A stretch of 64,000 nucleotides of DNA from Falsiroseomonas frigidaquae (lineage in GTDB: Bacteria; Pseudomonadota; Alphaproteobacteria; Acetobacterales; Acetobacteraceae), in assembly GCF_012163145.1 (NCBI RefSeq), contig NZ_JAAVTX010000006.1:434001-498000 (forward strand). Reading direction: 5' to 3'. This document shows positions 1 through 64,000 of the stretch, piece by piece. Each line of letters starts with the position of its first letter. Positions within the stretch are counted from its first letter, which is position 1. The translations under genes and the position numbers were made by a program. The notes beneath the pieces are model-generated. The model made no database searches and was not told where the DNA came from. It was given only the letters and a program-made list of their open reading frames with translations.

Positions 1-479
1 CCGGTGGCACCCGGCCAGAGTTTCGCCAGTTCATCCCGCACCCGCGCGATCTGCGCGGCCTCCTCCGCCTCCGTCATCCGGCCGGTTGTCATGCGGCTGG
101 CCGCCAGGCCATGCGCAACGGGCTCATACCCCCGGTCCCGGTAGGCCGCGACCAGCTCCGGGTGGCGCTGCGCGGCCATCAGGTTGACGGCGACGCTGGC
201 CGGCAGGTGCAGGCGGTCCAGCAGTTCCAGGATACGCCAGGCGCCGATGCGGTTGCCGTAGTCGCGCTGGGTATAGGTGGTCCAGTCCGGATTGCCGCTG
301 AAGAAGGCACCGCGAAAGCGCGGGTCGCGGTGCGTGCCCTCCGGCGGCTGGAGCTCCGTGTGCTCCAGATGCAGCAGCAGATAGACCGCGACGCGACGCC
401 CGCCGGGCCAGCGGAAATCGGGCCGCGTCGGCTGCGCGGAAAAGCCGTGGATGGCGTGGTCCATGCCGCGGCGGATCAT
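1..479 (-). CDS. polysaccharide deacetylase-like protein (partial, C-terminus off the window)
   Basis: The first 159 codons of a gene that runs off the left edge. It starts at ATG 479 and overlaps the upstream gene's stop in an ATGA. The visible protein carries WPGG (about 26-29), LEHTE (about 39-43), DYGNRIGAWRILELLD and AHGL, all at the same spacing as in the neighbouring deacetylase-like protein, so the two are paralogs. The DYGNR-G-WR pattern is typical of the CE4/NodB-fold PuuE-like group, which includes allantoinase-type amidases that act on small cyclic amides rather than polysaccharides. No signal peptide is seen, which favours a cytoplasmic small-molecule hydrolase. It is probably the last or a middle gene of an operon with the amidohydrolase at 1369-2604. 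Substrate unknown. Confidence 0.8.
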   Translation of the reverse strand, partial: MIRRGMDHAIHGFSAQPTRPDFRWPGGRRVAVYLLLHLEHTELQPPEGTHRDPRFRGAFFSGNPDWTTYTQRDYGNRIGAWRILELLDRLHLPASVAVNLMAAQRHPELVAAYRDRGYEPVAHGLAASRMTTGRMTEAEEAAQIARVRDELAKLWPGAT

Positions 480-1372
480 GCGCCCATCGCCGCGTCGTAG
501 TGGTTGGCAAGATACCAGTCGGCCATCTCGGCGCCGGTCGCGAACCACACCCCCTCATGCCGCCGGATATGCCCGAGCAGCTCGTCGAGGAAGCGGATGC
601 GGTGCGGCCGGCCCATGATGTAGGGGTGCAGCGCGATGCACATGACCCGCGGCTGCGTCGCACCTTCGGCATACAGCGTCTCGAACATGTCGAGCCCGGC
701 GCGCAGGAAATCCGCGCCCTCCGCCGCGCCGGCGCCGATCATCACCGCGTCGTTGAGGTCCATCGTATAGGGGATGGAGACCAGGCGGCCGCTGCGCACC
801 CGGATCGGCGTCGGCTGGTCGTCATGGTAGAAGTCACACAGGTAGGAGATGCCGGCCTCCGCCACCAGGTCGGGCGTGCGCAGCGTGTTCGACGCGGCCG
901 GCGAGAACCAGCCGCGCAGCTGTCGCCCCGTCAGGCGCCTCCAGGCGGCGACGCTGGCCTCGATCTCGGCCCGCTCGGCGTCCTCGGGCAGGTTCCAGTG
1001 GTAGCGGGTGTTGTAAAGGCCGTGGCTGAACACGTCCCAGTCGCGCTTCATCATCCCGTCCAGGATCTCGGGGAACATGTCGCCCACGCTCATGGAGAAG
1101 GAGACGCTGCCGCGGATGCCGTGGGTGTCGAGGCATTCCATCATCCGCCAGACGCCCGCGCGGTTGCCGTAGTCCTTCAGCGAATAGGACAGCACATCCG
1201 GATGCGGCGTGCGCGGCCAGGGGTCGCGCGGGCTGCCCTGCTGGGCGGGCAGGAATTCGTAATGCTCAATATTCGGACAGACCCAGACCGCCAGCCGCGC
1301 GCCCCCCGGCCAGGTGAGCTGCGGCCGGAAAGGCAGCGGGGCGTGCGGGATGCGGTCCTCGGGGTGGATCAC
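476..1372 (-). CDS. polysaccharide deacetylase-like protein (PuuE type)
   Basis: A 298-residue protein of the NodB/CE4 fold. Visible anchors are WPGG near residue 22, NIEHYE near 34, DYGNRAGVWRMMECLD near 68-83 and FSHGLYNTRYHW near 116-127; the His-rich HG-N-RYH stretch matches the metal-binding region of PuuE-like deacetylases. There is no signal peptide. The start is GTG at 1372, inside a GTGA overlap with the stop of the upstream amidohydrolase, and the end overlaps the next gene by ATGA, so the three are translationally coupled. By family and context it probably hydrolyses a small cyclic amide or N-acyl compound together with the amidohydrolase; that is inference. Confidence 0.82.
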   Translation of the reverse strand: MIHPEDRIPHAPLPFRPQLTWPGGARLAVWVCPNIEHYEFLPAQQGSPRDPWPRTPHPDVLSYSLKDYGNRAGVWRMMECLDTHGIRGSVSFSMSVGDMFPEILDGMMKRDWDVFSHGLYNTRYHWNLPEDAERAEIEASVAAWRRLTGRQLRGWFSPAASNTLRTPDLVAEAGISYLCDFYHDDQPTPIRVRSGRLVSIPYTMDLNDAVMIGAGAAEGADFLRAGLDMFETLYAEGATQPRVMCIALHPYIMGRPHRIRFLDELLGHIRRHEGVWFATGAEMADWYLANHYDAAMGA

Positions 1373-2604
1373 GCCGCCAGCTGGTCCTTGATGAAGCGCC
1401 CGCCCTGCATGATCGCCGACAGGTGCTTCCCCTGCCCGGTCAGCAGCGACAGATCCTTCAGCGGATCGCCCTCCACCACCACCAGGTCGCCATAAGCGCC
1501 CGGTTCGATGGTGCCGATCTGGCCTTCCATCCGCAGCAGTTTCGCCGCATGGACCGTCGTGGAGCGGATCACCTCCATCGCCGGCAGCACGCGGCCACGG
1601 ATGACGAATTCATCCGACTGGTGGCGATGCATCTCGGCCAGCAGATCGCTGCCATAGGCCATGGTCAGGCCGGCGCGCTGCATCTTCTCCAGGCTCGCCA
1701 GGCCGGCCAGGCGGACCGTGTCGATCTTCGCCACGCTTTCCGGGCCGAGGCCGTAGCTCGCGCCCTCATTCTTCAGCGCCTCATAGGTCACCAGCGTCGG
1801 GCAGGCGATGGCGCCGGCCTTCGCCGCCTTGCGGGCGGTGGCTTCCTCGATGAGGTTGCAATGCTCCAGGCTGCGCACGCCGGCATCCACCGCGCGGCTG
1901 ATCGCCTCGTCGGTGTAGAGGTGGGCGGCGACATAGGTCTGCGCCATCTGCGCCTCCTCCACCGCCGCGCGCATCTCGTCCATGGAATAGCCGAGGAAAG
2001 CGATCGGATCGGTGGGGCTGGCGACACCGCCATTCGCCATGATCTTGATGTAGTCGGCGCCGGCCTTGATTTCCTCCCGGCAGGCGCGCCGCACCGCATC
2101 CACGCCATCCGCGATCCGGCCGAGGCAGCCGAGGCGGCCCTCAAGATAGCTCATGTCCCGGCCATCATAGCGCCCACGACCATCGGAATGCCCGCCGGTG
2201 GAGGAGATTGCCTTGCCGCAGAGCACCATGCGCGGCCCGTCGAAGCCGCCTTCCTCCCAGGCCACGCGCAGCCCCTGCGTCGCGCCGCCGAGGTCGCGGA
2301 TGGTGGTGAAGCCGCGCATCAGCATGGCGTTCATGATGCGCGAGGCGCGGAAGGCGATGACTGCATCCGGCAGCAGCGCGTTCAGCCCGAAATTCACCGT
2401 CGTGGAGATCACATGCACATGCGCGTCGATCAGCCCCGGCATCAGGGTGCGGCCGGCAACATCCACCTGGCGAGCGCCGGTGGCGGAGATCGGCTTGTCG
2501 GAAACCTCCTTCACCCGGCCGTCCTCGACCAGGACATGGCCCTCGATCCCGCCATCGACTCGGCCATCGAGGATGCGGGCATTGGCGAAGAGGGTGGCGG
2601 ACAT
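1369..2604 (-). CDS. metal-dependent amidohydrolase family protein
   Basis: A 411-residue amidohydrolase. GLIDAHVHV near residues 57-65 provides the first metal-binding His pair. Later metal or catalytic positions are visible in DYIKIMANGGV (the Lys region), YVAAHLYTDEA, VRSLEHCN and MAYGSDLLAEMHRH. The C-terminal EPGAYGDLVVVEGDPLKD is the usual beta-sandwich end of imidazolonepropionase/Xaa-Pro-dipeptidase-like members. ATG 2604 has GGAG about eight bases upstream. It is the first gene of an operon with the two deacetylase-like genes and is divergent from the cupin gene at 2668. Cytoplasmic; substrate not predictable from sequence. Confidence 0.85.
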   Translation of the reverse strand: MSATLFANARILDGRVDGGIEGHVLVEDGRVKEVSDKPISATGARQVDVAGRTLMPGLIDAHVHVISTTVNFGLNALLPDAVIAFRASRIMNAMLMRGFTTIRDLGGATQGLRVAWEEGGFDGPRMVLCGKAISSTGGHSDGRGRYDGRDMSYLEGRLGCLGRIADGVDAVRRACREEIKAGADYIKIMANGGVASPTDPIAFLGYSMDEMRAAVEEAQMAQTYVAAHLYTDEAISRAVDAGVRSLEHCNLIEEATARKAAKAGAIACPTLVTYEALKNEGASYGLGPESVAKIDTVRLAGLASLEKMQRAGLTMAYGSDLLAEMHRHQSDEFVIRGRVLPAMEVIRSTTVHAAKLLRMEGQIGTIEPGAYGDLVVVEGDPLKDLSLLTGQGKHLSAIMQGGRFIKDQLAA

Positions 2605-2667
2605 GAAGGTCTCCGGGCGATGATCGCCGCAAGGCTAGACCAGTTAATGGCAAGCGGGGAGACGGGG

Positions 2668-2937
2668 ATGGACCGCACGGCGTTCGAGGCGGCGTTGCCG
2701 CGGGCCGGCTTCACGGAAAGCGTCGGCCAGGACCTGCCAGCCGGGGACACGACGCCGGAGCACAGCCACAACTTCGACGCGCGGCTGCTGATCCTGTCCG
2801 GCTCGCTGATCCTGGAAAGTGGCGGCACCCGGCGCAGCTACGGCCCGGGCGAGGTCTTCGAGGTGCCCCGCGACACGCCGCATGCGGAAATCGCGGGCGC
2901 CACGGGGGTCAGCTACATCGCCGGGCGGCGACGCTGA
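2668..2937 (+). CDS. small cupin-domain protein
   Basis: An 89-residue single-domain cupin. The first cupin motif is visible as PEHSHNFDARLLILSG and the second as YGPGEVFEVPRDTPHAEI, with His residues suitable for a metal site. ATG 2668 was chosen because GGGAGACGGGG lies just upstream; an in-frame ATG at 2647 would add seven residues. It is divergent from the amidohydrolase operon and only 63 bases away, so it may share its promoter region. Its role could be a small metalloenzyme or ligand sensor for the same pathway. The 3' end overlaps the small convergent gene at 2913-3155 by 25 bases. Confidence 0.72.
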   Translation: MDRTAFEAALPRAGFTESVGQDLPAGDTTPEHSHNFDARLLILSGSLILESGGTRRSYGPGEVFEVPRDTPHAEIAGATGVSYIAGRRR

Positions 2938-3155
2938 AGCCAGATCGGCTTGATCCAGTCCGGGTGCGCCGCACCGCGCAGCCAGGCGATCGCCGGCGGC
3001 GGCGTGAGAGGCTGTCGCGGCAGGCCGCAGCGCGCCTGCTCCGGTCCCGCTGCGCTCGGCCGGCGCCAGTCGCGCAGGAAGGCGGCCAGCCCGGCGAGCC
3101 AGAGCGCCGGCAGGACCAGCCACAGCCCGTCCAGCAGATCGAATGTGTCTTCCAT
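2913..3155 (-). CDS. small putative membrane protein
   Basis: An unrecognised 80-residue frame starting MEDTFDLLDG, followed by one hydrophobic segment (LWLVLPALWLAGLAAFL, about residues 11-27) and then an Arg/Pro-rich hydrophilic tail. GGGGAA lies about five bases before ATG 3155. An AT-rich stretch near 3197-3205 (AATATATG on the minus strand) is a possible -10 element, unusual in this GC-rich DNA, and is the main support for expression. A single-pass inner-membrane protein is likely; no function can be assigned. It may be spurious, because the 3' end overlaps the cupin gene. Confidence 0.42.
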   Translation of the reverse strand: MEDTFDLLDGLWLVLPALWLAGLAAFLRDWRRPSAAGPEQARCGLPRQPLTPPPAIAWLRGAAHPDWIKPIWLQRRRPAM

Positions 3156-3282
3156 GATTCCCCGGCGGCCTTCGCCGCCCCGCTGTTGCGCCCCATATAT
3201 TGCACTGCAGCATGAACAAAACGGATGCAAAATCCGGGGGACAGCCATAACGCGGCCGTAAGGGGCGCATGCGAGGGATGCG

Positions 3283-4845
3283 TCAGAAGCCGATCCCCAG
3301 CTCCTCCAACTTGGCCCGGATCAGCGCCTTCGGCACCTTGCCATAGCCGGATTTCGGCAGCGCATCCCACACCACCACCCGCAGCGGCTGCTTGAAGCGG
3401 GCCAGCATCGGGGCGAGGTGGGCCAGCAGCGCCGCCTCCTCCACCATCGAACCGTCGCGGCAGACCACGCAGGCCACCCCGGCCTCGCCCCATTTCGGAT
3501 GCGGCAGGCCGACCACCGCCACCTCCGCCACCGCGGGATGGGTCAGGATCGCCTCCTCCGCCTCCCGCGGATACACGTTGGAGCCGCCGGAGATGTACAT
3601 GTCGGAGGCCCGTCCGGTGATGAACAGGAAGCCGCGCGCATCCAGCAGGCCGAGGTCGCCGGTGTGGAACCAGCCGCCGACGAAGGCCTTCCGGTTCGCC
3701 TCCTCATTCTCGAAATAGCCGGCGAACACGGCGGGGCCGCGGACGCAGATCTCGCCGATCTCGCCGGGCGGCAGGCGGGCGCCGCGTTCGTCCAGTATGG
3801 CGATGTCCATGCCGGTGCGCGCCATGCCGCAGCTGCCGGCATTCTCCGGCGTGTGCTGGTCCGGCCGCAGCACGGTGATATTGCCGGTGACCTCGCCCAG
3901 GCCGAAATACTGCACCAGACAGGGGCCCAGCTTCGCCAGCGCCTCCGCCTGGTCGGCCTGGTACATCGGCGCGCCGGCATAGATCACATGGCGAAGGCTG
4001 GCATGGTCGTGCCGGTCCACCGAGGGGTGGCGCACCAGTGCGGTCAGGATGGTGGGCACGGTGAACATATTGGTCACGCGGTGGCGCGCCACCAGCGCCC
4101 AGGCCTGCTCCGGGTCCAGCTTCTCCCCATGCAGCAGCACCGTCACCGCGCCGCGCGCCACCTGGCCGAGCTGGTGGATGCCCGCGCCATGCGACAGCGG
4201 CGCCACCACCAGCGAGGCATCGCGCTCCGTCGTGCCGGGCACCAGGTCGGCCAGGTGGTTGGTGATGACGAAGGCCATCTGCCCATGCGTCAGCACCGCC
4301 GCCTTGGGCCGGCCGGTGGTGCCGGAGGTATAGAAGAACCAGCAGGGATCGCCCGCCGCCACCTCCGCCTCATGGTCCGGTGGCGGCGGCTCCGCCGCGG
4401 CCAGCAGCGCCTCGTAATCCTGTTCCCCCGGCCCCGCATCGCCGACCGCGATGACATTGCGCAGATGCGGGCTGGCGTCGCGCACCGCCGCGGCATGGCC
4501 GGCGAAGCCCGCATCCCGCAGCATCACCGCGGCGCGGGAGGAGGCGCCGAGCCAGGCGACCTCCGCGGGCGTCAGCCGGTAGTTGGTCGGTACCCAGACG
4601 GCACCGATCTTGAAGCAGGCGAAGATGCTCTCGAACATCGCGTTGGTGTTCCGCGAATGCACCAGCACGCGGTCGCCCTTGGCGACGCCGAGGCCCCTCA
4701 GCGCCTGCGCCAGAAGGTCCACCCGCGCATCCAGCTCGGCGAAGGACCAAGCCCGGTCGCCCCAGACAAGGGCCGGCGCACCCGGGATGCGGCGCGCGGT
4801 CTGCGTCAGCAGCCGCCCGAGATTCATCGCCGTCGCCGTACCCAT
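3283..4845 (-). CDS. acyl-CoA synthetase (class I adenylate-forming enzyme)
   Basis: A 520-residue AMP-dependent synthetase/ligase that activates a carboxylic acid as acyl-AMP and then transfers it to CoA. The P-loop A3 motif is YTSGTTGRPKAAVLTH (about 171-186), the A5-type motif is YFGLGEVTGN, the A7-type motif is GWFHTGDLG and the A8 motif is GRASDMYISGGSNVYP. The C-terminal catalytic lysine is expected in PKSGYGKVPK. Length and motifs fit FadD-like ligases for medium- or long-chain or aryl acids, but the substrate is not readable. AGGGGAC precedes ATG 4845. It follows the glutamate-synthase-like gene on the same strand after 36 bases and may be co-transcribed. Confidence 0.88.
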   Translation of the reverse strand: MGTATAMNLGRLLTQTARRIPGAPALVWGDRAWSFAELDARVDLLAQALRGLGVAKGDRVLVHSRNTNAMFESIFACFKIGAVWVPTNYRLTPAEVAWLGASSRAAVMLRDAGFAGHAAAVRDASPHLRNVIAVGDAGPGEQDYEALLAAAEPPPPDHEAEVAAGDPCWFFYTSGTTGRPKAAVLTHGQMAFVITNHLADLVPGTTERDASLVVAPLSHGAGIHQLGQVARGAVTVLLHGEKLDPEQAWALVARHRVTNMFTVPTILTALVRHPSVDRHDHASLRHVIYAGAPMYQADQAEALAKLGPCLVQYFGLGEVTGNITVLRPDQHTPENAGSCGMARTGMDIAILDERGARLPPGEIGEICVRGPAVFAGYFENEEANRKAFVGGWFHTGDLGLLDARGFLFITGRASDMYISGGSNVYPREAEEAILTHPAVAEVAVVGLPHPKWGEAGVACVVCRDGSMVEEAALLAHLAPMLARFKQPLRVVVWDALPKSGYGKVPKALIRAKLEELGIGF

Positions 4846-4881
4846 GCCGCGTCCCCTGCCGGTTTTCCGGCAGGATAGGGC

Positions 4882-6537
4882 TCAAACCGCTTCCGGCTCC
4901 AGAACCACGGCGGGTTTTGCACGGGGCGCAAAGGAGTTCGGGTCCGCCATCATCCAGGCGTCCCGGAACCGAGCATCCTGCGTACCCCGCAGCAATTCGC
5001 CCGGCGCAACTTCGGGGAACAATTCCGAAAAACTCTGCACCTGCTGGGCGGAGACGCGGCGGAAGAAATGGTGCGGGCGGAGTTCGGCCGGGTGGTCCAG
5101 CCCCGCCGCCGCCACCAGCTCCGCCAATGCGTGCAGCGTGGCGCCGTGGAACTGCGCGACGCGCTGCGCCTTGTCCGGCACCACCAGGGCACGGGATCGC
5201 GTCGGGTCCTGCGTCGCCACGCCGGTCGGGCAGCGATCCGTATGGCAGGACAGGGACTGGATGCAGCCCAGCGCGAACATGAAGCCGCGCGCCGCGTTGC
5301 ACCAATCGGCGCCGAGCGCCAGCGCACGGGCGATGTCGAAGGCGCTGGCGATCTTGCCGCTGGCGCCGAGCCGGATGCGGTCCCGCAGGCCAACGCCGAT
5401 CAGCGCGTTATGGACGAAGTTCAGCCCCTCCCGCATCGGCATGCCGAGATGGTCCATGAACTCCAGCGGCGCGGCGCCGGTGCCGCCCTCCGTGCCGTCC
5501 ACCACGATGAAGTCGGGCGTGATGCCGGTTTCCAGCATGGCCTTGCAGATCGCCAGGAATTCCCAGCGATGGCCGATGCAGAGCTTGAAGCCGGCGGGCT
5601 TGCCCCCCGAGAGGCGCCGCATCTCCGCCACGAAATGCAGCAGCTCCACCGGCGTGGAGAAGGCGCTGTGGCCGGAGGGGGAGACGCAATCCTGCCCCAT
5701 CGGCACGCCGCGGGTGGCGGAGATTTCCGCGCTGACCTTGGCCGCCGGCAGCACGCCGCCATGGCCGGGCTTGGCGCCCTGGCTCAGCTTCAGCTCCACC
5801 ATTCGCACCTGGGATGCGGCGGCATTGCGCGCGAACAGCGCCGGGTCGAAGCGCCCCTCAGCATCGCGCGCCGAGAAATAGCCGGAGCCGATTTCCCAGA
5901 TCAGGTCGCCGCCGGCTTCCTGGTGATAGGGGCTGAGCCCGCCCTCCCCCGTATCATGCGCGAAGCCGCCCGCCTTGGCGCCCTGGTTCAGCGCGCGGAT
6001 GGCATTGGCCGAAAGCGAGCCGAAGCTCATGGCGGAGATGTTGAACAGCGATGCGCTGTAGGGCACCAGGCAATCCGGCCCGCCCACCGTCACCCGTGCC
6101 GGCGCCTGGGCCAGCGGCCGCGGCGCCATGGAATGGTGCAGCCATTCATGGCCGTTCTCATAGACATCGTACTGCGTGCCGAAGGGTCGCTTGTCGAGCT
6201 GGTTCTTGGCGCGCTGGTACACCACCGCCCGCTTGTCGCGGGAGAAGGGCATGCCGTTCTTCTCATCCTCGAAGAAATACTGCCGCATCTCCGGCCTGAT
6301 CTCCTCCATGATGAAGCGGAGATGCGCGGCAATGGGATAGCTGCGGAGAATGGCGTGGGTCGGGTGGAACAGGTCCCGGAAGCCCAGCGCGGACAGGCCG
6401 CCGGAGACCGCCAGCAGCGGCAGCAGCCAGGGCCAGGACCCGGGTGAGAACGCCAGGCCCGCCAGGCTGGCGACCATCGCCGCCACCACCAGCGTGAGGG
6501 TGATGTAGCGCGGCGACAGGATCAGGATGCGGGACAT
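4882..6537 (-). CDS. FMN-binding glutamate synthase-like protein (GltS domain 2)
   Basis: A 551-residue protein with two hydrophobic N-terminal segments (about residues 10-50) before a TIM-barrel FMN domain like the synthase half of GltB. The iron-sulfur motif C-x5-C-x4-C is visible in CIQSLSCHTDRCPTG, and GTEGGTGAAPLEFMDHLG and ASGKIASAFDIARALALGAD match the FMN/2-oxoglutarate region. There is no glutamine amidotransferase domain, so it cannot use glutamine by itself. Stand-alone membrane-anchored members of this family are common in Proteobacteria and are poorly characterised. GGAGGG sits eight bases before ATG 6537, directly beside a 10-bp inverted repeat at 6549-6577. Confidence 0.87.
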   Translation of the reverse strand: MSRILILSPRYITLTLVVAAMVASLAGLAFSPGSWPWLLPLLAVSGGLSALGFRDLFHPTHAILRSYPIAAHLRFIMEEIRPEMRQYFFEDEKNGMPFSRDKRAVVYQRAKNQLDKRPFGTQYDVYENGHEWLHHSMAPRPLAQAPARVTVGGPDCLVPYSASLFNISAMSFGSLSANAIRALNQGAKAGGFAHDTGEGGLSPYHQEAGGDLIWEIGSGYFSARDAEGRFDPALFARNAAASQVRMVELKLSQGAKPGHGGVLPAAKVSAEISATRGVPMGQDCVSPSGHSAFSTPVELLHFVAEMRRLSGGKPAGFKLCIGHRWEFLAICKAMLETGITPDFIVVDGTEGGTGAAPLEFMDHLGMPMREGLNFVHNALIGVGLRDRIRLGASGKIASAFDIARALALGADWCNAARGFMFALGCIQSLSCHTDRCPTGVATQDPTRSRALVVPDKAQRVAQFHGATLHALAELVAAAGLDHPAELRPHHFFRRVSAQQVQSFSELFPEVAPGELLRGTQDARFRDAWMMADPNSFAPRAKPAVVLEPEAV

Positions 6538-6548
6538 GGGCGCCCTCC

Positions 6549-6577
6549 GAGGTTCGCCAGAGTATTCGGCGAACCTC
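6549..6577. promoter_or_regulatory. 10-bp inverted repeat beside the GltS-like gene's ribosome binding site
   Basis: GAGGTTCGCC and GGCGAACCTC are exact inverted repeats separated by nine bases. The element lies in the 93-base gap between the ThDP enzyme's stop (6631) and the GltS-like start (6537). As RNA it would form a strong hairpin abutting the Shine-Dalgarno sequence; as DNA it could be a dimeric-regulator operator. No T-run follows, so a classical terminator is less likely. Confidence 0.6.
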
Positions 6578-6630
6578 GCGAAAGCGTTACGACATTTCGA
6601 TGACGCGCCGGAAAAATCAGACGGGAAACA

Positions 6631-8361
6631 TCAGACCGGCCGGTCGCCCTTGTTCACCTTCAGCGTACGGTTGTCGGCGGCCGGCAGCATCTTCGCCGGG
6701 TCGCGCGTGACGACGATGTCGAGCACCGTGGGCGTATCCGTGTTCTCCAGCCCCGCCCGGATGGCGCCGGCGAGCTTCTCCGGGTCCTCCACGCGGATGC
6801 CCTGGCAGCCCATGGCATTGGCGATATTGGCGTAGTTCATCTCCACCAGGTCGCTGGACTGGTAGCTGCCGGGGCCAAAGACGGCGTGCTGCAGCGCCTT
6901 CACGTAACCCGAGGCCGCATTGTTGAAGATGCAGGCGACGATCGGCGCGCCGACGCGCCGCGCCGTCTCCAGATCACCCATCGACATGTTGAAGCCGCCA
7001 TCGCCGGTCAGCGACACCACGCGCCGCCCCTTCCCCACCCCGATCTGCGCCCCGATGCCCCCCGGCACGCCATAGCCGATGGAGGCGAAGCCGCGATCGG
7101 CCACGAAGCCGCGCCCGGCCCGCTTGGTATCAAACAGCAGCCCGCCCCAATGCCCGGCGAAGCCGCCATCGGCCACCAGCACGGCATCCGCCGGCATGAT
7201 CTTGTTCAGCTCGCCCATCAGGCGCCCGACATTGATCGGGGATTCCACCGATTCCAGCCGGTCTTTTGCTGATTCCAGCCAGGCTGCCATGCGCTTCGGC
7301 ACCTCCGCACACCAGTCGGCGCGACCGCCCTTGCGCGGGCCGAGCTCGGCCAGCAGATCCTCCAGCCCGCTGCGCGCATCGCCGACCAGTGCCACATCCT
7401 GGCGGGTGGTTCGGCCGATTTCCTCCGCCACGATATCCAGGTGGATCAGCGGCACGCCGTTGGGCATCAGGGAGAAGCGCTTTGTGGCGATCTCGCCCAG
7501 CTTGCAGCCGACCACCAGCAGGCAGTCGCTCATCCCGATCAGGTCGTTGGCGATGCGCGAATATCGGCCGAAGACGCCGGCCGAGAGTGCATGGTTGCAG
7601 CCGATGGCGCCCTTGCCGGACATGGTATGCGCCACGGGGATGCCCTGCGCCTCGGCCAGCGCCGCGAGTGCTTCGTAAGCCTCGCTGATATGCACGCCAC
7701 CGCCGGCCAGGATCAGCGGGCGTTCCGCCTTGGCCAGCAGCGCCGCGGCGCGCGCCAGGTCGTCCCGCGCCGGGCGGGACCGGCGGGCCTGGGCGCGCAG
7801 CGTGCCCGGGTCGAACCAGAAATCGCTGGCGTCGAAGTCATGTTCGCCATGGGCGATATCCTCCGGCACGGCGATCAGCACCGGGCCGGGGCGGCCGGAG
7901 GTGGCCACGGCAAAGGCGCGGCGGATGTGTTCCGGGATGCGGGAGATGACCTCGACGCGGATCGCCTCCTTCACCAGGGGGCGCAGCACGTCCAATTGCC
8001 GTGCCTCCTGCGTCATGTTCTTCCAGGCGTGCTCGCGATTGGCGTCGCCGATGATGGCGACCATCGGCATGCCGGCGTTGAACGCCTCCGCCAGGCCGGT
8101 GGCCAGGTTCGTCGCCCCCGGCCCGAAGGTGCCGTCCACCAGGCCGGGCTTGTTGGTGACGCGGGCATAGGCATCCGCCGCGAAGGCGCCGCAGCGTTCG
8201 TCGTTGATCAGGTAATGCTGCACGCCGAGCACGCGGCAGGCCTCGTAGAAGGGCAGCAGCTGGAAACCGCCCATGCCGAACATCGGCGCGGCCTCGTGCA
8301 GTTTCAGCATCTCGGCGAGGGCGGCGCCGCCGGTCATGCGGCGGGTGGCATTGGCTGACAT
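6631..8361 (-). CDS. thiamine diphosphate-dependent enzyme (acetolactate synthase large-subunit-like)
   Basis: A 576-residue ThDP enzyme with the three-domain layout of the acetolactate synthase/benzoylformate decarboxylase superfamily. The activating glutamate is in NDERCGAFAADAYAR (about residues 52-66) and the ThDP/Mg motif runs from GDGGFNMSMGDLE to IFNNAASGY. FGPGATN corresponds to the usual GPG-N loop. The start is ATG 8361, two bases after the TGA of the gene at 8364-9173, so the two are tightly coupled. There is no regulatory subunit (IlvH) nearby, which argues against true acetolactate synthase; decarboxylase, carboligase or sulfoacetaldehyde-type activities are possible. The coupled neighbour is the best clue to its role. 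Confidence 0.85.
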   Translation of the reverse strand: MSANATRRMTGGAALAEMLKLHEAAPMFGMGGFQLLPFYEACRVLGVQHYLINDERCGAFAADAYARVTNKPGLVDGTFGPGATNLATGLAEAFNAGMPMVAIIGDANREHAWKNMTQEARQLDVLRPLVKEAIRVEVISRIPEHIRRAFAVATSGRPGPVLIAVPEDIAHGEHDFDASDFWFDPGTLRAQARRSRPARDDLARAAALLAKAERPLILAGGGVHISEAYEALAALAEAQGIPVAHTMSGKGAIGCNHALSAGVFGRYSRIANDLIGMSDCLLVVGCKLGEIATKRFSLMPNGVPLIHLDIVAEEIGRTTRQDVALVGDARSGLEDLLAELGPRKGGRADWCAEVPKRMAAWLESAKDRLESVESPINVGRLMGELNKIMPADAVLVADGGFAGHWGGLLFDTKRAGRGFVADRGFASIGYGVPGGIGAQIGVGKGRRVVSLTGDGGFNMSMGDLETARRVGAPIVACIFNNAASGYVKALQHAVFGPGSYQSSDLVEMNYANIANAMGCQGIRVEDPEKLAGAIRAGLENTDTPTVLDIVVTRDPAKMLPAADNRTLKVNKGDRPV

Positions 8362-8363
8362 GG

Positions 8364-9173
8364 TCAAATGCTCTCCAGGATCTTGGCGACGAATTCGCGC
8401 GTGGACAGGCCGATGCAGGCGCCGCGCGCCTCGGCGGGTTCATTGAGGGCGGAGATGTAGCCATCCTCCCAGCTGCTCATCGCGTCGCCGATGCGGGCCG
8501 AGAAGGCGGAGACGGTGGCGGCCGCGATGCCACGCTCGGCCAGCGCCGGCAGGCGGGACAGGCCGGCCCGGTCGGCGCCGATGCCGGCATCGTTGTAGAT
8601 GGCGGCCAGCACATCCGCCTTCACCGCGCTGGCCTTGCGGCCGCCGAGCAGCCCGCCATGGGAGCCGGTGACGATGATGCGCCCGGCATCCTCCGGCCCC
8701 ACCAACCCATTGGAGTCGAGCGCCACGATCTGCGCCGGGCCATCCGTGGCGATGATGCGCCGCGCCTCATCCATGCTGCCCGGTGCCTCCGCCGGCGGCA
8801 GCCGGGCGGCCAGCAGCCGATCGAGCGCCTCGGCCGCGGACATGCCGATCTTCAGGCCGAGGGCGGAGCCGGGGGCATTGACGTTGGAGAGCACGCCGCG
8901 CGCCAGCATATCCCCGCCATCACCGATCCGCGCGCTGTCATGCGCCACGGCGGCGGCGGGGATGAAGCGGGATTCCAGCCAGAAGATGCCGCCGACGCCC
9001 GCCCTCTCCCGCCCGATGCCGGCATCGTGCAGCAGCAGCCCGGCGACGCCGTGCCGGGCCGCATACCAGGCGGCATAGACCCCGCCATGGCTGGCGCAGC
9101 AGGCCACACGGCCGCGCGAGGCGGTATCCAGATGCGTCACGCTGTCGATCACCAGCGGCGCCAAATCGGCCAT
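8364..9173 (-). CDS. uncharacterised internally duplicated protein (SHGG / DAGIG / SARIGD repeats)
   Basis: A 269-residue protein I do not recognise. Two halves, about 9-99 and 149-247, repeat the same ordered motifs: SHGG at 28 and 171, DAGIG at 50 and 195, RAG at 57 and 202, SARIGD at 80 and 225. The DAGIG-to-SARIGD spacing is 30 residues in both, so this is an ancient internal gene duplication or a pseudo-two-fold fold. There is no signal peptide and no clear membrane segment. ATG 9173 was preferred over an upstream frame because the family-like start follows a G-rich ribosome binding site. It is coupled to the ThDP enzyme, whose start lies two bases after its stop, suggesting a subunit, partner enzyme or substrate-channelling protein. 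The conserved His-Gly-Gly in each half may be catalytic. Confidence 0.8.
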   Translation of the reverse strand: MADLAPLVIDSVTHLDTASRGRVACCASHGGVYAAWYAARHGVAGLLLHDAGIGRERAGVGGIFWLESRFIPAAAVAHDSARIGDGGDMLARGVLSNVNAPGSALGLKIGMSAAEALDRLLAARLPPAEAPGSMDEARRIIATDGPAQIVALDSNGLVGPEDAGRIIVTGSHGGLLGGRKASAVKADVLAAIYNDAGIGADRAGLSRLPALAERGIAAATVSAFSARIGDAMSSWEDGYISALNEPAEARGACIGLSTREFVAKILESI

Positions 9174-9286
9174 GTCGGTTCCCCCCCGGCTTGATTCCTT
9201 CGCGCGCTGTCGCATGCTCCGCAAGCCCCCCGTCCGGCCGAGACCAGAAGCACGGTGCGCAGGGGGCGGGGGAATGGGGGAAGCGG

Positions 9287-10276
9287 ATGACCGGAACCGG
9301 CGATAATCGCGCGCGGCTGCTCGCGCTGTATACCACCATGTGCCGCATCCGGGCCTTCGAGGAGACCGCCCTGGCGGCGCACAAGGCAGGTGAGATCCCG
9401 GGGCCGCTGCATGTCTCGATCGGGCAGGAAGGGGTCGCCGCGGGGCTATGCCTGAACCTGCGGCTGGATGACCGCATCACCTCCAACCACCGCGGCCATG
9501 GCCATGCGCTGGCCAAGGGCGCGGGGGTTGCCGGCATGATGGAGGAGTTGTTCGGCCGCGCCGGCGGGCATTGCCGGGGCAAGGGCGGGTCCATGCATAT
9601 CGCGGATTTCAGCGTCGGCATGCTGGGCGCCAATGGCGTGGTCGCCGGCGGCATCCCGATCGCGGTGGGCGCCGCGCAGGGGCTGAAGCTGCTCGGCTCC
9701 GACGCCATCGTCGCCTGCTTCTTCGGCGATGGCGCGATCAACCGCGGCCCCTTCCTGGAGGGGCTGAACTGGGCCGCGCTGTACCGCCTGCCGGTGCTCT
9801 TCGTCTGCGAGGACAACGGCGTGGCCGCCTTCACGGCAACCGCCAGCGTCACCGCCGGTCCTGGCGTCGCCGCCCGCGCAGCCTCCCTCGGCGTGCCGGG
9901 CGTGACGGTGGATGGCAATGACGCGGCGGCGGTGGATGCGGCGGCGTCGCGCCTGGTGGCGGAAATCCGCGCCGGCTCCGGCCCGCAATTGCTGCACGCC
10001 ACCACCTATCGGCTGACCGGCCATACCAGCACCGACCCCGCCGCCTGGCGCCTGGCCGCGGATGTGGAGGCGGCGCGGGCGGCGGAGCCGATCGGCCGCC
10101 TGCGCGACCGCCTGCTGGCGGAGGGAATCGCCGCCGCCGAGCTGGATGGCATCCGGGGCGAGGCGCTGGCCGAGATGTCCGCCGCCCGCGCCGCCGCGCT
10201 GACCGCGCCCTGGCCGGACCCCGCGGTGGCCTGGGAAGACGTGCAGGATTGCGGCGCCATGCAGGGGGCTGACTGA
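9287..10276 (+). CDS. ThDP-dependent dehydrogenase E1 component, alpha subunit
   Basis: A 329-residue alpha subunit of the pyruvate/acetoin/branched-chain 2-oxoacid dehydrogenase E1 family. The ThDP motif spans GDGAINRGPFLEGLN to VCEDN (about 146-176), and HRGHGHALAKG and GRAGGHCRGKGGSMH are the usual substrate-tunnel and loop segments. ATG 9287 is preceded by GGGGGAAGCGG. It is followed after one base by the beta subunit. No E2 acyltransferase or E3 gene is near, so the pair either borrows those components or acts as a stand-alone decarboxylase. The size fits acetoin dehydrogenase (AcoA-like) or plant-type pyruvate dehydrogenase alpha. Confidence 0.87.
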   Translation: MTGTGDNRARLLALYTTMCRIRAFEETALAAHKAGEIPGPLHVSIGQEGVAAGLCLNLRLDDRITSNHRGHGHALAKGAGVAGMMEELFGRAGGHCRGKGGSMHIADFSVGMLGANGVVAGGIPIAVGAAQGLKLLGSDAIVACFFGDGAINRGPFLEGLNWAALYRLPVLFVCEDNGVAAFTATASVTAGPGVAARAASLGVPGVTVDGNDAAAVDAAASRLVAEIRAGSGPQLLHATTYRLTGHTSTDPAAWRLAADVEAARAAEPIGRLRDRLLAEGIAAAELDGIRGEALAEMSAARAAALTAPWPDPAVAWEDVQDCGAMQGAD

Positions 10277-10277
10277 A

Positions 10278-11252
10278 ATGGCCGAGATCACCCTGGTGGA
10301 AGCCGCCCGCCGCGCCGCTTTGCAGGAGATGCGCCGCGACCCGAGCATCTGGGTCCTGGGAGAAGACGTGGCCCGCGGCGGCCTGTTCGGCCAGTATCGC
10401 GGCTTCCTGGAGGAGTTCGGCGAAAGCCGCATCGTCTCCACCCCGATCAGCGAGAGCGTCATCATGGGCGCGGGGCTCGGCGCCGCGCTGGTCGGCACGC
10501 GGCCGATCATCGAGATGCGGATCTTCGATTTCGTCATGTGCGCGATGGATGAGCTGGTGAACCAGGTCGCCAAGGTGCGCTACATGTTCGGCGGCCAGGC
10601 CAAGCCCGCCGTCGTCATCCGCATGCCGCACGGCATCTGGCGCAATTCCGCCGCACAGCACTCGCAGATGCTGGAAAGCTGGTTCACCCATATCCCCGGC
10701 CTGGTGGTGGTGGTGCCCTCCACGCCGGCGGATACCGCCGGGCTGCTGGTGACGGCGCTGCGCAGCGACGACCCGGTGCTGTTCTTCGACCCGAAGAACC
10801 TGTTCCCCCTGACCGGAGAGGTGCCGGAGGTGATCGCGCCGATCCCCTTCGGCCAGGCCCGCCACGCGCGGCGCGGCGATGACCTGACCATCGTCACCTG
10901 GTCCGCCATCGTGCCGCAGGTGGAGGAGGCGGCCGGCATGCTGGCGGCGCGCGGCATCGCGGCGGATGTGCTGGATCTGCGTACGCTATGGCCGTGGGAC
11001 GAGGCGGCGGTGGTCGCCTCCGTCGCCCGCACCGGGCGGCTGCTGGTGGTGCATGAGGCCGTGACCACCGGCGGCTTCGGGGCGGAGGTGGTGGCGCGGG
11101 TGATCGAGCGGCTGGGCACGGCGCAGGTGAAGGCGGTGGCCCGCCTCGGCCAGCCCCGCGTCCCGGTGCCCTTCGCGCCGCCACTGGAGGATGCGCTGAA
11201 GGTGGACACCGCCAAGGTGGTGGCGGCGGCGGAGGCGTTGATGCGGAGCTAG
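10278..11252 (+). CDS. ThDP-dependent dehydrogenase E1 component, beta subunit
   Basis: A 324-residue transketolase-pyrimidine-domain protein that completes the alpha2beta2 E1 with the upstream gene. GEDVARGGLFGQYRG near residue 30, TPISESVIMGAGLGAALVG and HSQMLESWFTHIPGL match the AcoB/PdhB pattern. The C-terminal transketolase domain has RTLWPWDEAAV and VHEAVTTGGFGAEV. ATG 10278 follows the alpha stop by one base. Its stop TAG at 11250-11252 lies in a CTAG shared with the stop of the convergent exporter gene, leaving no room for an intergenic terminator. Confidence 0.88.
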   Translation: MAEITLVEAARRAALQEMRRDPSIWVLGEDVARGGLFGQYRGFLEEFGESRIVSTPISESVIMGAGLGAALVGTRPIIEMRIFDFVMCAMDELVNQVAKVRYMFGGQAKPAVVIRMPHGIWRNSAAQHSQMLESWFTHIPGLVVVVPSTPADTAGLLVTALRSDDPVLFFDPKNLFPLTGEVPEVIAPIPFGQARHARRGDDLTIVTWSAIVPQVEEAAGMLAARGIAADVLDLRTLWPWDEAAVVASVARTGRLLVVHEAVTTGGFGAEVVARVIERLGTAQVKAVARLGQPRVPVPFAPPLEDALKVDTAKVVAAAEALMRS

Positions 11253-12448
11253 CTCGCCACCCGCTTCAGCCCCAGATGCGCCAGCAGCCCCGAACACCCG
11301 GCGATGGCGATCAGCACGCCCATGGCGAGCGCGGAGGTGCCGCCGAAGGCGCCGAGCACGGCGCCCGTCACCGCGCCGATGCCGAACTGGATGGTGCCCA
11401 TCAGGGCGGAGGCACTGCCCGCCATCCGCCCCATCGGCGCCATCGCCAGCGCCGAGGACAGCGGCAGCACCGAACCCATGAAGGCCAGGTACAGGAAGAA
11501 GGCCGCCAGCAGCGGCACCAGCGCACCGCTCAGCACCGCCACCACCACGCCCAGCCCGGCCAGCGACAGCAGCGACAGCGCGCCCACCAGCAGCGTGGCG
11601 GGCGGGCGGCGGCGCACCAGGCGGGCGATGACCTGGCTCGCCAGGATCAACCCGAAGGCGTTGGCGCCGAAGGCCATGCCGTATTCCACCGGCCCCAGCC
11701 CATGCACCACCATCAGCAGGTTCGGCGAGCCGACGAGGTAGGCGAAGAGCCCCGCCATCGGCAGCGCACCGGCCAGCGCATGCGCCAGGAAGCGGCGGTC
11801 CTTCAGCAGGGTCAGGTACACCAGCATCACCTGCCCCAGCCCATCCCGCCGCCGATTTTCCAGCGGCAGGCTTTCCGGCAGCCAGCGATGCATCACCAGC
11901 AGCGCCAGCGCGCCATAGACCGCGAGGAACCAGAAGATGGCGCGCCAGCCGAGTGCGGCCAGCAGCCAGCCGCCCAGCATCGGCGCCAGGATCGGCGCAG
12001 CCCCCATCGCCAGCATCAGCATCGACATCATGCGCACCGCGCCACGCTCGTCGCACAGGTCGCGCACCACGGCGCGCGCCACCACGACTCCGACGCAGCC
12101 GCCGAGCGCCTGCGCCAGCCGCAGCCAGACCAGCGCCTCGGCGGAGGCCGCCAGCGCGCAGCCGACGGACGCCAGGGTGAACACGACCATGCCCAGGAAC
12201 AGCGGCAGCCGCCGTCCGACCCGGTCCGATAGCGGGCCATAGACCAATTGCCCCGCCGCCATGCCCAGCAGGAACACCGCCAGCGTGCGCTGGATGGCGG
12301 CCGGGCTGGCGCCGAGTTCATGCCCCATCGCCGGGAAGGCCGGCAGGTACATGTCGATGCCGAGCGGGCCGAGTGCCGTGAGTGCGCCCAGCAAGGCCGC
12401 GAGACGCCTGTAGTGCTCGGGCATCCTGTGATCCGCCTTTGCTGCCAT
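11249..12448 (-). CDS. multidrug efflux MFS transporter (Bcr/CflA family)
   Basis: A 399-residue inner-membrane drug:H+ antiporter with about 12 hydrophobic segments. DMYLPAFPAMGHELGASPAA near residue 32 and the loop 2-3 motif GPLSDRVGRRLPLF near residue 76 are characteristic of the Bcr/CflA branch, which exports bicyclomycin, chloramphenicol, sulfonamides or cysteine-type metabolites in characterised members. The substrate here is unknown. It is transcribed alone, divergent from the ABC importer at 12659 with 210 bases between them, and its stop overlaps that of the E1 beta gene. Confidence 0.88.
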   Translation of the reverse strand: MAAKADHRMPEHYRRLAALLGALTALGPLGIDMYLPAFPAMGHELGASPAAIQRTLAVFLLGMAAGQLVYGPLSDRVGRRLPLFLGMVVFTLASVGCALAASAEALVWLRLAQALGGCVGVVVARAVVRDLCDERGAVRMMSMLMLAMGAAPILAPMLGGWLLAALGWRAIFWFLAVYGALALLVMHRWLPESLPLENRRRDGLGQVMLVYLTLLKDRRFLAHALAGALPMAGLFAYLVGSPNLLMVVHGLGPVEYGMAFGANAFGLILASQVIARLVRRRPPATLLVGALSLLSLAGLGVVVAVLSGALVPLLAAFFLYLAFMGSVLPLSSALAMAPMGRMAGSASALMGTIQFGIGAVTGAVLGAFGGTSALAMGVLIAIAGCSGLLAHLGLKRVAS

Positions 12449-12658
12449 GCAGCAATTCGCCTAGCCGCGTGTAGGGACAGCGTCCAGCACAAGGCGCCGC
12501 GGGGCCGCCATGCGGCGTGGCCGTGGCTGCACCGACTTAGCCCAGGAAAGCGGCACCCCGCCCATGCGGTGGCGAGGTTGCGCCCGGCGCGGAGGCATGT
12601 GTAGCCTCGTGCTGCGTAGCCCCGGTAAAGGCGGCACGCGGGGGGACGGAACGACAAT

Positions 12659-13705
12659 ATGGCAACGGTCTCGGTGCGGCAGGCGCTCAAATCCTTCGGC
12701 ACCACCCGCATCCTGCACGGCGTCGATGTGGAGATCGCGGATGGCGAATTCGTCGTCCTGGTCGGCCCATCCGGCTGCGGCAAATCCACGCTGCTCCGCA
12801 TGATCGCGGGGCTTGAGAACATCACCGGCGGCGAGATCGCGATCGACGGACGCGTTGTGAACAACGTGCCGCCGAAGGATCGCGACATCGCGATGGTGTT
12901 CCAGAACTACGCGCTGTACCCGCATATGACGGTGCGCCAGAACATGGCCTTCTCCATGAAGCTGGCGAAGGCACCCGCCGCCATCATGGAGGAGGAGGTG
13001 CAGCGCGCGGCCAAGATCCTCGGCCTGGATGCGCTGCTGGATCGCTTCCCGCGCCAGCTCTCGGGCGGCCAGCGGCAGCGCGTCGCGATGGGGCGGGCCA
13101 TCGTGCGGCATCCGCAGGTCTTCCTGTTCGACGAACCGCTGTCGAACCTGGATGCCAAGCTGCGCGTGCAGATGCGCTCCGAGATCCGGGAACTGCAGCA
13201 GCGCCTGGCCACCACCACCATCTACGTCACGCACGACCAGATCGAGGCCATGACCATGGCCGACCAGATCGTGGTCATGAATGGCGGGCGGATCGAGCAG
13301 GCCGGCGCGCCGCTGGCGCTTTACGACAAGCCGGCGAACCTGTTCGTCGCCGGCTTCATCGGCAGCCCGGCGATGAACCTGCTGCCCGGCATGGTCGCCG
13401 ATGGCGGCTTCCGCACCACCGGCGGCGCCCTGCTGCCGCTGCCGCCGCACGCACATACCAATGTCGCCACCTATGGCATCCGCCCGGAGCATATGAGCCT
13501 TTCGGATGACGGCGTGGAAGGCACCATCGTGCTGGTCGAGCCGACCGGGTCGGAGACGCAGGTGACCATGCGGATGGGCGAGACGGTGGTGACCGGCGCC
13601 TTCCGCGAACGCGTGCAGGGGCGCCCGGGGGACAAGCTGCGGGTGCTGCCCGACCTCGGCCTGGTGCATCTGTTCGGACCGGATGGAGCGCGCCTGCCGA
13701 GTTGA
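12659..13705 (+). CDS. ABC importer ATP-binding protein (UgpC/MalK-like)
   Basis: A 348-residue ATPase of the carbohydrate-uptake CUT1 type. Walker A is GPSGCGKS near residue 37, the Q-loop is VFQNYALYPHMT, the signature is LSGGQRQRVAMGRA, Walker B is VFLFDEPLSNLD and the switch is THDQIEAMT. A C-terminal TOBE/OB regulatory domain follows (YGIRPEHMSLSD near 270). It leads an operon with a solute-binding protein and two permeases. Putting the ATPase first is less usual for this class but the set is complete. The 5' flank of 210 bases contains no other gene; I see no confident promoter in it. Confidence 0.9.
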   Translation: MATVSVRQALKSFGTTRILHGVDVEIADGEFVVLVGPSGCGKSTLLRMIAGLENITGGEIAIDGRVVNNVPPKDRDIAMVFQNYALYPHMTVRQNMAFSMKLAKAPAAIMEEEVQRAAKILGLDALLDRFPRQLSGGQRQRVAMGRAIVRHPQVFLFDEPLSNLDAKLRVQMRSEIRELQQRLATTTIYVTHDQIEAMTMADQIVVMNGGRIEQAGAPLALYDKPANLFVAGFIGSPAMNLLPGMVADGGFRTTGGALLPLPPHAHTNVATYGIRPEHMSLSDDGVEGTIVLVEPTGSETQVTMRMGETVVTGAFRERVQGRPGDKLRVLPDLGLVHLFGPDGARLPS

Positions 13706-13723
13706 ACAAGCCAACCCACAAAC

Positions 13724-13730
13724 AAGGAGG
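13724..13730 (+). promoter_or_regulatory. strong Shine-Dalgarno of the solute-binding protein
   Basis: AAGGAGG, a near-perfect anti-16S match, precedes ATG 13742 by 11 bases inside an A-rich leader (13731-13741). It is the strongest ribosome binding site noticed in the window and fits a binding protein made in excess over its permeases. Confidence 0.7.
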
Positions 13731-13741
13731 AAACAATAAAA

Positions 13742-15076
13742 ATGGCTCATCTCATCACACGCCGCACGGCGCTGGCCCTCACCGGCTCCGCGCTGCTCGC
13801 CTCCCGCGCCTATGCGCAAAGCAATATCCCGACGCAATCCGCGACGGCCCCGTCGCTGCCGATCGAGCGCGGCGCGACGCTGCGCATGCTGCGGCCGGTG
13901 CGCTTCGTGCAGCCGGATGAGGAGATCTTCCGCGCCAATGCCGCGCGCTTCACGCAGCAGACCGGCGTCGAGGTGCGTGTGGACTTCGTGGGGTGGGAGG
14001 ACATCACCCAGCAGACCGCCGTCACCGCCAATACCGGCGCCGGCCCCGACCTGATCATCGGCTTCAACGAGGCGCCGCATATCTACGCCGACAAGCTGGT
14101 CGATCTGGCCGATGTCGCCGCCTATATCGGCCAGAAGTACGGTGGCTGGAAGGCCATGGCGCAGCGCTACGGCAAGCGCGCCAACAGCGACATGTGGGTC
14201 GGCCTGCCCTTCGGTGCCTCCGGCGGCCCGCTGGTCTGGCGCAAATCCGCGCTGAACTCGGTGGGCTTCGATGCGCCGCCCGATGACCATGCCGGCTACC
14301 TGAAGATGTCGCAGGAGCTGAAGCGGGTCGGCAAGCCATCCGGCTTCGCGCTGGGCAATGCGGTGGGCGACGGCAATGGCTTCGCGCAGTGGCTGGTCTG
14401 GTCCTTCGGCGGCTACCTGGTGGACGAGAACAACAACGTCGCCATCAACAGCCCGGAGACGATCCGCGCGCTTGAATACCTGAAGGAGCTGTACGCCAGC
14501 TTCATCCCGGGCACGATCGCCTGGGGCGACATCAGCAACAACCGCGCCTATTCCGCCGGCGAGTGCCACCTGACGGCCAATGGCGTGTCGCTGTACTTCT
14601 CGCTGAAGAACGACCCGGCCATGGCGGCCATCGCGGAAGACACCTACATGACGCTGCTGCCCAAGGGCACGCAGCAGACCTCGCCGATGGCGGGGCTGAC
14701 GCTGAATTCCATGGTGTTCAAGCACAGCCGCTATCCGAACGCCGCCAAGGCCTTCCTGCAGTTCATGCTGGAGGCACCGCAATACGACCCGTGGCTGCAG
14801 GCGAACCTCGGTTACTGGTCGCAGCCGCTGAACGCCTACAACAACAGCGCGACCTGGAGCAGCGGCGACCCGAAGATCTCGGTGTTCAAGGGCGTGATGG
14901 ATACGACCTTCTACGCCGGCTACAAGGGCCCGATCAGCGAGGCCTCCGCCGCGGCCAATGCGGATTACGTCATGGTGCAGATGTGCGCCTCCGTCGCCTC
15001 CGGCCAGGCGACACCGCAGCAGGCGGCGGCCGAGGCCGAGCGCCGCGCCCGCCGCTTCTTCCGCTCTCGCCGCTGA
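13742..15076 (+). CDS. extracellular solute-binding protein, carbohydrate ABC importer
   Basis: A 444-residue periplasmic binding protein of family 1 (MalE/UgpB-like). The N-terminus TRRTALALTGSALLASRAYAQ is a signal peptide with a twin-Arg pair, so Tat export is possible, and cleavage is likely after AYA near residue 25. DLIIGFNEAPHIYADKLVDL and YSAGECHLTANG are typical of ligand-domain segments. It lies between the ATPase gene (36 bases upstream) and the permeases, with a stable stem-loop at 15087-15113 immediately downstream. Family and context suggest sugars, polyols or glycerol-phosphate-like ligands; the exact ligand is not readable. Confidence 0.9.
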   Translation: MAHLITRRTALALTGSALLASRAYAQSNIPTQSATAPSLPIERGATLRMLRPVRFVQPDEEIFRANAARFTQQTGVEVRVDFVGWEDITQQTAVTANTGAGPDLIIGFNEAPHIYADKLVDLADVAAYIGQKYGGWKAMAQRYGKRANSDMWVGLPFGASGGPLVWRKSALNSVGFDAPPDDHAGYLKMSQELKRVGKPSGFALGNAVGDGNGFAQWLVWSFGGYLVDENNNVAINSPETIRALEYLKELYASFIPGTIAWGDISNNRAYSAGECHLTANGVSLYFSLKNDPAMAAIAEDTYMTLLPKGTQQTSPMAGLTLNSMVFKHSRYPNAAKAFLQFMLEAPQYDPWLQANLGYWSQPLNAYNNSATWSSGDPKISVFKGVMDTTFYAGYKGPISEASAAANADYVMVQMCASVASGQATPQQAAAEAERRARRFFRSRR

Positions 15077-15086
15077 AAAACCCGAG

Positions 15087-15113
15087 GCGGCGCCCGCATC
15101 ACGCGGGCGCCGC
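15087..15113 (+). terminator. stem-loop between binding-protein and permease genes
   Basis: GCGGCGCCCGC and GCGGGCGCCGC form a perfect 11-bp stem around ATCAC, 11 bases after the stop of the binding protein. No T-run follows. In ABC operons such a hairpin usually stabilises the upstream message or reduces read-through so that binding protein exceeds permease; that role is inferred here. Confidence 0.65.
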
Positions 15114-15134
15114 TTCGCCTTACGGGAAACCACC

Positions 15135-16091
15135 ATGTCCGCGACAACCGCCGCGCCGGTCTGGACCAAGATGCGCCCGAAACAGGGCGCGCTCTCGCGG
15201 CTGTTCGACTGGAAGCCGTTCCTCGCCTTCATCTGCCTGCTGCCCGCCGCCGGGCTGCTGATGACCTTCCTGACCTATCCGCTCGGCCTGGGCATCTACC
15301 TGGCCTTCACGGACACCACGATCGGCCGCCCCGGCATCTGGGTCGGGCTGGAGAATTTCATCTGGCTGGCGGAGGACCCGATCTTCTGGAACGCGGTGTT
15401 CTACAGCGTCTTCTACACCGGCGTCGCCACCATCGGGAAATTCGCGCTCGGCCTGTGGCTGGCGCTGCTGCTGAACCAGCATCTGCCGATGAAGTCGCTG
15501 CTGCGCGCCATCATCCTGCTGCCCTGGATCGTGCCGACGGTGCTCTCCGCCATCGCCTTCTGGTGGATCTACGACCCGCAGTTTTCCATCATCTCCTACC
15601 TCTTCATCGAGATGGGGCTGCGCGAGACCAATATCGATTTCATCAACACGGCCTGGCCGGCACGCTGGTCGCTGATCGCGGCCAATATCTGGCGCGGCAT
15701 CCCCTTCGTGGCCATCTCGCTGCTCGCCGGGCTGCAGACCATCTCGCCCTCGCTGTACGAGGCGGCGCTGCTGGACGGGGCGAGCGGGTGGCAGCGCTTC
15801 CGCTACATCACCTTCCCGATGCTGCTGCCGATCCTGGCGATCGTGATGACCTTCTCCATCATCTTCACCTTCACCGATTTCCAGCTGGTCTACGCCATCA
15901 CGCGCGGCGGGCCGGTCAATTCCACGCATCTGCTGGCGACACTGGCCTTCCAGCGCGGCATTCCGGGCGGGCAGCTGGGAGAGGGCGCTGCGATCGCCGT
16001 CTCCATGATCCCGTTCCTCGTCTTCGCCACGCTGTTCAGCTATTTCGGCCTGGCGCGGCGCAAGTGGCAGCAGGGAGAGGGCAATGACTGA
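15135..16091 (+). CDS. carbohydrate ABC importer permease (MalF/UgpA-like)
   Basis: A 318-residue inner-membrane subunit with about six transmembrane segments. The first segment is around residues 32-58 (FLAFICLLPAAGLLMTF) and the cytoplasmic EAA loop is YEAALLDGASGWQRFRYITFP near 215. The start ATG 15135 directly follows the hairpin; an in-frame extension upstream lacks family similarity. It overlaps the next permease by eight bases. It forms the transmembrane pore with the product of 16084-16995, energised by the ATPase at 12659. Confidence 0.9.
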   Translation: MSATTAAPVWTKMRPKQGALSRLFDWKPFLAFICLLPAAGLLMTFLTYPLGLGIYLAFTDTTIGRPGIWVGLENFIWLAEDPIFWNAVFYSVFYTGVATIGKFALGLWLALLLNQHLPMKSLLRAIILLPWIVPTVLSAIAFWWIYDPQFSIISYLFIEMGLRETNIDFINTAWPARWSLIAANIWRGIPFVAISLLAGLQTISPSLYEAALLDGASGWQRFRYITFPMLLPILAIVMTFSIIFTFTDFQLVYAITRGGPVNSTHLLATLAFQRGIPGGQLGEGAAIAVSMIPFLVFATLFSYFGLARRKWQQGEGND

Positions 16092-16995
16092 GGCCGCCGC
16101 CGTGAGCACCGAACCCAAGGCGACCAACAGTTCCTCGGCGCAGCCGGAGACGATGGCCTGGGACAGCAAGTCCCGCCGCTTCGTGCTGCTTTACCTGCCG
16201 ATGTTCTGCTTCCTGATCATCCTGCTGTTCCCGTTCTACTGGATGACGATCACCGCGTTCAAACCGAATGCCGAACTGTACAACTTCGCCGAGCACAACC
16301 CGTTCTGGATCACCTCCGCCACGCTGGACCATATCCGGCTGCTGCTATTCGAGACGGCCTATCCGAGATGGCTGATGACGACGATGCTGGTGGCGGTCTG
16401 CTCCACCGTGCTGTCGCTGTTCGCCAGCACGCTGGCCGCCTATGCGATCCAGCGGCTGCGCTTCCAGGGCAGCCAGTATGTCGGCCTCGCCATCTACCTG
16501 GCCTATCTCGTGCCGCCCTCGATCCTGTTCATCCCGCTGGCCACCATGGTGTTCCAGCTCGGCCTGTTCGACACGCCCTTCGCGCTGATCCTGACCTATC
16601 CGACCTTCCTGATCCCGTTCTGCACCTGGCTGCTGATCGGCTACTTCAAGTCGATCCCCTTCGAGCTGGAGGAATGCGCGCTGATCGATGGCGCGACGCG
16701 GGTGCAGATCCTGTGGCAGATCACCCTGCCGCTGGCGGTGCCCGGGCTGATCTCCGCCGGCATCTTCAGCTTCACCCTGTCCTGGAACGAGTTCATCTAC
16801 GCGCTGGCCTTCATCCAGAGCAGCGAGAACAAGACGGTGCCGGTGGCGATCCTGACGGAGCTGGTGACGGGTGACGTCTACCAATGGGGTGCGCTGATGG
16901 CGGGGTCGCTGCTGGGCTCCCTGCCCGTCGCGATCTTCTATTCCTTCTTCGTCGACTACTACGTCTCCTCCCTCACCGGCGCGGTGAAGGAATAG
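16084..16995 (+). CDS. carbohydrate ABC importer permease (MalG/UgpE-like)
   Basis: A 303-residue second permease. A hydrophilic 30-residue N-terminus precedes the first membrane segment (LYLPMFCFLIILLFPFYW, about 36-53), and the EAA loop is LEECALIDGATRVQILWQITLP near 200. About six membrane segments fit the CUT1 MalG family. It is translationally coupled to the first permease and is the last gene of the four-gene importer operon. A 58-base gap then separates it from the flavodoxin-like gene, which has its own start and may or may not be co-transcribed. Confidence 0.9.
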   Translation: MTEAAAVSTEPKATNSSSAQPETMAWDSKSRRFVLLYLPMFCFLIILLFPFYWMTITAFKPNAELYNFAEHNPFWITSATLDHIRLLLFETAYPRWLMTTMLVAVCSTVLSLFASTLAAYAIQRLRFQGSQYVGLAIYLAYLVPPSILFIPLATMVFQLGLFDTPFALILTYPTFLIPFCTWLLIGYFKSIPFELEECALIDGATRVQILWQITLPLAVPGLISAGIFSFTLSWNEFIYALAFIQSSENKTVPVAILTELVTGDVYQWGALMAGSLLGSLPVAIFYSFFVDYYVSSLTGAVKE

Positions 16996-17053
16996 CGGCG
17001 GGAACCGGATCGCCGGAGCGGCGCTTGCGTGGCGCACGTTCCGGAGATCCGCC

Positions 17054-17674
17054 ATGCCCCTCAAGGCCATCGCCCTCAACTGCACGCTGAAATCCGACGC
17101 CGGCGAGGCGTCCTCCACCGATGCCATGCTCGCCATCGTCAACGCCGCCTTCGCGAAGCAGCAGGTGGAGGTGACGGAAACCGTTCGCGTCGCGGCGCTG
17201 AACATCAAGCCGGGCGTCACCTCGGATGAGGGGCCGGGCGATGACTGGCCGGCGCTGCGGGCAAAGATCCTGGCGGCCGATATCCTGATCTTCGGCGGCC
17301 CGATCTGGCTCGGCCAGCCCAGCAGCGTCGCCAAGCGGGTGCTGGAGCGGATGGACGCCTTCATCTCGGAAACCGACGACAGGGGCCGCATGCCGAGCTA
17401 CGGCAAGGTCGCGGTCACCGCCATCGTCGGCAACGAGGATGGCGCCCATGCCTGTGCCGCACAGATCTACCAGGCGCTGGGCGATGTCGGCTGGACCATC
17501 CCCCCCTCGGCCAGTTGCTACTGGGTGGGCGAGGCGATGGGCGCGGTGGACTTCAAGGACCTCGACCCGGTGCCGGAGAAGACGCAGCAGACCGCCGCCA
17601 TGATGGCCGCCAGCGCGGCGCATCTGGCGCGGCTGTTGCAAGCCGCGCCATATCCCGGCCAACCCGGCGACTGA
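17054..17674 (+). CDS. flavodoxin-fold NAD(P)H-dependent reductase
   Basis: A 206-residue cytoplasmic flavoprotein of the NADPH-dependent FMN reductase/flavodoxin-like group. The phosphate-binding region is LNCTLKSDAGEASSTDAML (about 8-26) and the flavin-contact loop is ILIFGGPIWLGQPSSVAKRVLERMD (about 77-101). Such proteins reduce FMN or quinone-like or nitro compounds. It is convergent with the SDR gene at 17679 with four bases between stops. Substrate unknown. Confidence 0.8.
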   Translation: MPLKAIALNCTLKSDAGEASSTDAMLAIVNAAFAKQQVEVTETVRVAALNIKPGVTSDEGPGDDWPALRAKILAADILIFGGPIWLGQPSSVAKRVLERMDAFISETDDRGRMPSYGKVAVTAIVGNEDGAHACAAQIYQALGDVGWTIPPSASCYWVGEAMGAVDFKDLDPVPEKTQQTAAMMAASAAHLARLLQAAPYPGQPGD

Positions 17675-17678
17675 TGCG

Positions 17679-18440
17679 CTACAGCTTCTGGTTCAGCGCC
17701 GCCACATAGCTGCGGTTATGTGTCGGCGTGATCCAGACCTCGTTGATCGTCACATGCTTCGGCAGGCAGACGATGTAGCGGATCAGGTCGCCGACATCCT
17801 CGGACTGCACCATGCGGGCGCGCTCCTCCGAGCTGACCGGGTTCGGCCGCTTGTCGAGGATCGGCGTTGCCACCTCCCCCGGCAGCAGCGCGCAGCTGCG
17901 GATTCCGTTGACGCCTTCCTCCATGTTGATGGTGTGGCTCATCGCCACCACGCCGTGCTTCGCCGCAGTGTAGCCGGCGCCCGAGAGCATGGAGATGTTG
18001 CGCCCGGCCATGGAGGCGGTGTGGATCAGCACGCCATCCTTCTGCGGTCGCATCAGCGGCAGCGCGACGGTCACCGCATAGAAGGCGGAGGCCAGGTTGC
18101 CGCGCACCAGCTCATCCACCCCATCCGTGTCCAGCACGGCCCAGCGTCGCGGCTGGATGTTCAGCCCGGCATTGTTCACCAGGATATCGAGCCGCCCGAA
18201 CTTCTGCTTCAGGAAGGCGCCCACCGCCTTCACGGCGGCGGCGTCCATCATGTCCGCAGGCTGCACATGCGCGCGGCCACCCTTGGCCGTGATGCGCGCG
18301 GCCACGTCCTGAAGCGGTGCGCTGCGGCGGCCGGTGAGCACCAGCTCCGCGCCTTCCTCCGCCAATGCCAAGGCGGCGGCCTCGCCGATGCCGCTGCCCG
18401 CACCCGTCACCCACGCCACCTTGCCCTGCAAACGCGCCAT
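17679..18440 (-). CDS. short-chain dehydrogenase/reductase (SDR)
   Basis: A 253-residue classical SDR. The cofactor motif TGAGSGIG is near residues 12-19, NNAGLN near 89-94, and the catalytic Ser and Tyr-x3-Lys are in HTASMAGRNISMLSGAGYTAAK (about 140-161). It should oxidise or reduce an alcohol/ketone pair with NAD(P). ATG 18440 was chosen because GGAGGAAG sits six bases upstream; an open frame extends further but without SDR similarity. It is divergent from the hydroxyacid dehydrogenase at 18550, with 109 bases of shared promoter region. Confidence 0.87.
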   Translation of the reverse strand: MARLQGKVAWVTGAGSGIGEAAALALAEEGAELVLTGRRSAPLQDVAARITAKGGRAHVQPADMMDAAAVKAVGAFLKQKFGRLDILVNNAGLNIQPRRWAVLDTDGVDELVRGNLASAFYAVTVALPLMRPQKDGVLIHTASMAGRNISMLSGAGYTAAKHGVVAMSHTINMEEGVNGIRSCALLPGEVATPILDKRPNPVSSEERARMVQSEDVGDLIRYIVCLPKHVTINEVWITPTHNRSYVAALNQKL

Positions 18441-18549
18441 GTCGCTTCCTCCGTTTGTCATCAAGGACGCAACGCTAGCAGCGCCCCGCGCGCTTGTCGG
18501 CCCCCGGAACGCATGCCAGCCTGCGTCCAACCAAAGGGGAAACGCAGCC

Positions 18550-19593
18550 ATGTCCAAGCCGAAAATCCTGACGCCCGCAGGCGCCTCCTTCACCACCGCC
18601 GGCGGCGGCTACGGGCTGGAGATGGAAGCGCTGGAACGGCTCGGCGCCGAGATCGTGGAATGCCCCGCGACCGAGGAAGGCTTCATCGCCGCCGCACCGG
18701 AAGCCGATGCCGTCTATGCCAAGGGCATGCGGATCTCGGACCGCATGATCCAGGCGCTGACCAAGGCCAAGGTCATCACCTGCGCCACCGTCGGCGTGGA
18801 CTACGTGGACGTGGTGGCCGCCACCGCGCGCAACATCCCCGTCACCAACTGCCCCGACACCTTCATCGAGGAAGTCGCCGACCACGCCATGATGCTGCTG
18901 CTGGCGACGCATCGCCGCTGCATCGAGCAGGACCGCATGGTGCGCGAGGGCCGCTGGGCGGAGGGGCGCCCGCAATTGCTGAACGTGCCGCGGCTGATGG
19001 GCCAGACGCTGGGCTTCGTCGCCTTTGGCCGCGTCGCCCGCCTGGTGGCGATGCGCGCGAAGGCCTTCGGCCTGCGCATGGTGGCCTACGACCCCTTCGT
19101 GGATGAGCTGACGATGTCCGCCCTCGGCGTGGTGCCGGCCAGCCTGGATGAAGTGCTGGCGCAATCCGACTTCGTCTCGATGCACGCGCCGGCGACGCCC
19201 GATACCGGCCACATGCTGACCACGCGCCACTTCGCGAAGATGAAGCCCAACGCCATCTTCATCAACACAGGTCGCGGCCCCACGGTGGATGAGGCGGCGC
19301 TGACCGAGGCGCTGCAATCGAAGCGCATCGCCGGTGCCGGCCTCGATGTGTTCGAGGTGGAGCCGGTGAAGACCGACAACCCGCTGCTGGCGATGCCGCA
19401 TGTCATCCTGTCCCCGCACAATGCCAGCGCCTCCGCCCGCTTCGACGAGGCGCGCAAGCGGCGTGCGGGGCAGGAGTTGGCACTGGTGCTGTCCGGCCGC
19501 TGGCCGATGTCCTGCGTGAACCCGACCGTCCTGCCGAATTCGGGGCTGCGCCGGTGGCAGCCCTATGCGATGGAGCGCGGGCCGAATAGCTGA
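18550..19593 (+). CDS. D-isomer-specific 2-hydroxyacid dehydrogenase family protein
   Basis: A 347-residue NAD(P)-dependent dehydrogenase of the phosphoglycerate/glyoxylate/hydroxypyruvate reductase family. Substrate-binding TVGVDYVDVVAA is near 83-94. The Rossmann glycine motif appears as GFVAFGRVARLVA (near 156-168), which has Ala instead of the second Gly of the usual GxGxxG. Catalytic Arg is in INTGRGPTVDE, Glu in GLDVFEVEP and His in ILSPHNASAS. The cofactor-loop substitution is worth noting but does not by itself imply inactivity. ATG 18550 is nearest to the family start. A bidirectional hairpin at 19606 follows. Confidence 0.85.
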   Translation: MSKPKILTPAGASFTTAGGGYGLEMEALERLGAEIVECPATEEGFIAAAPEADAVYAKGMRISDRMIQALTKAKVITCATVGVDYVDVVAATARNIPVTNCPDTFIEEVADHAMMLLLATHRRCIEQDRMVREGRWAEGRPQLLNVPRLMGQTLGFVAFGRVARLVAMRAKAFGLRMVAYDPFVDELTMSALGVVPASLDEVLAQSDFVSMHAPATPDTGHMLTTRHFAKMKPNAIFINTGRGPTVDEAALTEALQSKRIAGAGLDVFEVEPVKTDNPLLAMPHVILSPHNASASARFDEARKRRAGQELALVLSGRWPMSCVNPTVLPNSGLRRWQPYAMERGPNS

Positions 19594-19605
19594 GGGCGGA
19601 CGCAT

Positions 19606-19626
19606 CGCGCCACCGCCGGTGGCGCG
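19606..19626. terminator. bidirectional terminator hairpin
   Basis: CGCGCCACC and GGTGGCGCG form a perfect 9-bp stem with a GCC loop, filling the short gap between two convergent genes (stops at 19593 and 19627). No T-run is present, as is common in this GC-rich DNA. Confidence 0.65.
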
Positions 19627-21720
19627 TCAGCTTGCCTCTTCGTCGCGAGCTTCGTCGCGGAAGAATTGCCAACTGAAGCGGCGGTCGATCAGCAGGGCCA
19701 GGTGGGTGAGGAATTCGTCATGGAAGACGCACTCCCACCCGCCAAGCCGCGTGTCCGGGAAGGCGGCGTCGGGTGGCGCCGGCGCGGTCTCCTGCGTGTT
19801 GCTGCGGCGCACTGCTTCGCGCAATGCGTCGAGCGCGGCGTCCACCGTCCCCTCAAAGACAATGATGTTGTTGGACCGCCCCTGGATATAGGTCGCCTCC
19901 CGCCCAGGGAACGCGTTGGTGACGACTAGGGCGCCCGCGTTGGCGATCTCGTACGGCAGAAGGCTAGGGTGCGGCGCGTACATGAGACTTAAGCCGATAT
20001 CGACCGATCCGATCAGCTTGGCATATTCCTCGGCGTCAATCTTGTTCAGCACTTCCATGGACCAGCCTGCGCCCAGGGAGATGCGGTAGGGGCCGGCCAG
20101 CGCGCCGAGGCCGATAAAGCGCCAAGGGCCAATGAAGATGCCCGCCTCCACGGCCTTGCGCAGGCAGAATACGGCAAGCTCGAACATGTTGCGGCTGGCG
20201 TGCTCCTCCGGCCGTGCATAGACGAAGAAGGTGCGCCGGGCACCTTCGCGCCGCGCTTGCCGAGGCACATGATCGCCGGGATGATAAAGCAGATGCTCGA
20301 AGGAGATGCTGCTCTCGGGCCACACTTGGCCGTAGACGCCAATCTGGTACTTCTCAAAGTAGGTCTTCAGCAGCGCGGAATTGAACACCCCGATGTGATC
20401 ATAATAATAGGCACTGTTGCTGAGGAAATGCCAAGCATCGTGCTTGTGGAAGATCGGTTCGTATTCCTGGATCCAGTAGATTGGCCGCTTCCAGTGGGTC
20501 TCCGCCGCGAAGTGCCTGGCCCAGTGTGCATCCCAGACGGAGTAGCTGACGAAGACGTCCTGCGGCGAGAAGACGAAGGTCCGGCCGCTTTGAGGCGAGA
20601 ACACCGGAATCTGGCTCAGGCTGCGGGCGAGGAGCGATCGCTGTCCACTGCGATAGCGGAAGTACTCAACCTGCGATTCCTCCGCTTCGCGAAGGAAAAT
20701 TCCGACCCGCACATGCCGGGTCAGAAGCTGCTCGATGAACGCGATGATCGAGGCGAAGCCGCCGAAGATGAGATCTGGGTTCAAGAAGGGCAGGACGAAC
20801 CATACGCGGGTCGTGGCAGCCTCATCCACACTGAAGGCGCAGGGTTCGAGTTTGGCGGCGACCGCATCGGCGGAATGCAGCGCAACGGGCCGCGTCACGC
20901 CCGGCGCCGCGGCTTCGAGCGTCGCGGCGAGTTCGAAGCGCGGCAGGCGCCCTTCTCGCTGGCCGGCGATCAGCCAGTGTTCGTAGCCGCAGAGCAGGTA
21001 GCCGCGCCCGACCGCGACCGCGATGTCGGGATAGAAGGCGAGGTAGAAGCGTTCGTCGAAGTTGCTGTTGGGCGAATGCCCTTCCCGCGCGCCGCGCGTC
21101 ACGTAGTGATCGAAGGCCATCTCATGGGAGGCGTCCCATCCAAGATAAGTGCTGGCGTAGTAGCCGGCGTCGAAGAAAGCCCTGAGAAGCTGGAGACGTT
21201 CCGGATTGGCGGCTTGGTTTCGCAACTCGGCGGCGTTGTCGTCGGGCCGCCTTCCCAGCCTTCGTCCATACAGGTCGATGAAGCGGCCTACGCTAAGTTG
21301 TGGAAAATCGGCCAGGAAGGCGGCGCATTCCGGTTGCTCCGCGAGATAGGCGGCTTCGTCCACGGGCATGGGTACTTCCCGTTGAGGAACGAAACGCATA
21401 CGTGAATGCCAGTCCGCGTTCGGCGGCCGACCCTCGAAGATGCCCCAACCGGCAAAGTGATGAAGGCCGGATCTGAGGACATCCTTGCGAAGCTCCGCAA
21501 GAATGTCGGGGTTGTGCTGGAGGTAGAATATCTCATCGAACAGCTTCGGGCGCGCAACGCCATGCTGCTCGATCCGGTCGCGATAGATCCGCAGAAACAA
21601 CGCATCATCATCGGGCGCGGCATCCAGGGCCTCCCTCAATGGGACGTCGAACGCGTAGTGGGCAAGCTGGTTCTCCACAATGTCGGAGAGACCCGCCGTA
21701 TCGTCGCTGAAGCCGCTCAT
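19627..21720 (-). CDS. glycosyltransferase, WsaF-like, with three N-terminal repeats
   Basis: A 697-residue protein. Residues about 60-275 hold three degenerate repeats of a pattern FD..YL..nPDi....G...HY...G..EGR.P: FDEIFYLQHNPDIL...GIFEGRPPN, FDAGYYASTYLG...AREGHSPN and FDERFYLAFYPDIA...QREGRLPRF. The C-terminal part, from about 305, resembles rhamnosyltransferase WsaF-type GT-B enzymes: WFVLPFLNPDLIFGGFAS starts the acceptor domain, and PHPSLLPYEIANAGALVVTN fits the nucleotide-sugar-binding region. It probably builds a surface polysaccharide or glycosylates a secreted protein. Neighbouring codon use is more AT-rich than in the flanking operons. The adjacent sulfotransferase is the likely partner. 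Confidence 0.78.
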   Translation of the reverse strand: MSGFSDDTAGLSDIVENQLAHYAFDVPLREALDAAPDDDALFLRIYRDRIEQHGVARPKLFDEIFYLQHNPDILAELRKDVLRSGLHHFAGWGIFEGRPPNADWHSRMRFVPQREVPMPVDEAAYLAEQPECAAFLADFPQLSVGRFIDLYGRRLGRRPDDNAAELRNQAANPERLQLLRAFFDAGYYASTYLGWDASHEMAFDHYVTRGAREGHSPNSNFDERFYLAFYPDIAVAVGRGYLLCGYEHWLIAGQREGRLPRFELAATLEAAAPGVTRPVALHSADAVAAKLEPCAFSVDEAATTRVWFVLPFLNPDLIFGGFASIIAFIEQLLTRHVRVGIFLREAEESQVEYFRYRSGQRSLLARSLSQIPVFSPQSGRTFVFSPQDVFVSYSVWDAHWARHFAAETHWKRPIYWIQEYEPIFHKHDAWHFLSNSAYYYDHIGVFNSALLKTYFEKYQIGVYGQVWPESSISFEHLLYHPGDHVPRQARREGARRTFFVYARPEEHASRNMFELAVFCLRKAVEAGIFIGPWRFIGLGALAGPYRISLGAGWSMEVLNKIDAEEYAKLIGSVDIGLSLMYAPHPSLLPYEIANAGALVVTNAFPGREATYIQGRSNNIIVFEGTVDAALDALREAVRRSNTQETAPAPPDAAFPDTRLGGWECVFHDEFLTHLALLIDRRFSWQFFRDEARDEEAS

Positions 21721-21762
21721 GCCGGTGGTCGGGCTCTTCCACTATCTCGAGATATGGGGAGT

Positions 21763-22485
21763 CTACGCGTATATCCTGGCCTTCGCGCTGAACATTTCGA
21801 CCGCCCTACGATAAAGTTCGACGTCCTGCTGTGCCCTTTTATAGATTTCGACCTTCACCGCCTCCGGAAATTCGAATTGATGTTCGCGGGCAGTTCCCTC
21901 GTTGCTGCGAGGTAAATTTGGAGGAATGCCAAAATAGCGCTCGATATTCATCGCGCCCACCACGTAATTCAGCAGGGTGAATGAAGCGTGGATGTTTTCG
22001 GTGATCATCAGCAGATCATAATCGACCAGATCCAGCCCAGCCAAATGCAGCGTCATCGCATTGCCAATGCCGGCGAGGCCGGCGAAGTCGACAACGCTCA
22101 TTTCGCCAGAGCGGATGGGTCGGTGCCAGTATGAACCCGGTCCATTATCATTGTATTCATGATTATATTGGCTGATGATCCGGTCGACCGGATGGCGGAC
22201 GCAACTGATGTACTTGGCGCCACCAAACACCGGCAGATGACGTGTCACGCCAAAATGGCCATGGATGCCCCTGAAAAAGCTCGCGATGAAATTCGCATTC
22301 TGCCGGATCAGGGGATCGGGGGTATTGTAGCTTTCACTGGGCGCATAATCGAATAGCACTTTCCGCTGATATACGCGGTCCAGGACGGTCGCGACGGTGG
22401 TGCCAGCGGTCTTCGGGATGTGGACCGAAACAAAAAACGCGTGGTCTTGAGGCGGGAGCAAGGCATCCTCCGGAGCCGGACACAA
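21763..22485 (-). CDS. sulfotransferase family protein
   Basis: A 240-residue PAPS-dependent sulfotransferase. The 5'-phosphosulfate loop is SVHIPKTAGTTVA (about 19-31) and the 3'-phosphate-binding segment is SCVRHPVDRIISQYNHEY (about 93-110); both match the carbohydrate 2-O-sulfotransferase-like branch. The only start in frame after the upstream stop is TTG 22485, without an obvious Shine-Dalgarno, so the start is uncertain. Base composition is clearly more AT-rich than the surroundings, suggesting transfer. It lies upstream of the glycosyltransferase on the same strand, 42 bases apart, and probably sulfates the same glycan. Confidence 0.78.
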   Translation of the reverse strand: MCPAPEDALLPPQDHAFFVSVHIPKTAGTTVATVLDRVYQRKVLFDYAPSESYNTPDPLIRQNANFIASFFRGIHGHFGVTRHLPVFGGAKYISCVRHPVDRIISQYNHEYNDNGPGSYWHRPIRSGEMSVVDFAGLAGIGNAMTLHLAGLDLVDYDLLMITENIHASFTLLNYVVGAMNIERYFGIPPNLPRSNEGTAREHQFEFPEAVKVEIYKRAQQDVELYRRAVEMFSAKARIYA

Positions 22486-22631
22486 TAAATTTGCACCATC
22501 ATTTACTTCTAGTCAATGGAGACAAGAAACGAACCCGCCCGAACCATCTATTGCGCCGGCCCGACGCGGGAATGCTGCCGAAGGAAATCGCGTTGAGCCG
22601 CTGTCGTCGTCTCGGGTTGGTCCGGCATAAG

Positions 22632-22647
22632 GGGGGGCGCGCCCCCC
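22632..22647. repeat. 16-bp perfect G/C palindrome upstream of the aldehyde dehydrogenase
   Basis: GGGGGGCGCGCCCCCC reads identically on both strands. It sits in the 253-base gene-free stretch between the sulfotransferase start (22485) and the aldehyde dehydrogenase start (22739). It could be a hairpin terminator or a dispersed GC-rich repeat; its core resembles the hairpin at 24181-24206. I see nothing else convincing in this gap. Confidence 0.45.
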
Positions 22648-22738
22648 GATTTCCCACCACGCCTCTCTTGTGCCAGATTCAAGATATGCCACGCCCGGCA
22701 CGATCACCCGCCGGGCCAAGACGCATCAGGAGACGCGC

Positions 22739-24172
22739 ATGTATCCCGATACCCAGCTTTTCATCGACGGCACCTGGCGCGCCGCACGCGGCGGTCGCAG
22801 CCTTCCGGTACTGAATCCGGCCACCGAGGAAGTCATCGGCCAGGTCGCCCATGCCAGCACCGACGACCTGGATGAGGCGCTGGAAGCCGCGGCCCGCGGC
22901 TTCGCCACCTGGAAGAAGGTTTCCGCCTTCGACCGCTCGAAGCTGATGCGCAAGGCCGCCGACATCTTCCGCTCGCGCGCGGACGCCACGGCGCAGATGA
23001 TGACGCTGGAGCAGGGCAAGCCCCTCGCCGAGGCGAAGATGGAGGTGATGGCCGCCGCGGACGTCATCGACTGGTTCGCCGAGGAAGCCCGCCGCGCCTA
23101 TGGCCGCGTCATCCCGGCCCGCGCCGAGGGCGTGTACCAGCTCGTCATCAAGGAACCAGTCGGTCCCGTCGCCGCCTTCACGCCGTGGAACTTCCCGATC
23201 AACCAGGTGGTGCGGAAGCTGTCCGCCGCGCTCGCCACCGGCTGCTCGATCATCGTCAAGGCGCCGGAGGAGACGCCTGCTTCGCCTGCCGAGCTGATCC
23301 GCGCCTTCGCCGATGCCGGCCTGCCGAAGGGCGTCGCCAACCTGGTCTATGGCGTGCCGGCTGAAATCAGCGAGTACCTGATTCCGCATCCGGTGATCCG
23401 CAAGGTGACCTTCACGGGCTCGACCCCGATCGGAAAGATGCTGTCGGCGCTGGCCGGCCAGCACATGAAGCGGGTCACGATGGAGCTCGGCGGCCATGCG
23501 CCGGCGATCGTCTTCGACGATGCCGACCTGGAGCTGGCCGCCAAGACCCTGGCCGGCGCCAAGTTCCGCAATGCGGGACAGGTTTGCGTCTCCCCGACCC
23601 GCTTCCTGGTGCAGCAGAAGTCCTACGCGGAATTCGTCGAGCGCTTCACCGCCATCGCCAAGGGGCTGAAGGTCGGCGCCGGCATGGAGTCGGACACGCA
23701 GATGGGCCCGCTGGCGCATGAGCGGCGCGTGCCCTGGATCGAGGGCCTGGTGGCCGATGCCCGCCAGCGCGGCGCGGAAGTGCATGCAGGCGGCGAGCGC
23801 CTGGGCAACAAGGGCTATTTCTACCAGCCGACGGTGCTGACCGGCGTCGGCAAGGACGCCCGGATGATGAACGAGGAGCCGTTCGGCCCCGTCGCCATGA
23901 TCGCCCCCTTCACCGACCTGGATGAGGTCATCGAGGAAGCCAACCGCCTGCCCTTCGGCCTGGCCTCCTACGCCTTCACGCGCAGCGCCAAGACCGCGAA
24001 CGCCGTCGCGTCCCGCGTCGAGTCGGGCATGATGACGATCAACCACCTGGGCCTGGCACTGCCGGAAGTGCCCTTCGGTGGCATGAAGGACAGCGGCTAC
24101 GGCTCCGAAGGCGGGTCGGAGGCGATCGAGGCCTATCTGAACACGAAGTTCGTCAGCCAGGCCGGCCTGTAG
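22739..24172 (+). CDS. NAD(P)-dependent aldehyde dehydrogenase (succinate-semialdehyde dehydrogenase-like)
   Basis: A 477-residue member of the ALDH superfamily that oxidises an aldehyde to its acid. [11 protein letters not shown] near 146-156 is the cofactor/substrate tunnel, FTGSTPIGK near 222-230 is the NAD-binding turn, catalytic Glu is in MELGGHAP near 249-256 and nucleophilic Cys is in GQVCVSPTR near 280-288. Length and motifs fit the GabD/semialdehyde group, but substrate cannot be fixed. ATG 22739 has AGGAGA seven bases upstream. It is monocistronic, flanked by a palindrome upstream and a strong hairpin downstream. Confidence 0.88.
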
Positions 24173-24180
24173 GCCCGAAG

Positions 24181-24206
24181 GCCGCGGGGGGCGTGCCCCC
24201 CGCGGC
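24181..24206. terminator. bidirectional terminator hairpin
   Basis: GCCGCGGGGGGC and GCCCCCCGCGGC form a perfect 12-bp inverted repeat around GT (at least four loop bases in practice). It lies between the convergent aldehyde dehydrogenase (stop 24172) and HU gene (stop 24219). The DNA has no T-run. Confidence 0.7.
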
Positions 24207-24218
24207 TTGCGGCCGCAA

Positions 24219-24530
24219 TCAGGCCTTGGCGGCCTTGCGCTTCGCCTTCTTCACGCCCGCCAGCGCCGATTCCTTCAGCGCCTTGCTGGCCTTGAAGCGC
24301 ACCGTCGCGCCGGCCTTCACGGCCACCTTCTCACCGGTACGCGGGTTCAGCGCGCTGCGCTTTGCCGTCTCGCGCACGCTGAAGGCGCCGAAATCAGGGA
24401 TCGTGAAGCGCCCGTTCTGGACGATCTCGCCCTTGATGGCGGCAATGATGTCCGCCGCGAGGCGGCCGGCGGCGTTGGCCGGCATCTCGGTGGACTTGAC
24501 GATGACGTCCGTCAGAAACTTCTTCGACAT
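24219..24530 (-). CDS. HU family DNA-binding protein
   Basis: A 103-residue nucleoid protein that bends and wraps DNA as a dimer. FTIPDFGAFSVRE near 42-54 and the DNA-intercalating arm ALNPRTGEKVAVKAG near 59-73 match HU. The C-terminus ends in a Lys/Ala-rich tail (VKKAKRKAAKA), somewhat longer than the classical 90-residue HU and likely to add non-specific DNA contacts. GGAG lies ten bases before ATG 24530. It is monocistronic, with the hairpin at 24181 as terminator. Confidence 0.9.
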   Translation of the reverse strand: MSKKFLTDVIVKSTEMPANAAGRLAADIIAAIKGEIVQNGRFTIPDFGAFSVRETAKRSALNPRTGEKVAVKAGATVRFKASKALKESALAGVKKAKRKAAKA

Positions 24531-24626
24531 GCACTGGCTCCTTGCGAGACCGGTCGCATAGCCGGAACCGCGGCGAATGTCAGCGTGCGATTCGTGGAAA
24601 GCGGCGGTTTCAGAAAGCCCAGTCGT

Positions 24627-27311
24627 TCAGCGGCGTCGGATGAAGACCGCCACCGGCAGGTCGCGCAATGCGTCGGAGGCTTTCAGCCCGCCGGATGGAC
24701 GGATGGACTGCCCTGTCAGCAGGTCCTGCCAATCCGCGGCCTGGCCCGGCCAGTCCAGCGTCGTCGCCTCCCAGGCCGCGTCGCCGGCGAATCGCGCGGC
24801 CACCACACGCAGTTCCGTATCGCCGCGCTGCCGGATGAAGCCGCAGAGGCGCTGCGCGGCGGGGCCGCTGGCCTGCAGCGGCTGGTAGCTTCCCTCGGCG
24901 TACAAGGTGGGTTCGGCGGCCCGATGCGCCAGCAGCGTAGCGGTCAGGGCAAGCTTCAGCCGCCCGTCGCGCCAATCCGCGGCCATCGCCCGCATCGCCC
25001 CAGCCCGGTCCTGCCGCAGCGCCGCCTGTACCGCTGCCAATGCCGCGTCACGCCGCGCATAGTCCACGGGCCTGCGATTATCCGGATCGACCAGGCTGAG
25101 GTCCCACATCTCGGCGCCCTGATAGATGTCCGGCACCCCGGGCAGGGTCAGCTTCAGGGCGGTCTGCACCAGGCTGTTCCGCAGGCCGAGCCGGGCCACA
25201 CGCTCCTGGAAGGGCAGGAAGGCAGCGAGGAAGGGCTGGCTTGCCAGCGCGTGCCGGACGAAGCCGAGCGTCGCCTCCTCATACGCCTGGTCGGGTGACG
25301 CCCAGTTGGAGTGGCGCTTGGCCTCCCGCATCGACTTCACCATGGCGCCCTCCAGCCGCTCCACCATCGCCGCGGCGCCGCCATCGGCCGGCCAGGCGCC
25401 GAGCAGAAGCTGGTAGAACAGGTATTCGTCGTTGCGGTCCGGCGCGCCCATGCCGTGTGCCGAGCGCAGGATGCGGGACCATTCCTGCACCCGGCTCGCC
25501 CATTCCTCCGGCATGCCGGCCAGCACCAGCAGCCGCGCGCGGGTGTCCTCGCCGCGCTTGGTGTCATGGGTGGAGGTGGACAGCATGGCCAGCGGCCAGT
25601 CCCGCGCCCGCTCCGTGTTGGCGGCGTGGAATTCCTCCAGCGTCAGGCCGAAATGGTCCGGATGCCCGCCCACCTCGTTCAGCGCCACCATGCGGTTGTA
25701 GCGGTAGAAGGCGGTGTCCTCGAGGCCCTTGGCCATGATCGGGCCACTGTATTGCTGCACCTTCATCGCCAGGCGCTGCACCGCATGGCGCGCGAAGCCG
25801 CTGCGCGGCTGCGCCACCAGGTCGGTGGTCAGCAAGCGGTGCAGGAAGTCGAAGACGCTGGGGTCGAGGTCCGGTTCCTGCCGCCGCGCCGCTGCGACCG
25901 CCACCTCGATCTCGCGCCGGTCATCCGCCGTGGGCGGCGCCGCGGCATCGACATAGGTGCGGTAGACGGCGAAGCCGGCGACGATGGCAGCCAGGCCGCG
26001 CGAGAGGATGTTGCGGGTGAAATCGGCGCTGCGCGGGGTCTGCTGCGCGATCTGCGCGGCCCCCTTCGCCAGCATCGCCAGTTCGCCCGCCATCTCGTTC
26101 CGCATGATCCGCAGCTTGCAGTCGAGCACGATGGCGTCGAAATCCTGCTCCGCCCCGGTGAAATCGGCATAGAGGCTGCTCAGCGCCGCCTCGCCCTGCG
26201 GGTCGACCAGCAGGCCCATCACGAGGTTGGCGAATTCATAGCCGGTGGTGCCCTGCACCGGCCAATCGGCGCGCAGCGCCTCATGCCGCGCCAGGATCTT
26301 CTCCACCACCAGGTAGAAGGGCCGCGGCGCGGCCTCGCGCAGCGTCAGCAGGTAGCCCTTGGGGTCGAGCAGCCCGTCCACATGGTCGATCCGCAGCCCG
26401 TCCAGCGTACCATCCGCCAGCAAGGCGAAGACCAGGCGGTGGGCATGCTCGAACAGCTCCGGCAATTCCATCCGCAGCCCGGCGAGTTCGTTGATGTTGA
26501 AGAAGCGGCGGTAGTTGATGTCGTCCGCCGCGACGCGGAAATGTGCGGCGCGCCAGTGTTGGTCGCGGATCAGCGCATCCAGCAACCCCTTATCCGCATT
26601 CAGCGCGGCCACCGCCCGGTCCACCGCGCCGCGCAGCGCCGCGTCGCGGGCCACCATCTGCGCCAGGCCGCCCTGCAGGTCGCGGGCGCGCGCGGCTACC
26701 CGCGGGCGCCATTCGGGCAGCCCGGCGAAGGCGTCGCCCAGCCGCTCCAGCGCCGGGTCGTCCTCGCCCAGGACCCGGCCATAATGCAGCGGGCAGATCG
26801 GCAGCTTGTGCGTGCCATAGGCCCAGATCGCGAAGCTGCCGGCCTCCGCATCGAAGCGGAGTTCGAGTTGCCCGGCCTCCAGCACCGCGCCGTACTGGTC
26901 GCCCAGGAAGGGCACCAGCAACCGGCCCTGCTGCCAGTCGATGTCGAGCCAGCCGGCGAAGTCGGAGGCCTCGCCCCATTCCAGCACATCCAGCCACCAG
27001 GGATTGTCCGCCCCGCCGACGCCCATGTGGTTGGGTACGAAATCCAGGATCTGGCCGAGCCCATTCGCCTTGAAAGCCGCAGCCATGGCGCGGAAATCCG
27101 CCTCCGTCCCCAGTTCCGGGTTGAAGGCGGTGTGATCGACGATGTCATAGCCATGCGTGCTGCCTGGCCGCGCCTTCAGCCAGGGCGAGGCATAGACATG
27201 GCTGATGCCGAGCCGCGCCAGGTAGGGCGCCAGCGCGGCGGCATCCGCGAAGCGGAAGCCCGCATGGAATTGCAGGCGATAGGTGGCGCGCGGCATCACG
27301 GCGTCGGTCAT
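24627..27311 (-). CDS. treY: malto-oligosyltrehalose synthase
   Basis: An 894-residue GH13 enzyme that converts the reducing-end maltose unit of a maltodextrin into an alpha,alpha-1,1 (trehalosyl) end by intramolecular transglucosylation. ATYRLQFHAGFRFADA near residue 8 and YASPWLKARPGSTHGYDIVDH near 40 are TreY-typical. The catalytic Asp is in LRIDHVDGLLDPKGY, the Glu in VEKILARHE and the second Asp in STSTHDTKRGEDTRAR. The start ATG 27311 overlaps the treZ stop in an ATGA; the long open frame upstream belongs to the wrong frame of treZ. With TreZ it makes trehalose from glycogen-derived glucans in the cytoplasm. Confidence 0.93.
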   Translation of the reverse strand: MTDAVMPRATYRLQFHAGFRFADAAALAPYLARLGISHVYASPWLKARPGSTHGYDIVDHTAFNPELGTEADFRAMAAAFKANGLGQILDFVPNHMGVGGADNPWWLDVLEWGEASDFAGWLDIDWQQGRLLVPFLGDQYGAVLEAGQLELRFDAEAGSFAIWAYGTHKLPICPLHYGRVLGEDDPALERLGDAFAGLPEWRPRVAARARDLQGGLAQMVARDAALRGAVDRAVAALNADKGLLDALIRDQHWRAAHFRVAADDINYRRFFNINELAGLRMELPELFEHAHRLVFALLADGTLDGLRIDHVDGLLDPKGYLLTLREAAPRPFYLVVEKILARHEALRADWPVQGTTGYEFANLVMGLLVDPQGEAALSSLYADFTGAEQDFDAIVLDCKLRIMRNEMAGELAMLAKGAAQIAQQTPRSADFTRNILSRGLAAIVAGFAVYRTYVDAAAPPTADDRREIEVAVAAARRQEPDLDPSVFDFLHRLLTTDLVAQPRSGFARHAVQRLAMKVQQYSGPIMAKGLEDTAFYRYNRMVALNEVGGHPDHFGLTLEEFHAANTERARDWPLAMLSTSTHDTKRGEDTRARLLVLAGMPEEWASRVQEWSRILRSAHGMGAPDRNDEYLFYQLLLGAWPADGGAAAMVERLEGAMVKSMREAKRHSNWASPDQAYEEATLGFVRHALASQPFLAAFLPFQERVARLGLRNSLVQTALKLTLPGVPDIYQGAEMWDLSLVDPDNRRPVDYARRDAALAAVQAALRQDRAGAMRAMAADWRDGRLKLALTATLLAHRAAEPTLYAEGSYQPLQASGPAAQRLCGFIRQRGDTELRVVAARFAGDAAWEATTLDWPGQAADWQDLLTGQSIRPSGGLKASDALRDLPVAVFIRRR

Positions 27312-29089
27312 GCGGATTCCTCGATCGACCAGCACGTGCTCCAGGGGCCGAGGCCCTCCCCTTCCCGCCAGATCACGCGGCCGGTCTCTGTGGTGCTGGC
27401 GAGGGGTGTGTCGGACAGGTTGGTGCGCAGGCGCAGCGTGCCGCCATCCGGCAAGGCCCAGGCGATGTCCACCGCGCCGGGCGCGAGAACGCGCCAGGTG
27501 CCGCCCTGCCGGATGCCGGGCAGGTGCGGGATGATCTCGGCGTGGCGCACGGCCAGGATGGCGCGGTGCCAGGCCAGCGCCTCCGCATGTTCCGGCTTCG
27601 CCATATCCTCCCAGCCGAGCTTGGCGCTGGCGAAGGTGGCCTCGGCCAGCGGGTCCGGAATGCGTTCGCGCGTGGCGGGGTCGGCGAATTCGGGGAACCG
27701 GGCGAATTCGGCGCGGCGGCCCTCGCGCACCGCATCGGCCAGGTCCGGTCCGAAATCGCAGAAGAAGGGAAAGGGCTGCGCCGCGGCCCATTCCTCGCCC
27801 ATGAACAGCATCGGCACCTGCGGCAGCAGCAGCGCGACGGCGCCCACCGCCCGCACCGCCGCGGCCGGTGCGATGTGCGAAAGCCGGTCGCCGAAGGCGC
27901 GGTTGCCGATCTGGTCGTGGTTCTGCAGGAAGGCGATGAAAGCGGCGGGGGGCAGGCCGGCGCTGGGTTCGCCGCGCGGGTGGCCGCGATAGGGCATCAT
28001 CTCGCCCTGGAAGGCGAAGCCTTCGGCCAAGGCGCGGCCCAGCAGTTCCGTGTTGCCCTGGTAGTCGGCGTAGTAGCCGCTGCGTTCCCCGGTGGCGGCG
28101 ACATGCAGCACATGATGTACGTCGTCGTTCCACTGCGCCGTGTAATGCGCGGGCGTCAGGCGCGACGCCTGGTTCTCCTCATTCTCCAGCACCAGATGCA
28201 CCGGCCGGTCCGGCACGGCGGCCCGCACCCGCTCGGCGAGCTCGTCCAGCAGGTGGCGCGGGCTGTCGTCGATGATGGCGTGCACCGCATCCAGCCGCAG
28301 CCCGTCGAGGTGGAATTCCTCGATCCAGTACAGCGCGTTGTGGATGAAGAAGTCCCGTACCGGGCCGGCATCCGCGCCGTCGAAATTCAGCGCGGCGCCC
28401 CAGGGCGTCTTGTGGCGATCCGTGAAAGCCTGCGGCGCGATGGCGTGGAGGTAGGCGCCCTCCGGCCCGAAATGGTTGTACACCACGTCCAGCAGCACCA
28501 TCAGCCCGTGGCCGTGCGCCGCCTGCACCAGCGCCTTCAGATCCTCCGGCCGGCCATAGCTGGCATCGGGGGCGAAGGGCAGCACGCCGTCATAGCCCCA
28601 GTTCCGGCCGCCCGGGAAATCCGCCACCGGCATGATCTGGATCGCGGTGACGCCGAGCGACGCCAGGTGCGGCAGGCGCTCGATCGCCGCGCGGAAGCTG
28701 CCCTGCGGCGTGAAGGCGCCGATGTGCAGTTCATAGACCACCGCTTCCGCCCAGGGGCGGCCGCGCCAGCCGCCATCGGTCCAGCGATGCGCGGCGGGGT
28801 CCACAACCTCGCTCGGGCCGTGAACATCCTCCGGCTGATGACGGGATGCCGGGTCCGGTACGCGCAGGCCATCCGGCAGCACGAACCGGTAGCGTGTGCC
28901 GGCCGCGGCCTCCGGCACCTCCAGCGCATGCCAGCCACCGGGCTCAGCTAGCATCGGCCGCGGCGTGGCGCCGTCCAGTTCCAGGCCTATGCTGTCATGG
29001 GACGGCGCCCAGAGGCCGAACCGGACGCCGCCGCCCGATAGAAGTGTGGCACCGAAGGGCATGGAGGGGGAACGAAGCGCGGAGGTCAT
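27308..29089 (-). CDS. treZ: malto-oligosyltrehalose trehalohydrolase
   Basis: About 593 residues; a GH13 enzyme that releases trehalose from the ends made by TreY. An N-terminal CBM48-like domain (GGGVRFGLWAPSHDSIGLEL near 17-36) precedes the barrel. The catalytic Asp is in DGLRLDAVHAI, the Glu in LVLENEEN and the transition-state Asp in LQNHDQIGNRAFGDR. The start is uncertain: ATG 29089 and ATG 29062 both lack a clear Shine-Dalgarno. A predicted EcfG promoter ends at 29098, so the message may be leaderless or begin within the first codons. It overlaps treY by four bases. The divergent glgX shares the regulatory region. Confidence 0.9.
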   Translation of the reverse strand: MTSALRSPSMPFGATLLSGGGVRFGLWAPSHDSIGLELDGATPRPMLAEPGGWHALEVPEAAAGTRYRFVLPDGLRVPDPASRHQPEDVHGPSEVVDPAAHRWTDGGWRGRPWAEAVVYELHIGAFTPQGSFRAAIERLPHLASLGVTAIQIMPVADFPGGRNWGYDGVLPFAPDASYGRPEDLKALVQAAHGHGLMVLLDVVYNHFGPEGAYLHAIAPQAFTDRHKTPWGAALNFDGADAGPVRDFFIHNALYWIEEFHLDGLRLDAVHAIIDDSPRHLLDELAERVRAAVPDRPVHLVLENEENQASRLTPAHYTAQWNDDVHHVLHVAATGERSGYYADYQGNTELLGRALAEGFAFQGEMMPYRGHPRGEPSAGLPPAAFIAFLQNHDQIGNRAFGDRLSHIAPAAAVRAVGAVALLLPQVPMLFMGEEWAAAQPFPFFCDFGPDLADAVREGRRAEFARFPEFADPATRERIPDPLAEATFASAKLGWEDMAKPEHAEALAWHRAILAVRHAEIIPHLPGIRQGGTWRVLAPGAVDIAWALPDGGTLRLRTNLSDTPLASTTETGRVIWREGEGLGPWSTCWSIEESA

Positions 29090-29097
29090 GGGCCGCA

Positions 29098-29122
29098 AAC
29101 CGGCCGCGGAGGCCTTCGTTCC
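29098..29122 (-). promoter_or_regulatory. EcfG-type general stress promoter for treZ-treY
   Basis: On the minus strand GGAAC (29122-29118) is followed after 16 bases by GGTT (GTT at 29100-29098). This matches the alphaproteobacterial EcfG consensus GGAAC-N16/17-cGTT except for the first base of the -10. The predicted start of transcription falls almost on the treZ ATG at 29089. Confidence 0.55.
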
Positions 29123-29157
29123 ATCTTGCACCGAAAAATTCTCCTGCCGGGTCGATG

Positions 29158-29182
29158 GGAACGTTCCGCCCGGTTCAGTGTT
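29158..29182 (+). promoter_or_regulatory. EcfG-type general stress promoter for glgX
   Basis: GGAAC at 29158-29162, 16 bases, then TGTT (GTT at 29180-29182), matching GGAAC-N16-xGTT. The glgX ATG is 54 bases downstream, giving a leader of about 45 bases. The -35 lies within the palindrome GGAACGTTCC (29158-29167). Confidence 0.55.
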
Positions 29183-29235
29183 GTGCATCGGGTTTCCGTT
29201 CCGATCTGGAACGTCGTGGCGAATGGGGATTGTTG

Positions 29236-31473
29236 ATGCGGATACGTAGCTTGGTGGCATCGCCGCACATGATGCGGCGCTCCCGCATCCGTGAGGGGCT
29301 GCCCTTCCCGCTGGGTGCCACCTGGGATGGGCTGGGAGTAAATTTCGCGCTGTTCTCGGCGCACGCCACCAAGGTGGAGCTGTGCCTGTACGACGACACC
29401 GGCTCGACGGAGCTGGAGCGGATCGAGCTGCCGGAATACACGGATGAGGTCTGGCACGGCTATCTGCCGGAAGCTCGCCCCGGCACCATCTACGGCTACC
29501 GCGTGCATGGCCCGCACGCGCCGGATGCCGGGCACCGGTTCAACCCGAACAAGCTGCTGCTGGACCCCTATGCGCGCGCCATCGTCGGCGACCTGACCTG
29601 GGGCCCGGAATGCTTCGGCTACCAGCTGGAATCCGGCGACGACCTGACCTTCGACACGCGCGACAGCGGCCCGCTGGTTCCCAAATGCCGCGTCATCGAC
29701 CCGGCCTTCACCTGGGGCCGGGAACGCAGTCCGGCGGTGCCGTGGGACCGCACCATCATCTACGAGACCCATGTGAAGGGCTTCACCAAGACGCATCCGA
29801 CGCTGCCCGAGCATATGCGCGGCACCTATGCCGGCCTCGCCTCGCCGGAGGCGGTGGACTACCTGCGCGGGCTTGGCGTGACCGCCGTCGAATTGCTGCC
29901 GGTGCACACCTTCGTCAATGACCAGTTCCTGCTGGACAAGGGGCTGACCAACTACTGGGGCTACAACACCATCTCCTTCTTCTCCCCGGGCCGGCGCTAC
30001 GCGCGCAACCCGGCCTTCGCCTTCTCCGAGTTCAAGGAGATGGTAGCCCGGCTGCATGATGGCGGGCTCGAGGTGATCCTGGACGTTGTGTACAACCACA
30101 CGGCGGAGGGCAATGAGCGCGGGCCGATGCTGTCCTTCAAGGGCATCGACAACGCCAGCTACTATCGCCTCGTGCACGACGAGCCACGCTACTACATCAA
30201 CGACACCGGCACCGGGAACACGCTGAACCTCTCGCATCCCCGGGTGCTGCAGATGGTCACCGACAGCCTGCGCTACTGGGCGACCGAGATGCGCGTGGAT
30301 GGCTTCCGCTTCGACCTGGGGACCATCCTGGGGCGGGAGGCGCATGGCTTCGACGAGGGTGGCGGCTTCCTGGACAGCTGCCGCCAGGATCCGGTTCTGT
30401 CACGCGTCAAGCTGATCGCCGAGCCCTGGGATTGCGGCCCCGGCGGCTATCAGGTGGGCGGCTTCCCGCCCGGCTGGGCCGAATGGAACGACCGCTTCCG
30501 CGACACCGTGCGCGCCTTCTGGAAGGGCGACGAGGGCAAGACCGGCGATATCGCCTGGCGGCTCTCGGCCTCCGGCGACCTGTTCGACCGGCGCGGCCGC
30601 AAGCCATGGTCCAGCGTGAACTTCATCACGGCGCATGATGGTTTCACGCTGCACGACCTGGTCAGCTACAACGACAAGCACAACGAGGCGAATGGCGAGG
30701 GCGGCCAGGACGGGCACGACCACAACCTGTCCTGGAACCACGGCGTCGAAGGCCCGACCGACGACCCGGAGATCATCGCCCTGCGCGAGCGCCAGAAGCG
30801 CAACATGCTGGCGACGCTGCTGCTGTCCCAGGGCACGCCGATGCTGCTGGGCGGCGACGAATTCGGCCATACGCAGCAGGGCAACAACAACGTCTACTGC
30901 CAGGACAACGAGATCGCCTGGCTCGACTGGGCCGGCATCGATGCCAATGGGCGTGAACTGGCCGGCTTCACCCGCAAGCTGATCGCGCTGCGGCAGAACT
31001 TCCCGGTGCTGCGCCGCGCCCGCTTCCTGAACGGGGATCTGGACGAGGATCTGGGCATCAAGGACGTCACCTGGCTGACGCCCTCCGGCACCGAGATGGA
31101 GGAAGGCCATTGGGACGATGCCAATGCGCGCTGCTTCGGCATGCTGCTGGACGGCCGCGCCCAGGCCACCCGCATCCGCCGCCCGGCCGGGGATGCGACG
31201 CTGCTGCTGGTACTGAATGCGCATCACGACGTGGTGGAGTTCTCCCTGCCGGAACCGCCGGCCGGGCAGCGCTGGCTGCTGCTGGTGGATACCAACAAGC
31301 CGGGGCTGGATGAGCCGGAGCCCTTCGAATTCGGCCACCCCTACCTGGTGACCGGCCGGTCCCTGCTGTTGCTGGTGCTGCACCCGGAAGCCGGGGGGCG
31401 CCTCATCCTGACGGCCGCGCGCACTGCCCTCCTGGCCGGCACCGCCCCGCCGCCCTTCCCCTCCGACAGCTGA
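29236..31473 (+). CDS. glgX: glycogen debranching protein
   Basis: A 745-residue GH13 debranching enzyme that hydrolyses alpha-1,6 branches of glycogen trimmed by phosphorylase. An N-terminal CBM48 domain (GLPFPLGATWDGLGVNFALF near 20-39) is followed by the catalytic barrel. The nucleophile Asp is in VDGFRFDLGTILGRE, the acid Glu in LIAEPWDCGPGGYQVGGFP and the third Asp in FITAHDGFTLHDLVSYNDKHN. Start ATG 29236 is preceded by GGGGA; ATG 29269 is a possible alternative. It is divergent from treZ-treY, so linear dextrins from GlgX can feed trehalose synthesis. A nested hairpin follows the stop. Confidence 0.93.
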   Translation: MRIRSLVASPHMMRRSRIREGLPFPLGATWDGLGVNFALFSAHATKVELCLYDDTGSTELERIELPEYTDEVWHGYLPEARPGTIYGYRVHGPHAPDAGHRFNPNKLLLDPYARAIVGDLTWGPECFGYQLESGDDLTFDTRDSGPLVPKCRVIDPAFTWGRERSPAVPWDRTIIYETHVKGFTKTHPTLPEHMRGTYAGLASPEAVDYLRGLGVTAVELLPVHTFVNDQFLLDKGLTNYWGYNTISFFSPGRRYARNPAFAFSEFKEMVARLHDGGLEVILDVVYNHTAEGNERGPMLSFKGIDNASYYRLVHDEPRYYINDTGTGNTLNLSHPRVLQMVTDSLRYWATEMRVDGFRFDLGTILGREAHGFDEGGGFLDSCRQDPVLSRVKLIAEPWDCGPGGYQVGGFPPGWAEWNDRFRDTVRAFWKGDEGKTGDIAWRLSASGDLFDRRGRKPWSSVNFITAHDGFTLHDLVSYNDKHNEANGEGGQDGHDHNLSWNHGVEGPTDDPEIIALRERQKRNMLATLLLSQGTPMLLGGDEFGHTQQGNNNVYCQDNEIAWLDWAGIDANGRELAGFTRKLIALRQNFPVLRRARFLNGDLDEDLGIKDVTWLTPSGTEMEEGHWDDANARCFGMLLDGRAQATRIRRPAGDATLLLVLNAHHDVVEFSLPEPPAGQRWLLLVDTNKPGLDEPEPFEFGHPYLVTGRSLLLLVLHPEAGGRLILTAARTALLAGTAPPPFPSDS

Positions 31474-31510
31474 GGCCTCGGGCCGGCCCCGGGGGGGGGC
31501 CGCGCCTCAG
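31470..31510. terminator. nested bidirectional terminator containing both stop codons
   Basis: CTGAGGC (31470-31476) and GCCTCAG (31504-31510) form an outer stem. Inside it CGGCCCC pairs with GGGGCCG across a G-only loop. The TGA of glgX and the TGA of the convergent response regulator both lie in the outer arms. The nine-G run may be length-variable. Confidence 0.55.
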
Positions 31511-31932
31511 TCGACGAACAGGTGCATCTCCCTCGGCAAACGCCGGGGGGCATCGCCGAGCCGGAGGCGGGCCAGGGCCTCCAGCGCCTGCGGCACATCG
31601 CCAGGCGCGTAGGGCTTGGACAGGCAGGCGCGGGCGCCGGTATCCTCCATCTCCTGCCGCCAGGCAGGGCCGTGGCCCGTAGCGTAGAGCACCTGGACAC
31701 CGCCGGCGGCGAGGGCACGGCCCACCTTCAGCCCGCTGCCCCCCTGGCCGAGATCGAGATCCACCACGGCGAAATCCGGCGCATGCTCGGCGGCGAGGCG
31801 CAGCGCCGCGGCTTCTGTCGCGGCGGTGCCGCAGACACGGAAGCCCTCGTCCTGCAGGGCCTCCTCGGCGGCGAGGGCCACCAGCCCCTCATCCTCCACC
31901 AGCAGGACACTGCGTGAACGGTTTGGTGGCAT
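31507..31932 (-). CDS. single-domain response regulator (receiver only)
   Basis: A 141-residue CheY-like receiver without output domain. The acidic pocket is LVEDEG (about 11-16), the phospho-accepting Asp is in FAVVDLDLG (about residue 58), the conserved Thr is in VLYATGHG and the Lys in CLSKPY. The YATGHG loop resembles the FAT-GUY group of single-domain regulators that act in the alphaproteobacterial general stress response. GCGGGAGGAAA precedes ATG 31932 and a perfect EcfG consensus lies at 31961-31985. No histidine kinase is adjacent. It probably relays phosphate among stress-response proteins; that is inferred from the loop motif and promoter. Confidence 0.85.
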   Translation of the reverse strand: MPPNRSRSVLLVEDEGLVALAAEEALQDEGFRVCGTAATEAAALRLAAEHAPDFAVVDLDLGQGGSGLKVGRALAAGGVQVLYATGHGPAWRQEMEDTGARACLSKPYAPGDVPQALEALARLRLGDAPRRLPREMHLFVD

Positions 31933-31960
31933 GGTGTTTCCTCCCGCTTTACCTTGCCTC

Positions 31961-31985
31961 AACGCGGAAGGCGGCGGTGAGTTCC
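31961..31985 (-). promoter_or_regulatory. EcfG-type promoter of the response regulator (exact consensus)
   Basis: On the minus strand GGAAC (31985-31981), 16 bases, then CGTT (31964-31961) matches GGAAC-N16-CGTT exactly. It lies in the 55-base gap after egtD and gives a leader of about 20-25 bases to ATG 31932. It makes the receiver gene a probable member of the general stress regulon. Confidence 0.68.
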
Positions 31986-31987
31986 GG

Positions 31988-32929
31988 TCAGGCTTCCAGC
32001 AACCAGACGGAAAACATCTCAGCCGGGTCGGACCACATGGTCGCGTCCCGCCAGCCGGCGGCCGCCGCGATCTGGCGCAGGCGGTCGGGGCGGTATTTGT
32101 GGCTGCTCTCGGTGTGGATGCTCTCCCCCGCCGCGAAGTGGAACACCCGCCCGGCCACCTGGACCGGCTGCGCGCGGCGGGAGACGAGGTGCATCTCGAT
32201 CCGCTCCCGCGCCGCGTTCCAGCGGGCGGCGTGGTCGAAGGCGTCGAGGTCGAAATCCGCCCCGGCTTCCCGGTTCAGCCTGGTCAGCAGGTTCAGGTTG
32301 AAGGCGGCGGTGACGCCGGCGGCATCATCATAGGCGGCCTCCAGGATCGCCTCCTCCTTCACCAGGTCGGCGCCGAGCAGCATGCGGGCGCCACGGCCCA
32401 GCGTGGCGCGGGCACGGGCGAGGAAGGCCACCGCTTCCGGCGGCTCGAAGTTGCCGATGGTGGAGCCGGAGAAGAAGCCGAGCCGTGCGGCACTGCCACC
32501 GCCATGCGGCGGCAATTCGAAGGCGCGGGTGAAATCCGCCACCACCGGCCGCACCGGCAGCCCCGGGAAGGCGGCGGAAACCCGCGCCGCCACCGCATCC
32601 AGCCATTCGGGCGCGATATCCACCGGCAGGTAGGCGCAGGGCGCTTCCAGGGCGCGCAGCAGTTGCACCGCCTTGGCGCCATCGCCGGGGCCGAATTCCA
32701 CCACCGCGGCGCCGCGGCCGATGGCCTCCGCGATTTCGGCGCCGCGCTGGTCCAGGATCAGCACCTCGGTCCGGGTCGGGTAGTATTCCGGCAGGCGGGT
32801 GATCGCCTCGAACAGCCGGGTGCCTTCCGCGTCGTAGAGCCATTTGCAGGGCAGCGTCTTGCGGGCGGCGGACAGGCCGGCGAGCGCATCGGCGGCCAAG
32901 GCGGGGTGCAGGACGGTGACGTCGCTCAT
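31988..32929 (-). CDS. egtD: L-histidine N(alpha)-methyltransferase
   Basis: A 313-residue SAM-dependent enzyme that trimethylates histidine to hercynine, the first step of ergothioneine biosynthesis. TLPCKWLYDAEGTRLFEAI near 25-43, LPEYYPTRTEVLIL near 46-59 and the SAM-binding VEFGPGDGAKAVQLL near 77-91 are diagnostic of EgtD. FFSGSTIGNFEP near 147-158 is the histidine-pocket segment. The start ATG 32929 overlaps the egtB stop in an ATGA, so the two are coupled. The downstream response regulator has its own promoter. Confidence 0.93.
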   Translation of the reverse strand: MSDVTVLHPALAADALAGLSAARKTLPCKWLYDAEGTRLFEAITRLPEYYPTRTEVLILDQRGAEIAEAIGRGAAVVEFGPGDGAKAVQLLRALEAPCAYLPVDIAPEWLDAVAARVSAAFPGLPVRPVVADFTRAFELPPHGGGSAARLGFFSGSTIGNFEPPEAVAFLARARATLGRGARMLLGADLVKEEAILEAAYDDAAGVTAAFNLNLLTRLNREAGADFDLDAFDHAARWNAARERIEMHLVSRRAQPVQVAGRVFHFAAGESIHTESSHKYRPDRLRQIAAAAGWRDATMWSDPAEMFSVWLLEA

Positions 32930-34128
32930 GCCGCATCCTCCGCCAGGCGGAGGCCGGTGAACTGCCACCGGGCATCGGGGGGGAAGAAGTTGCGGTAGCT
33001 GGCGCGGGGATGGCCCGGCGCGGTCGCCAGCGACCCGCCGCGCAGCACCATCTGGTTCACCATGAACTTGCCGTTGTACTCGCCGACCGCCCCCTCCCAC
33101 GGCCGGAAGCCGGGATAGGGGCGATAGGCGCTGCCGGTCCATTGCCAGGCAATGCCCTCGGCCTCGGCGAAGCCGGGCAGGCCCGCAGCGGCCTCCCATT
33201 CCTGTTCGGTCGGCAGGCGCTTGCCGGACCAGCGGGCGAAAGCGTCGGCCTCGTACCAGGAGATGTGGCGGACGGGCTGGGCCGGGTCCATCGGGCGCAG
33301 GCCACCGGGGCCGAAGGCGTGCCAGGCGCTGTCGCGGTTTTCCCAATACAGCGGCGCCTCCCACCCCTGCGCCTGGCAGGCGGCCCAGCCATCGCTCATC
33401 CACAGCAGCGGGCTGCGATAGCCGCCATCGGCGATGAAGCCCTGCCATTCGGCATTGGTCACCAGGCGGTTGGCGACGCGGAAGGGGGCGAGGAAGTGGC
33501 GATGCCGCGGGGTCTCGTTGTCGAAGGCGTAGCCGATGCCGTCATGGCCGATCTCGACCACGCCCTCCGGCCCCGCCAGCATCGCTTGCGGCGCGGCATC
33601 CGTGGCAGGGTCGCGCCAGGCGGCGTCATAGGCCGGGCGCAGCGGGTTGAGGGACAGCGCATGCAGCGCATCCGTCAGCAGCAATTCCTGGTGCTGCTCC
33701 TCATGCTGCAGGCCGAGTTCCACCAGATGCAGCGCCTCCGCCGGCGCATCCCGCAGCAGGCGCCCCATCGCCTCGTCAACCGCGGCGCGATAGGCGGTGA
33801 CGGCGGCGCAATCCGGGCGGGTGATCATGCCGCGCTGCGGGCGCGCATGGCGCGGGCCGGCGGCGACGTAGTAGCTGTTGAACAGCAGCGCATACTCCTC
33901 CCGAACCCTGGTCGCGCCGGGCAGGAAGGGCAGCAGCAGGAAGGTCTCGAAGAACCAGGTGGTGTGGGCGCGATGCCATTTGGTCGGGCTGCAATCCGGC
34001 ATGGACTGCACAACCTGGTCCTCGGGCGACAGCTTCGCGGCCAGTGCCTCCGTCCTGGCGCGGACGGAACGATAGCGGTCGAGGAGATGCTGCGCGGCCG
34101 GGCGCGGCCCCGCGGAGATCTGGTTCAT
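32926..34128 (-). CDS. egtB: hercynine sulfoxide synthase (ergothioneine biosynthesis)
   Basis: A 400-residue non-heme iron enzyme that joins a thiol (gamma-glutamylcysteine or cysteine) to hercynine with oxygen. The N-terminal DinB-like domain supplies the iron ligands: His in KWHRAHTTWFFE near 51-62 and the pair in LQHEEQHQELLLTD near 138-151. The C-terminal part is a formylglycine-enzyme-like sulfoxide synthase domain (NAEWQGFIADGGYRSPLLW, GKRLPTEQEWEAAA, QMVLRGGSLATAPGH). MNQISAG at ATG 34128 is the chosen start. No egtC, egtE or egtA is visible, so the remaining steps are encoded elsewhere. Ergothioneine is an antioxidant, matching the trehalose genes next door. Confidence 0.92.
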   Translation of the reverse strand: MNQISAGPRPAAQHLLDRYRSVRARTEALAAKLSPEDQVVQSMPDCSPTKWHRAHTTWFFETFLLLPFLPGATRVREEYALLFNSYYVAAGPRHARPQRGMITRPDCAAVTAYRAAVDEAMGRLLRDAPAEALHLVELGLQHEEQHQELLLTDALHALSLNPLRPAYDAAWRDPATDAAPQAMLAGPEGVVEIGHDGIGYAFDNETPRHRHFLAPFRVANRLVTNAEWQGFIADGGYRSPLLWMSDGWAACQAQGWEAPLYWENRDSAWHAFGPGGLRPMDPAQPVRHISWYEADAFARWSGKRLPTEQEWEAAAGLPGFAEAEGIAWQWTGSAYRPYPGFRPWEGAVGEYNGKFMVNQMVLRGGSLATAPGHPRASYRNFFPPDARWQFTGLRLAEDAA

Positions 34129-34187
34129 TCTGCGACGACGCTCCCGGTTCAGCGCCGGGAACGCAGAGGCACCCTTCGGGTTGCGCG

Positions 34188-35138
34188 CTACGCCATCCCG
34201 GCGAGGCGCCGAAGCGCCGGGGAAAGCGGCGCCGGCTGGTCCGCCAGCGGGCCGAGCAGCGCGGCGAAACGGCCGATCTCCTCCAGGCCGAAGGCGGAGA
34301 CGGCGGGTTCCGGCAGCCTTGGATGCACGGGGTCCAGCCCCATCCGCAGCGCCATCAGCCGCTTGCCATATGCCAGCAGCAGCGGCAGGGAGCGGGACAT
34401 GAAGACGATGATGGGCAGGATGGCGCGGTGCAGCGCCTCCGCCCGCTCCGTCTCGCCCGCCGACCACAGCCGCCAGATCGCCACCTGCGCGTCCACCAGC
34501 TCCGGCGCGGGTATCAGGCCCTGGCAGCCGCTGCGCAGCGCCGTCGGCCATTCCAGCCCGCCATGGCCGGCGAAGACGTCGCAGCTCCGGCTCGCTTCCA
34601 GCGCGAAGGCGGCGACGGAGACCGCGGCACCCTCCGCCTTCATGAAGCGGATGTTCGGGTGGTTGCGGTGCAGCGCCAGCAGCGCGGAATCGGAGACGGA
34701 GACATCCATCATCAGCGGGTTGTTCTGGATGCCCACCGGCAGCACCGCGCGATCCGCCACGGTGCCGAGGAAGCGCAGGATCTCGCTCTCCGCCACGCCC
34801 TTCACCGGCGGCGGCTGCAGCACCACCCAATCCGCCCCGCGCGCCTTCGCCTCCGCGATGAAGTCGAGCTGGCCGTGCACCGAGACCTCCGCCACCGTCG
34901 CCATCAGCGGCACGCGGCCGGCGATGCGGGCGGCGGCCCATGCCACGATGTCGAGGCGCTCCGCGGTGGAGGGCCGGAACACCTCCGTCACCAGGCCGAG
35001 CACGGCGATGCCCTGGCAGCCGGCGGCGAGGCACAGATCCACCTGGCGCTCCAGCGCCGCGCGGTCCAGCCGGCCATCCGGCTGGTAGTAGGCGTAGAGG
35101 ATCGGGTGCACGCCCGACAGGCGCGGCAATGGCGGCAT
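34188..35138 (-). CDS. dihydrodipicolinate synthase family protein
   Basis: A 316-residue class I aldolase/lyase of the DapA/N-acetylneuraminate lyase family, a TIM barrel that forms a Schiff base with a 2-oxoacid. The candidate Schiff-base Lys is in NIRFMKAEGAA near residue 162, and the family GLVTEVFRPSTAER segment near 46-59 corresponds to the usual GTTGE phosphate/carboxylate loop, here changed. Because of that change and the context, a catabolic aldolase is more likely than lysine biosynthesis. ATG 35138 has GGAGGGAAAGC upstream. It is downstream of the Rieske oxygenase on the same strand, 96 bases apart. Confidence 0.82.
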   Translation of the reverse strand: MPPLPRLSGVHPILYAYYQPDGRLDRAALERQVDLCLAAGCQGIAVLGLVTEVFRPSTAERLDIVAWAAARIAGRVPLMATVAEVSVHGQLDFIAEAKARGADWVVLQPPPVKGVAESEILRFLGTVADRAVLPVGIQNNPLMMDVSVSDSALLALHRNHPNIRFMKAEGAAVSVAAFALEASRSCDVFAGHGGLEWPTALRSGCQGLIPAPELVDAQVAIWRLWSAGETERAEALHRAILPIIVFMSRSLPLLLAYGKRLMALRMGLDPVHPRLPEPAVSAFGLEEIGRFAALLGPLADQPAPLSPALRRLAGMA

Positions 35139-35234
35139 GGCGCTGGCTTTCCCTCCGTTGCCGGAAGGCTGGGGCCCGGCCGGCGCCGCGGTCAAGCCGG
35201 CAGCGGATCCGCCCCCGGCTCGTTCAGGCGGAGG

Positions 35235-36245
35235 TCAGGCGGGCTGCGGCACCTTGGCCTCGGCGGCGATCATCTGCGCCAGCATCCGCCGCATCAGCAC
35301 GCCGGGGCGGTCGCTCGGCATGTTCATCTCGATGCCCGTCTGGTCCAGCGGCACATCCGGGTCGGTGGATTCCAGGATGTCGCGGTCCTCATTCGTCACG
35401 ATGCGGTCGAAGGCGACGACATCCGCCGCCTTGGCCTGCTCCTCCGTGTCGTTGCGGAAGACGAATTGCACGACCATGGAGCTTCCGTCGTCGATCGGCG
35501 TGGCGCAGGTGACGATGGAGTGGGACAGGCCGTTCGGATAGACGATCCGCAGCTTGCGCAGGAACGGCGCGTACCAGCGGCCGCGCATGTGGCGGATGGT
35601 GGTGTCGCTGTCCATGTTCAGGACCTTCTTCTGGATCTCGGGATTCCGCACCGGAACCTCCGTGATCATCATGAAGCCGTCCGCGTGTTCCTCGATCTCC
35701 AGCTTCGCCGGTTCCGGGTGCCCCTGGTCGCCGAAGCTCGCGCGGTGGACGAAGGCGAAGTGGGCATTGTCGAAACTGTTCTCCATCAGGCGCAGGCCGG
35801 CGCAGTTCCAGACCTCATGGAACTCGTCGATGCGGCGGAAGCCGAGGCCCTCCTCCTCGAAATCCGGCAGCGGATGCAGCGGGTCCTCCAGCGCCACCCA
35901 GACATGGCCGTAGCGCAGCGCGGCGCGGTAGGCAGGCACGCGCATATTGGTGGCGCCCTGCCGGTCCACGGGCCGCTGCGGCACGCGCATGACGCGGCCA
36001 TCGGCGGCGAATTCCCAGCCATGATAGCCGCAGGCGAGGCGGCCGGAGGCGTAGAAGCCCTTGGAGAGCCTGGCCGTGCGATGGCAGCAGCGGTCATCCA
36101 TGGCGGCCGGGTTGCCGTCTCCGTCCAGCCAGATCACCAGGTCCTGGCCGAGCAGGCGGAAGGGCTTCGGCCCCTCGGCCAGATGGGCCACCGGCATCAC
36201 CGGGTACCAGAAGCGGCGCAGCAAGGGCGTGGCGGTGGCGAGCAT
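35235..36245 (-). CDS. Rieske non-heme iron oxygenase, alpha subunit (VanA-like)
   Basis: About 336 residues. The Rieske cluster ligands are visible in DRCCHRTARLSKG (C-x-H) and LACGYHGWEF (C-x2-H) in the first 100 residues. The mononuclear-iron site is NSFDNAHFAFVHRASF near 175-190, with the HX4H pair. The architecture fits single-component demethylases or hydroxylases that work with a separate reductase; none is adjacent. ATG 36245 (AGGGA eight bases upstream) is preferred, but ATG 36284 would add 13 residues. It is divergent from the solute-binding protein gene at 36469. Probable substrate: an aromatic or cyclic carboxylate or ether; not determinable. Confidence 0.87.
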   Translation of the reverse strand: MLATATPLLRRFWYPVMPVAHLAEGPKPFRLLGQDLVIWLDGDGNPAAMDDRCCHRTARLSKGFYASGRLACGYHGWEFAADGRVMRVPQRPVDRQGATNMRVPAYRAALRYGHVWVALEDPLHPLPDFEEEGLGFRRIDEFHEVWNCAGLRLMENSFDNAHFAFVHRASFGDQGHPEPAKLEIEEHADGFMMITEVPVRNPEIQKKVLNMDSDTTIRHMRGRWYAPFLRKLRIVYPNGLSHSIVTCATPIDDGSSMVVQFVFRNDTEEQAKAADVVAFDRIVTNEDRDILESTDPDVPLDQTGIEMNMPSDRPGVLMRRMLAQMIAAEAKVPQPA

Positions 36246-36468
36246 CGGGTCGATCCCTGCGGGGAATACGGCGCCAGCCTGCAAATCCGGCCCGGACGAG
36301 GCAAGCGCCGCATGGACCGCCGCGCGACAATATCGCCCATTCCATCACCACCCAGCACAATGCAAAGGCAAATTCAGCCTGTATCGCCGATGCTTCGGGC
36401 AGACGGGCCTTCCACTGCCCGCGCTCCCCTTGCTAACAGCGCCGCAACCACAACCTCCCGGGACCGTC

Positions 36469-37503
36469 ATGATGCGCCGCCGCCAAGCCCTTGCCCTGAT
36501 CGGCTCCGCCGCCCTCGCCGCCCGCGCGGTGCAGGCCCCCGCTGTTCATGCACAGTCGCTGACCAATGTCCGCTTCAGCCTGGACTGGGCCCTGCAGGGC
36601 CCGCAGGGCGCCTTCGTGCTGGCGCTCGATCGCGGCTATTTCCGCGAGGCGGGGCTGAACGTCACCATGGATCGCGGCTTCGGCTCCGGCGACGTGCCGG
36701 TGAAGATCTCCGCCGGCGCCTATGATGTCGGCGTCGCCGACCTGAACCCGACCATCCGCATGAAGCTGGAGCGGCCGGAGAGCGACCTCTTCACCCCCTT
36801 CATCATCCATGACGCCACCGCGCTGGCCGTGATGACCCTGCGGCGGGAGAATATCCGCACCCCGGCCGATCTGGTGGGCAAGACGCTCGCCGCGCCGGAA
36901 TCCGATGCCGGGCGGCAGTTGTTCCCCGCCTTCGCCAAGGCCGCCGGCTTCGACCCCGCCTCCGTCCGCTGGCAGAGCGTGACGCCGCAGCTGCGGGAGC
37001 CGATGCTGGCGCAGGGCCGGGTGAACGCCATCACCGGCTTCATAACCTCCGGCATCTTCTCCCTGCGCGGGCTGGGCGTGGCGGAGCAGGACATCGTGAC
37101 CATGCTGTTCAGCGATGTCGGCGCCGATTTCTTCGCCACCTCGATGATCACCACCCGTCGCTGGGCCGCGGCCAACCCCGCCGCCGTCACCGGCCTGATC
37201 CGCGGCCTGATCCGCGCGCAATACGACAGCCTGCGCGACCCGGGCGCCACCATCGCCAACCTCCGCCGGCGCGAGCCGCTGACCGACGTGCCGCTGGAGA
37301 CGGAACGCCTGCGCATGGCGCTGGACCGGCTGACCTTCACGCCGCGCGTCCGCCAGGTGGGCTTCGGCCAGGTGGACACGCAACGCCTGCAGCGCAGCAT
37401 CGACGCGGTGCGGGACGCCTTCGGCATCTCGCGCCCGCTGCCGGCCTCGGATATCTACGACCCGTCCTACCTGCCCCCGGCCGCCGACCTGCGGCAGGCC
37501 TGA
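36469..37503 (+). CDS. ABC importer solute-binding protein (NMT1/SsuA/ThiY-like)
   Basis: A 344-residue periplasmic binding protein. RRRQALALIGSAALAARAVQAPAVHAQ is a signal peptide with a possible twin-Arg start, cleaved after VHA near residue 28. FSLDWALQGPQGAFVLALDRGYFREAGLNV and GAYDVGVADLNPTIRMK are typical of the NMT1/taurine/riboflavin-like branch. There are two tandem ATGs at 36469 and 36472. No permease or ATPase gene is near, so it must use components encoded elsewhere. It leads a probable operon with the creatininase and two FAD oxidases. Confidence 0.86.
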   Translation: MMRRRQALALIGSAALAARAVQAPAVHAQSLTNVRFSLDWALQGPQGAFVLALDRGYFREAGLNVTMDRGFGSGDVPVKISAGAYDVGVADLNPTIRMKLERPESDLFTPFIIHDATALAVMTLRRENIRTPADLVGKTLAAPESDAGRQLFPAFAKAAGFDPASVRWQSVTPQLREPMLAQGRVNAITGFITSGIFSLRGLGVAEQDIVTMLFSDVGADFFATSMITTRRWAAANPAAVTGLIRGLIRAQYDSLRDPGATIANLRRREPLTDVPLETERLRMALDRLTFTPRVRQVGFGQVDTQRLQRSIDAVRDAFGISRPLPASDIYDPSYLPPAADLRQA

Positions 37504-37528
37504 GGCGCATCGCGAAAGGCCCCCTGCC

Positions 37529-38347
37529 ATGGCACCGCTTCCCACCCGCTACTGGCAGGACCTGCCCTGGCCGGCCTTCCGCGACCTGCCGGCCAACACC
37601 GTCGCCGTGCTGCCGGTGGCGTCCATCGAACAGCACGGCCCGCATCTGCCGGTGTCCGTGGACACCACCATCAACCAGGGCGTCATCGCCCGCACACTGA
37701 AGGTGGCGGACCCTGGCCTGCCCGTGCTGGTGCTGCCGACGCAATGCGTGGGCTGTTCGGTGGAGCATCTGCGCTTCCCCGGCACCGTCACCACCTCGCC
37801 CGAGACGCTGCTGGCGCTGGTGACGGATATCGGCGCCAGCGTGGCGCGGGCCGGCGTGAAGCGGCTGGTGATCGTCAACAGCCATGGCGGCAATGTCTCC
37901 GTCCTCGACATCGCCTGCCGCCGCATCCGCATCCAGCACGGCATCCTGGCGATCAACGCCATGTGGGCACGGATGGGCAAGCCGGAGGCGCTGAAGGATC
38001 CGGTGGAGGGCAAGTACGGCATCCATGCCGGCCGCGACGAGACCAGCGTGATGCTCGCCCTCACCCCGCATCTGGTGAAGATGGAAAACGCGACGAACTT
38101 CGTCAGCCGCTGGCAGGGCGTGGCCAATGCGGCGCCGGGCATGGCGCCCGATGCCGGCGCGCCGCTGGCCTGGCAGGCGCAGGACCTCAACCCGGCCGGC
38201 GCGGTGGGCGATGCATCGCTGGCCACCACCGAAATCGGCGAGCAGCTTCTGGATTTCGCTGCGGAGAAGATGGCGACGCTCTGGGCCCAGGTCGCCGCCT
38301 TCGACGCCGAGGGCTTCCTGGCCAACGAGCCCGCCCCGCATGGCTGA
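37529..38347 (+). CDS. creatininase family amidohydrolase
   Basis: A 272-residue metal-dependent hydrolase. LPVASIEQHGPHLPVSVDT near 29-47 has the conserved Glu and His-x3-Asp-type ligands, VIVNSHGGN near 113-121 is the second signature, and GIHAGRDETSVML supplies the Glu near 165-177. Family members open lactams or cyclic amides (creatinine, a mycofactocin peptide, a deazaflavin precursor). It lies 25 bases after the binding-protein gene and overlaps the next gene by eight bases. It likely opens a cyclic amide imported by the preceding SBP; inferred. Confidence 0.88.
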   Translation: MAPLPTRYWQDLPWPAFRDLPANTVAVLPVASIEQHGPHLPVSVDTTINQGVIARTLKVADPGLPVLVLPTQCVGCSVEHLRFPGTVTTSPETLLALVTDIGASVARAGVKRLVIVNSHGGNVSVLDIACRRIRIQHGILAINAMWARMGKPEALKDPVEGKYGIHAGRDETSVMLALTPHLVKMENATNFVSRWQGVANAAPGMAPDAGAPLAWQAQDLNPAGAVGDASLATTEIGEQLLDFAAEKMATLWAQVAAFDAEGFLANEPAPHG

Positions 38348-39707
38348 CATCGCGGCGCTCGCCACGACGCTGGATGGCATCGAGCTGTCCACCGACCGCG
38401 CTTTGCTGCGGCAGAAGAGCCGCGACTTCTACTGGTACAGCCCGATCCTGAAGGCGCAGCTGGACGGCAAGGCGGCGGAGCTTTTCGTCCGGCCGCGCGA
38501 CGAGGCGGAGGTTCTCCGCATCCTCGCCGCCGCCCGCACGGCCCGCGTGCCGGTGACGGTGCGCGGCGGCGGCACCGGCAATTACGGGCAATGCGTGCCG
38601 ATGGAAGGCGGCATCGTGCTGGACATGACGGCGATGACGGCGCCCATCGGCATAACCGATGGCGTGGTGGAGGTGGAGGCCGGGGCGAAGATGATCGACC
38701 TCGACCTCTGGGCGCGCGAGCGGGGGTGGGAGCTGAAGCTCTGGCCCTCGACCAAGCGCACCGCGACCATCGGCGGCTTCGTCGCCGGCGGCGGCGCGGG
38801 GGTGGGCGGCATCCACCACGGCACGATGCGCGAGCGCGGCAACTTTTGCGGCGCGCGGATCGCCACGATGACGGACCCGCCCTGCATCCTGGACCTGGAA
38901 GGCATTGCGGCCAATCCGGTGAACCGCACCTACGGCACCACCGGCGTGCTGACGCGCATCCGCGTGCCGCTGACGCCGGCGCAGGATTGGCGCGACGTCG
39001 CCATCGCCTTCCCGGATTTCGTGCAGGCCAGCCGCTTCGCCCTGGAATTCTCCTTCGCCGATGGCATCCCGAAGAAGATGTGCGGCGTCTTCGACAGCCA
39101 GCTGCCGCCCTTCTTCCGCGGCCTGGCCGATGCCGTGCCCGCCGGCCATGCGCTGGCGCTGGTGATGGTCGCGCCCGGCGCGCTGCTGGCGCTGCGCGAG
39201 CTGGCGGCGGAACACGGCGGCAGCATCGTTGCGATGCAATCCACCGTGGAGGCCGAGCGCGATGGCGATGCGACGCCCTTCTACGAGTACTGCTGGAACC
39301 ACACGACGCTGCAGGTGCTGAAGAAGGATCGCGGCGTCACCTACCTGCAATGCCGCTTCCCCTTCGAGGACACGCTGGCGGCGGTGGAGGCCGTGCGCAT
39401 CCCCTTCCGGGACGAGGTCTGGATGCACACCGAATGCGTTCGCTTCGGCGGCCGCCTCACCATGTCCGCGCTCCCCGTCATCCGCTGGACCAATGCAGAG
39501 CGCCTGGCCGAGATCATGGCGACCTTCGAGGCGCAGGGCATCGGCATCGCCAACCCGCATGTTCTGACCATCGAGGAAGGCAGCAACTACCGCCGCGTGC
39601 CGGGCGACCAGCTTGGCTTCAAGCAGCGCACCGATCCGCTGGGCCTGCTCAACCCCGGCAAGATGCGCGACTTCACTCCCGTAGACGTCCCAGGGGAGGC
39701 AGCATGA
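38340..39707 (+). CDS. FAD-binding (PCMH-type) oxidoreductase, first of a tandem pair
   Basis: A 455-residue flavoprotein of the vanillyl-alcohol-oxidase/GlcD fold. The FAD pyrophosphate loop is TVRGGGTGNYGQCVPMEGG near 62-80, followed by LKLWPSTKRTATIGGFVAGG and GTTGVLTRIRVPL. A C-terminal GLLNPGKMRD is typical of the fold. It oxidises a hydroxy acid or a similar substrate. It starts inside the creatininase gene and ends in an ATGA overlap with its paralog. The two share RQ.SRDF.WYSP.LK.QL near the N-terminus. Confidence 0.87.
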   Translation: MADIAALATTLDGIELSTDRALLRQKSRDFYWYSPILKAQLDGKAAELFVRPRDEAEVLRILAAARTARVPVTVRGGGTGNYGQCVPMEGGIVLDMTAMTAPIGITDGVVEVEAGAKMIDLDLWARERGWELKLWPSTKRTATIGGFVAGGGAGVGGIHHGTMRERGNFCGARIATMTDPPCILDLEGIAANPVNRTYGTTGVLTRIRVPLTPAQDWRDVAIAFPDFVQASRFALEFSFADGIPKKMCGVFDSQLPPFFRGLADAVPAGHALALVMVAPGALLALRELAAEHGGSIVAMQSTVEAERDGDATPFYEYCWNHTTLQVLKKDRGVTYLQCRFPFEDTLAAVEAVRIPFRDEVWMHTECVRFGGRLTMSALPVIRWTNAERLAEIMATFEAQGIGIANPHVLTIEEGSNYRRVPGDQLGFKQRTDPLGLLNPGKMRDFTPVDVPGEAA

Positions 39708-41113
39708 CCGTGCAGGCCGTGATGGCGGAAACCTCCGCCATCGAATGGATCACCGACCCGGCGCTGGTGCGCCAGCGGTCGCGCGACTTCTTCTGGTACT
39801 CCCCCGTGCTGAAGCGCCAGCTCAACGGCGTGACGGCGGAGGCGGTGGCCTGCCCGAAGGATGAGGCGGAGGTCATCGCCGTGATGGCCGCCTGCGTGAA
39901 GCACCAGGTGCCGCTGACGCCGCGCGGTGCCGGCACCGGCAATTACGGCCAGGCCATGCCGCTGAAGGGTGGCGTGGTGCTGGACCTGATGGGGCTGAAT
40001 CGCGTGGTCTGGGTGAAGCCCGGCGTGGTGCGCGCCCAGGCGGGCATCAAGCTGATCGAGCTGGATGCGATCACGCGCAAGGAGGTGCGGGGCGAGCTGC
40101 GCTTCCACCCCTCCACCAAGCGCACCGCCAGCCTGGGCGGCTTCATCGCCGGCGGGTCGTCGGGCATCGGGTCCTGCACCTATGGCAAGCTGCGCGAAGC
40201 CGGCAACATCCTGGGCCTGCGCGTCATCACCATGGAAGCCACGCCGCGCGTGCTGGAGCTGCGCGGCGCCGAGATCGACAAGGCCAACCACGCCTACGGC
40301 ACCAACGGCATCATCACCGAGCTGGAGATGCCCCTCGCCCCGGCCTGGGACTGGATCGACGTGCTGGCCGAGTTCCCGGACACCATCGCCGCCGCGCGGT
40401 TCAGCGAAGCACTGGTGGCAAGCGACGGCATCGCCAAGAAGATGGCCGGCGTCGTCGCGCCGGGCGTGGCGCAGAGCTACTTCAAGCCCTTCATGCAGCT
40501 GGTCGCCCCCGGCAAGGCCGCCGCGCTGGTGATGGTGGCGGAGCCCTTCCTGGACCTGCTGGCGCCGCTGCTGGAGCGCTTCGGAGGCCGGCAGGTGTAT
40601 TCCGTGCCGACGGAACAGGCGGAGACGCCGCTGTATGAATTCACCTGGAACCACACCACGCTGCAGGCCCTGAAGGTCGATCGCAGCCTGACCTATCTGC
40701 AGACCCTGTTCCCCGCGCCACACCACTTCGAACTGGTGGCGAAGATGGACGCGCTGTTCGGGGATGAGGTGATGCAGCACCTGGAATTCGTGCGCCTCGG
40801 CGGCGTCGTCTCCTGCTTCGGACTGCAGCTGGTGCGCTACACGACGGAGGAAAGGCTGCGCGAGATCATCCGCATCCACGAGGATGCCGGCGCGCCGATC
40901 TTCAACCCGCACGCCTTCACGCTGGAGGAGGGCGGCATGAAGCGGATCGATTCCGAACAGCTGGACTTCAAGCGCGTGGCGGACCCGCATGGGCTGCTGA
41001 ACCCGGGCAAGATGATCGCCTGGGACGACCCGGATTGGACGCCGGAACGCAAGCGCGGCTTCTACCTCTACGGCCAGGCGGATGCGCCAGCGGTGGAGGA
41101 AGTCCTCGAATAG
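39704..41113 (+). CDS. FAD-binding (PCMH-type) oxidoreductase, second of a tandem pair
   Basis: A 469-residue paralog of the preceding protein. Matching landmarks are RQRSRDFFWYSPVLKRQL (about 24-41), PRGAGTGNYGQAMPLKGG (FAD loop), FHPSTKRTASLGGFIAGG and YGTNGIITELEMPL, in the same order and spacing. Both lack an iron-sulfur domain and a cap Cys motif recognisable as berberine-bridge type. They could form a heterodimer, like GlcD-GlcE or the DLD type, or act on successive intermediates. The stop at 41113 directly abuts the stop of the convergent Anbu gene. Confidence 0.87.
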   Translation: MTVQAVMAETSAIEWITDPALVRQRSRDFFWYSPVLKRQLNGVTAEAVACPKDEAEVIAVMAACVKHQVPLTPRGAGTGNYGQAMPLKGGVVLDLMGLNRVVWVKPGVVRAQAGIKLIELDAITRKEVRGELRFHPSTKRTASLGGFIAGGSSGIGSCTYGKLREAGNILGLRVITMEATPRVLELRGAEIDKANHAYGTNGIITELEMPLAPAWDWIDVLAEFPDTIAAARFSEALVASDGIAKKMAGVVAPGVAQSYFKPFMQLVAPGKAAALVMVAEPFLDLLAPLLERFGGRQVYSVPTEQAETPLYEFTWNHTTLQALKVDRSLTYLQTLFPAPHHFELVAKMDALFGDEVMQHLEFVRLGGVVSCFGLQLVRYTTEERLREIIRIHEDAGAPIFNPHAFTLEEGGMKRIDSEQLDFKRVADPHGLLNPGKMIAWDDPDWTPERKRGFYLYGQADAPAVEEVLE

Positions 41114-41848
41114 TCAGCCCAGCCAGTCTGGCCGCGGCAGCGCCTGGTAGGCCTCGCGCAGGCTTTCCGACCAGCGCTGACGCAGGAAGGCGAAGTACGG
41201 ATCATCCTCCGTGATCCGTCGCTTCAGCGACACTGCCAGCGCATCGCGGCGGATCACCGTCAGGTCGATCGGCAGACCGACGGTCAGGTTGGATCGCAGC
41301 GTGCTGTCCATGCTGATCAGCGCCAGCGTCACGCCATCGGCCAGCGGCGTCGCCGGGCTCAGCACGCGGTCCAGGATCGGCTTGCCGTATTTGTGCTCGC
41401 CGATCTGCAGGAAGGGCGTATCCGCCGTCGCCTCGATGAAATTGCCCGCGGCATAGACCAGGAACAGCCGCGGCGGCGCGCTGCCGATCTGCCCGCCGAG
41501 CAGGATGGAGACGTCGAAGTTCAGCCCCTGGCTGCGCAGGCCCGGGCCATCCGCAGCGAACACCTCCCGCACCGCGGCGCCGACGAGTTGGGCGGCGCGG
41601 AACATGCTGGGCACGGCGGCCAGGCTCAGCAACTCGCCATCCAGCCGCACGCCTTCCTGCAGGCGGTTCCACACTGCCTGCGTCACCGCCAGATTGCCGG
41701 CCGTGAGGAGCACCAGCGCGCGTTCGCCGGGCTTCTCCTCGATGAAGGTCTTGCCGAAGACAGAAATGTTGTCCACGCCCGCATTGGTGCGGGTGTCGGA
41801 CAGCATCACCAGCCCGGCATCCAGCAGCAGCCCGACGCAATAGGTCAT
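41114..41848 (-). CDS. Anbu-type proteasome-related peptidase
   Basis: A 244-residue Ntn-hydrolase of the Anbu (ancestral beta subunit) family. The start MTYCVGLLLDAGLVMLSDTRTNAGVDN places the nucleophile Thr directly after Met and keeps the SDTRTNAG segment of the family. Lys is in SVFGKTF near 33. Characterised Anbu proteins form open helical or ring assemblies with weak peptidase activity. It is two bases downstream of the alpha-E gene, the usual arrangement. A transglutaminase-like gene normally found in this operon is absent. Confidence 0.88.
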   Translation of the reverse strand: MTYCVGLLLDAGLVMLSDTRTNAGVDNISVFGKTFIEEKPGERALVLLTAGNLAVTQAVWNRLQEGVRLDGELLSLAAVPSMFRAAQLVGAAVREVFAADGPGLRSQGLNFDVSILLGGQIGSAPPRLFLVYAAGNFIEATADTPFLQIGEHKYGKPILDRVLSPATPLADGVTLALISMDSTLRSNLTVGLPIDLTVIRRDALAVSLKRRITEDDPYFAFLRQRWSESLREAYQALPRPDWLG

Positions 41849-41850
41849 GT

Positions 41851-42804
41851 CTACCGATCCAGATACAGCGCGTGGATCGCGTGGCCGAGCTCGATGTTGC
41901 GGTCGATCTGCGCCGTCAGCCAGTCATGCAGGCCCTCCGCCAGGATGTCCGGCATGTGGCCCCGCGTCAGGCGGTCCTGGATCTCGCCGGCGATGCGCTG
42001 CGGGTCGCCGCGCCGTCCGCCGGTGGCGGTGGCAATGCCTTCCAGCACGCGCTGCACCCGCGCATGGCAGGAGATCAGCGATCGCGGCAGTTCCTGCCGC
42101 ATCACCAGCAGTTCCGCCACAAGGTCCGGCCGCAGCCGCGTGTGGTACAGCCACTGGAACGACCGCAACGCGGAGACGGAGCGCAGCAGCGCCTGCCACT
42201 GCGCATAGGCCACGGCACCTTCGCTGTCGGGGCCACTCAGCGCGCGATGCTTCGAATCCAGCAGGCGGGCGGTGTTGTCCGCGCGTTCCAGCATCACGCC
42301 GAGATGCACGAACAGCCAGCCCTCGTCGCGCAGCATGGTGTCCGCCGCCGCGCCGTTGAACAGATGCGCACGGGCGCGGACCCAGTCGAGGAAGCCCGGC
42401 AGGCGGTCCGGCTCCGTCGCGGTAGGGGCCAGCAGGCGCATCTCGCGCCAGGTGTCGTTCAACGCCTCCCACATATCCACGGTCAGCGCGGTGCGCACGG
42501 CGCGGCCATTGCCGCGGGCGGCCTCGATGCAATTGGCGATGGAGGCGCCGTTGCGCGGGTCCAGCGCCAGCCAGCGGATCACCGCCTCCCCGGTCACCGC
42601 CTGGTGGTGTTCGCGGAAGCCCGGCTCGGCGCCGGCGGCGACCAGCAGGCTGTGCCACTCATCCTCCGGCCCATCCGGATCGGCGCCTAGGCTTTCGCCC
42701 AGCCCGGCCATGCGGAGTGCCACCTGCATGCCACGCGCGATATTGCCGGCGCGTTCGGTGTAGCGGCCCATCCAGTACAGGCTGTCAGCGGTGCGGGACA
42801 GCAT
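41851..42804 (-). CDS. alpha-E domain-containing protein
   Basis: A 317-residue all-helical protein of the alpha-E (DUF403) family, recognisable from MLSRTADSLYWMGRYTERAGNIAR at the N-terminus (ERA motif) and ARLLDSKHRALSGPD further on. It is nearly always linked to circularly permuted ATP-grasp and Anbu genes, as here, and is thought to take part in forming or handling a peptide-like product. It has no signal peptide. It is separated from the ATP-grasp gene by three bases and from Anbu by two. Confidence 0.88.
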   Translation of the reverse strand: MLSRTADSLYWMGRYTERAGNIARGMQVALRMAGLGESLGADPDGPEDEWHSLLVAAGAEPGFREHHQAVTGEAVIRWLALDPRNGASIANCIEAARGNGRAVRTALTVDMWEALNDTWREMRLLAPTATEPDRLPGFLDWVRARAHLFNGAAADTMLRDEGWLFVHLGVMLERADNTARLLDSKHRALSGPDSEGAVAYAQWQALLRSVSALRSFQWLYHTRLRPDLVAELLVMRQELPRSLISCHARVQRVLEGIATATGGRRGDPQRIAGEIQDRLTRGHMPDILAEGLHDWLTAQIDRNIELGHAIHALYLDR

Positions 42805-42807
42805 GGC

Positions 42808-44316
42808 TCAGCCCCCCGACTGCGATTGGGATTGCGACTGGGACTGCATCCCTCCACCGGATTGCGACTGGGACTGCGACTGGCTGCGCGTTGGGCCGTC
42901 CTCCACCACCCAGGTATCCTTGGTGCCGCCCCCCTGGGACGAATTCACCACCAGCGATCCCGCCCGCAGCGCCACGCGGGTCAGCCCGCCGGGCACGATC
43001 CGCACCTCCTTCCCCGTCAGCACATAGGGCCGCAGGTCCACATGGCGCGGCGCGATCTCCTCACCGGCCAGGCAGGGCACGGTGGACAGCGCCAGCGTCG
43101 GCTGGGCGATGTAATCCGCCGGCCGTTCCAGGATGCGGCGGGTGAATTCGGCGCGCTGTTCCGCCGTGCTGTGCGGGCCGATCAGCATGCCGTAGCCGCC
43201 CGAGCCCCGCGCCAGCTTCACCACGAGGTCGGCGATATTGGCCAGCACGTAGGCGCGGTCTTCCTCCCGTTCGCACAGGAAGGTCGGCACGTTCTGCAGC
43301 AGCGGCGTCTCGCCGAGGTAGAAGCGGATCATCTCCGGCACGAAGGGGTAGATCGCCTTGTCATCGGCGATGCCCGCACCCGGCGCATTGGCCAGCGTGA
43401 CATTGCCGGCGCGGTAGGCGGCGAAGATGCCGGGCACGCCAAGCATGCTGTCGGCGCGGAACACCTTCGGGTCCAGGTAGTCGTCATCGACGCGGCGATA
43501 CAGCACATCCACCCGCTTCGGTCCGGCGGTGGTGCGCATGAAGACGATGTCGTCCTGCACGAACAGGTCGGCGCCCTCCACCACCTCCACGCCCATCTCA
43601 TCGGCCAGGAAGCAATGCTCGTAATAGGCGCTGTTGAAATGGCCGGGGGTGAGGATGGCGACGCTCGGCTCGCCCTTGCAATTCGGGGGCGCCGCGTCCT
43701 TCAGCGTCTCCAGCAGGTCTTCCGCATAATGGCTGACCGGCGCCAGGCGATGGCTGGAGCAGAGCGACGGGAACAGCCGCAGCATCGCCTCCCGATTCTC
43801 CAGCATGTAGGAGACGCCGGAGGGGGTGCGGCAATTATCCTCCAGCACGTAGAAGTCGTTCGCATCGGTGCGCACCAGGTCGATGCCGGAGATATGGCTG
43901 TAGATGCCGCCGGGCGGCCGGAAGCCCTGCATCTGCGGGCAATAGGCCTCGTTCTCCAGCACAAGGGCGCGCGGGATCAGCCCGGCGGCCAGGATTTCCT
44001 GCTTCCCGTAGACATCCGCCATGAACATGTTCAGCGCCTTCACGCGCTGGGTCAGGCCCAGCGACAGGCGGTTCCATTCGCTACGGGCCAGGATGCGGGG
44101 AATGACGTCGAAGGGGATCAGCCGTTCCGGGTCACCGCCTTCGCCATACACCGCGAAGGTGATGCCGACGCGGCGGAACAGCGCCTCCGCCTCCGCCCGT
44201 TTCGAGGCCAAGGCCTCCAGCCCATGCGCCTGTAGCCAGGCGGCGATGCCGGCATAGGCAGGGCGCACCGCGCCATCTTCATGCATCTCGTCGAAAGCGC
44301 GGCCGATTTCGGTCAC
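42808..44316 (-). CDS. circularly permuted ATP-grasp protein with Ser-Gln repeat tail
   Basis: A 502-residue DUF404/DUF407-type ATP-grasp ligase, predicted to form an amide or peptide bond with ATP. FDEMHEDGAVRPAYAG near the start, FRPPGGIYSHISGIDLVRT, YVLEDNCRTPSGVSYMLEN, VKLARGSGGYGMLIGP and TLALSTVPCLAGEEIAPRHVDLRPYVLTG are family landmarks. After the usual end (WVVEDGP) it has an extra tail of two Ser-Gln blocks split by GGGM. The start is GTG 44316, with weak AAGG upstream; ATG 44286 is an alternative. It is the first gene of the Anbu operon. Confidence 0.87.
   Translation of the reverse strand: MTEIGRAFDEMHEDGAVRPAYAGIAAWLQAHGLEALASKRAEAEALFRRVGITFAVYGEGGDPERLIPFDVIPRILARSEWNRLSLGLTQRVKALNMFMADVYGKQEILAAGLIPRALVLENEAYCPQMQGFRPPGGIYSHISGIDLVRTDANDFYVLEDNCRTPSGVSYMLENREAMLRLFPSLCSSHRLAPVSHYAEDLLETLKDAAPPNCKGEPSVAILTPGHFNSAYYEHCFLADEMGVEVVEGADLFVQDDIVFMRTTAGPKRVDVLYRRVDDDYLDPKVFRADSMLGVPGIFAAYRAGNVTLANAPGAGIADDKAIYPFVPEMIRFYLGETPLLQNVPTFLCEREEDRAYVLANIADLVVKLARGSGGYGMLIGPHSTAEQRAEFTRRILERPADYIAQPTLALSTVPCLAGEEIAPRHVDLRPYVLTGKEVRIVPGGLTRVALRAGSLVVNSSQGGGTKDTWVVEDGPTRSQSQSQSQSGGGMQSQSQSQSQSGG
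42817..42885 (-). repeat. Ser-Gln-encoding tandem repeat
   Basis: Degenerate six-base units (TCG/TCC CAG/CAA on the coding strand) encode S(QS)4 and (QS)5, separated by GGGM. It is at the 3' end of the ATP-grasp gene. Codon choice alternates between units, so it is not a pure microsatellite, but slippage could change the tail length in frame. Confidence 0.75.
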
Positions 44317-44394
44317 CTTGAGAGTCCAGCATTCCCAATCTTCATCCAGACCTTGGGCGAAATGGAGACGCCTGGGAAGGGGCGCGCCGCCGCG

Positions 44395-45135
44395 CTATCC
44401 GGCGGCGGGACCGGGCCTGCCTGCCGCATGGGCGGGCGCTGCACCGGCTGGATGCAGCGCCACCTCCCGGATCAGCTTGGCGCGCATGGCGCGGGCGAAG
44501 TCCCGCCGGTCCTCCGCCCGCAGCACGAAGGCGCCGGGCCCGCCTATCACATCCCGCTCATACAACGCCGCAAGGCGGCCATCGCGCCAGGATGAGGCGG
44601 CCTCGATCGCCAACCCGTTCACCACGATGCCCTGCGCCACGGCCAGGTCGCGCGCCTCCGCCGCCGGCATCAGGCTGCGGATATCCGGCCCGTCGCCGGA
44701 GACATCGATGGTGCGATCCTCCGCCCGCCACGGCGCGGCCGCGATCAGTTGCGTGGCGTGCAGGATGGCGTCGCCGATGGCGTTGTAGGATTGGCGGGAT
44801 CGCGGCGCGTCGCGGAAGGCCAGCGCCGCCGCCCCCGCGCTCGCGGCATCGGAAACCCGCATCCAGTCCACCACGGTGGCGGCGCCGCCGGGGGTGCCCC
44901 ATTCAACCATGGCGACGCCGATCGCGCCGCGCGGGCGGGACCGGATGGCGCCGAGCACGGCGGGATGCGTCAGCGCCTCCGACAGCCCGTCCCGCTGCAG
45001 CGCGAATTCCGCCGCGTCGATCGAGCCCGAGGCATCCACAGCCAGCACCAACAGCAGATCCACCGCCGCGCCCTGGGCGCCGGCCGGCGCTGCCGCGAGG
45101 GCAGGCGCGGCCAGCAGGGCGCGGCGCGGGATCAT
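44395..45135 (-). CDS. DUF1194 domain-containing secreted protein (VWA-like)
   Basis: A 246-residue protein. MIPRRALLAAPALAAAPAGAQ is a signal peptide cleaved near residue 21. The mature part begins with a von Willebrand A-like strand and MIDAS motif, VDASGSID (about 33-40), later TIDVSGDGPD near 142-151. These features match DUF1194, a periplasmic family of unknown role in Alphaproteobacteria. It ends in a Pro/Ala/Gly-rich tail. The start overlaps the stop of the gamma-glutamyltransferase gene in an ATGA. Confidence 0.83.
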   Translation of the reverse strand: MIPRRALLAAPALAAAPAGAQGAAVDLLLVLAVDASGSIDAAEFALQRDGLSEALTHPAVLGAIRSRPRGAIGVAMVEWGTPGGAATVVDWMRVSDAASAGAAALAFRDAPRSRQSYNAIGDAILHATQLIAAAPWRAEDRTIDVSGDGPDIRSLMPAAEARDLAVAQGIVVNGLAIEAASSWRDGRLAALYERDVIGGPGAFVLRAEDRRDFARAMRAKLIREVALHPAGAAPAHAAGRPGPAAG

Positions 45136-46835
45136 ATTGCGATGGCGTAGGCCGGGCGGCGCGGATCGGCGCCGGCCCGCTTCAGCCCGGCCGCGACATC
45201 ATCCAGCACCACCTCGACGCTGCCGGCCAGCCAGGTGGTGCCGGGCCAGTCCTTCACCTCATGCCCCATCTCGGCCAGCTTCGCCCGCACCTCCGCCGGG
45301 ATGCGCGATTCCACCGCCAGGCGGCCGGGGAAGTACTCGTAGGGCGCGAAGGAGGAGGGGAAGGAATAGCTGGCGACGCGAGGCGCCTCGATCGCCTCCT
45401 GCACCTCCATGCCGAAATGCAGGATGTTCAGCATCACCTGCAGCATGGCCTGGATCTGCACATCGCCGCCCGGCGTGCCGAAGGGCATGGCGCCGCCATC
45501 CTTTGTCACCACCATCGCCGGATTCGGCGTCAGCCGCGGCCGCTTGCCGGGGGCGACGCCCGCCGGATGCTTCGGGTCCGGCCGGTTCTGCGAGCCTCGG
45601 CCCGAGACCACCAGGCCGGTGCCCGGGATGATCGGCACGTTCCAGGACCCGTCGGAGGGGGTGGCGCTGAAGGCATTGCCCCAGCGATCCACCACCGCGA
45701 CGTAGGAGGTATCGGCCTCCACCTTCGGCAGGTCGGCGTGCGTCGCCTCCGGCAGTGCGTTGCCGCGGCCGAGGATCGGCTCCGGCAGGCCCGGATGCGC
45801 CCGCTTCAGGTCGATGGCGGCGGCGCGGGCGGCGATATGGCCGGGGGAGAGCAGCGCCTCCAGCGGCACATCCACCATGGCGGGGTCACCGAAATGGTAT
45901 TCGCGATCCGCCAGCGCGCCCTTCAGCGCCTCCACCAGCACATGGATGTATTCGGCCGAATTGTGCGCCAGGCCGTCGAGGCCCAGGCGTTCCGCGATCA
46001 GCAGCGCCTCGGTCAGCGCGGGGCCCTGGCACCAGGGGCCGCAGGTCAGCAGCGTATGGCCACGCCAGTCCCGCGCCACGACGGGCTCGATCCGGCTGCG
46101 GAACTCGGCCATGTCATCGGCCGAGAGGAAGCCGCCCTCGGCCTGGACATAGGCGACGATCTGCCGGGCGAGGTCGCCCTTGTAGAAGGCATCATGCGCC
46201 GCCTGCAGCCCGGCCTCCCGCCCCTTCCCCGCCGCCGCGCGTTCCTGGTCCACCATGTAGGACAGGCTGCGGGCGAGGTCGGCCTGGATGAATTTCGCGC
46301 CGGGCTCCGGCACCTTGCCGCCAGGCAGGAAGATCGCGGCGTTCTGCTCCCAGGTGCGGTATTCGGCGGCATGCGCCGTGATGCTTTCCCGCAGCAGCGG
46401 GTACATGGCGTAGCCCTCGCCGGCGAAGCGGATGGCGGCGGCGGCGATCTCGCCGAAGCTCATCGTGCCGTGGCGGGACAGCGCCTGGATCCAGGCATCC
46501 GGCGCGGCGGGCACCACCATGCGGCGCACGCCGGGCGGCATCTGGCCGCCATGCTCGCGCATGAAGACATCGGGCGGCGTCGATCGCGGCCAGTGGCCGA
46601 GGCCGGCGATGCTCTCCACGGTGCCATCCGCCTTGCGGATCAGGATGGGCGCGACGCCCGCCACGCTGACCAGATCCGGCTGCAGCACGCCGAGCGCGAG
46701 GCCCGCGGCGACCCCCGCATCCACCGCATTGCCGCCGGCTTCCAGGATGGCGAAGCCGGCCGAGGCGGCCAGGTAATGCCCGGCGCTGATGGCATGGCGC
46801 GTGCCGCTGATGGTCGGGCGGCCGGGTTGGGTCAT
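45132..46835 (-). CDS. gamma-glutamyltransferase family protein
   Basis: A 567-residue Ntn-hydrolase that would self-cleave into large and small subunits. The new N-terminal Thr of the small subunit is expected in ADTSYVAVVDRWGNAFSATPSDGSW near 365-390, and TPGGDVQIQAMLQVMLNI near 455 is the conserved substrate region. N-terminal ISGTRHAISAGHYLAASAG lacks a signal peptide, as in the cytoplasmic YwrD-like branch. Substrates of that branch are gamma-glutamyl or related amide compounds, often not glutathione. The start ATG 46835 is chosen over GTG 46853 (six more residues). It is coupled to the DUF1194 gene. Confidence 0.86.
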   Translation of the reverse strand: MTQPGRPTISGTRHAISAGHYLAASAGFAILEAGGNAVDAGVAAGLALGVLQPDLVSVAGVAPILIRKADGTVESIAGLGHWPRSTPPDVFMREHGGQMPPGVRRMVVPAAPDAWIQALSRHGTMSFGEIAAAAIRFAGEGYAMYPLLRESITAHAAEYRTWEQNAAIFLPGGKVPEPGAKFIQADLARSLSYMVDQERAAAGKGREAGLQAAHDAFYKGDLARQIVAYVQAEGGFLSADDMAEFRSRIEPVVARDWRGHTLLTCGPWCQGPALTEALLIAERLGLDGLAHNSAEYIHVLVEALKGALADREYHFGDPAMVDVPLEALLSPGHIAARAAAIDLKRAHPGLPEPILGRGNALPEATHADLPKVEADTSYVAVVDRWGNAFSATPSDGSWNVPIIPGTGLVVSGRGSQNRPDPKHPAGVAPGKRPRLTPNPAMVVTKDGGAMPFGTPGGDVQIQAMLQVMLNILHFGMEVQEAIEAPRVASYSFPSSFAPYEYFPGRLAVESRIPAEVRAKLAEMGHEVKDWPGTTWLAGSVEVVLDDVAAGLKRAGADPRRPAYAIAI

Positions 46836-46892
46836 GGGGTGGGCCTCATTCACTATCGTTGTCCACAGGGTCGATGCCGGCGGGGCGCGCTG

Positions 46893-47465
46893 TCAACCAT
46901 TGCCCTGCAGCGCGGAGAGTGCCTTGAGGCAGGCCTCGAAGCCGCGCAGGTCGGACCAGCGGGCGGTTTCGGGCACCGCCTGGCGCACCAGCAGGCCGCT
47001 CGCGGCGCGGATGCCGCCATCGATCATCAGGTTGTCGGCCAGGCCGAATTCCTCCAGCGCCAGCCCCTCCGCATCCACCCAGCGGCCGGCTGCGTTGCGC
47101 TGTGCCTCGGGGCCGGTGGCGCGAAGGGTGCGGGCGGTGAAATCGGCGGGATCGTTGCTGTAGCCCAGCACCGGGCGGCCGAGGGCGCGCATGAAGCCCA
47201 ACTCATACACCGTGCCGGCATCGGCGGAGGGGCCGCGGAAGGGGGTCAGGTTCGCCACCAACGCGTCGCAGGCGCGGATATGCGCTTCGTTCCGCAGATA
47301 TATGGCGTACCACAGGTCCGGCGCCGCATCGGCGGCGGGATCGGGGCGGGGATCGGTGGGGAATACCCCCTCCATGCCATGCAGCGCGCAGAGGCGCTTC
47401 TTCTCCGCCGCCATGGCGTCGGCATCGGGCAGGAAGACATCGGGGCCGGCAAGATAGACTTTCAT
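46893..47465 (-). CDS. nucleoside 2-deoxyribosyltransferase-like protein
   Basis: A 190-residue Rossmann-like protein. MKVYLAGPDVFLPDADAMAAEK at the N-terminus, ACDALVANLTPFRGPSADAGTVYELGFM (about 84-111, with the catalytic Glu in GTVYELG) and a C-terminal LADNLMIDGGI match nucleoside 2-deoxyribosyltransferases, which exchange bases on deoxynucleosides or hydrolyse them. The family also contains hydrolases and toxin-immunity-like members, so salvage is the default guess. ATG 47465 was chosen at the family start. It is divergent from the hydrolase at 47551. Confidence 0.84.
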   Translation of the reverse strand: MKVYLAGPDVFLPDADAMAAEKKRLCALHGMEGVFPTDPRPDPAADAAPDLWYAIYLRNEAHIRACDALVANLTPFRGPSADAGTVYELGFMRALGRPVLGYSNDPADFTARTLRATGPEAQRNAAGRWVDAEGLALEEFGLADNLMIDGGIRAASGLLVRQAVPETARWSDLRGFEACLKALSALQGNG

Positions 47466-47550
47466 CCGCCCATCATGCCTGATTCGGCGGCGCTTGCGGA
47501 GGCGGTGCAGGGCTTGCGGGATGGTCCAAGGGCGCGTGCAATAGCGCGTG

Positions 47551-48357
47551 ATGGACCTCGAAGCTGAATACAATTGCCGCGCCCGCGTGCCGGAATACCC
47601 GCAGATCGTCGCCGCTTGGCTGCGCGATGCCGCCGCCTGGCGCGAATCCTGCCCGCGCGCCGAACTCGACCTGCCCTATGGGGCGCGGGAGCGGGAGCGG
47701 CTGGACCTGTTCTGGCCGGATGAAGCGGCCCGCGACGCGCCGATCACCCTGTTCATCCATGGCGGCTACTGGCAGGCGCCGGGGCGGGAACGGATTTCCT
47801 TCTGCGCGCGCGGGCTGAACCTGCAGGGCGTGGCGGTGGCCCTGCCCTCCTATGATTTATGCCCGGAGGTGCCGCTGGCCAGCATCGTGGACCAGATGCG
47901 CGCGGCGGCCGCCATGCTGTACCGCCGCCATGGCCGCCGCCTGATGGCCGGCGGCCATTCCGCCGGCGGGCACCTGGCGGCGATGCTGCTGGCCACCGAC
48001 TGGCCGGCCCTGGACCCGGCCCTGCCGCCCGGGCTGGTCCATGCCGCCATGCCGGTCTCCGGCGTCTTCGAGCTGGACCCGCTGCGCCACACCAGCATCG
48101 GCGTCGGCCTGAAGCTGGACCGCGCGGAGGCCCGCCGCCTGTCGCCACGCTTCCTGCCCAGCCCGTCCCGCCCGCTGCATTGCGTGGTCGGCGGCGCCGA
48201 AAGCCCGGAGTTCATCCGCCAGAGCCGTGACATGGCGCAGGCCTGGGGCGGCACATGGGCGGCGGAGCCAGGGGCGGACCACTTCACCATCCTCGCCCCG
48301 CTGGCGGACCCCGCCAGCGGCATGGTGGCGGTGGCGAAAAGGCTTGCCACGGCCTGA
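47551..48357 (+). CDS. alpha/beta hydrolase, arylformamidase-like
   Basis: A 268-residue cytoplasmic hydrolase. FIHGGYWQAPGR near 67-78 carries the HGGYW oxyanion motif characteristic of the kynurenine formamidase branch. The nucleophile is in AGGHSAGGHLAAM near 133-145, and the catalytic His is in GADHFTIL near 245-252. A GTG at 47548 is immediately upstream and could be the start. Family and position suggest hydrolysis of an N-formyl or acyl arylamine such as N-formylkynurenine or N-formylanthranilate. That would feed the aromatic-CoA genes downstream; the link is inferred. The importer's box and promoter begin three bases after its stop. Confidence 0.82.
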   Translation: MDLEAEYNCRARVPEYPQIVAAWLRDAAAWRESCPRAELDLPYGARERERLDLFWPDEAARDAPITLFIHGGYWQAPGRERISFCARGLNLQGVAVALPSYDLCPEVPLASIVDQMRAAAAMLYRRHGRRLMAGGHSAGGHLAAMLLATDWPALDPALPPGLVHAAMPVSGVFELDPLRHTSIGVGLKLDRAEARRLSPRFLPSPSRPLHCVVGGAESPEFIRQSRDMAQAWGGTWAAEPGADHFTILAPLADPASGMVAVAKRLATA

Positions 48358-48359
48358 TG

Positions 48360-48372
48360 CTTGAAGCCTAAA
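48360..48372 (+). promoter_or_regulatory. MarR-type operator box 1, upstream of the aromatic-type importer
   Basis: CTTGAAGCCTAAA, identical to boxes 2 and 3 near the MarR operon. Its last bases begin a possible -10 (TAAAAT, 48369-48374), the same placement seen at box 2. A weak -35 TTGCCA lies at 48344-48349 with a 19-base spacer. The binding-protein ATG is 25 bases downstream. Confidence 0.6.
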
Positions 48373-48396
48373 ATATCTCGGGAGACTGGAGGGACG

Positions 48397-49599
48397 ATGA
48401 TGAACATCCAATTCGGCCGGCGCCACGCGCTCGGCCTCGCTGGTGGCGTGGCCTTGGGGGGCCTGGCCTCACCGCTGGTGGCGCGCGCGCAGGCGGCGCC
48501 GCTGAAGATCGGCCTGGTCGCGCTGGCCACCGGCCCGGCGGCGACGCTGGGGACGCATCTGCGGGATGGTTTCCAGCTCGGCATGCGCCACCTGGACGGC
48601 AAGCTCGGCGGCCGCGCGGCGGAGGTGATCCTGATCGATGACGAGCTGCGCCCGGATGCCGCCGTCACTAAGGTCCGCGCCGCGCTGGAACGCGACAAGG
48701 TGGATTTCGTGGTCGGCGTGGTGTTCTCCAACATCCTGGCCGCGATCATGCGCCCGGTGACGGACAACCAGACCTTCCTGATCTCGACCAATGCCGGCCC
48801 CTCCCCCTTCGCCGGCCGCGGCTGTAATCCGTTCTTCTTCGCCACCTCCTACGTCAACGACCAGAACCATGCGGTGATGGGCAAGGCGGCGCAGGATGCC
48901 GGCTATGGCCGCGTCATGCTGCTGGCGCCGAACTACCAGGCGGGCCGCGATTCGGTCGCCGGCTTCAAGTCCGAATACAAGGGCACGGTGGTGGACGAGA
49001 TGTTCACGCCGCTGACCCAGATGGATTTCTCCGCCGAGCTGGCGCGCATCGCCGCGGCGCGGCCGGATGCGATCTTCACCTTCATGCCGGGTGGCCTCGG
49101 CGTGAACCTGGTGCGGCAGTATCGCCAGGCGGGCCTTGCCAATATCCCGTTCCTGTCCGCCTTCACGGTGGACGAAGCCTCCCTGCCCGCGCAGGGCGAT
49201 GCCGCCATCGGCTTCCAGACCGGCACGAGCTGGACCCCCACCCTGCCGAATGAGCGCAACGCCCGCTTCGTGCGCGATTTCGAGGGCCAGTACAGCTACG
49301 TGCCCGCCAGCTACGCCGCCCATGCCTATGACGCGTCGATGCTGCTGGACAGCGCCATCCGCAAGACCGGTGGCAACCTCGCCGACAAGGGTGCGATGCG
49401 CACCGCCATCAAGGCGGCGGATTTCCAATCCGTGCGCGGCAACTTCGCCTTCGGCGCCAACCACTTCCCGGTGCAGGATTTCTGGCTCGCCAAGGTCGTC
49501 AAGCGCGATGACGGCAAGTTCCAGACCGAGCATGTCCGCAAAGTCTATGACAACGTGACCGACCCTTTTGCGGCGCAGTGCCGCATGCCGGCCGCCTGA
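48397..49599 (+). CDS. branched-chain-amino-acid-type ABC importer, substrate-binding protein
   Basis: A 400-residue periplasmic binding protein of the LivK/AmiC/aromatic-acid family. GRRHALGLAGGVALGGLASPLVARAQA is a signal peptide with twin Arg, cleaved near residue 33. KIGLVALATGPAATLGTHLRDGFQLGM and LIDDELRPDAAVTKVRAALERDKVDFVVG are diagnostic. Two tandem ATGs (48397, 48400) follow GGAGGG. It is the first gene of a complete five-gene importer. The shared operator with the aryl-CoA operon suggests an aromatic acid ligand rather than leucine; inferred. Confidence 0.9.
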   Translation: MMNIQFGRRHALGLAGGVALGGLASPLVARAQAAPLKIGLVALATGPAATLGTHLRDGFQLGMRHLDGKLGGRAAEVILIDDELRPDAAVTKVRAALERDKVDFVVGVVFSNILAAIMRPVTDNQTFLISTNAGPSPFAGRGCNPFFFATSYVNDQNHAVMGKAAQDAGYGRVMLLAPNYQAGRDSVAGFKSEYKGTVVDEMFTPLTQMDFSAELARIAAARPDAIFTFMPGGLGVNLVRQYRQAGLANIPFLSAFTVDEASLPAQGDAAIGFQTGTSWTPTLPNERNARFVRDFEGQYSYVPASYAAHAYDASMLLDSAIRKTGGNLADKGAMRTAIKAADFQSVRGNFAFGANHFPVQDFWLAKVVKRDDGKFQTEHVRKVYDNVTDPFAAQCRMPAA

Positions 49600-49612
49600 G
49601 GATACCGGCGGG

Positions 49613-50536
49613 ATGTCGCTGACTCTGCTGCTCGTCCAGGGCCTGAACGGGCTGCAACTCGGCATCCTGCTGTTTCTCATCGCCGCAGGGCTGACGCTGG
49701 TGTTCGGGGTGATGGATTTCATCAACCTGGCGCATGGCGTGCAGTACATGGTCGGCGCCTATCTCGCCGCCTATTTCGCGGCGCAGACCGGCAGCTTCTG
49801 GGCGGCCCTCGCCCTGGCGCTGCCGGCGGCGCTGGTGGTCGGACTGGTGCTGGAATTCCTGGTGTTCCGGCATTTGTATGACCGAGACCACATGGCGCAG
49901 GTGCTGGCCACCTTCGGCGTCATCCTGATCCTGAACGACGGGGTGAAGCTGCTGTTCGGCTCCGCGCCGTTGCAGGTGCCGATGCCGGCGGCGCTGACCG
50001 GCGGCGTGCCCATCATGGACGGGCTGCTGTATCCGCACTACCGCATCGCCATCATCGCCGGCGGGCTGGCAACCGCCGCGCTGCTGTGGTGGCTGGTGGA
50101 GCGCACCAAGGTCGGCATGCTGATCCGCGCCGGGGCCACCAACGCGCCGATGGTCGCCGCACTCGGCATCGATATCCGCCGGCTGTTCATGGTGGTCTTC
50201 GGCTTCGGCGCCATGCTGGCGGGCTTCGCCGGCGTGATGGCGGCGCCGATCCTGTCCGTGGAGCCGGGCATGGGCGACAACCTGCTGATCCTCGCCTTCG
50301 TCGTCATCGTCATCGGCGGCATTGGATCGGTCCGCGGCGCCTTCCTGGCGGCGCTGCTGGTCGGCCTGGTGGAGACGCTCGGGCGGTCGATGATGCCGGA
50401 TCTGATGCGCCTGGTGCTGGACCCTTCCGCCGCGCGGCAGGTGGGTGCGGCGCTGGCCTCGATGCTGATCTACATCGCCATGGCGGCGATCCTGGCCTTC
50501 CGCCCGGCCGGCCTGTTTCCCGTGCGCGCCGCCTGA
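49613..50536 (+). CDS. ABC importer permease, LivH type
   Basis: A 307-residue inner-membrane subunit with about eight hydrophobic segments. GLNGLQLGILLFLIAAGLTLVFGVMDFINLAHG near the N-terminus and FVVIVIGGIGSVRGAFLAALLVG near 240 are LivH hallmarks. ATG 49613 follows the binding-protein stop by 13 bases. The stop overlaps the next start in TGATG. It forms half of the import channel. Confidence 0.9.
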   Translation: MSLTLLLVQGLNGLQLGILLFLIAAGLTLVFGVMDFINLAHGVQYMVGAYLAAYFAAQTGSFWAALALALPAALVVGLVLEFLVFRHLYDRDHMAQVLATFGVILILNDGVKLLFGSAPLQVPMPAALTGGVPIMDGLLYPHYRIAIIAGGLATAALLWWLVERTKVGMLIRAGATNAPMVAALGIDIRRLFMVVFGFGAMLAGFAGVMAAPILSVEPGMGDNLLILAFVVIVIGGIGSVRGAFLAALLVGLVETLGRSMMPDLMRLVLDPSAARQVGAALASMLIYIAMAAILAFRPAGLFPVRAA

Positions 50537-51487
50537 TGCGCGAATTGGGACGAATACTGGGACGGGAATTGCCGGCGCTGCTGCTGCTGGGCGGCCTGGC
50601 CGCCGCGCCCTTCATCGGCTTCGGCGAGGGCTACATGCTGACGCTGCTGGCGCGCATGATGATCCTGGCCATGGCCGCCGTCTCGCTGTCCTTCATCGTG
50701 GCGGGCGCGGGGCTGGTCTCGCTCGGGCATGCGGCGACGCTGGGCTTCGGCGCCTATGCGGTGGTGATCCTGGACGATCTGCAGGTGGTCGATGCGCTGT
50801 TCGTGCTGCCGGCCGCCATCCTCGCCGCCGCGGGCTTCGCGCTGGTGACGGGGGCGGTCGCCATCCGCACCAGCGGGGTGAACTTCATCATGATCACCCT
50901 GGCCTTCGGGCAGATGGCCTTCTTCACCGCCAGCTCGCTGTCCGGCTATGGCGGCGATGACGGCTACACGCTGTACGCGCGAACCGAGGTGAATGGCGCG
51001 CGGCTGCTGGATGACCGGCTCGTCTTCCACTTCGTCTGTCTCGGCGCACTGGTCCTCACCTGGCTGCTCTGCCGCATGCTGCTGGCCTCCCGCTTCGGCC
51101 GCGTGCTGCGGGCGGTGCGCGGCAACCCGATGCGGGCGCAGGCGCTGGGCTTCTCGCCCTATCCCTATCGCCTGACCGCCTATGTCATCGCCGGCGCGCT
51201 GGGCGGCGCGGCGGGGTTCCTGTTCGCCAATGCGACGGAGTTCGTGGCGCCGGCCTATATCTCATGGCAACGCTCCGGCGAGTTGCTGTTCATGGTGATC
51301 CTGGGCGGGTTGTCCGGGCTGCATGGCGCGCTGCTGGGGGCGATCGGCTTCGTGCTGCTGGAGGAGTGGCTGTCCCATCAATGGGAGCATTGGCGCATCG
51401 CCTTCGGCGTGCTGCTGATCCTGGCCGTGCTGTTCCTGCCCGGAGGCCTGTCCGGCATCCCCGCGCAACTCGGCCGGATGCTGCGCC

Positions 51488-51495
<8 letters not shown>
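50536..51495 (+). CDS. ABC importer permease, LivM type
   Basis: A 319-residue partner permease. SFIVAGAGLVSLGHAATLGFGAYA near 52-75, VAIRTSGVNFIMITLAFGQM and the EAA-like RFGRVLRAVRGNPMRAQALGF segment identify LivM. About eight to nine membrane segments. It begins at the last base of the livH-type stop and ends overlapping the ATPase gene by eight bases. Confidence 0.9.
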
Positions 51496-52254
<759 letters not shown>

Positions 52255-52261
<7 letters not shown>

Positions 52262-52971
52262 GGCTGGAGAACCTGACCGCCGGCTATGGCGGCAGCCAGG
52301 TGCTGTTCGGCGTGGACCTGGAGATGAAGCCCGGCCAGGTGGTCACGCTGCTCGGCCGCAACGGCATGGGCAAGACCACCACCATCCGCGCCATCATGGG
52401 CCTGCTGCCCTCCGTCGGCGGGCGCATCTGGGGTGGGGAGGTGGTGGTGGACAACCGCGCCGTCGCCGGCCTGCCGCCGCATCGCCTGGCGCGCCAGGGC
52501 CTCGGCCTGGTGCCGGAGGGGCGGCAGGTCTTCCCGACCCTGACGGTGGAGGAAAACCTGCTCGCCACCGCCGCGCATCGCTTCGCCGGCGCGCCGCGCT
52601 GGACCCTGGCTGCGGTCTACGAGATGTTCCCCCGCCTGCGCGAACGCCGTCGCAACCCGGGCGCGAAGCTGTCAGGCGGCGAACAGCAGATGGTGGCGAT
52701 CGGCCGCGCGCTGATGACCAACCCGCGGCTGCTGATCCTGGACGAAGCAACGGAAGGCCTGGCGCCGCTGATCCGCGCCGAGATCTGGGCGGTGCTGGCG
52801 CGGCTGAAGGCGGAGGGGCAGTCGATCCTGCTGATCGACAAGAACCTCGCCGCCGTCTCCCGCCTCGCCGACCGGCATGTGGTGATCGAGAAGGGCCGCA
52901 CGGTCTGGACCGGCAGCAGCGCGGCGCTGGAGGCGGCGCCGGAGGTGCGGGACAGCTACCTGCATCTGTGA
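52255..52971 (+). CDS. ABC importer ATP-binding protein, LivF type
   Basis: A 238-residue ATPase. Walker A is GRNGMGKTT near 35-43, the signature is LSGGEQQMVAIGRAL, Walker B is LLILDEATEG. The usual switch His region reads LIDKNLAAVSRLAD, with Lys-Asn where many homologs have a His, a substitution also seen in some LivF proteins. It is the last gene of the importer operon, convergent with the LysR gene six bases away. Confidence 0.9.
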
Positions 52972-52977
52972 CGGCAG

Positions 52978-53874
52978 TTAGCGCGCCGCGAATTCCGCCG
53001 GCAGCACCGCCGCCAGGTGGTCATACACCGCGCGGAAGCGGCGCCCCTGGCGGACATCGGCATGCGCCACCAGCCAGACCGCGTCCTTCGGCGCAAATTC
53101 CGCCGCCACCAGCCGCCGCAGCCCGGACCGCGCGCCGATGCGCGCCTGCATGATGCCGATGCCGAGCCCCGCGCGGACCGCCGCATGCTGGCCGATCATG
53201 CTGTCGGAGCGATAGACGAAGCGCCAGGCCTCCACCGGCAGCCGCATCCGCTCCGAGGCGCGGCGGCCGAAGCCGTCGCGATCGAAGCCGACCATGCGGT
53301 GGCGCGCCAGATCGGCCAGCGTCTCCGGCACGCCATGCCGCGCGAGGTAGGTCTCACTGGCGAAGCATCCGTATTCTACCGAGCCGACCTGGCGCCCAAC
53401 CAGGTCCGGCTGCTCCGGTCGGGAGAAACGGATGGCGATGTCCGCGTCCCGGCGCAGCAGATTCTCGATCCGGCTGCTGGGCAGCATCTCGATGGTGATG
53501 CCGGGATTCGCCTCCATGAAGGGCTGCAGCAGCTCGGGCAGGCGCTCCACGCCGAAGGGCTCGCTGGTGGTGATGCGGACGGTTCCGGTCGGTGAATCCA
53601 GGCGGCCGGCCATGGCGACGCCGAGCGCCTGGGCCGCCTGTTCCAGCCCGGCGGCGTGGTCCAGCAGCGCCAAGGCGCGGTCCGTGGGCCGCAGGCCCTG
53701 CGGCGTCCGGTCGAACAGCGCCTCCCCCACCCGGTCCTCCAGCGCGCGGATCTGCCGGCCGACGGTGGGCTGGGTGAGCTTCAGCTCGATGGCGGCGGCG
53801 GAGAGGCTGCCGGTCCGCATCACCGCGACGAAGGCCTGCAGCAGGCTCCAATCCAGCGGTGTGGGGGTGCTCAT
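52978..53874 (-). CDS. LysR family transcriptional regulator
   Basis: A 298-residue regulator. The winged helix-turn-helix is within residues 8-65 (LLQAFVAVMRTGSLSAAAIELKLTQPTVGRQIRALED), followed by a linker helix and a periplasmic-binding-like effector domain (TVRITTSEPFGVERLPELL near 97). It sits convergent to the importer and divergent from a small secreted-protein gene (130-base gap), which is its most likely adjacent target by LysR habit. It is not obviously tied to the aromatic operon. Confidence 0.88.
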   Translation of the reverse strand: MSTPTPLDWSLLQAFVAVMRTGSLSAAAIELKLTQPTVGRQIRALEDRVGEALFDRTPQGLRPTDRALALLDHAAGLEQAAQALGVAMAGRLDSPTGTVRITTSEPFGVERLPELLQPFMEANPGITIEMLPSSRIENLLRRDADIAIRFSRPEQPDLVGRQVGSVEYGCFASETYLARHGVPETLADLARHRMVGFDRDGFGRRASERMRLPVEAWRFVYRSDSMIGQHAAVRAGLGIGIMQARIGARSGLRRLVAAEFAPKDAVWLVAHADVRQGRRFRAVYDHLAAVLPAEFAAR

Positions 53875-54003
53875 GGCCCGATGCATTCCTGCATGCCGGG
53901 CGAACGACAATCGGCAATCCCGCAGGATGCGCGCCGGCGGCATCTTCCTGGCACCGGCGGCGACATCGGGTCGCCCGCCCCCCTCGAAGGAAAGATCGCA
54001 GAC

Positions 54004-54327
54004 ATGGCCACCACCTTCCGCAGCCTCCTCGCCGTCACCGCCCTGCTGGCCGGGATCGGCACCCAGGGCGCCTTCGCGCAGGAGATGTTTCCCCGCACCG
54101 TCGGTTCCGGCGAGAGCGCCGAGATCGTCTATGGCCCCGGCCCGCATGGCAATATCCTTGGCGGCGGTGCCGTCACGGTGCAGCAGGTGACGGGCGACGA
54201 GACGATCGTCACCTACCTGGACGCGCAATTCGTGCAGCAGGCCCAGCCGGGCACCGTGCCGAGCGTGCTCAGCGTCGGCGAGAACAGCCAGCGCGTCGAT
54301 CTGCCCGCCGCCAGCACGCGTGGCTGA
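54004..54327 (+). CDS. small secreted protein of unknown function
   Basis: A 107-residue protein with a clear signal peptide (FRSLLAVTALLAGIGTQGAFA, cleavage near residue 25). The mature part of about 82 residues is rich in Gly, Val, Thr and Gln with no cysteine, and looks like beta-strand-forming sequence (GGGAVTVQQVTGDETIVTYLDAQF). ATG 54004 follows GAAGGAAAG. It is divergent from the LysR gene. I do not recognise a family; a periplasmic protein is likely. Confidence 0.65.
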   Translation: MATTFRSLLAVTALLAGIGTQGAFAQEMFPRTVGSGESAEIVYGPGPHGNILGGGAVTVQQVTGDETIVTYLDAQFVQQAQPGTVPSVLSVGENSQRVDLPAASTRG

Positions 54328-54338
54328 TGCCGGCCAAG

Positions 54339-54370
54339 GCCGCGGGCGGCACTATTCCGCCGCCCGCGGC
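54339..54370. terminator. bidirectional terminator hairpin
   Basis: GCCGCGGGCGGC (54339-54350) and GCCGCCCGCGGC (54359-54370) form a perfect 12-bp stem around ACTATTCC. The loop contains the TAG stop of the convergent fused oxygenase gene, so the stem includes its last codons. Confidence 0.7.
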
Positions 54371-56655
54371 GCATGGCTCGCGGGCCGCGCCTTCAGCTTC
54401 AGCTCCCGCAGCTCCGCCTGGTCCTTCGCCGCGTTGCGCAGTGCGGCGTCCTGGCCCCAGCGGTATTGCGGCGGGCAGGCGACGTCGCGCACGCCGTATT
54501 GCGCGGCGGCATGCAGGGTGAAGAAGGGGTCGGTCAGATGCGGCCGCCCGAGCGCCACCAGATCCGCCCGCCCCGCGGCGATGATGGTGTTCACCTGGTC
54601 GGCGCTGGTGATGTTGCCGACGCACATCACGGCAACCCCGGCCTCATTGCGGATCATGTCCGCCCAGGGCAGCTGGAACATGCGGCCATAGACCGGGCTG
54701 GCATCCGCCACCGTCTGGCCGGTCGAGACATCCACCAGATCCACGCCCGCCGCGACGAAGGCGCGCGCGATGGCGAGGCAATCGGCGTCCGATAGCCCCC
54801 CTTCCGCCCAGTCGGTGGCGGAGATCCGCACCGACATAGGCTTGCCCGCCGGCCAGACGGCGCGCAGCGCGGCGAAGACCTCCAGCGGATAGCGCAGGCG
54901 GTTCGCGATCGGGCCGCCATAGTCGTCGCTGCGCGTGTTGGTCAGCGGCGAGAGGAAACTGGCCAGCAAATAGCCGTGGGCGCAGTGCAGCTCCAGCATA
55001 TCGAAGCCGCAGACGAGGCCGCGTTCGGCGGCCGCGACGAAATCCGCCGTCACCGCATCCATGTCCTCCCGCGTCATCTCGCGGGGGGTCTGGCTGTGCT
55101 TGTAGTAGGGGATGGGGCTGGCGGAGAGGATCGGCCAGGCGCCGGCCTCCAGCGGCTGGTCCATGCCCTCCCACATCAGTTTCGTCGCGCCCTTGCGCCC
55201 GGCATGGCCGAGTTGCAGGCAGATCTTTGCCGCGGATGTCGCGTGGACCAGGCCGACGATCCGCGTCCAGGCCGCCTGCTGCGCGTCGTTCCACAACCCG
55301 GCGCAGCCGGGGGTGATGCGCGCCTCGGCGGAGACGCAGGTCATCTCCGTGAAGACCAGCCCGGCGCCGCCCATGGCGCGCGCGCCGTAATGCGCCAGGT
55401 GGAAGTCGCCCGGCACGCCGTTCCCAGCGGAATACATGCACATGGGCGAGACAACGACACGGTTCGCCAGGGTCATGTCGCGCAGCGCGAGCGGCTGGAA
55501 CATCGGCGGGCGCTTGGGGTCGCCGCCCACCTCCTCCGCCACCGCGCGCTGGGTCTCCGCCACGAAATCCGGCGCACGCAGCGCCAGGTTGTCCCAGGTG
55601 ATGGCCTTGCTGCGCGTCATCACGCCGAAGGCGAAGCGAGTTGGGAAGAAATCCCAGAAGCGCCGCACATGCTCGAACCAGACGAGGGAGACATTGGCGG
55701 CGTGCTGCGTCTTCTCCACATCCTCCCGCCGCCCTGTCTCGAAGGCGTGCAGCGCGGAGGCGACGTTGCTTTCGGCCCGAAAAGCCTGGTGCAGCGCGAT
55801 GGCATCCTCCATCGCCAGCTTGGTGCCGGAGCCGATGGAGAAATGCGCGCTGGCCTTGGCATCGCCCAGCAGCACGACGTTGCCACGCACCCAGCGGGCG
55901 CATTTGATGGTGGGGAAGCGGCGCCACTGGCTGCGGTTGGTGATCAGGCGGTGGCCTTGCAATTCCTCGGCGAAGACGCCTTCGAGGAAGGCGGCGCTGG
56001 CCGCCTCGTCCATGCCTTCCAGCCCGGCCTTGGCGAAGGTTTCGGGGTCCGTCTCCAGCACCCAGGTGCTGGCGCCGGCCTCGTACTGGTAGCAATGGGC
56101 GATGAAGATGCCGTGCGGCGTCTCCTTGAAGAAGAAGGTGAAGGCATCGAAGGGGCGCGTGCTGCCCATCCAGGCGAAGCGGTTGGGGCGGAGGTCAACC
56201 TCCGGCTGGAAATGCTCGGCAAAGCGTTCCCGGATCGGGGAGTTGATGCCGTCGGCGGCGACGACCAGGTCCGCATCCGGGAAATCCTCCGGCGTCGCCT
56301 CCCGCCGGAATTCCAGCTCCACGCCCAGCTCGCGGGCGCGTGCGGCCAGCAGCATCAGCAAAGTGCGGCGCGAGCAGCCGCAGAAGCCATTGCCGCCGAC
56401 GCGGTGTTCCCTGCCCTTGGCGACGATGGCGATGTCGTCCCAATAGGCGAAGCTCTCGGTGATGGCGCGGTAGCTCGGCTCATCCGCCTGCCGAAAAGCG
56501 TCCAGCGTCGCGTCGCTGAACACCACGCCGAAGCCGAAGGTGTCCTCCGCCTGGTTCCGCTCCACCACCGTGATGCGGGAGGCCGGGAAATCCCGCTTCA
56601 TCAGGATGGCGAAGTACAGGCCCGCCGGGCCGCCACCGATCACCGCGATCCGCAT
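54352..56655 (-). CDS. bifunctional aryl-CoA monooxygenase/reductase (ACMR / salicylyl-CoA 5-hydroxylase family)
   Basis: A 767-residue fusion. Residues about 1-385 are an FAD monooxygenase: [12 protein letters not shown] at the N-terminus, [12 protein letters not shown], and [22 protein letters not shown] near 285-306. From about 395 an old-yellow-enzyme FMN domain follows: [28 protein letters not shown] and [20 protein letters not shown]. This order is that of 2-aminobenzoyl-CoA monooxygenase/reductase and of salicylyl-CoA 5-hydroxylase/oxidoreductase. It would hydroxylate an aryl-CoA ring and, in the first case, reduce it to a non-aromatic enamine. GTG 56658 is an alternative start; CCGAGG precedes ATG 56655. 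It is under box 2 and a good sigma-70-like promoter. Confidence 0.88.
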
Positions 56656-56685
56656 CACCTCGGCCCCCTGGTCGCTCTCTGGAAT

Positions 56686-56714
56686 AGTTTAGGCTTCAAG
56701 GAATGAGGGTTCAA
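56686..56714 (-). promoter_or_regulatory. promoter of the fused aryl-CoA oxygenase
   Basis: On the minus strand TTGAAC (56714-56709) and TAAACT (56691-56686) are separated by 17 bases, a good housekeeping-type match. The predicted start is near 56679, about 24 bases before the ATG. The MarR-type box 2 covers part of the spacer and the -10, so a bound repressor would block polymerase. Confidence 0.6.
56688..56700 (-). promoter_or_regulatory. MarR-type operator box 2
   Basis: CTTGAAGCCTAAA on the minus strand, identical to box 1 and in the same orientation to its downstream gene, with the -10 hexamer beginning at the same position. The core CTT-G-AAG is a short inverted repeat. Confidence 0.62.
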
Positions 56715-56743
56715 CCGGATGTTGCGCAAGGCCTCGCCGATGT

Positions 56744-56756
56744 TTTAGGCTTCAAG
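56744..56756 (-). promoter_or_regulatory. MarR-type operator box 3, directly before the SDR-MarR operon
   Basis: The same 13-mer, here reading TTTAGGCTTCAAG on the plus strand and ending four bases before the SDR ATG. With flanks it shares 18 bases with box 1 (TTTTAGGCTTCAAGCATC). Its position would let the downstream MarR protein repress its own operon. Confidence 0.62.
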
Positions 56757-56760
56757 CATC

Positions 56761-57495
56761 ATGCAGATCGGCACGCTCCAGGGCAGGACGGCATTGGTGA
56801 CCGGCGGCGGCAGCGGCATCGGCGCCGCCTGCGCCGCGGCGCTGACGGCAGCCGGGGCGCGGGTGACGGTGCTGGGGCGGCGTGAGGCACCCTTGCAGGC
56901 GCGGGTGGCGGCCGGGGAGGCTGCGTCCCTCATCGCCGCCGATATCAACGCCCTGCCCGCCTTGCCGGCCTTCGACATCCTGCTGCATGCCGCCGGCGCC
57001 GCCGAAAGCGCGCCCTTCCTGAAATCGGATGCCGCGCTGTTCGACCGCATGTGGCGCACCAATGTGCTGGGCGCCGTCGCGGTGGCCCAGGCGGTGCTGC
57101 CGGGGATGATCGTGGCGGGCTTCGGGCGGGTGGTGATGGTGGCCTCCACCGCCAGCCTGAAGGGCTACCCCTATGTCACGGCCTATGCCGCCGCCAAGCA
57201 CGGGTTGCTCGGCCTGGTGCGGTCGCTGGCGCAGGAAGTGGCGACCAAAGGCGTGACCGTGAACGCCATCTGCCCCGGCTTCACCGAGACCGATATCGTG
57301 GCGGGCTCCGTCGCCCGCATCATGCAGAAGACCGGCCGCGACGAAGCGGCCGCCCGCGCCGAACTCGCGAAGCACAACCCGCAGTGCCGCTTGGTGCAGC
57401 CTTCGGAAGTGGCCGCCGCGGCGCTTGCGCTCTGCTGGCCCGGCAGCGGCGCCATCAACGGCCAGGCCATCGCGGTGGATGGGGGCGAGACATGA
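56761..57495 (+). CDS. short-chain dehydrogenase/reductase (aryl-CoA pathway operon)
   Basis: A 244-residue SDR: TGGGSGIG near 13-20, DILLHAAGAAES near 73-84 in place of NNAG, and the active site SLKGYPYVTAYAAAK near 130-144. By operon logic it oxidises the hydroxyacyl-CoA or alicyclic alcohol made after ring reduction and hydration. The start ATG 56761 fits the family, but only box 3 lies upstream and no Shine-Dalgarno is seen, so the message may be leaderless. It is coupled (ATGA) to the MarR gene. Confidence 0.87.
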   Translation: MQIGTLQGRTALVTGGGSGIGAACAAALTAAGARVTVLGRREAPLQARVAAGEAASLIAADINALPALPAFDILLHAAGAAESAPFLKSDAALFDRMWRTNVLGAVAVAQAVLPGMIVAGFGRVVMVASTASLKGYPYVTAYAAAKHGLLGLVRSLAQEVATKGVTVNAICPGFTETDIVAGSVARIMQKTGRDEAAARAELAKHNPQCRLVQPSEVAAAALALCWPGSGAINGQAIAVDGGET

Positions 57496-57989
57496 GCGTG
57501 GATGCCGAAACCGCCCTCGCCCATGAGCCCCCCGGCCACAAGGATGAGCTGCGCCTCTGGCTGCGGATGCTGACCTGCACGACGCTGATCGAAAGCGAGA
57601 TCCGCACCCGCCTGCGCCGGGACTTCGACACCACCCTGCCCCGCTTCGACCTGATGGCGGCGCTGGACCGCGCGCCGGCGGGCCTGTCGCTCGGCGAGGT
57701 CTCCCGCCACATGATGGTGAGCAATGGCAACGTCACCGGCGTGGCGGCGCGGCTGGAGGCCGAAGGGCTGGTCGAACGCCGCGCCCGGCCGGGCGACCGC
57801 CGCGCCCAGCTTCTGCGCCTGACGCCCAAGGGCCGCCGCGAATTCGCCCGGCAATCGGCCGCGCATGAGGGCTGGATCGCGGAGCTTCTGGCCGGCGTGA
57901 CGGCGGTGGAGCGCGGCGCGCTGTTCCGCCTGCTCGGCCACGCGAAAATCTCGGTCCGCAACGCACTTCCGCCGGAGCCCAGCGCATGA
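57492..57989 (+). CDS. MarR family transcriptional regulator
   Basis: A 165-residue dimeric winged-helix regulator. [66 protein letters not shown] (about 51-117, in parts) shows the recognition helix and the D-R wing tip. Such regulators often sense aryl-CoA thioesters in benzoate, hydroxycinnamate or anthranilate gene sets. It lies inside the operon between SDR and enoyl-CoA hydratase with ATGA overlaps on both sides. It is the likely binder of boxes 1-3; inferred from proximity and autoregulatory placement. Confidence 0.88.
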
Positions 57990-58804
57990 TCACCGGCCCT
58001 CTCTCAGCCTATGACGCCCAGCATGTGAAGCTGGAGGTGGCGGGCAGCGTCGCGACGCTCACGCTGAACCGGCCGGAACGCAAGAACCCGCTGACCTTCG
58101 ACAGCTACGCGGAGCTGACAGCGATCTTCCGCGCCGCGGTGCATGACGATCAGGTGCGCGCCTTCGTCGTCACCGGCGCCGGCGGCAATTTCTGTTCGGG
58201 CGGCGATGTGCACGAGATCATCGGGCCGCTGCTGGAGCGCGACACGCGCGGGCTGATGGCCTTCACCGCGATGACCGGCGACCTGGTGAAGGCGATGCGC
58301 GCCTGCCCGCAGCCGATCCTGGCGGCGGTGGATGGCATCTGCGCGGGTGCCGGCGCCATCATCGCCATGGCGTCGGATTTGCGGCTCGGCACGGCACGGA
58401 CCAAGGTGGCCTTCCTGTTCAACCGCGTGGGGCTGGCCGGCTGCGACATGGGCGCCTGCGCCATCCTGCCGCGCCTCATCGGCCAGGGGCGCGCGAGCGA
58501 GCTGCTTTATCTCGGCCGCTCCCTCGGCGGGGAGGAAGGCCTGGCCTGGGGCTTCTTCAATGCGCTGCATGCGCCGGAGGCGGTGTTGGAGGCAACGACG
58601 GAGATGGCGCGCGGCATCGCGGAGGGTCCGGCCTTCGCGCACGCCATGACCAAGCGCATGCTGGCCATGGAATGGGCCATGTCCATCGAACAGGCGATCG
58701 AGGCCGAGGCGGTGGCCCAGGCGCTGTGCATGACCACGCAGGATTTCCGGCGCGCCTTCGACGCCTTCGTGGCGAAGCAGCGCCCTGTGTTCAGAGGCGA
58801 CTGA
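57986..58804 (+). CDS. enoyl-CoA hydratase/isomerase family protein
   Basis: A 272-residue crotonase-fold protein. [16 protein letters not shown] near 15-30, the oxyanion-hole [14 protein letters not shown] near 65-78, and [20 protein letters not shown] near 115-134 are clear. The usual catalytic Glu positions are not plain in [17 protein letters not shown], so it may be an isomerase, hydrolase or atypical hydratase. It would act on the alicyclic or ring-opened acyl-CoA. It is coupled to MarR and to the dehydrogenase, whose ATG shares its last base. Confidence 0.86.
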
Positions 58805-59967
58805 TGGCCGACACCTCCTTCCTCGACTGGCCCTTCTTCGAACCGCGCCACCGCGACTGGGCGGCGGAGGTGGAAGCCTGGGCGGCGCGCCATGCGGAGG
58901 CGCTGTCCGATGAACACGACGCCGATGCCAGCGTCATCCGCCTGGCCCACGCCATGGGCGAGGCCGGGCTGCTGCGCGTGCCCTGCCCGGCGGATGGCGT
59001 GCTGGATGTGCGGGCGCTGTGCATCGCGCGCGACATCCTGGCGCGGCATAGCGGGTTGGCGGATTTCGCCTTCGCCATGCAGGGCCTCGGCACCGGTCCG
59101 GTAACCCTGTTCGGCAGCGCCGCGCAACGCGACCGCGTGCTGGCCGGTGCGCGGGCTGGCACGGCGCTGGCCGCCTTTGCGCTGAGCGAGCCGGAGGCGG
59201 GCAGCGATGTTTCGGCGCTCGCGCTGACCGCGACACCCGACGGCAACGGCCACTACCGGCTGAACGGCCAAAAGACCTGGATCAGCAATGGCGGCATCGC
59301 CGCCACCTATGTGGTCTTCGCCCGCACCGGGGAGGCGCCCGGCGCCAAGGGGCTTTCAGCCTTTCTCGTGCCCGCCAATGCGCCCGGCCTGACGGTCGCG
59401 GAACGCATCGAGGTCACGGCGCCGCACCCCCTCGCCCGCCTGGATTTGGCCGATGTGCGCGTGGCGGCGGAGGACATGCTCGGCAAGCCCGGCGAGGGTT
59501 TTCGGGTGGCGATGTCCACCCTCGACGTCTTCCGTGCCAGCGTCGGCGCCGCCGCGCTGGGCTTCGCCCGCCGTGCGCTCGACATGACGGTCGAGCATGC
59601 GGCGACCCGAAAGATCTTCGGCGGCACGCTATTCGACCAGCAGATGTCGCAGGCCGCCATTGCCGACAGCGCGACGGATGTCGAAGCCTCCGCCCTGCTG
59701 GTCTATCGCGCCGCCTGGCTGAAGGATTCCGGCACGCCCCGCGTGACGCGAGAGGCCTCCATGGCCAAGCTGCACGCCACCGAAGCCGCGCAACGCTGCG
59801 CCGACCGCAACGTCCAGATCCATGGCGGGCTCGGCGTCACCAAGGGCCATAAGGCCGAAGAACTCTACCGGGAGGTCCGGGCGCTTCGCGTTTACGAAGG
59901 CGCCTCCGAGATTCAGCGCGTGGTGATTGCCCGCGCCGAACGCCAGCTTCGCACGTCACTCGACTAG
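58804..59967 (+). CDS. acyl-CoA dehydrogenase family protein
   Basis: A 387-residue FAD enzyme that introduces a 2,3 double bond into an acyl-Co[16 protein letters not shown] near 129-143 and [18 protein letters not shown] near 157-174 are the flavin and substrate segments. The catalytic Glu is in [16 protein letters not shown] near 362-377. Its ATG begins at the last base of the hydratase stop. In the proposed pathway it acts on a non-aromatic, cyclic or opened CoA ester after the fused enzyme has acted. Confidence 0.88.
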
Positions 59968-59984
59968 AACGAGGGATGGGTGCA

Positions 59985-61580
59985 ATGCGCGACAGCTTCT
60001 GCGAGGACCGGCTGCCGCCGCCGGACCAGTGGCCGGACTTTCTTCTCGACCGGCCGGAGTTCCAGTATCCGCCGCGCCTGAACTGCGCGGTGGAATTGCT
60101 TGACCGCAACCTGCAGCGCGGCCGCGGCGACCACCCGGCGCTGGTCACGCCGGCGGAGACGCTGAGCTACGCGCAGCTCGCCGATCGCGTCGATCGCATC
60201 GCCCGCGTGCTGGTGGAGCGGCTCGGCCTGGTGCCGGGCAACCGGGTGCTGCTGCGCTCGGCCAACAACGCCTGGATGGTCGCCGCCTATTTTGCCGTGC
60301 TGAAGGCCGGCGGCGTGGTGGTCGCCTCCATGCCGCTGCTGCGCGCGAAAGAGCTCGGGCAAATGCTGCGGAAGGCGCGCATCACGCATGCGCTGTGTGA
60401 TGCGCGGCTGGCGGATGAACTTCGCAAGGCGGATGGGCCGGACCTTCGCCACCTGGTCACCTGGGGCGATGGCGTGCTGGAGGAGATGGTCGCAGAGGCC
60501 GCGCCCGGCTTCCCCGCCTGCGACACCGCCGCCGACGACATCTGCCTGATCGGCTTCACCAGCGGCTCCACCGGCGAACCCAAGGGCACGCTGCATTTCC
60601 ACCGCGACATGCTGGCGATCTGCGATGGTTATGCGAGGCAGGTGCTGCGGCCCGAACCCTCCGACATCTTCATCGGCTCGCCGCCGCTGGCCTTCACCTT
60701 CGGCCTCGGCGGGCTGGTGCTGTTCCCTTTCCGCGTCGGCGCCACCGCCGTGCTGCTGGAACGCGCCTCGCCGGAGGAACTGCCGACCGCCATCGCCCGC
60801 CACCGCGCCACCATCTGCTTCACCGCCCCCACCGCCTATCGCGCCATGGCCGCCCATGCCGCGCAGCACGATCTCTCCTCACTTCGCAAATGCGTCTCTG
60901 CGGGCGAAACGCTGCCCCGGCCCATCTACGACGCCTGGCTCGCCGCCACTGGCCTGAAGCTGATGGACGGCATCGGCGCGACGGAAATGCTGCACATCTT
61001 CATCAGCGCGCGGGAGGACCAGATCCGCCCCGGCGCCACCGGCCTGCCCGTTCCCGGCTACATCGCGCGCGTGGTGGACGACCAGGGCGCGGAGGTGCCG
61101 CGCGGCACGCCCGGGCGGCTCGCCGTGAAGGGTCCCACCGGCTGCCGCTACCTCGATGACCCGCGCCAGGCGCAATACGTCCAGAACGGCTGGAACATCA
61201 CCGGCGACACCTACATCCAGGATGCGGACGGCTATTTCTGGTACCAGGCGCGCAACGACGACATGATCGTCTCCGCCGGCTACAACATCGCGGGGCCGGA
61301 GGTGGAGGCGGCGCTGCTGACGCATCCCGCCGTCGCCGAATGCGGCGTGGTCGCCGCGCCGGATGCGGAGCGTGGCCGGGTGGTGCGGGCCTATGTGGTG
61401 CCGAAGCCCGGCTTTCCGCCGGATGCGGCGCTGACCCGCGCCCTGCAGGACCATGTGAAGGCGGAGATCGCGCCCTACAAATACCCGCGCAGCATCGTCT
61501 TCGTCGAGGCCCTGCCGCGCACGGAAACCGGCAAGCTGCAGCGCTTCGCCCTGCGCCGCCAGGCCGAAGCCGGCGCATGA
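59985..61580 (+). CDS. aryl-CoA ligase, 2-aminobenzoate-CoA ligase-like
   Basis: A 531-residue adenylate-forming ligase. The N-terminus DRLPPPDQWPDFLLDRPEFQYPPRLN is characteristic of benzoate/2-aminobenzoate-CoA ligases. The P-loop is IGFTSGSTGEPKGTLHFH near 183-200, the A5 motif is DGIGATEMLHIF, the A7 motif is ITGDTYIQDADGYFWYQARND and the catalytic Lys is in RTETGKLQRFALR. It activates the entering aromatic acid to its CoA ester. ATG 59985 (GAGGG nine bases upstream) is preferred to ATG 59976. It lies 17 bases after the dehydrogenase gene. Confidence 0.88.
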   Translation: MRDSFCEDRLPPPDQWPDFLLDRPEFQYPPRLNCAVELLDRNLQRGRGDHPALVTPAETLSYAQLADRVDRIARVLVERLGLVPGNRVLLRSANNAWMVAAYFAVLKAGGVVVASMPLLRAKELGQMLRKARITHALCDARLADELRKADGPDLRHLVTWGDGVLEEMVAEAAPGFPACDTAADDICLIGFTSGSTGEPKGTLHFHRDMLAICDGYARQVLRPEPSDIFIGSPPLAFTFGLGGLVLFPFRVGATAVLLERASPEELPTAIARHRATICFTAPTAYRAMAAHAAQHDLSSLRKCVSAGETLPRPIYDAWLAATGLKLMDGIGATEMLHIFISAREDQIRPGATGLPVPGYIARVVDDQGAEVPRGTPGRLAVKGPTGCRYLDDPRQAQYVQNGWNITGDTYIQDADGYFWYQARNDDMIVSAGYNIAGPEVEAALLTHPAVAECGVVAAPDAERGRVVRAYVVPKPGFPPDAALTRALQDHVKAEIAPYKYPRSIVFVEALPRTETGKLQRFALRRQAEAGA

Positions 61581-62044
61581 CCCGCCCCACCCCCCTGCCC
61601 TTCGAGAAGCTGCCGCCCCGCGCCTTCCACGCGCCCGCGCGCATCCGCTTCGGCGATTGCGACCCGGCCGGCATCGTCTTCTTCCCGACCTGGTTCGCGC
61701 TGGCCAATGCCGCGGTGGAGGATTTCTTCCGCGACGAGCTGGGCCTGGATTTCCACGCTTTGCACGCGACCCGCCGCATCGGCACCGGCTTCGCCCATGC
61801 GGAGGCCGATTTCTTCGCCCCCGGGCTGATGGGCGATGCCGTGCTGCTGACGCCGCTGATCACCCGGATCGGCGGCGCCAGCTACGGTTTCACCATGCAT
61901 GTGCATCGCGGCGCGGCGGAGCTGCTGCGGATGCAGCTGGTGACTGCCACCACGAACCTCGATACCCGCCGCCCGGTGCCGATCCCGGATGATCTGCGCG
62001 CGGCGCTGGCCCGCTACCAGGAACGCTGCACCGATGGCCGATAG
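61577..62044 (+). CDS. acyl-CoA thioesterase (4-hydroxybenzoyl-CoA thioesterase-like hotdog)
   Basis: A 155-residue hotdog-fold thioesterase. RFGDCDPAGIVFFPTWF near 24-40 contains the Asp of the Pseudomonas 4-hydroxybenzoyl-CoA thioesterase type. It could release a free acid at the end of the pathway or relieve CoA trapping by stalled aryl-CoA. It overlaps the ligase gene in an ATGA and the RidA-like gene by 11 bases. Confidence 0.87.
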   Translation: MTRPTPLPFEKLPPRAFHAPARIRFGDCDPAGIVFFPTWFALANAAVEDFFRDELGLDFHALHATRRIGTGFAHAEADFFAPGLMGDAVLLTPLITRIGGASYGFTMHVHRGAAELLRMQLVTATTNLDTRRPVPIPDDLRAALARYQERCTDGR

Positions 62045-62438
62045 CCCGCTGACCGCCCTGCAGCCCTTCGGCTGGCCGCCGCCGCGCGGCTATTCCAACG
62101 GCATGATGGGCCGCGGCCGGGTGGTGCTGGTCGGCGGGCAGATCGGCTGGGACACGCAGGGCCGCTTCCCCGAGGGTTTCGTGCCCCAGGCGCGCCAGGC
62201 ACTGGCCAATATCCTGGCCGTGCTGGCGGAAGCCGGCGGCGGGCCGGAACATATCGGCCGGCTGACGTGGTATGTGGTGGACATGGCCGAATACCGCGCC
62301 AGCCTGGCGGAACTCGGCCCCGCCTACCGCGCCGTGATGGGACGCAACTTCCCGGCCATGGCGCTGGTGCAGGTGGTGGCACTGGTCGAGCCGGAGGCCC
62401 GGCTCGAGATCGAGGCCACGGCCATCCTGCCCGACTGA
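62034..62438 (+). CDS. RidA (YjgF/YER057c) family protein lacking the usual active-site arginine
   Basis: A 134-residue chorismate-mutase-like-fold protein. [24 protein letters not shown] near 34-57 and [12 protein letters not shown] at the C-terminus identify the family. Canonical RidA imine deaminases have PAR in the strand before this end; here the position reads FPAMALVQV, with Met for the catalytic Arg. It probably belongs to a non-archetypal Rid subfamily found in catabolic operons. It may bind or process the enamine produced from 2-aminobenzoyl-CoA. It is the last gene of the operon. Confidence 0.85.
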
Positions 62439-62442
62439 GCGT

Positions 62443-62652
62443 TCAGACCGGGTCGGGGACCCCGGCCTCCGGCATGCCGATCTCCGGCTCCGCCTCCGCC
62501 TTGGCGCCGTCCTGCCACCCCTTGCGTTCCTCGCACAGCCGACGTGCCAGCAACACGCTGCCGACGGCGCCGGCGCCGAGCGCCAGGGTGGTGACGGCGC
62601 CGGCGACCATTACCGCGCCGAACATGGTGCCTGCGGCCATTCGCAGAATCAT
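62443..62652 (-). CDS. small membrane protein, unknown function
   Basis: A 69-residue protein with one hydrophobic stretch ([31 protein letters not shown], about 6-36) followed by a charged, Glu-rich tail. GAGGAGCGGGCG precedes ATG 62652, a strong ribosome binding site. A single-pass inner-membrane protein is likely. No family recognised. It is 24 bases downstream of the small Cys-containing gene and may be co-transcribed with it. Confidence 0.6.
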
Positions 62653-62676
62653 CGCCCGCTCCTCAACTTGCCGCCC

Positions 62677-62853
62677 CTATCTGGGCGGCCTGCGCCGGGA
62701 ATCCAGCATCACGGGCGGCGGCGCAAGGGATCGTTCCGCGGCGCAGGAACACACCACGGTGCCATCCGCCAGCTGGTTCGGCATGGTCGGCTCCGCGCAA
62801 TGCGGGCATTCGACCAGTTCCAACCTTGGCTCAGGCGGCGGCGGGCGGCTCAT
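62677..62853 (-). CDS. small zinc-ribbon-like protein
   Basis: A 58-residue frame, [10 protein letters not shown]..., with a CPHC pair near 16-19 and CSC near 36-38, spaced as in small zinc ribbons. It ends with a basic, proline-rich tail (RRRPPR). No clear Shine-Dalgarno is seen. The Cys pattern is the main support. Function unknown; a rubredoxin-like or nucleic-acid-binding ribbon is possible. Confidence 0.45.
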
Positions 62854-63000
62854 GCGTCTGTCCTGCCGGGGCAGCCTTGCGCCCGGGCGGGCTTGCCGGC
62901 GGAGGGTGTGGTTGGCATGTTCCGCCACCTCCCACCCTTCGGCGTGATGGCGTCGTCCCGGCATCGGTGGCCGGCGACAGAGACAGGCAAGGATACAGGC

Positions 63001-64000
63001 ATGGCCAAGATCAAGGTTAAGACCCCCGTCGTCGAGATGGATGGGGATGAGATGACGCGCATCATCTGGGGGTTCATCAAGGACCGCCTGATCCTGCCCT
63101 ACCTCGACATCGACCTGAAGTACTACGACCTGGGCGTGGAATACCGCGACCAGACCGATGACCAGGTGACGGTGGACGCGGCCAACGCGACCAAGCAGTA
63201 CGGCGTCGGCGTGAAGTGCGCGACCATCACCCCGGACGAGGCGCGGGTGAAGGAGTTCAACCTCAAGAAGATGTGGCGCAGCCCGAACGGCACCATCCGC
63301 AACATCCTCGACGGCACCATCTTCCGCGAGCCGATCATCTGCCAGAACGTGCCGCGCCTGGTGCCGCATTGGTCCAAGCCGATCGTCGTAGGCCGCCACG
63401 CCTATGGCGACATCTACCGCGCGGTGGAGATGAAGGTGCCGGGCGCCGGTACGGTGAAGATGACCTACACCCCGGAAGGCGGCGAGCCGCAGGAAGTGGG
63501 CGAGTTCGTCTTCAAGGATGCCGGCGTGTTCATGGGCCAGCACAACCTCAATCGTTCGATCGAGGGCTTTGCCCGGGCGTCGTTCAACTACGGCCTGGCG
63601 CGGAAGTATTCCGTGTATTTCAGCCACAAGAACACGATCCTGAAGGCCTATGACGGCAACTTCAAGGACATCTTCAAGTCCATCTTCGATGCGGAATTCG
63701 CCGCGAAGTTCAAGGAAGCCGGCCTGGTCTACGAAGACCGCCTGATCGATGACATGGTTGCCTCCGCGCTCAAGTGGGAAGGCGGCTATATCTGGGCCTG
63801 CAAGAACTACGACGGCGACGTGCAGTCCGACATCGTGGCGCAGGGTTTCGGCAGCCTCGGCCTGATGACCTCCGTGCTGCTGTCCCCGGACGGCAACACG
63901 GTGGAATCCGAGGCCGCGCACGGCACGGTGACGCGCCACTATCGCGAGCACCAGAAGGGCCGCGAGACCAGCACGAACCCGATCGCCTCGATCTTCGCCT
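63001..64000 (+). CDS. icd: NADP-dependent isocitrate dehydrogenase (partial, C-terminus off the window)
   Basis: The first 333 codons of an enzyme normally about 405 residues long; it oxidatively decarboxylates isocitrate to 2-oxoglutarate in the TCA cycle. [26 protein letters not shown] near 11-36, the isocitrate-binding [24 protein letters not shown] near 90-113, [34 protein letters not shown] near 241-274 (in parts) and [16 protein letters not shown] near 306-321 are those of the eukaryotic-type homodimeric IDH common in Alphaproteobacteria. ATG 63001 follows AAGGATACAGGC. It is monocistronic as far as visible. Confidence 0.94.

Follow-up and report, generated by a model that had tools for sequence, protein, structure and literature searches.

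Three copies of a palindromic box as probable operators of a MarR-family regulator at an importer and an aryl-CoA operon of Falsiroseomonas frigidaquae

Three exact copies of a 13-bp box, located upstream of an importer, a fused oxygenase and a MarR-containing operon, were identified in a 64,000-nucleotide stretch of the Falsiroseomonas frigidaquae genome (the window: assembly GCF_012163145.1, contig NZ_JAAVTX010000006.1, positions 434,001 to 498,000 of the forward strand). These boxes are very probably operators of the MarR-family protein encoded at 57492-57989, which is thereby predicted to exert joint control over the importer, the oxygenase and its own operon. The sites themselves, their rarity, partial symmetry, promoter register and conservation, and their co-occurrence with the MarR gene were computed directly. 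Many related bacteria carry the box at these genes too, so the control circuit appears genuine, albeit of a familiar kind.

Results

Gene content of the region

The region encompasses the following genes (positions are those of the window):

48397..49599, + strand: importer substrate-binding protein (Peripla_BP_6; best solved relative 4evq)
49568..52971, + strand: importer permeases and ATPases (LivH/UrtB-, LivM/UrtC-, LivG/UrtD- and LivF/UrtE-like)
52978..54228, - strand: LysR-type regulator, between importer and oxygenase
54352..56655, - strand: fused FAD monooxygenase and old-yellow-enzyme reductase (NF006101), of the 2-aminobenzoyl-CoA monooxygenase/reductase type
56761..57495, + strand: SDR-family dehydrogenase (SDR), first gene of the operon
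57492..57989, + strand: MarR-family regulator, candidate repressor, whose start overlaps the SDR stop (ATGA)
57986..58804, + strand: enoyl-CoA hydratase family protein (ECH; NF006107 above cut-off)
58801..59967, + strand: acyl-CoA dehydrogenase family protein (ACD)
59976..61580, + strand: benzoate-CoA ligase family protein, proposed 2-aminobenzoate-CoA ligase (TIGR02262, 387.6 bits, cut-off 375.25)
61577..62044, + strand: 4HBT-type thioesterase
61989..62438, + strand: Rid-family (enamine/imine deaminase-like) protein

The operon therefore holds an aryl-CoA ligase gene together with beta-oxidation-type genes (ECH, ACD and SDR homologues). The oxygenase carries PF01494 and PF00724 on a single protein and scores 1126.5 bits against NF006101 (bifunctional salicylyl-CoA 5-hydroxylase/oxidoreductase; cut-off 1078). 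The regulator is a member of the MarR family by its fold, with 48.2 bits to PF12802 (cut-off 27) and 43.5 bits to PF01047 (cut-off 24.6).

Number and rarity of the boxes

The 13-mer CTTGAAGCCTAAA is present exactly three times in the window, at 48360-48372 (+), 56688-56700 (-) and 56744-56756 (-), precisely where the first-pass annotation had placed it. When up to two mismatches are allowed the window total is still three, against 0.20 expected from dinucleotide shuffles, and three copies were reached in 0/100 such shuffles of the window. The genome-wide search that had been proposed as a check recovered no exact copy elsewhere in the 6.08 Mb genome and one more place at a single mismatch, the number of exact copies expected from base composition being 0.02 per genome. 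Boxes 1 and 3 have 19 bases in common, rather than the 18 counted earlier, and box 2 has only the 13 bases in common with either.

Weight is placed on exact copies only, since one-mismatch matches in the same genome show no excess over a reversed-pattern control, either for the 13-mer (4 places versus 3) or for TTSAAGCYTAAA (7 versus 18). Four such one-mismatch sites (C14, C15, C16 and C19) were excluded as regulon members, both because the control yields more matches than the pattern itself and because of their location, all four lying inside open frames of at least 100 residues (a weak argument where DNA is GC-rich). Site C15 is also found just 5' of a possible gene start, the frame of which matches a ribonucleotide-reductase-type domain unrelated to the pathway. 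Literature matches to the operator letters were discarded, those looked into being cloning primers with a HindIII site.

Symmetry and promoter register

The 13-mer lies at the centre of an imperfect palindrome of 20 bp. The putative operators and the promoters assigned to them are:

48344..48374, + strand: importer promoter (tentative), TTGCCA at 48344-48349, 19-bp spacer, TAAAAT at 48369-48374 within operator 1
48357..48376, + strand: operator 1 (importer), ATGCTTGAAGCCTAAAATAT, 6/10 pairs complementary, around the 13-mer at 48360-48372
56684..56703, - strand: operator 2 (over the oxygenase promoter), TTCCTTGAAGCCTAAACTAT, 5/10 pairs complementary
56686..56714, - strand: oxygenase promoter, TTGAAC at 56714-56709, 17-bp spacer, TAAACT at 56691-56686 within operator 2
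56722..56751, + strand: SDR-MarR operon promoter, TTGCGC at 56722-56727, then TTAGGC or TAGGCT (17 or 18 bp) within operator 3
56740..56759, - strand: operator 3 (over the dehydrogenase/MarR operon promoter), ATGCTTGAAGCCTAAAACAT, 7/10 pairs complementary

Operator 1 ends 20 bp 5' of the first importer ATG (48397). The hexamers TAAAAT (box 1) and TAAACT (box 2) start at an identical position within their boxes, in agreement with the earlier annotation, and the importer promoter is the weaker assignment given its unusual 19-bp spacer. A simple sigma-70 scan returned no promoter at the importer or in the oxygenase/SDR region; the -35/-10 assignment is based on conserved spacing in relatives, where both divergent promoters have their -10 element covered by the box. 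At the oxygenase promoters of relatives the -35 TTG occupies the same or the next position in 77/96 cases and TAAANT is found in 79/96, and on the dehydrogenase/MarR side a -35 TTG is present at a fixed position in 36/47. Relative to its gene, box 3 is read in the opposite sense, as the imperfect palindrome allows.

The symmetry of the operator is partial. The outer flanks co-vary, with complementarity of pairs -4/15, -2/13 and -1/12 above that of every one of 2000 shuffles, whereas no covariation is seen at core pairs 2/9 and 4/7, where 15% and 25% of the distinct sites, respectively, are complementary, less than the mean of the shuffles; flank pairs -3/14 and -5/16 are no more often complementary than in shuffles. 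Covariation of the flanks as a palindrome is what a dimer would give, and a perfect 20-bp palindrome, ATAGTTTAAGCTTAAACTAT, is present in one related locus (L227).

Conservation at related loci

Upstream intervals were scored for TTNAAGCNTNAA with at most one mismatch in a comparison set of 106 non-redundant loci, window included. The box was found upstream of the oxygenase in 97/105, of the SDR gene in 92/101 (the same intergenic region as that of the oxygenase) and of the importer in 15/18, all 15 with zero mismatches, as well as at 3/85 ligase genes. It was absent upstream of MarR (0/95), ECH (0/81), ACD (0/67), Rid (0/98), LivH/M/G/F (0/87) and lipase (0/15) genes. Shuffled versions of the 97 site-bearing oxygenase intervals contained a site in a mean of 1.7 and a maximum of 4, these shuffles ignoring kinship and related genomes being non-independent samples. 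Conservation in related genomes, which had been put forward as a check, thus holds for both oxygenase and importer, and the claim of one regulatory site linking importer, oxygenase and MarR operon is supported. The three importers without a box (L075, L078 and L161) belong to loci that nevertheless carry MarR and oxygenase boxes.

Among 200 genomes of the family, TTSAAGCYTAAA occurs in 38/59 with the oxygenase versus 23/141 without it (p = 6e-11), the corresponding values for the reversed-pattern control being 16/59 and 44/141 (p = 0.6). The box was also found at relocated genes, namely importers on other contigs (L064, L291, L293 and L294) and a ligase (L295), and in two Roseicella loci it lies between a tryptophan dioxygenase gene and a kynureninase-like gene. 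Of the 21 sites found outside the cluster, seven lack an evident partner gene and a further one (L052) is ambiguous.

Association with the MarR gene and alternative binders

The distribution of its gene supports the MarR protein as the leading candidate for binding the box. Of 30 loci chosen because they hold a MarR homologue, in genomes that carry the oxygenase, 27 have the site. In 54 more distant oxygenase-bearing genomes, which represent only part of the oxygenase-bearing class and phylum matches, the box is present at the oxygenase in 32/46 with a close MarR homologue and in 0/8 without one (Fisher p = 3e-4), the 99-bit cut-off for a close homologue having been chosen after the matches were known and G444, with a 43.5-bit match, being classed as without. 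The same comparison by genus gives 20/32 versus 0/5 (p = 0.014). The remaining 14 of the 46 have a close MarR homologue and no box 5' of the oxygenase. Ten genomes were checked for MarR, and four (G154, G103, G010 and G183) gave no match; of the three in which a box was looked for, G154, where the cluster is intact, and G103 have none, and G010 retains a one-mismatch box. Residues M74, V75, G78, N79 and T81 of the recognition helix (P0001 numbering) are at least 99% conserved across 141 MarR rows.

Aromatic operons are often under LysR control, and the LysR-type gene (52978-54228) sits between importer and oxygenase, so that this or another regulator might bind the box while MarR controls something else. 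We consider this very improbable: a LysR homologue (>60% identity) occurs in 5/121 loci, a distribution on which this protein was rejected as the binder when set against boxes at 97/105 oxygenase promoters; none of the eight genomes without a close MarR homologue shows a box at the oxygenase; and a box over the -10 element fits a repressor rather than a LysR activator. Marginally less credible still is a mere conserved promoter element, composed of spacer and -10, that no dedicated regulator recognizes. The fixed register of the -10 hexamer within the box and the incomplete symmetry of the core would suit such an element, but its register and strand differ between the two divergent promoters, its outer flanks co-vary as a palindrome, and a plain element would be expected to be common rather than limited to three copies in the genome; flank covariation and register led to its rejection. 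As for three copies arisen by chance, or by recent duplication of one promoter as the bases common to boxes 1 and 3 might suggest, this can practically be discounted, since the exact copies far exceed chance expectation (three versus 0.02), box 2 has just its 13 bases in common with the others, and each box is separately conserved at orthologous genes.

Discussion

Proposed mechanism and substrate

Binding of MarR to the boxes, repression rather than activation, and the identity of the ligand are what we infer from these patterns. A MarR dimer would occupy the 20-bp palindrome that covers the -10 element in the importer, oxygenase and own-operon promoters and would block RNA polymerase from all three. 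Upon entry of the substrate, its conversion to a CoA thioester by the operon's ligase would generate a ligand that binds MarR and causes it to leave the DNA, whereupon uptake and breakdown of the aromatic acid would increase together. The releasing ligand is predicted to be an aryl-CoA, most likely 2-aminobenzoyl-CoA, to judge from the pathway context.

The imported and degraded aromatic acid is most likely anthranilate, as indicated by the Roseicella box between tryptophan dioxygenase and kynureninase-like genes; a tryptophan dioxygenase looked for in the F. frigidaquae genome itself was not found. With the same operator and MarR protein, salicylate and salicylyl-CoA could instead be substrate and ligand, in keeping with an oxygenase that exceeds the cut-off of a model named salicylyl-CoA 5-hydroxylase. 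This is unlikely, given that the operon's Rid-type deaminase suits an amino substrate, that the Roseicella gene pair at both loci is a route to anthranilate, and that the gene set matches the 2-aminobenzoate clusters of Azoarcus evansii. In that organism the cluster reportedly also carries genes of MarR-like and Rid-like type and one for an ABC binding protein; Schuhle et al. (2001) are reported to have named the MarR-like gene, with neither its operator nor its targets found.

Relation to known systems

The aerobic 2-aminobenzoyl-CoA pathway of Azoarcus evansii involves a CoA ligase, a fused monooxygenase/reductase and beta-oxidation type genes (PMC4539516), and the present cluster is similar in all three respects. 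CouR of Rhodococcus jostii RHA1 has a box cATTGA-5 bp-TCAATg over the -35 element (PMC4737184), unlike the operator TTNAAGCNTNAA over -10, which does not correspond to that of CouR. The similarity between the two proteins is weak (phmmer E 0.0011 for 5cyv and 7.7e-6 for 6c28, another CouR entry). The CouR type comprises aryl-CoA-released MarR repressors, a mode of release that the pathway context suggests here. MbdR of Azoarcus sp. CIB represses an aryl-CoA pathway, is released by the aryl-CoA and has palindromic operators that overlie promoter elements, as in the scheme proposed here; it differs in being of the TetR rather than the MarR family, with operator ATACN10GTAT and an anaerobic (3-methylbenzoate) rather than aerobic pathway (PMC4424350). 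IadR and IacR, MarR regulators of auxin breakdown, bind indole-3-acetic acid itself, and the iad route ends in anthranilate (PMC9613470). Like the present protein they are MarR proteins at aromatic catabolic loci, and among solved chains they are only distant relatives of it. An example is 7kfo (E 1.4e-6), which we take to be one of these regulators. Another near system is 3boq, a solved MarR protein of Silicibacter pomeroyi, whose entry names no ligand or operator.

Searches of the accessible open literature turned up neither an operator nor a regulator described for the aerobic anthranilate-CoA route, and a search for MarR together with 2-aminobenzoyl-CoA gave a lone match, to the word 'marrow'. 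We are somewhat inclined towards a wider reading, in which a MarR subfamily with a near-invariant recognition helix and a 20-bp palindrome over -10 would constitute a Pseudomonadota-wide 2-aminobenzoyl-CoA-sensing regulon, with pathway genes kept and the supply module exchanged between lineages, and would be the first described regulator of this route. The exchanged modules would then be the Liv-type importer, tryptophan dioxygenase with the kynureninase-like enzyme, and a family-5 binding protein combined with an enzyme resembling indolepyruvate oxidoreductase. The last combination was observed as a post hoc pairing, the query being derived from one of the loci that show it (L053).

In soil-dwelling and plant-associated bacteria, the breakdown of tryptophan and of auxin feeds into the aerobic anthranilate-CoA route. 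The outcome of the analysis is one defined protein, one defined 20-bp site and predicted targets in dozens of loci, which makes the regulation directly testable by gel shift, and the MarR/operator pair is a candidate biosensor for anthranilyl-CoA.

A shared box before three transcription units of an aryl-CoA gene cluster

The first-pass annotation had reported an identical 13-mer before the importer, the oxygenase and the MarR operon, with MarR as the probable repressor of these three units, and three exact copies are indeed present at the positions it gave:

48360-48372, box 1, upstream of the importer
56688-56700, box 2, upstream of the oxygenase
56744-56756, box 3, upstream of the SDR-MarR operon
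54352-56655, minus strand, oxygenase gene
57492-57989, MarR gene, proposed repressor

Their number remains three in the window when two mismatches are allowed, and a search of the whole 6.08 Mb genome returned only these exact copies, the expectation from base composition being 0.02 per genome; one-mismatch boxes in this genome showed no excess over a reversed-pattern control. Boxes 1 and 3 share a longer identity, as had been noted, its length being 19 bases rather than 18. The window oxygenase and its F. tokyonensis counterpart share 96% identity, marking the genome as Falsiroseomonas-like.

By domain matches, the importer comprises Liv/Urt-type permeases and ATPases together with a Peripla_BP_6 binding protein, for which 4evq is the best relative of solved structure. 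The oxygenase scores above the cut-off of NF006101 (fused FAD monooxygenase and old-yellow-enzyme reductase). Divergent from it lies an operon encoding a short-chain dehydrogenase (SDR), MarR, an enoyl-CoA hydratase, an acyl-CoA dehydrogenase, a benzoate-CoA ligase family protein, a thioesterase and a Rid-family protein; the MarR start (57492) overlaps the SDR stop, and assignment to the MarR family is made both by Pfam and by predicted fold. The original paper on the aerobic 2-aminobenzoyl-CoA pathway is reportedly that of Schuhle et al. in 2001. The gene set found here corresponds to that pathway as set out in a review (PMC4539516). The kind of regulatory system is well known; searches of the open-licence literature gave no description of this operator or of a regulator for this pathway, and this member seems to be new, as do its operator and its distribution.

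Conservation of the box at orthologous genes

Oxygenase searches covered the family Acetobacteraceae (200 genomes, 59 matches at E 1e-100), the class (385 genomes, 69 matches at E 1e-200) and the phylum (398 genomes, 70 matches at E 1e-150). Genes and boxes were mapped in 121 loci, comprising the window, 40 regions and the best 80 of 304 named loci, and removal of 15 duplicates left 106, the window among them, for counting. With TTNAAGCNTNAA at no more than one mismatch within 200 bp upstream of a gene, conservation in relatives was borne out, the box being present at 97/105 oxygenase, 92/101 SDR and 15/18 importer genes. It precedes 3/85 ligase genes and none of the remaining genes mapped in these loci: MarR 0/95, enoyl-CoA hydratase 0/81, acyl-CoA dehydrogenase 0/67, thioesterase 0/22, Rid 0/98, LivH 0/18, LivM 0/17, LivG 0/24, LivF 0/28, lipase 0/15, ORF X (beside the operon) 0/13 and LysR 0/3. 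Dinucleotide shuffles of the 97 box-bearing oxygenase windows gave a mean of 1.7 matches. A family scan with TTSAAGCYTAAA found sites in 38/59 oxygenase-bearing genomes versus 23/141 others (p = 6e-11), the reversed-pattern control giving 16/59 versus 44/141 (p = 0.6). Several oxygenase matches contain one apparent in-frame stop, often TGA, which may be real, terminal or due to an assembly error (G449, G886, G749 and others in the class and phylum searches).

Operator anatomy and promoter register

From 169 sites collected in 97 loci, a family consensus of approximately ATNYTTNAAGCYTAAANYAT was derived, each box lying within a 20-bp palindrome. Complementarity at flank pairs -4/15, -2/13 and -1/12 exceeds that in all 2000 shuffles, which ignore kinship. 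The palindrome is imperfect, since complementarity does not rise above the shuffles at pairs -3/14 and -5/16, and in the core just 15% (pair 2/9) and 25% (pair 4/7) of 150 distinct sites are complementary. Window operators 1, 2 and 3 have 6/10, 5/10 and 7/10 complementary pairs; one locus carries a perfect 20-bp palindrome (L227) and another a perfect 12-bp core (L110). Outside the class, three of four loci (L230, L232, L235, L236) have a site at no more than one mismatch.

At oxygenase promoters a TTG precedes the box by 15 or 16 bases in 77/96 loci, a 17- or 18-bp spacer separating it from TAAANT, which falls inside the box in 79/96. On the SDR side TTG occurs at -22 in 36/47 loci and the -10 element is also inside the box, in a different register. 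A bound MarR dimer would overlie the -10 of both divergent promoters. Several loci have TTGC with a 19-bp spacer on the importer side, where the putative promoter assignment makes a weaker case than for the divergent promoters. Box 3 and the SDR start codon are separated by 4 bases (window region 56744-56763), and no ribosome-binding site is evident there; the operon may therefore be transcribed into a leaderless or almost leaderless mRNA.

Association of the box with MarR

The proposal of MarR as the likely partner of the box gained support from 54 class and phylum genomes with a locus covering the oxygenase upstream region. The box (no more than one mismatch) was present at the oxygenase in 32/46 genomes where a MarR homologue scored at least 99 bits and was counted as close, versus 0/8 where none did (p = 3e-4), one of the eight having a 43.5-bit match. 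By genus the counts are 20/32 versus 0/5 (p = 0.014), one mixed genus being placed with the MarR-bearing genera. The 30 best MarR loci contain a site in 27 cases (shuffles: mean 4.6, maximum 12), these sites being partly identical to intergenic ones already counted upstream of the oxygenase or SDR. Several genomes belonging to a single family (f171) have MarR placed between ligase and importer, with boxes flanking both sides (L259, L261-L265). Within Acetobacteraceae, G154 retains the cluster with neither MarR match nor box, and both are likewise missing from the fragmented assembly of G103; a counter-example is G010, in which no MarR was found, yet a one-mismatch box is kept. The recognition-helix segment is nearly invariant across 141 MarR entries, some sharing a genome.

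Sites away from the cluster and the probable ligand

Twenty-one off-cluster sites, including two that share a contig with the oxygenase, were inspected in oxygenase-bearing family genomes. Four lie upstream of Liv-type importers on other contigs, with binding protein identities of 74% (L064) and 41-43% (L291, L293, L294), and one upstream of a ligase (L295). Five precede an indolepyruvate-ferredoxin-oxidoreductase-like gene (L051, L053, L286, L288, L296), beside which a divergent family-5 substrate-binding protein occurs in all except L296; three are near weaker family-5 homologues (L058, L059, L289). No partner gene was found for seven, and L052 is ambiguous. Ten control loci, drawn from 10 of the 23 genomes with a site but without the oxygenase (L036-L039, L043-L046, L062, L063), contain none of the window's genes, save for L039 with a single weak ATPase match.

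Two Roseicella loci carry a site between a tryptophan 2,3-dioxygenase gene and a divergently oriented kynureninase-like gene:

L073:2811-2822, Roseicella operator, within L073:1644-3674; likewise in L074, also L162 and L166

Judged from its position, this site ties tryptophan breakdown to the anthranilate-CoA regulon. The dioxygenase exceeds the Pfam cut-off and falls slightly below that of NCBIfam (374.6 versus 390.7 bits); the kynureninase-like call is based on PF22580 and PF00266 alone, with no NCBIfam match. Two other dioxygenase-bearing loci have no box before that gene. No tryptophan 2,3-dioxygenase was found in the window's own genome, which fits reliance on import.

Several MarR repressors of aromatic-acid pathways are released by aryl-CoA, according to a review (PMC5487221), and for the window MarR we propose the same release as that described for CouR (PMC4737184). 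Since the ligase belongs to the operon that MarR would control, 2-aminobenzoyl-CoA would be the natural inducer, and by analogy we infer that it releases MarR. Salicylyl-CoA, after which the NF006101 family is named, is a possible ligand instead, but both the Rid gene in the operon and the Roseicella dioxygenase/kynureninase-like loci favour anthranilate.

Neighbouring open reading frames

Between importer and oxygenase, a LysR-type ORF (52978-54228), present in 5/121 loci, has about 127 residues ahead of its DNA-binding domain, and its start is probably wrong. ORF X (62677-63951, minus strand) adjoins the operon and has no Pfam or NCBIfam match; several Falsiroseomonas/Roseomonas loci have homologues of it in the equivalent position.
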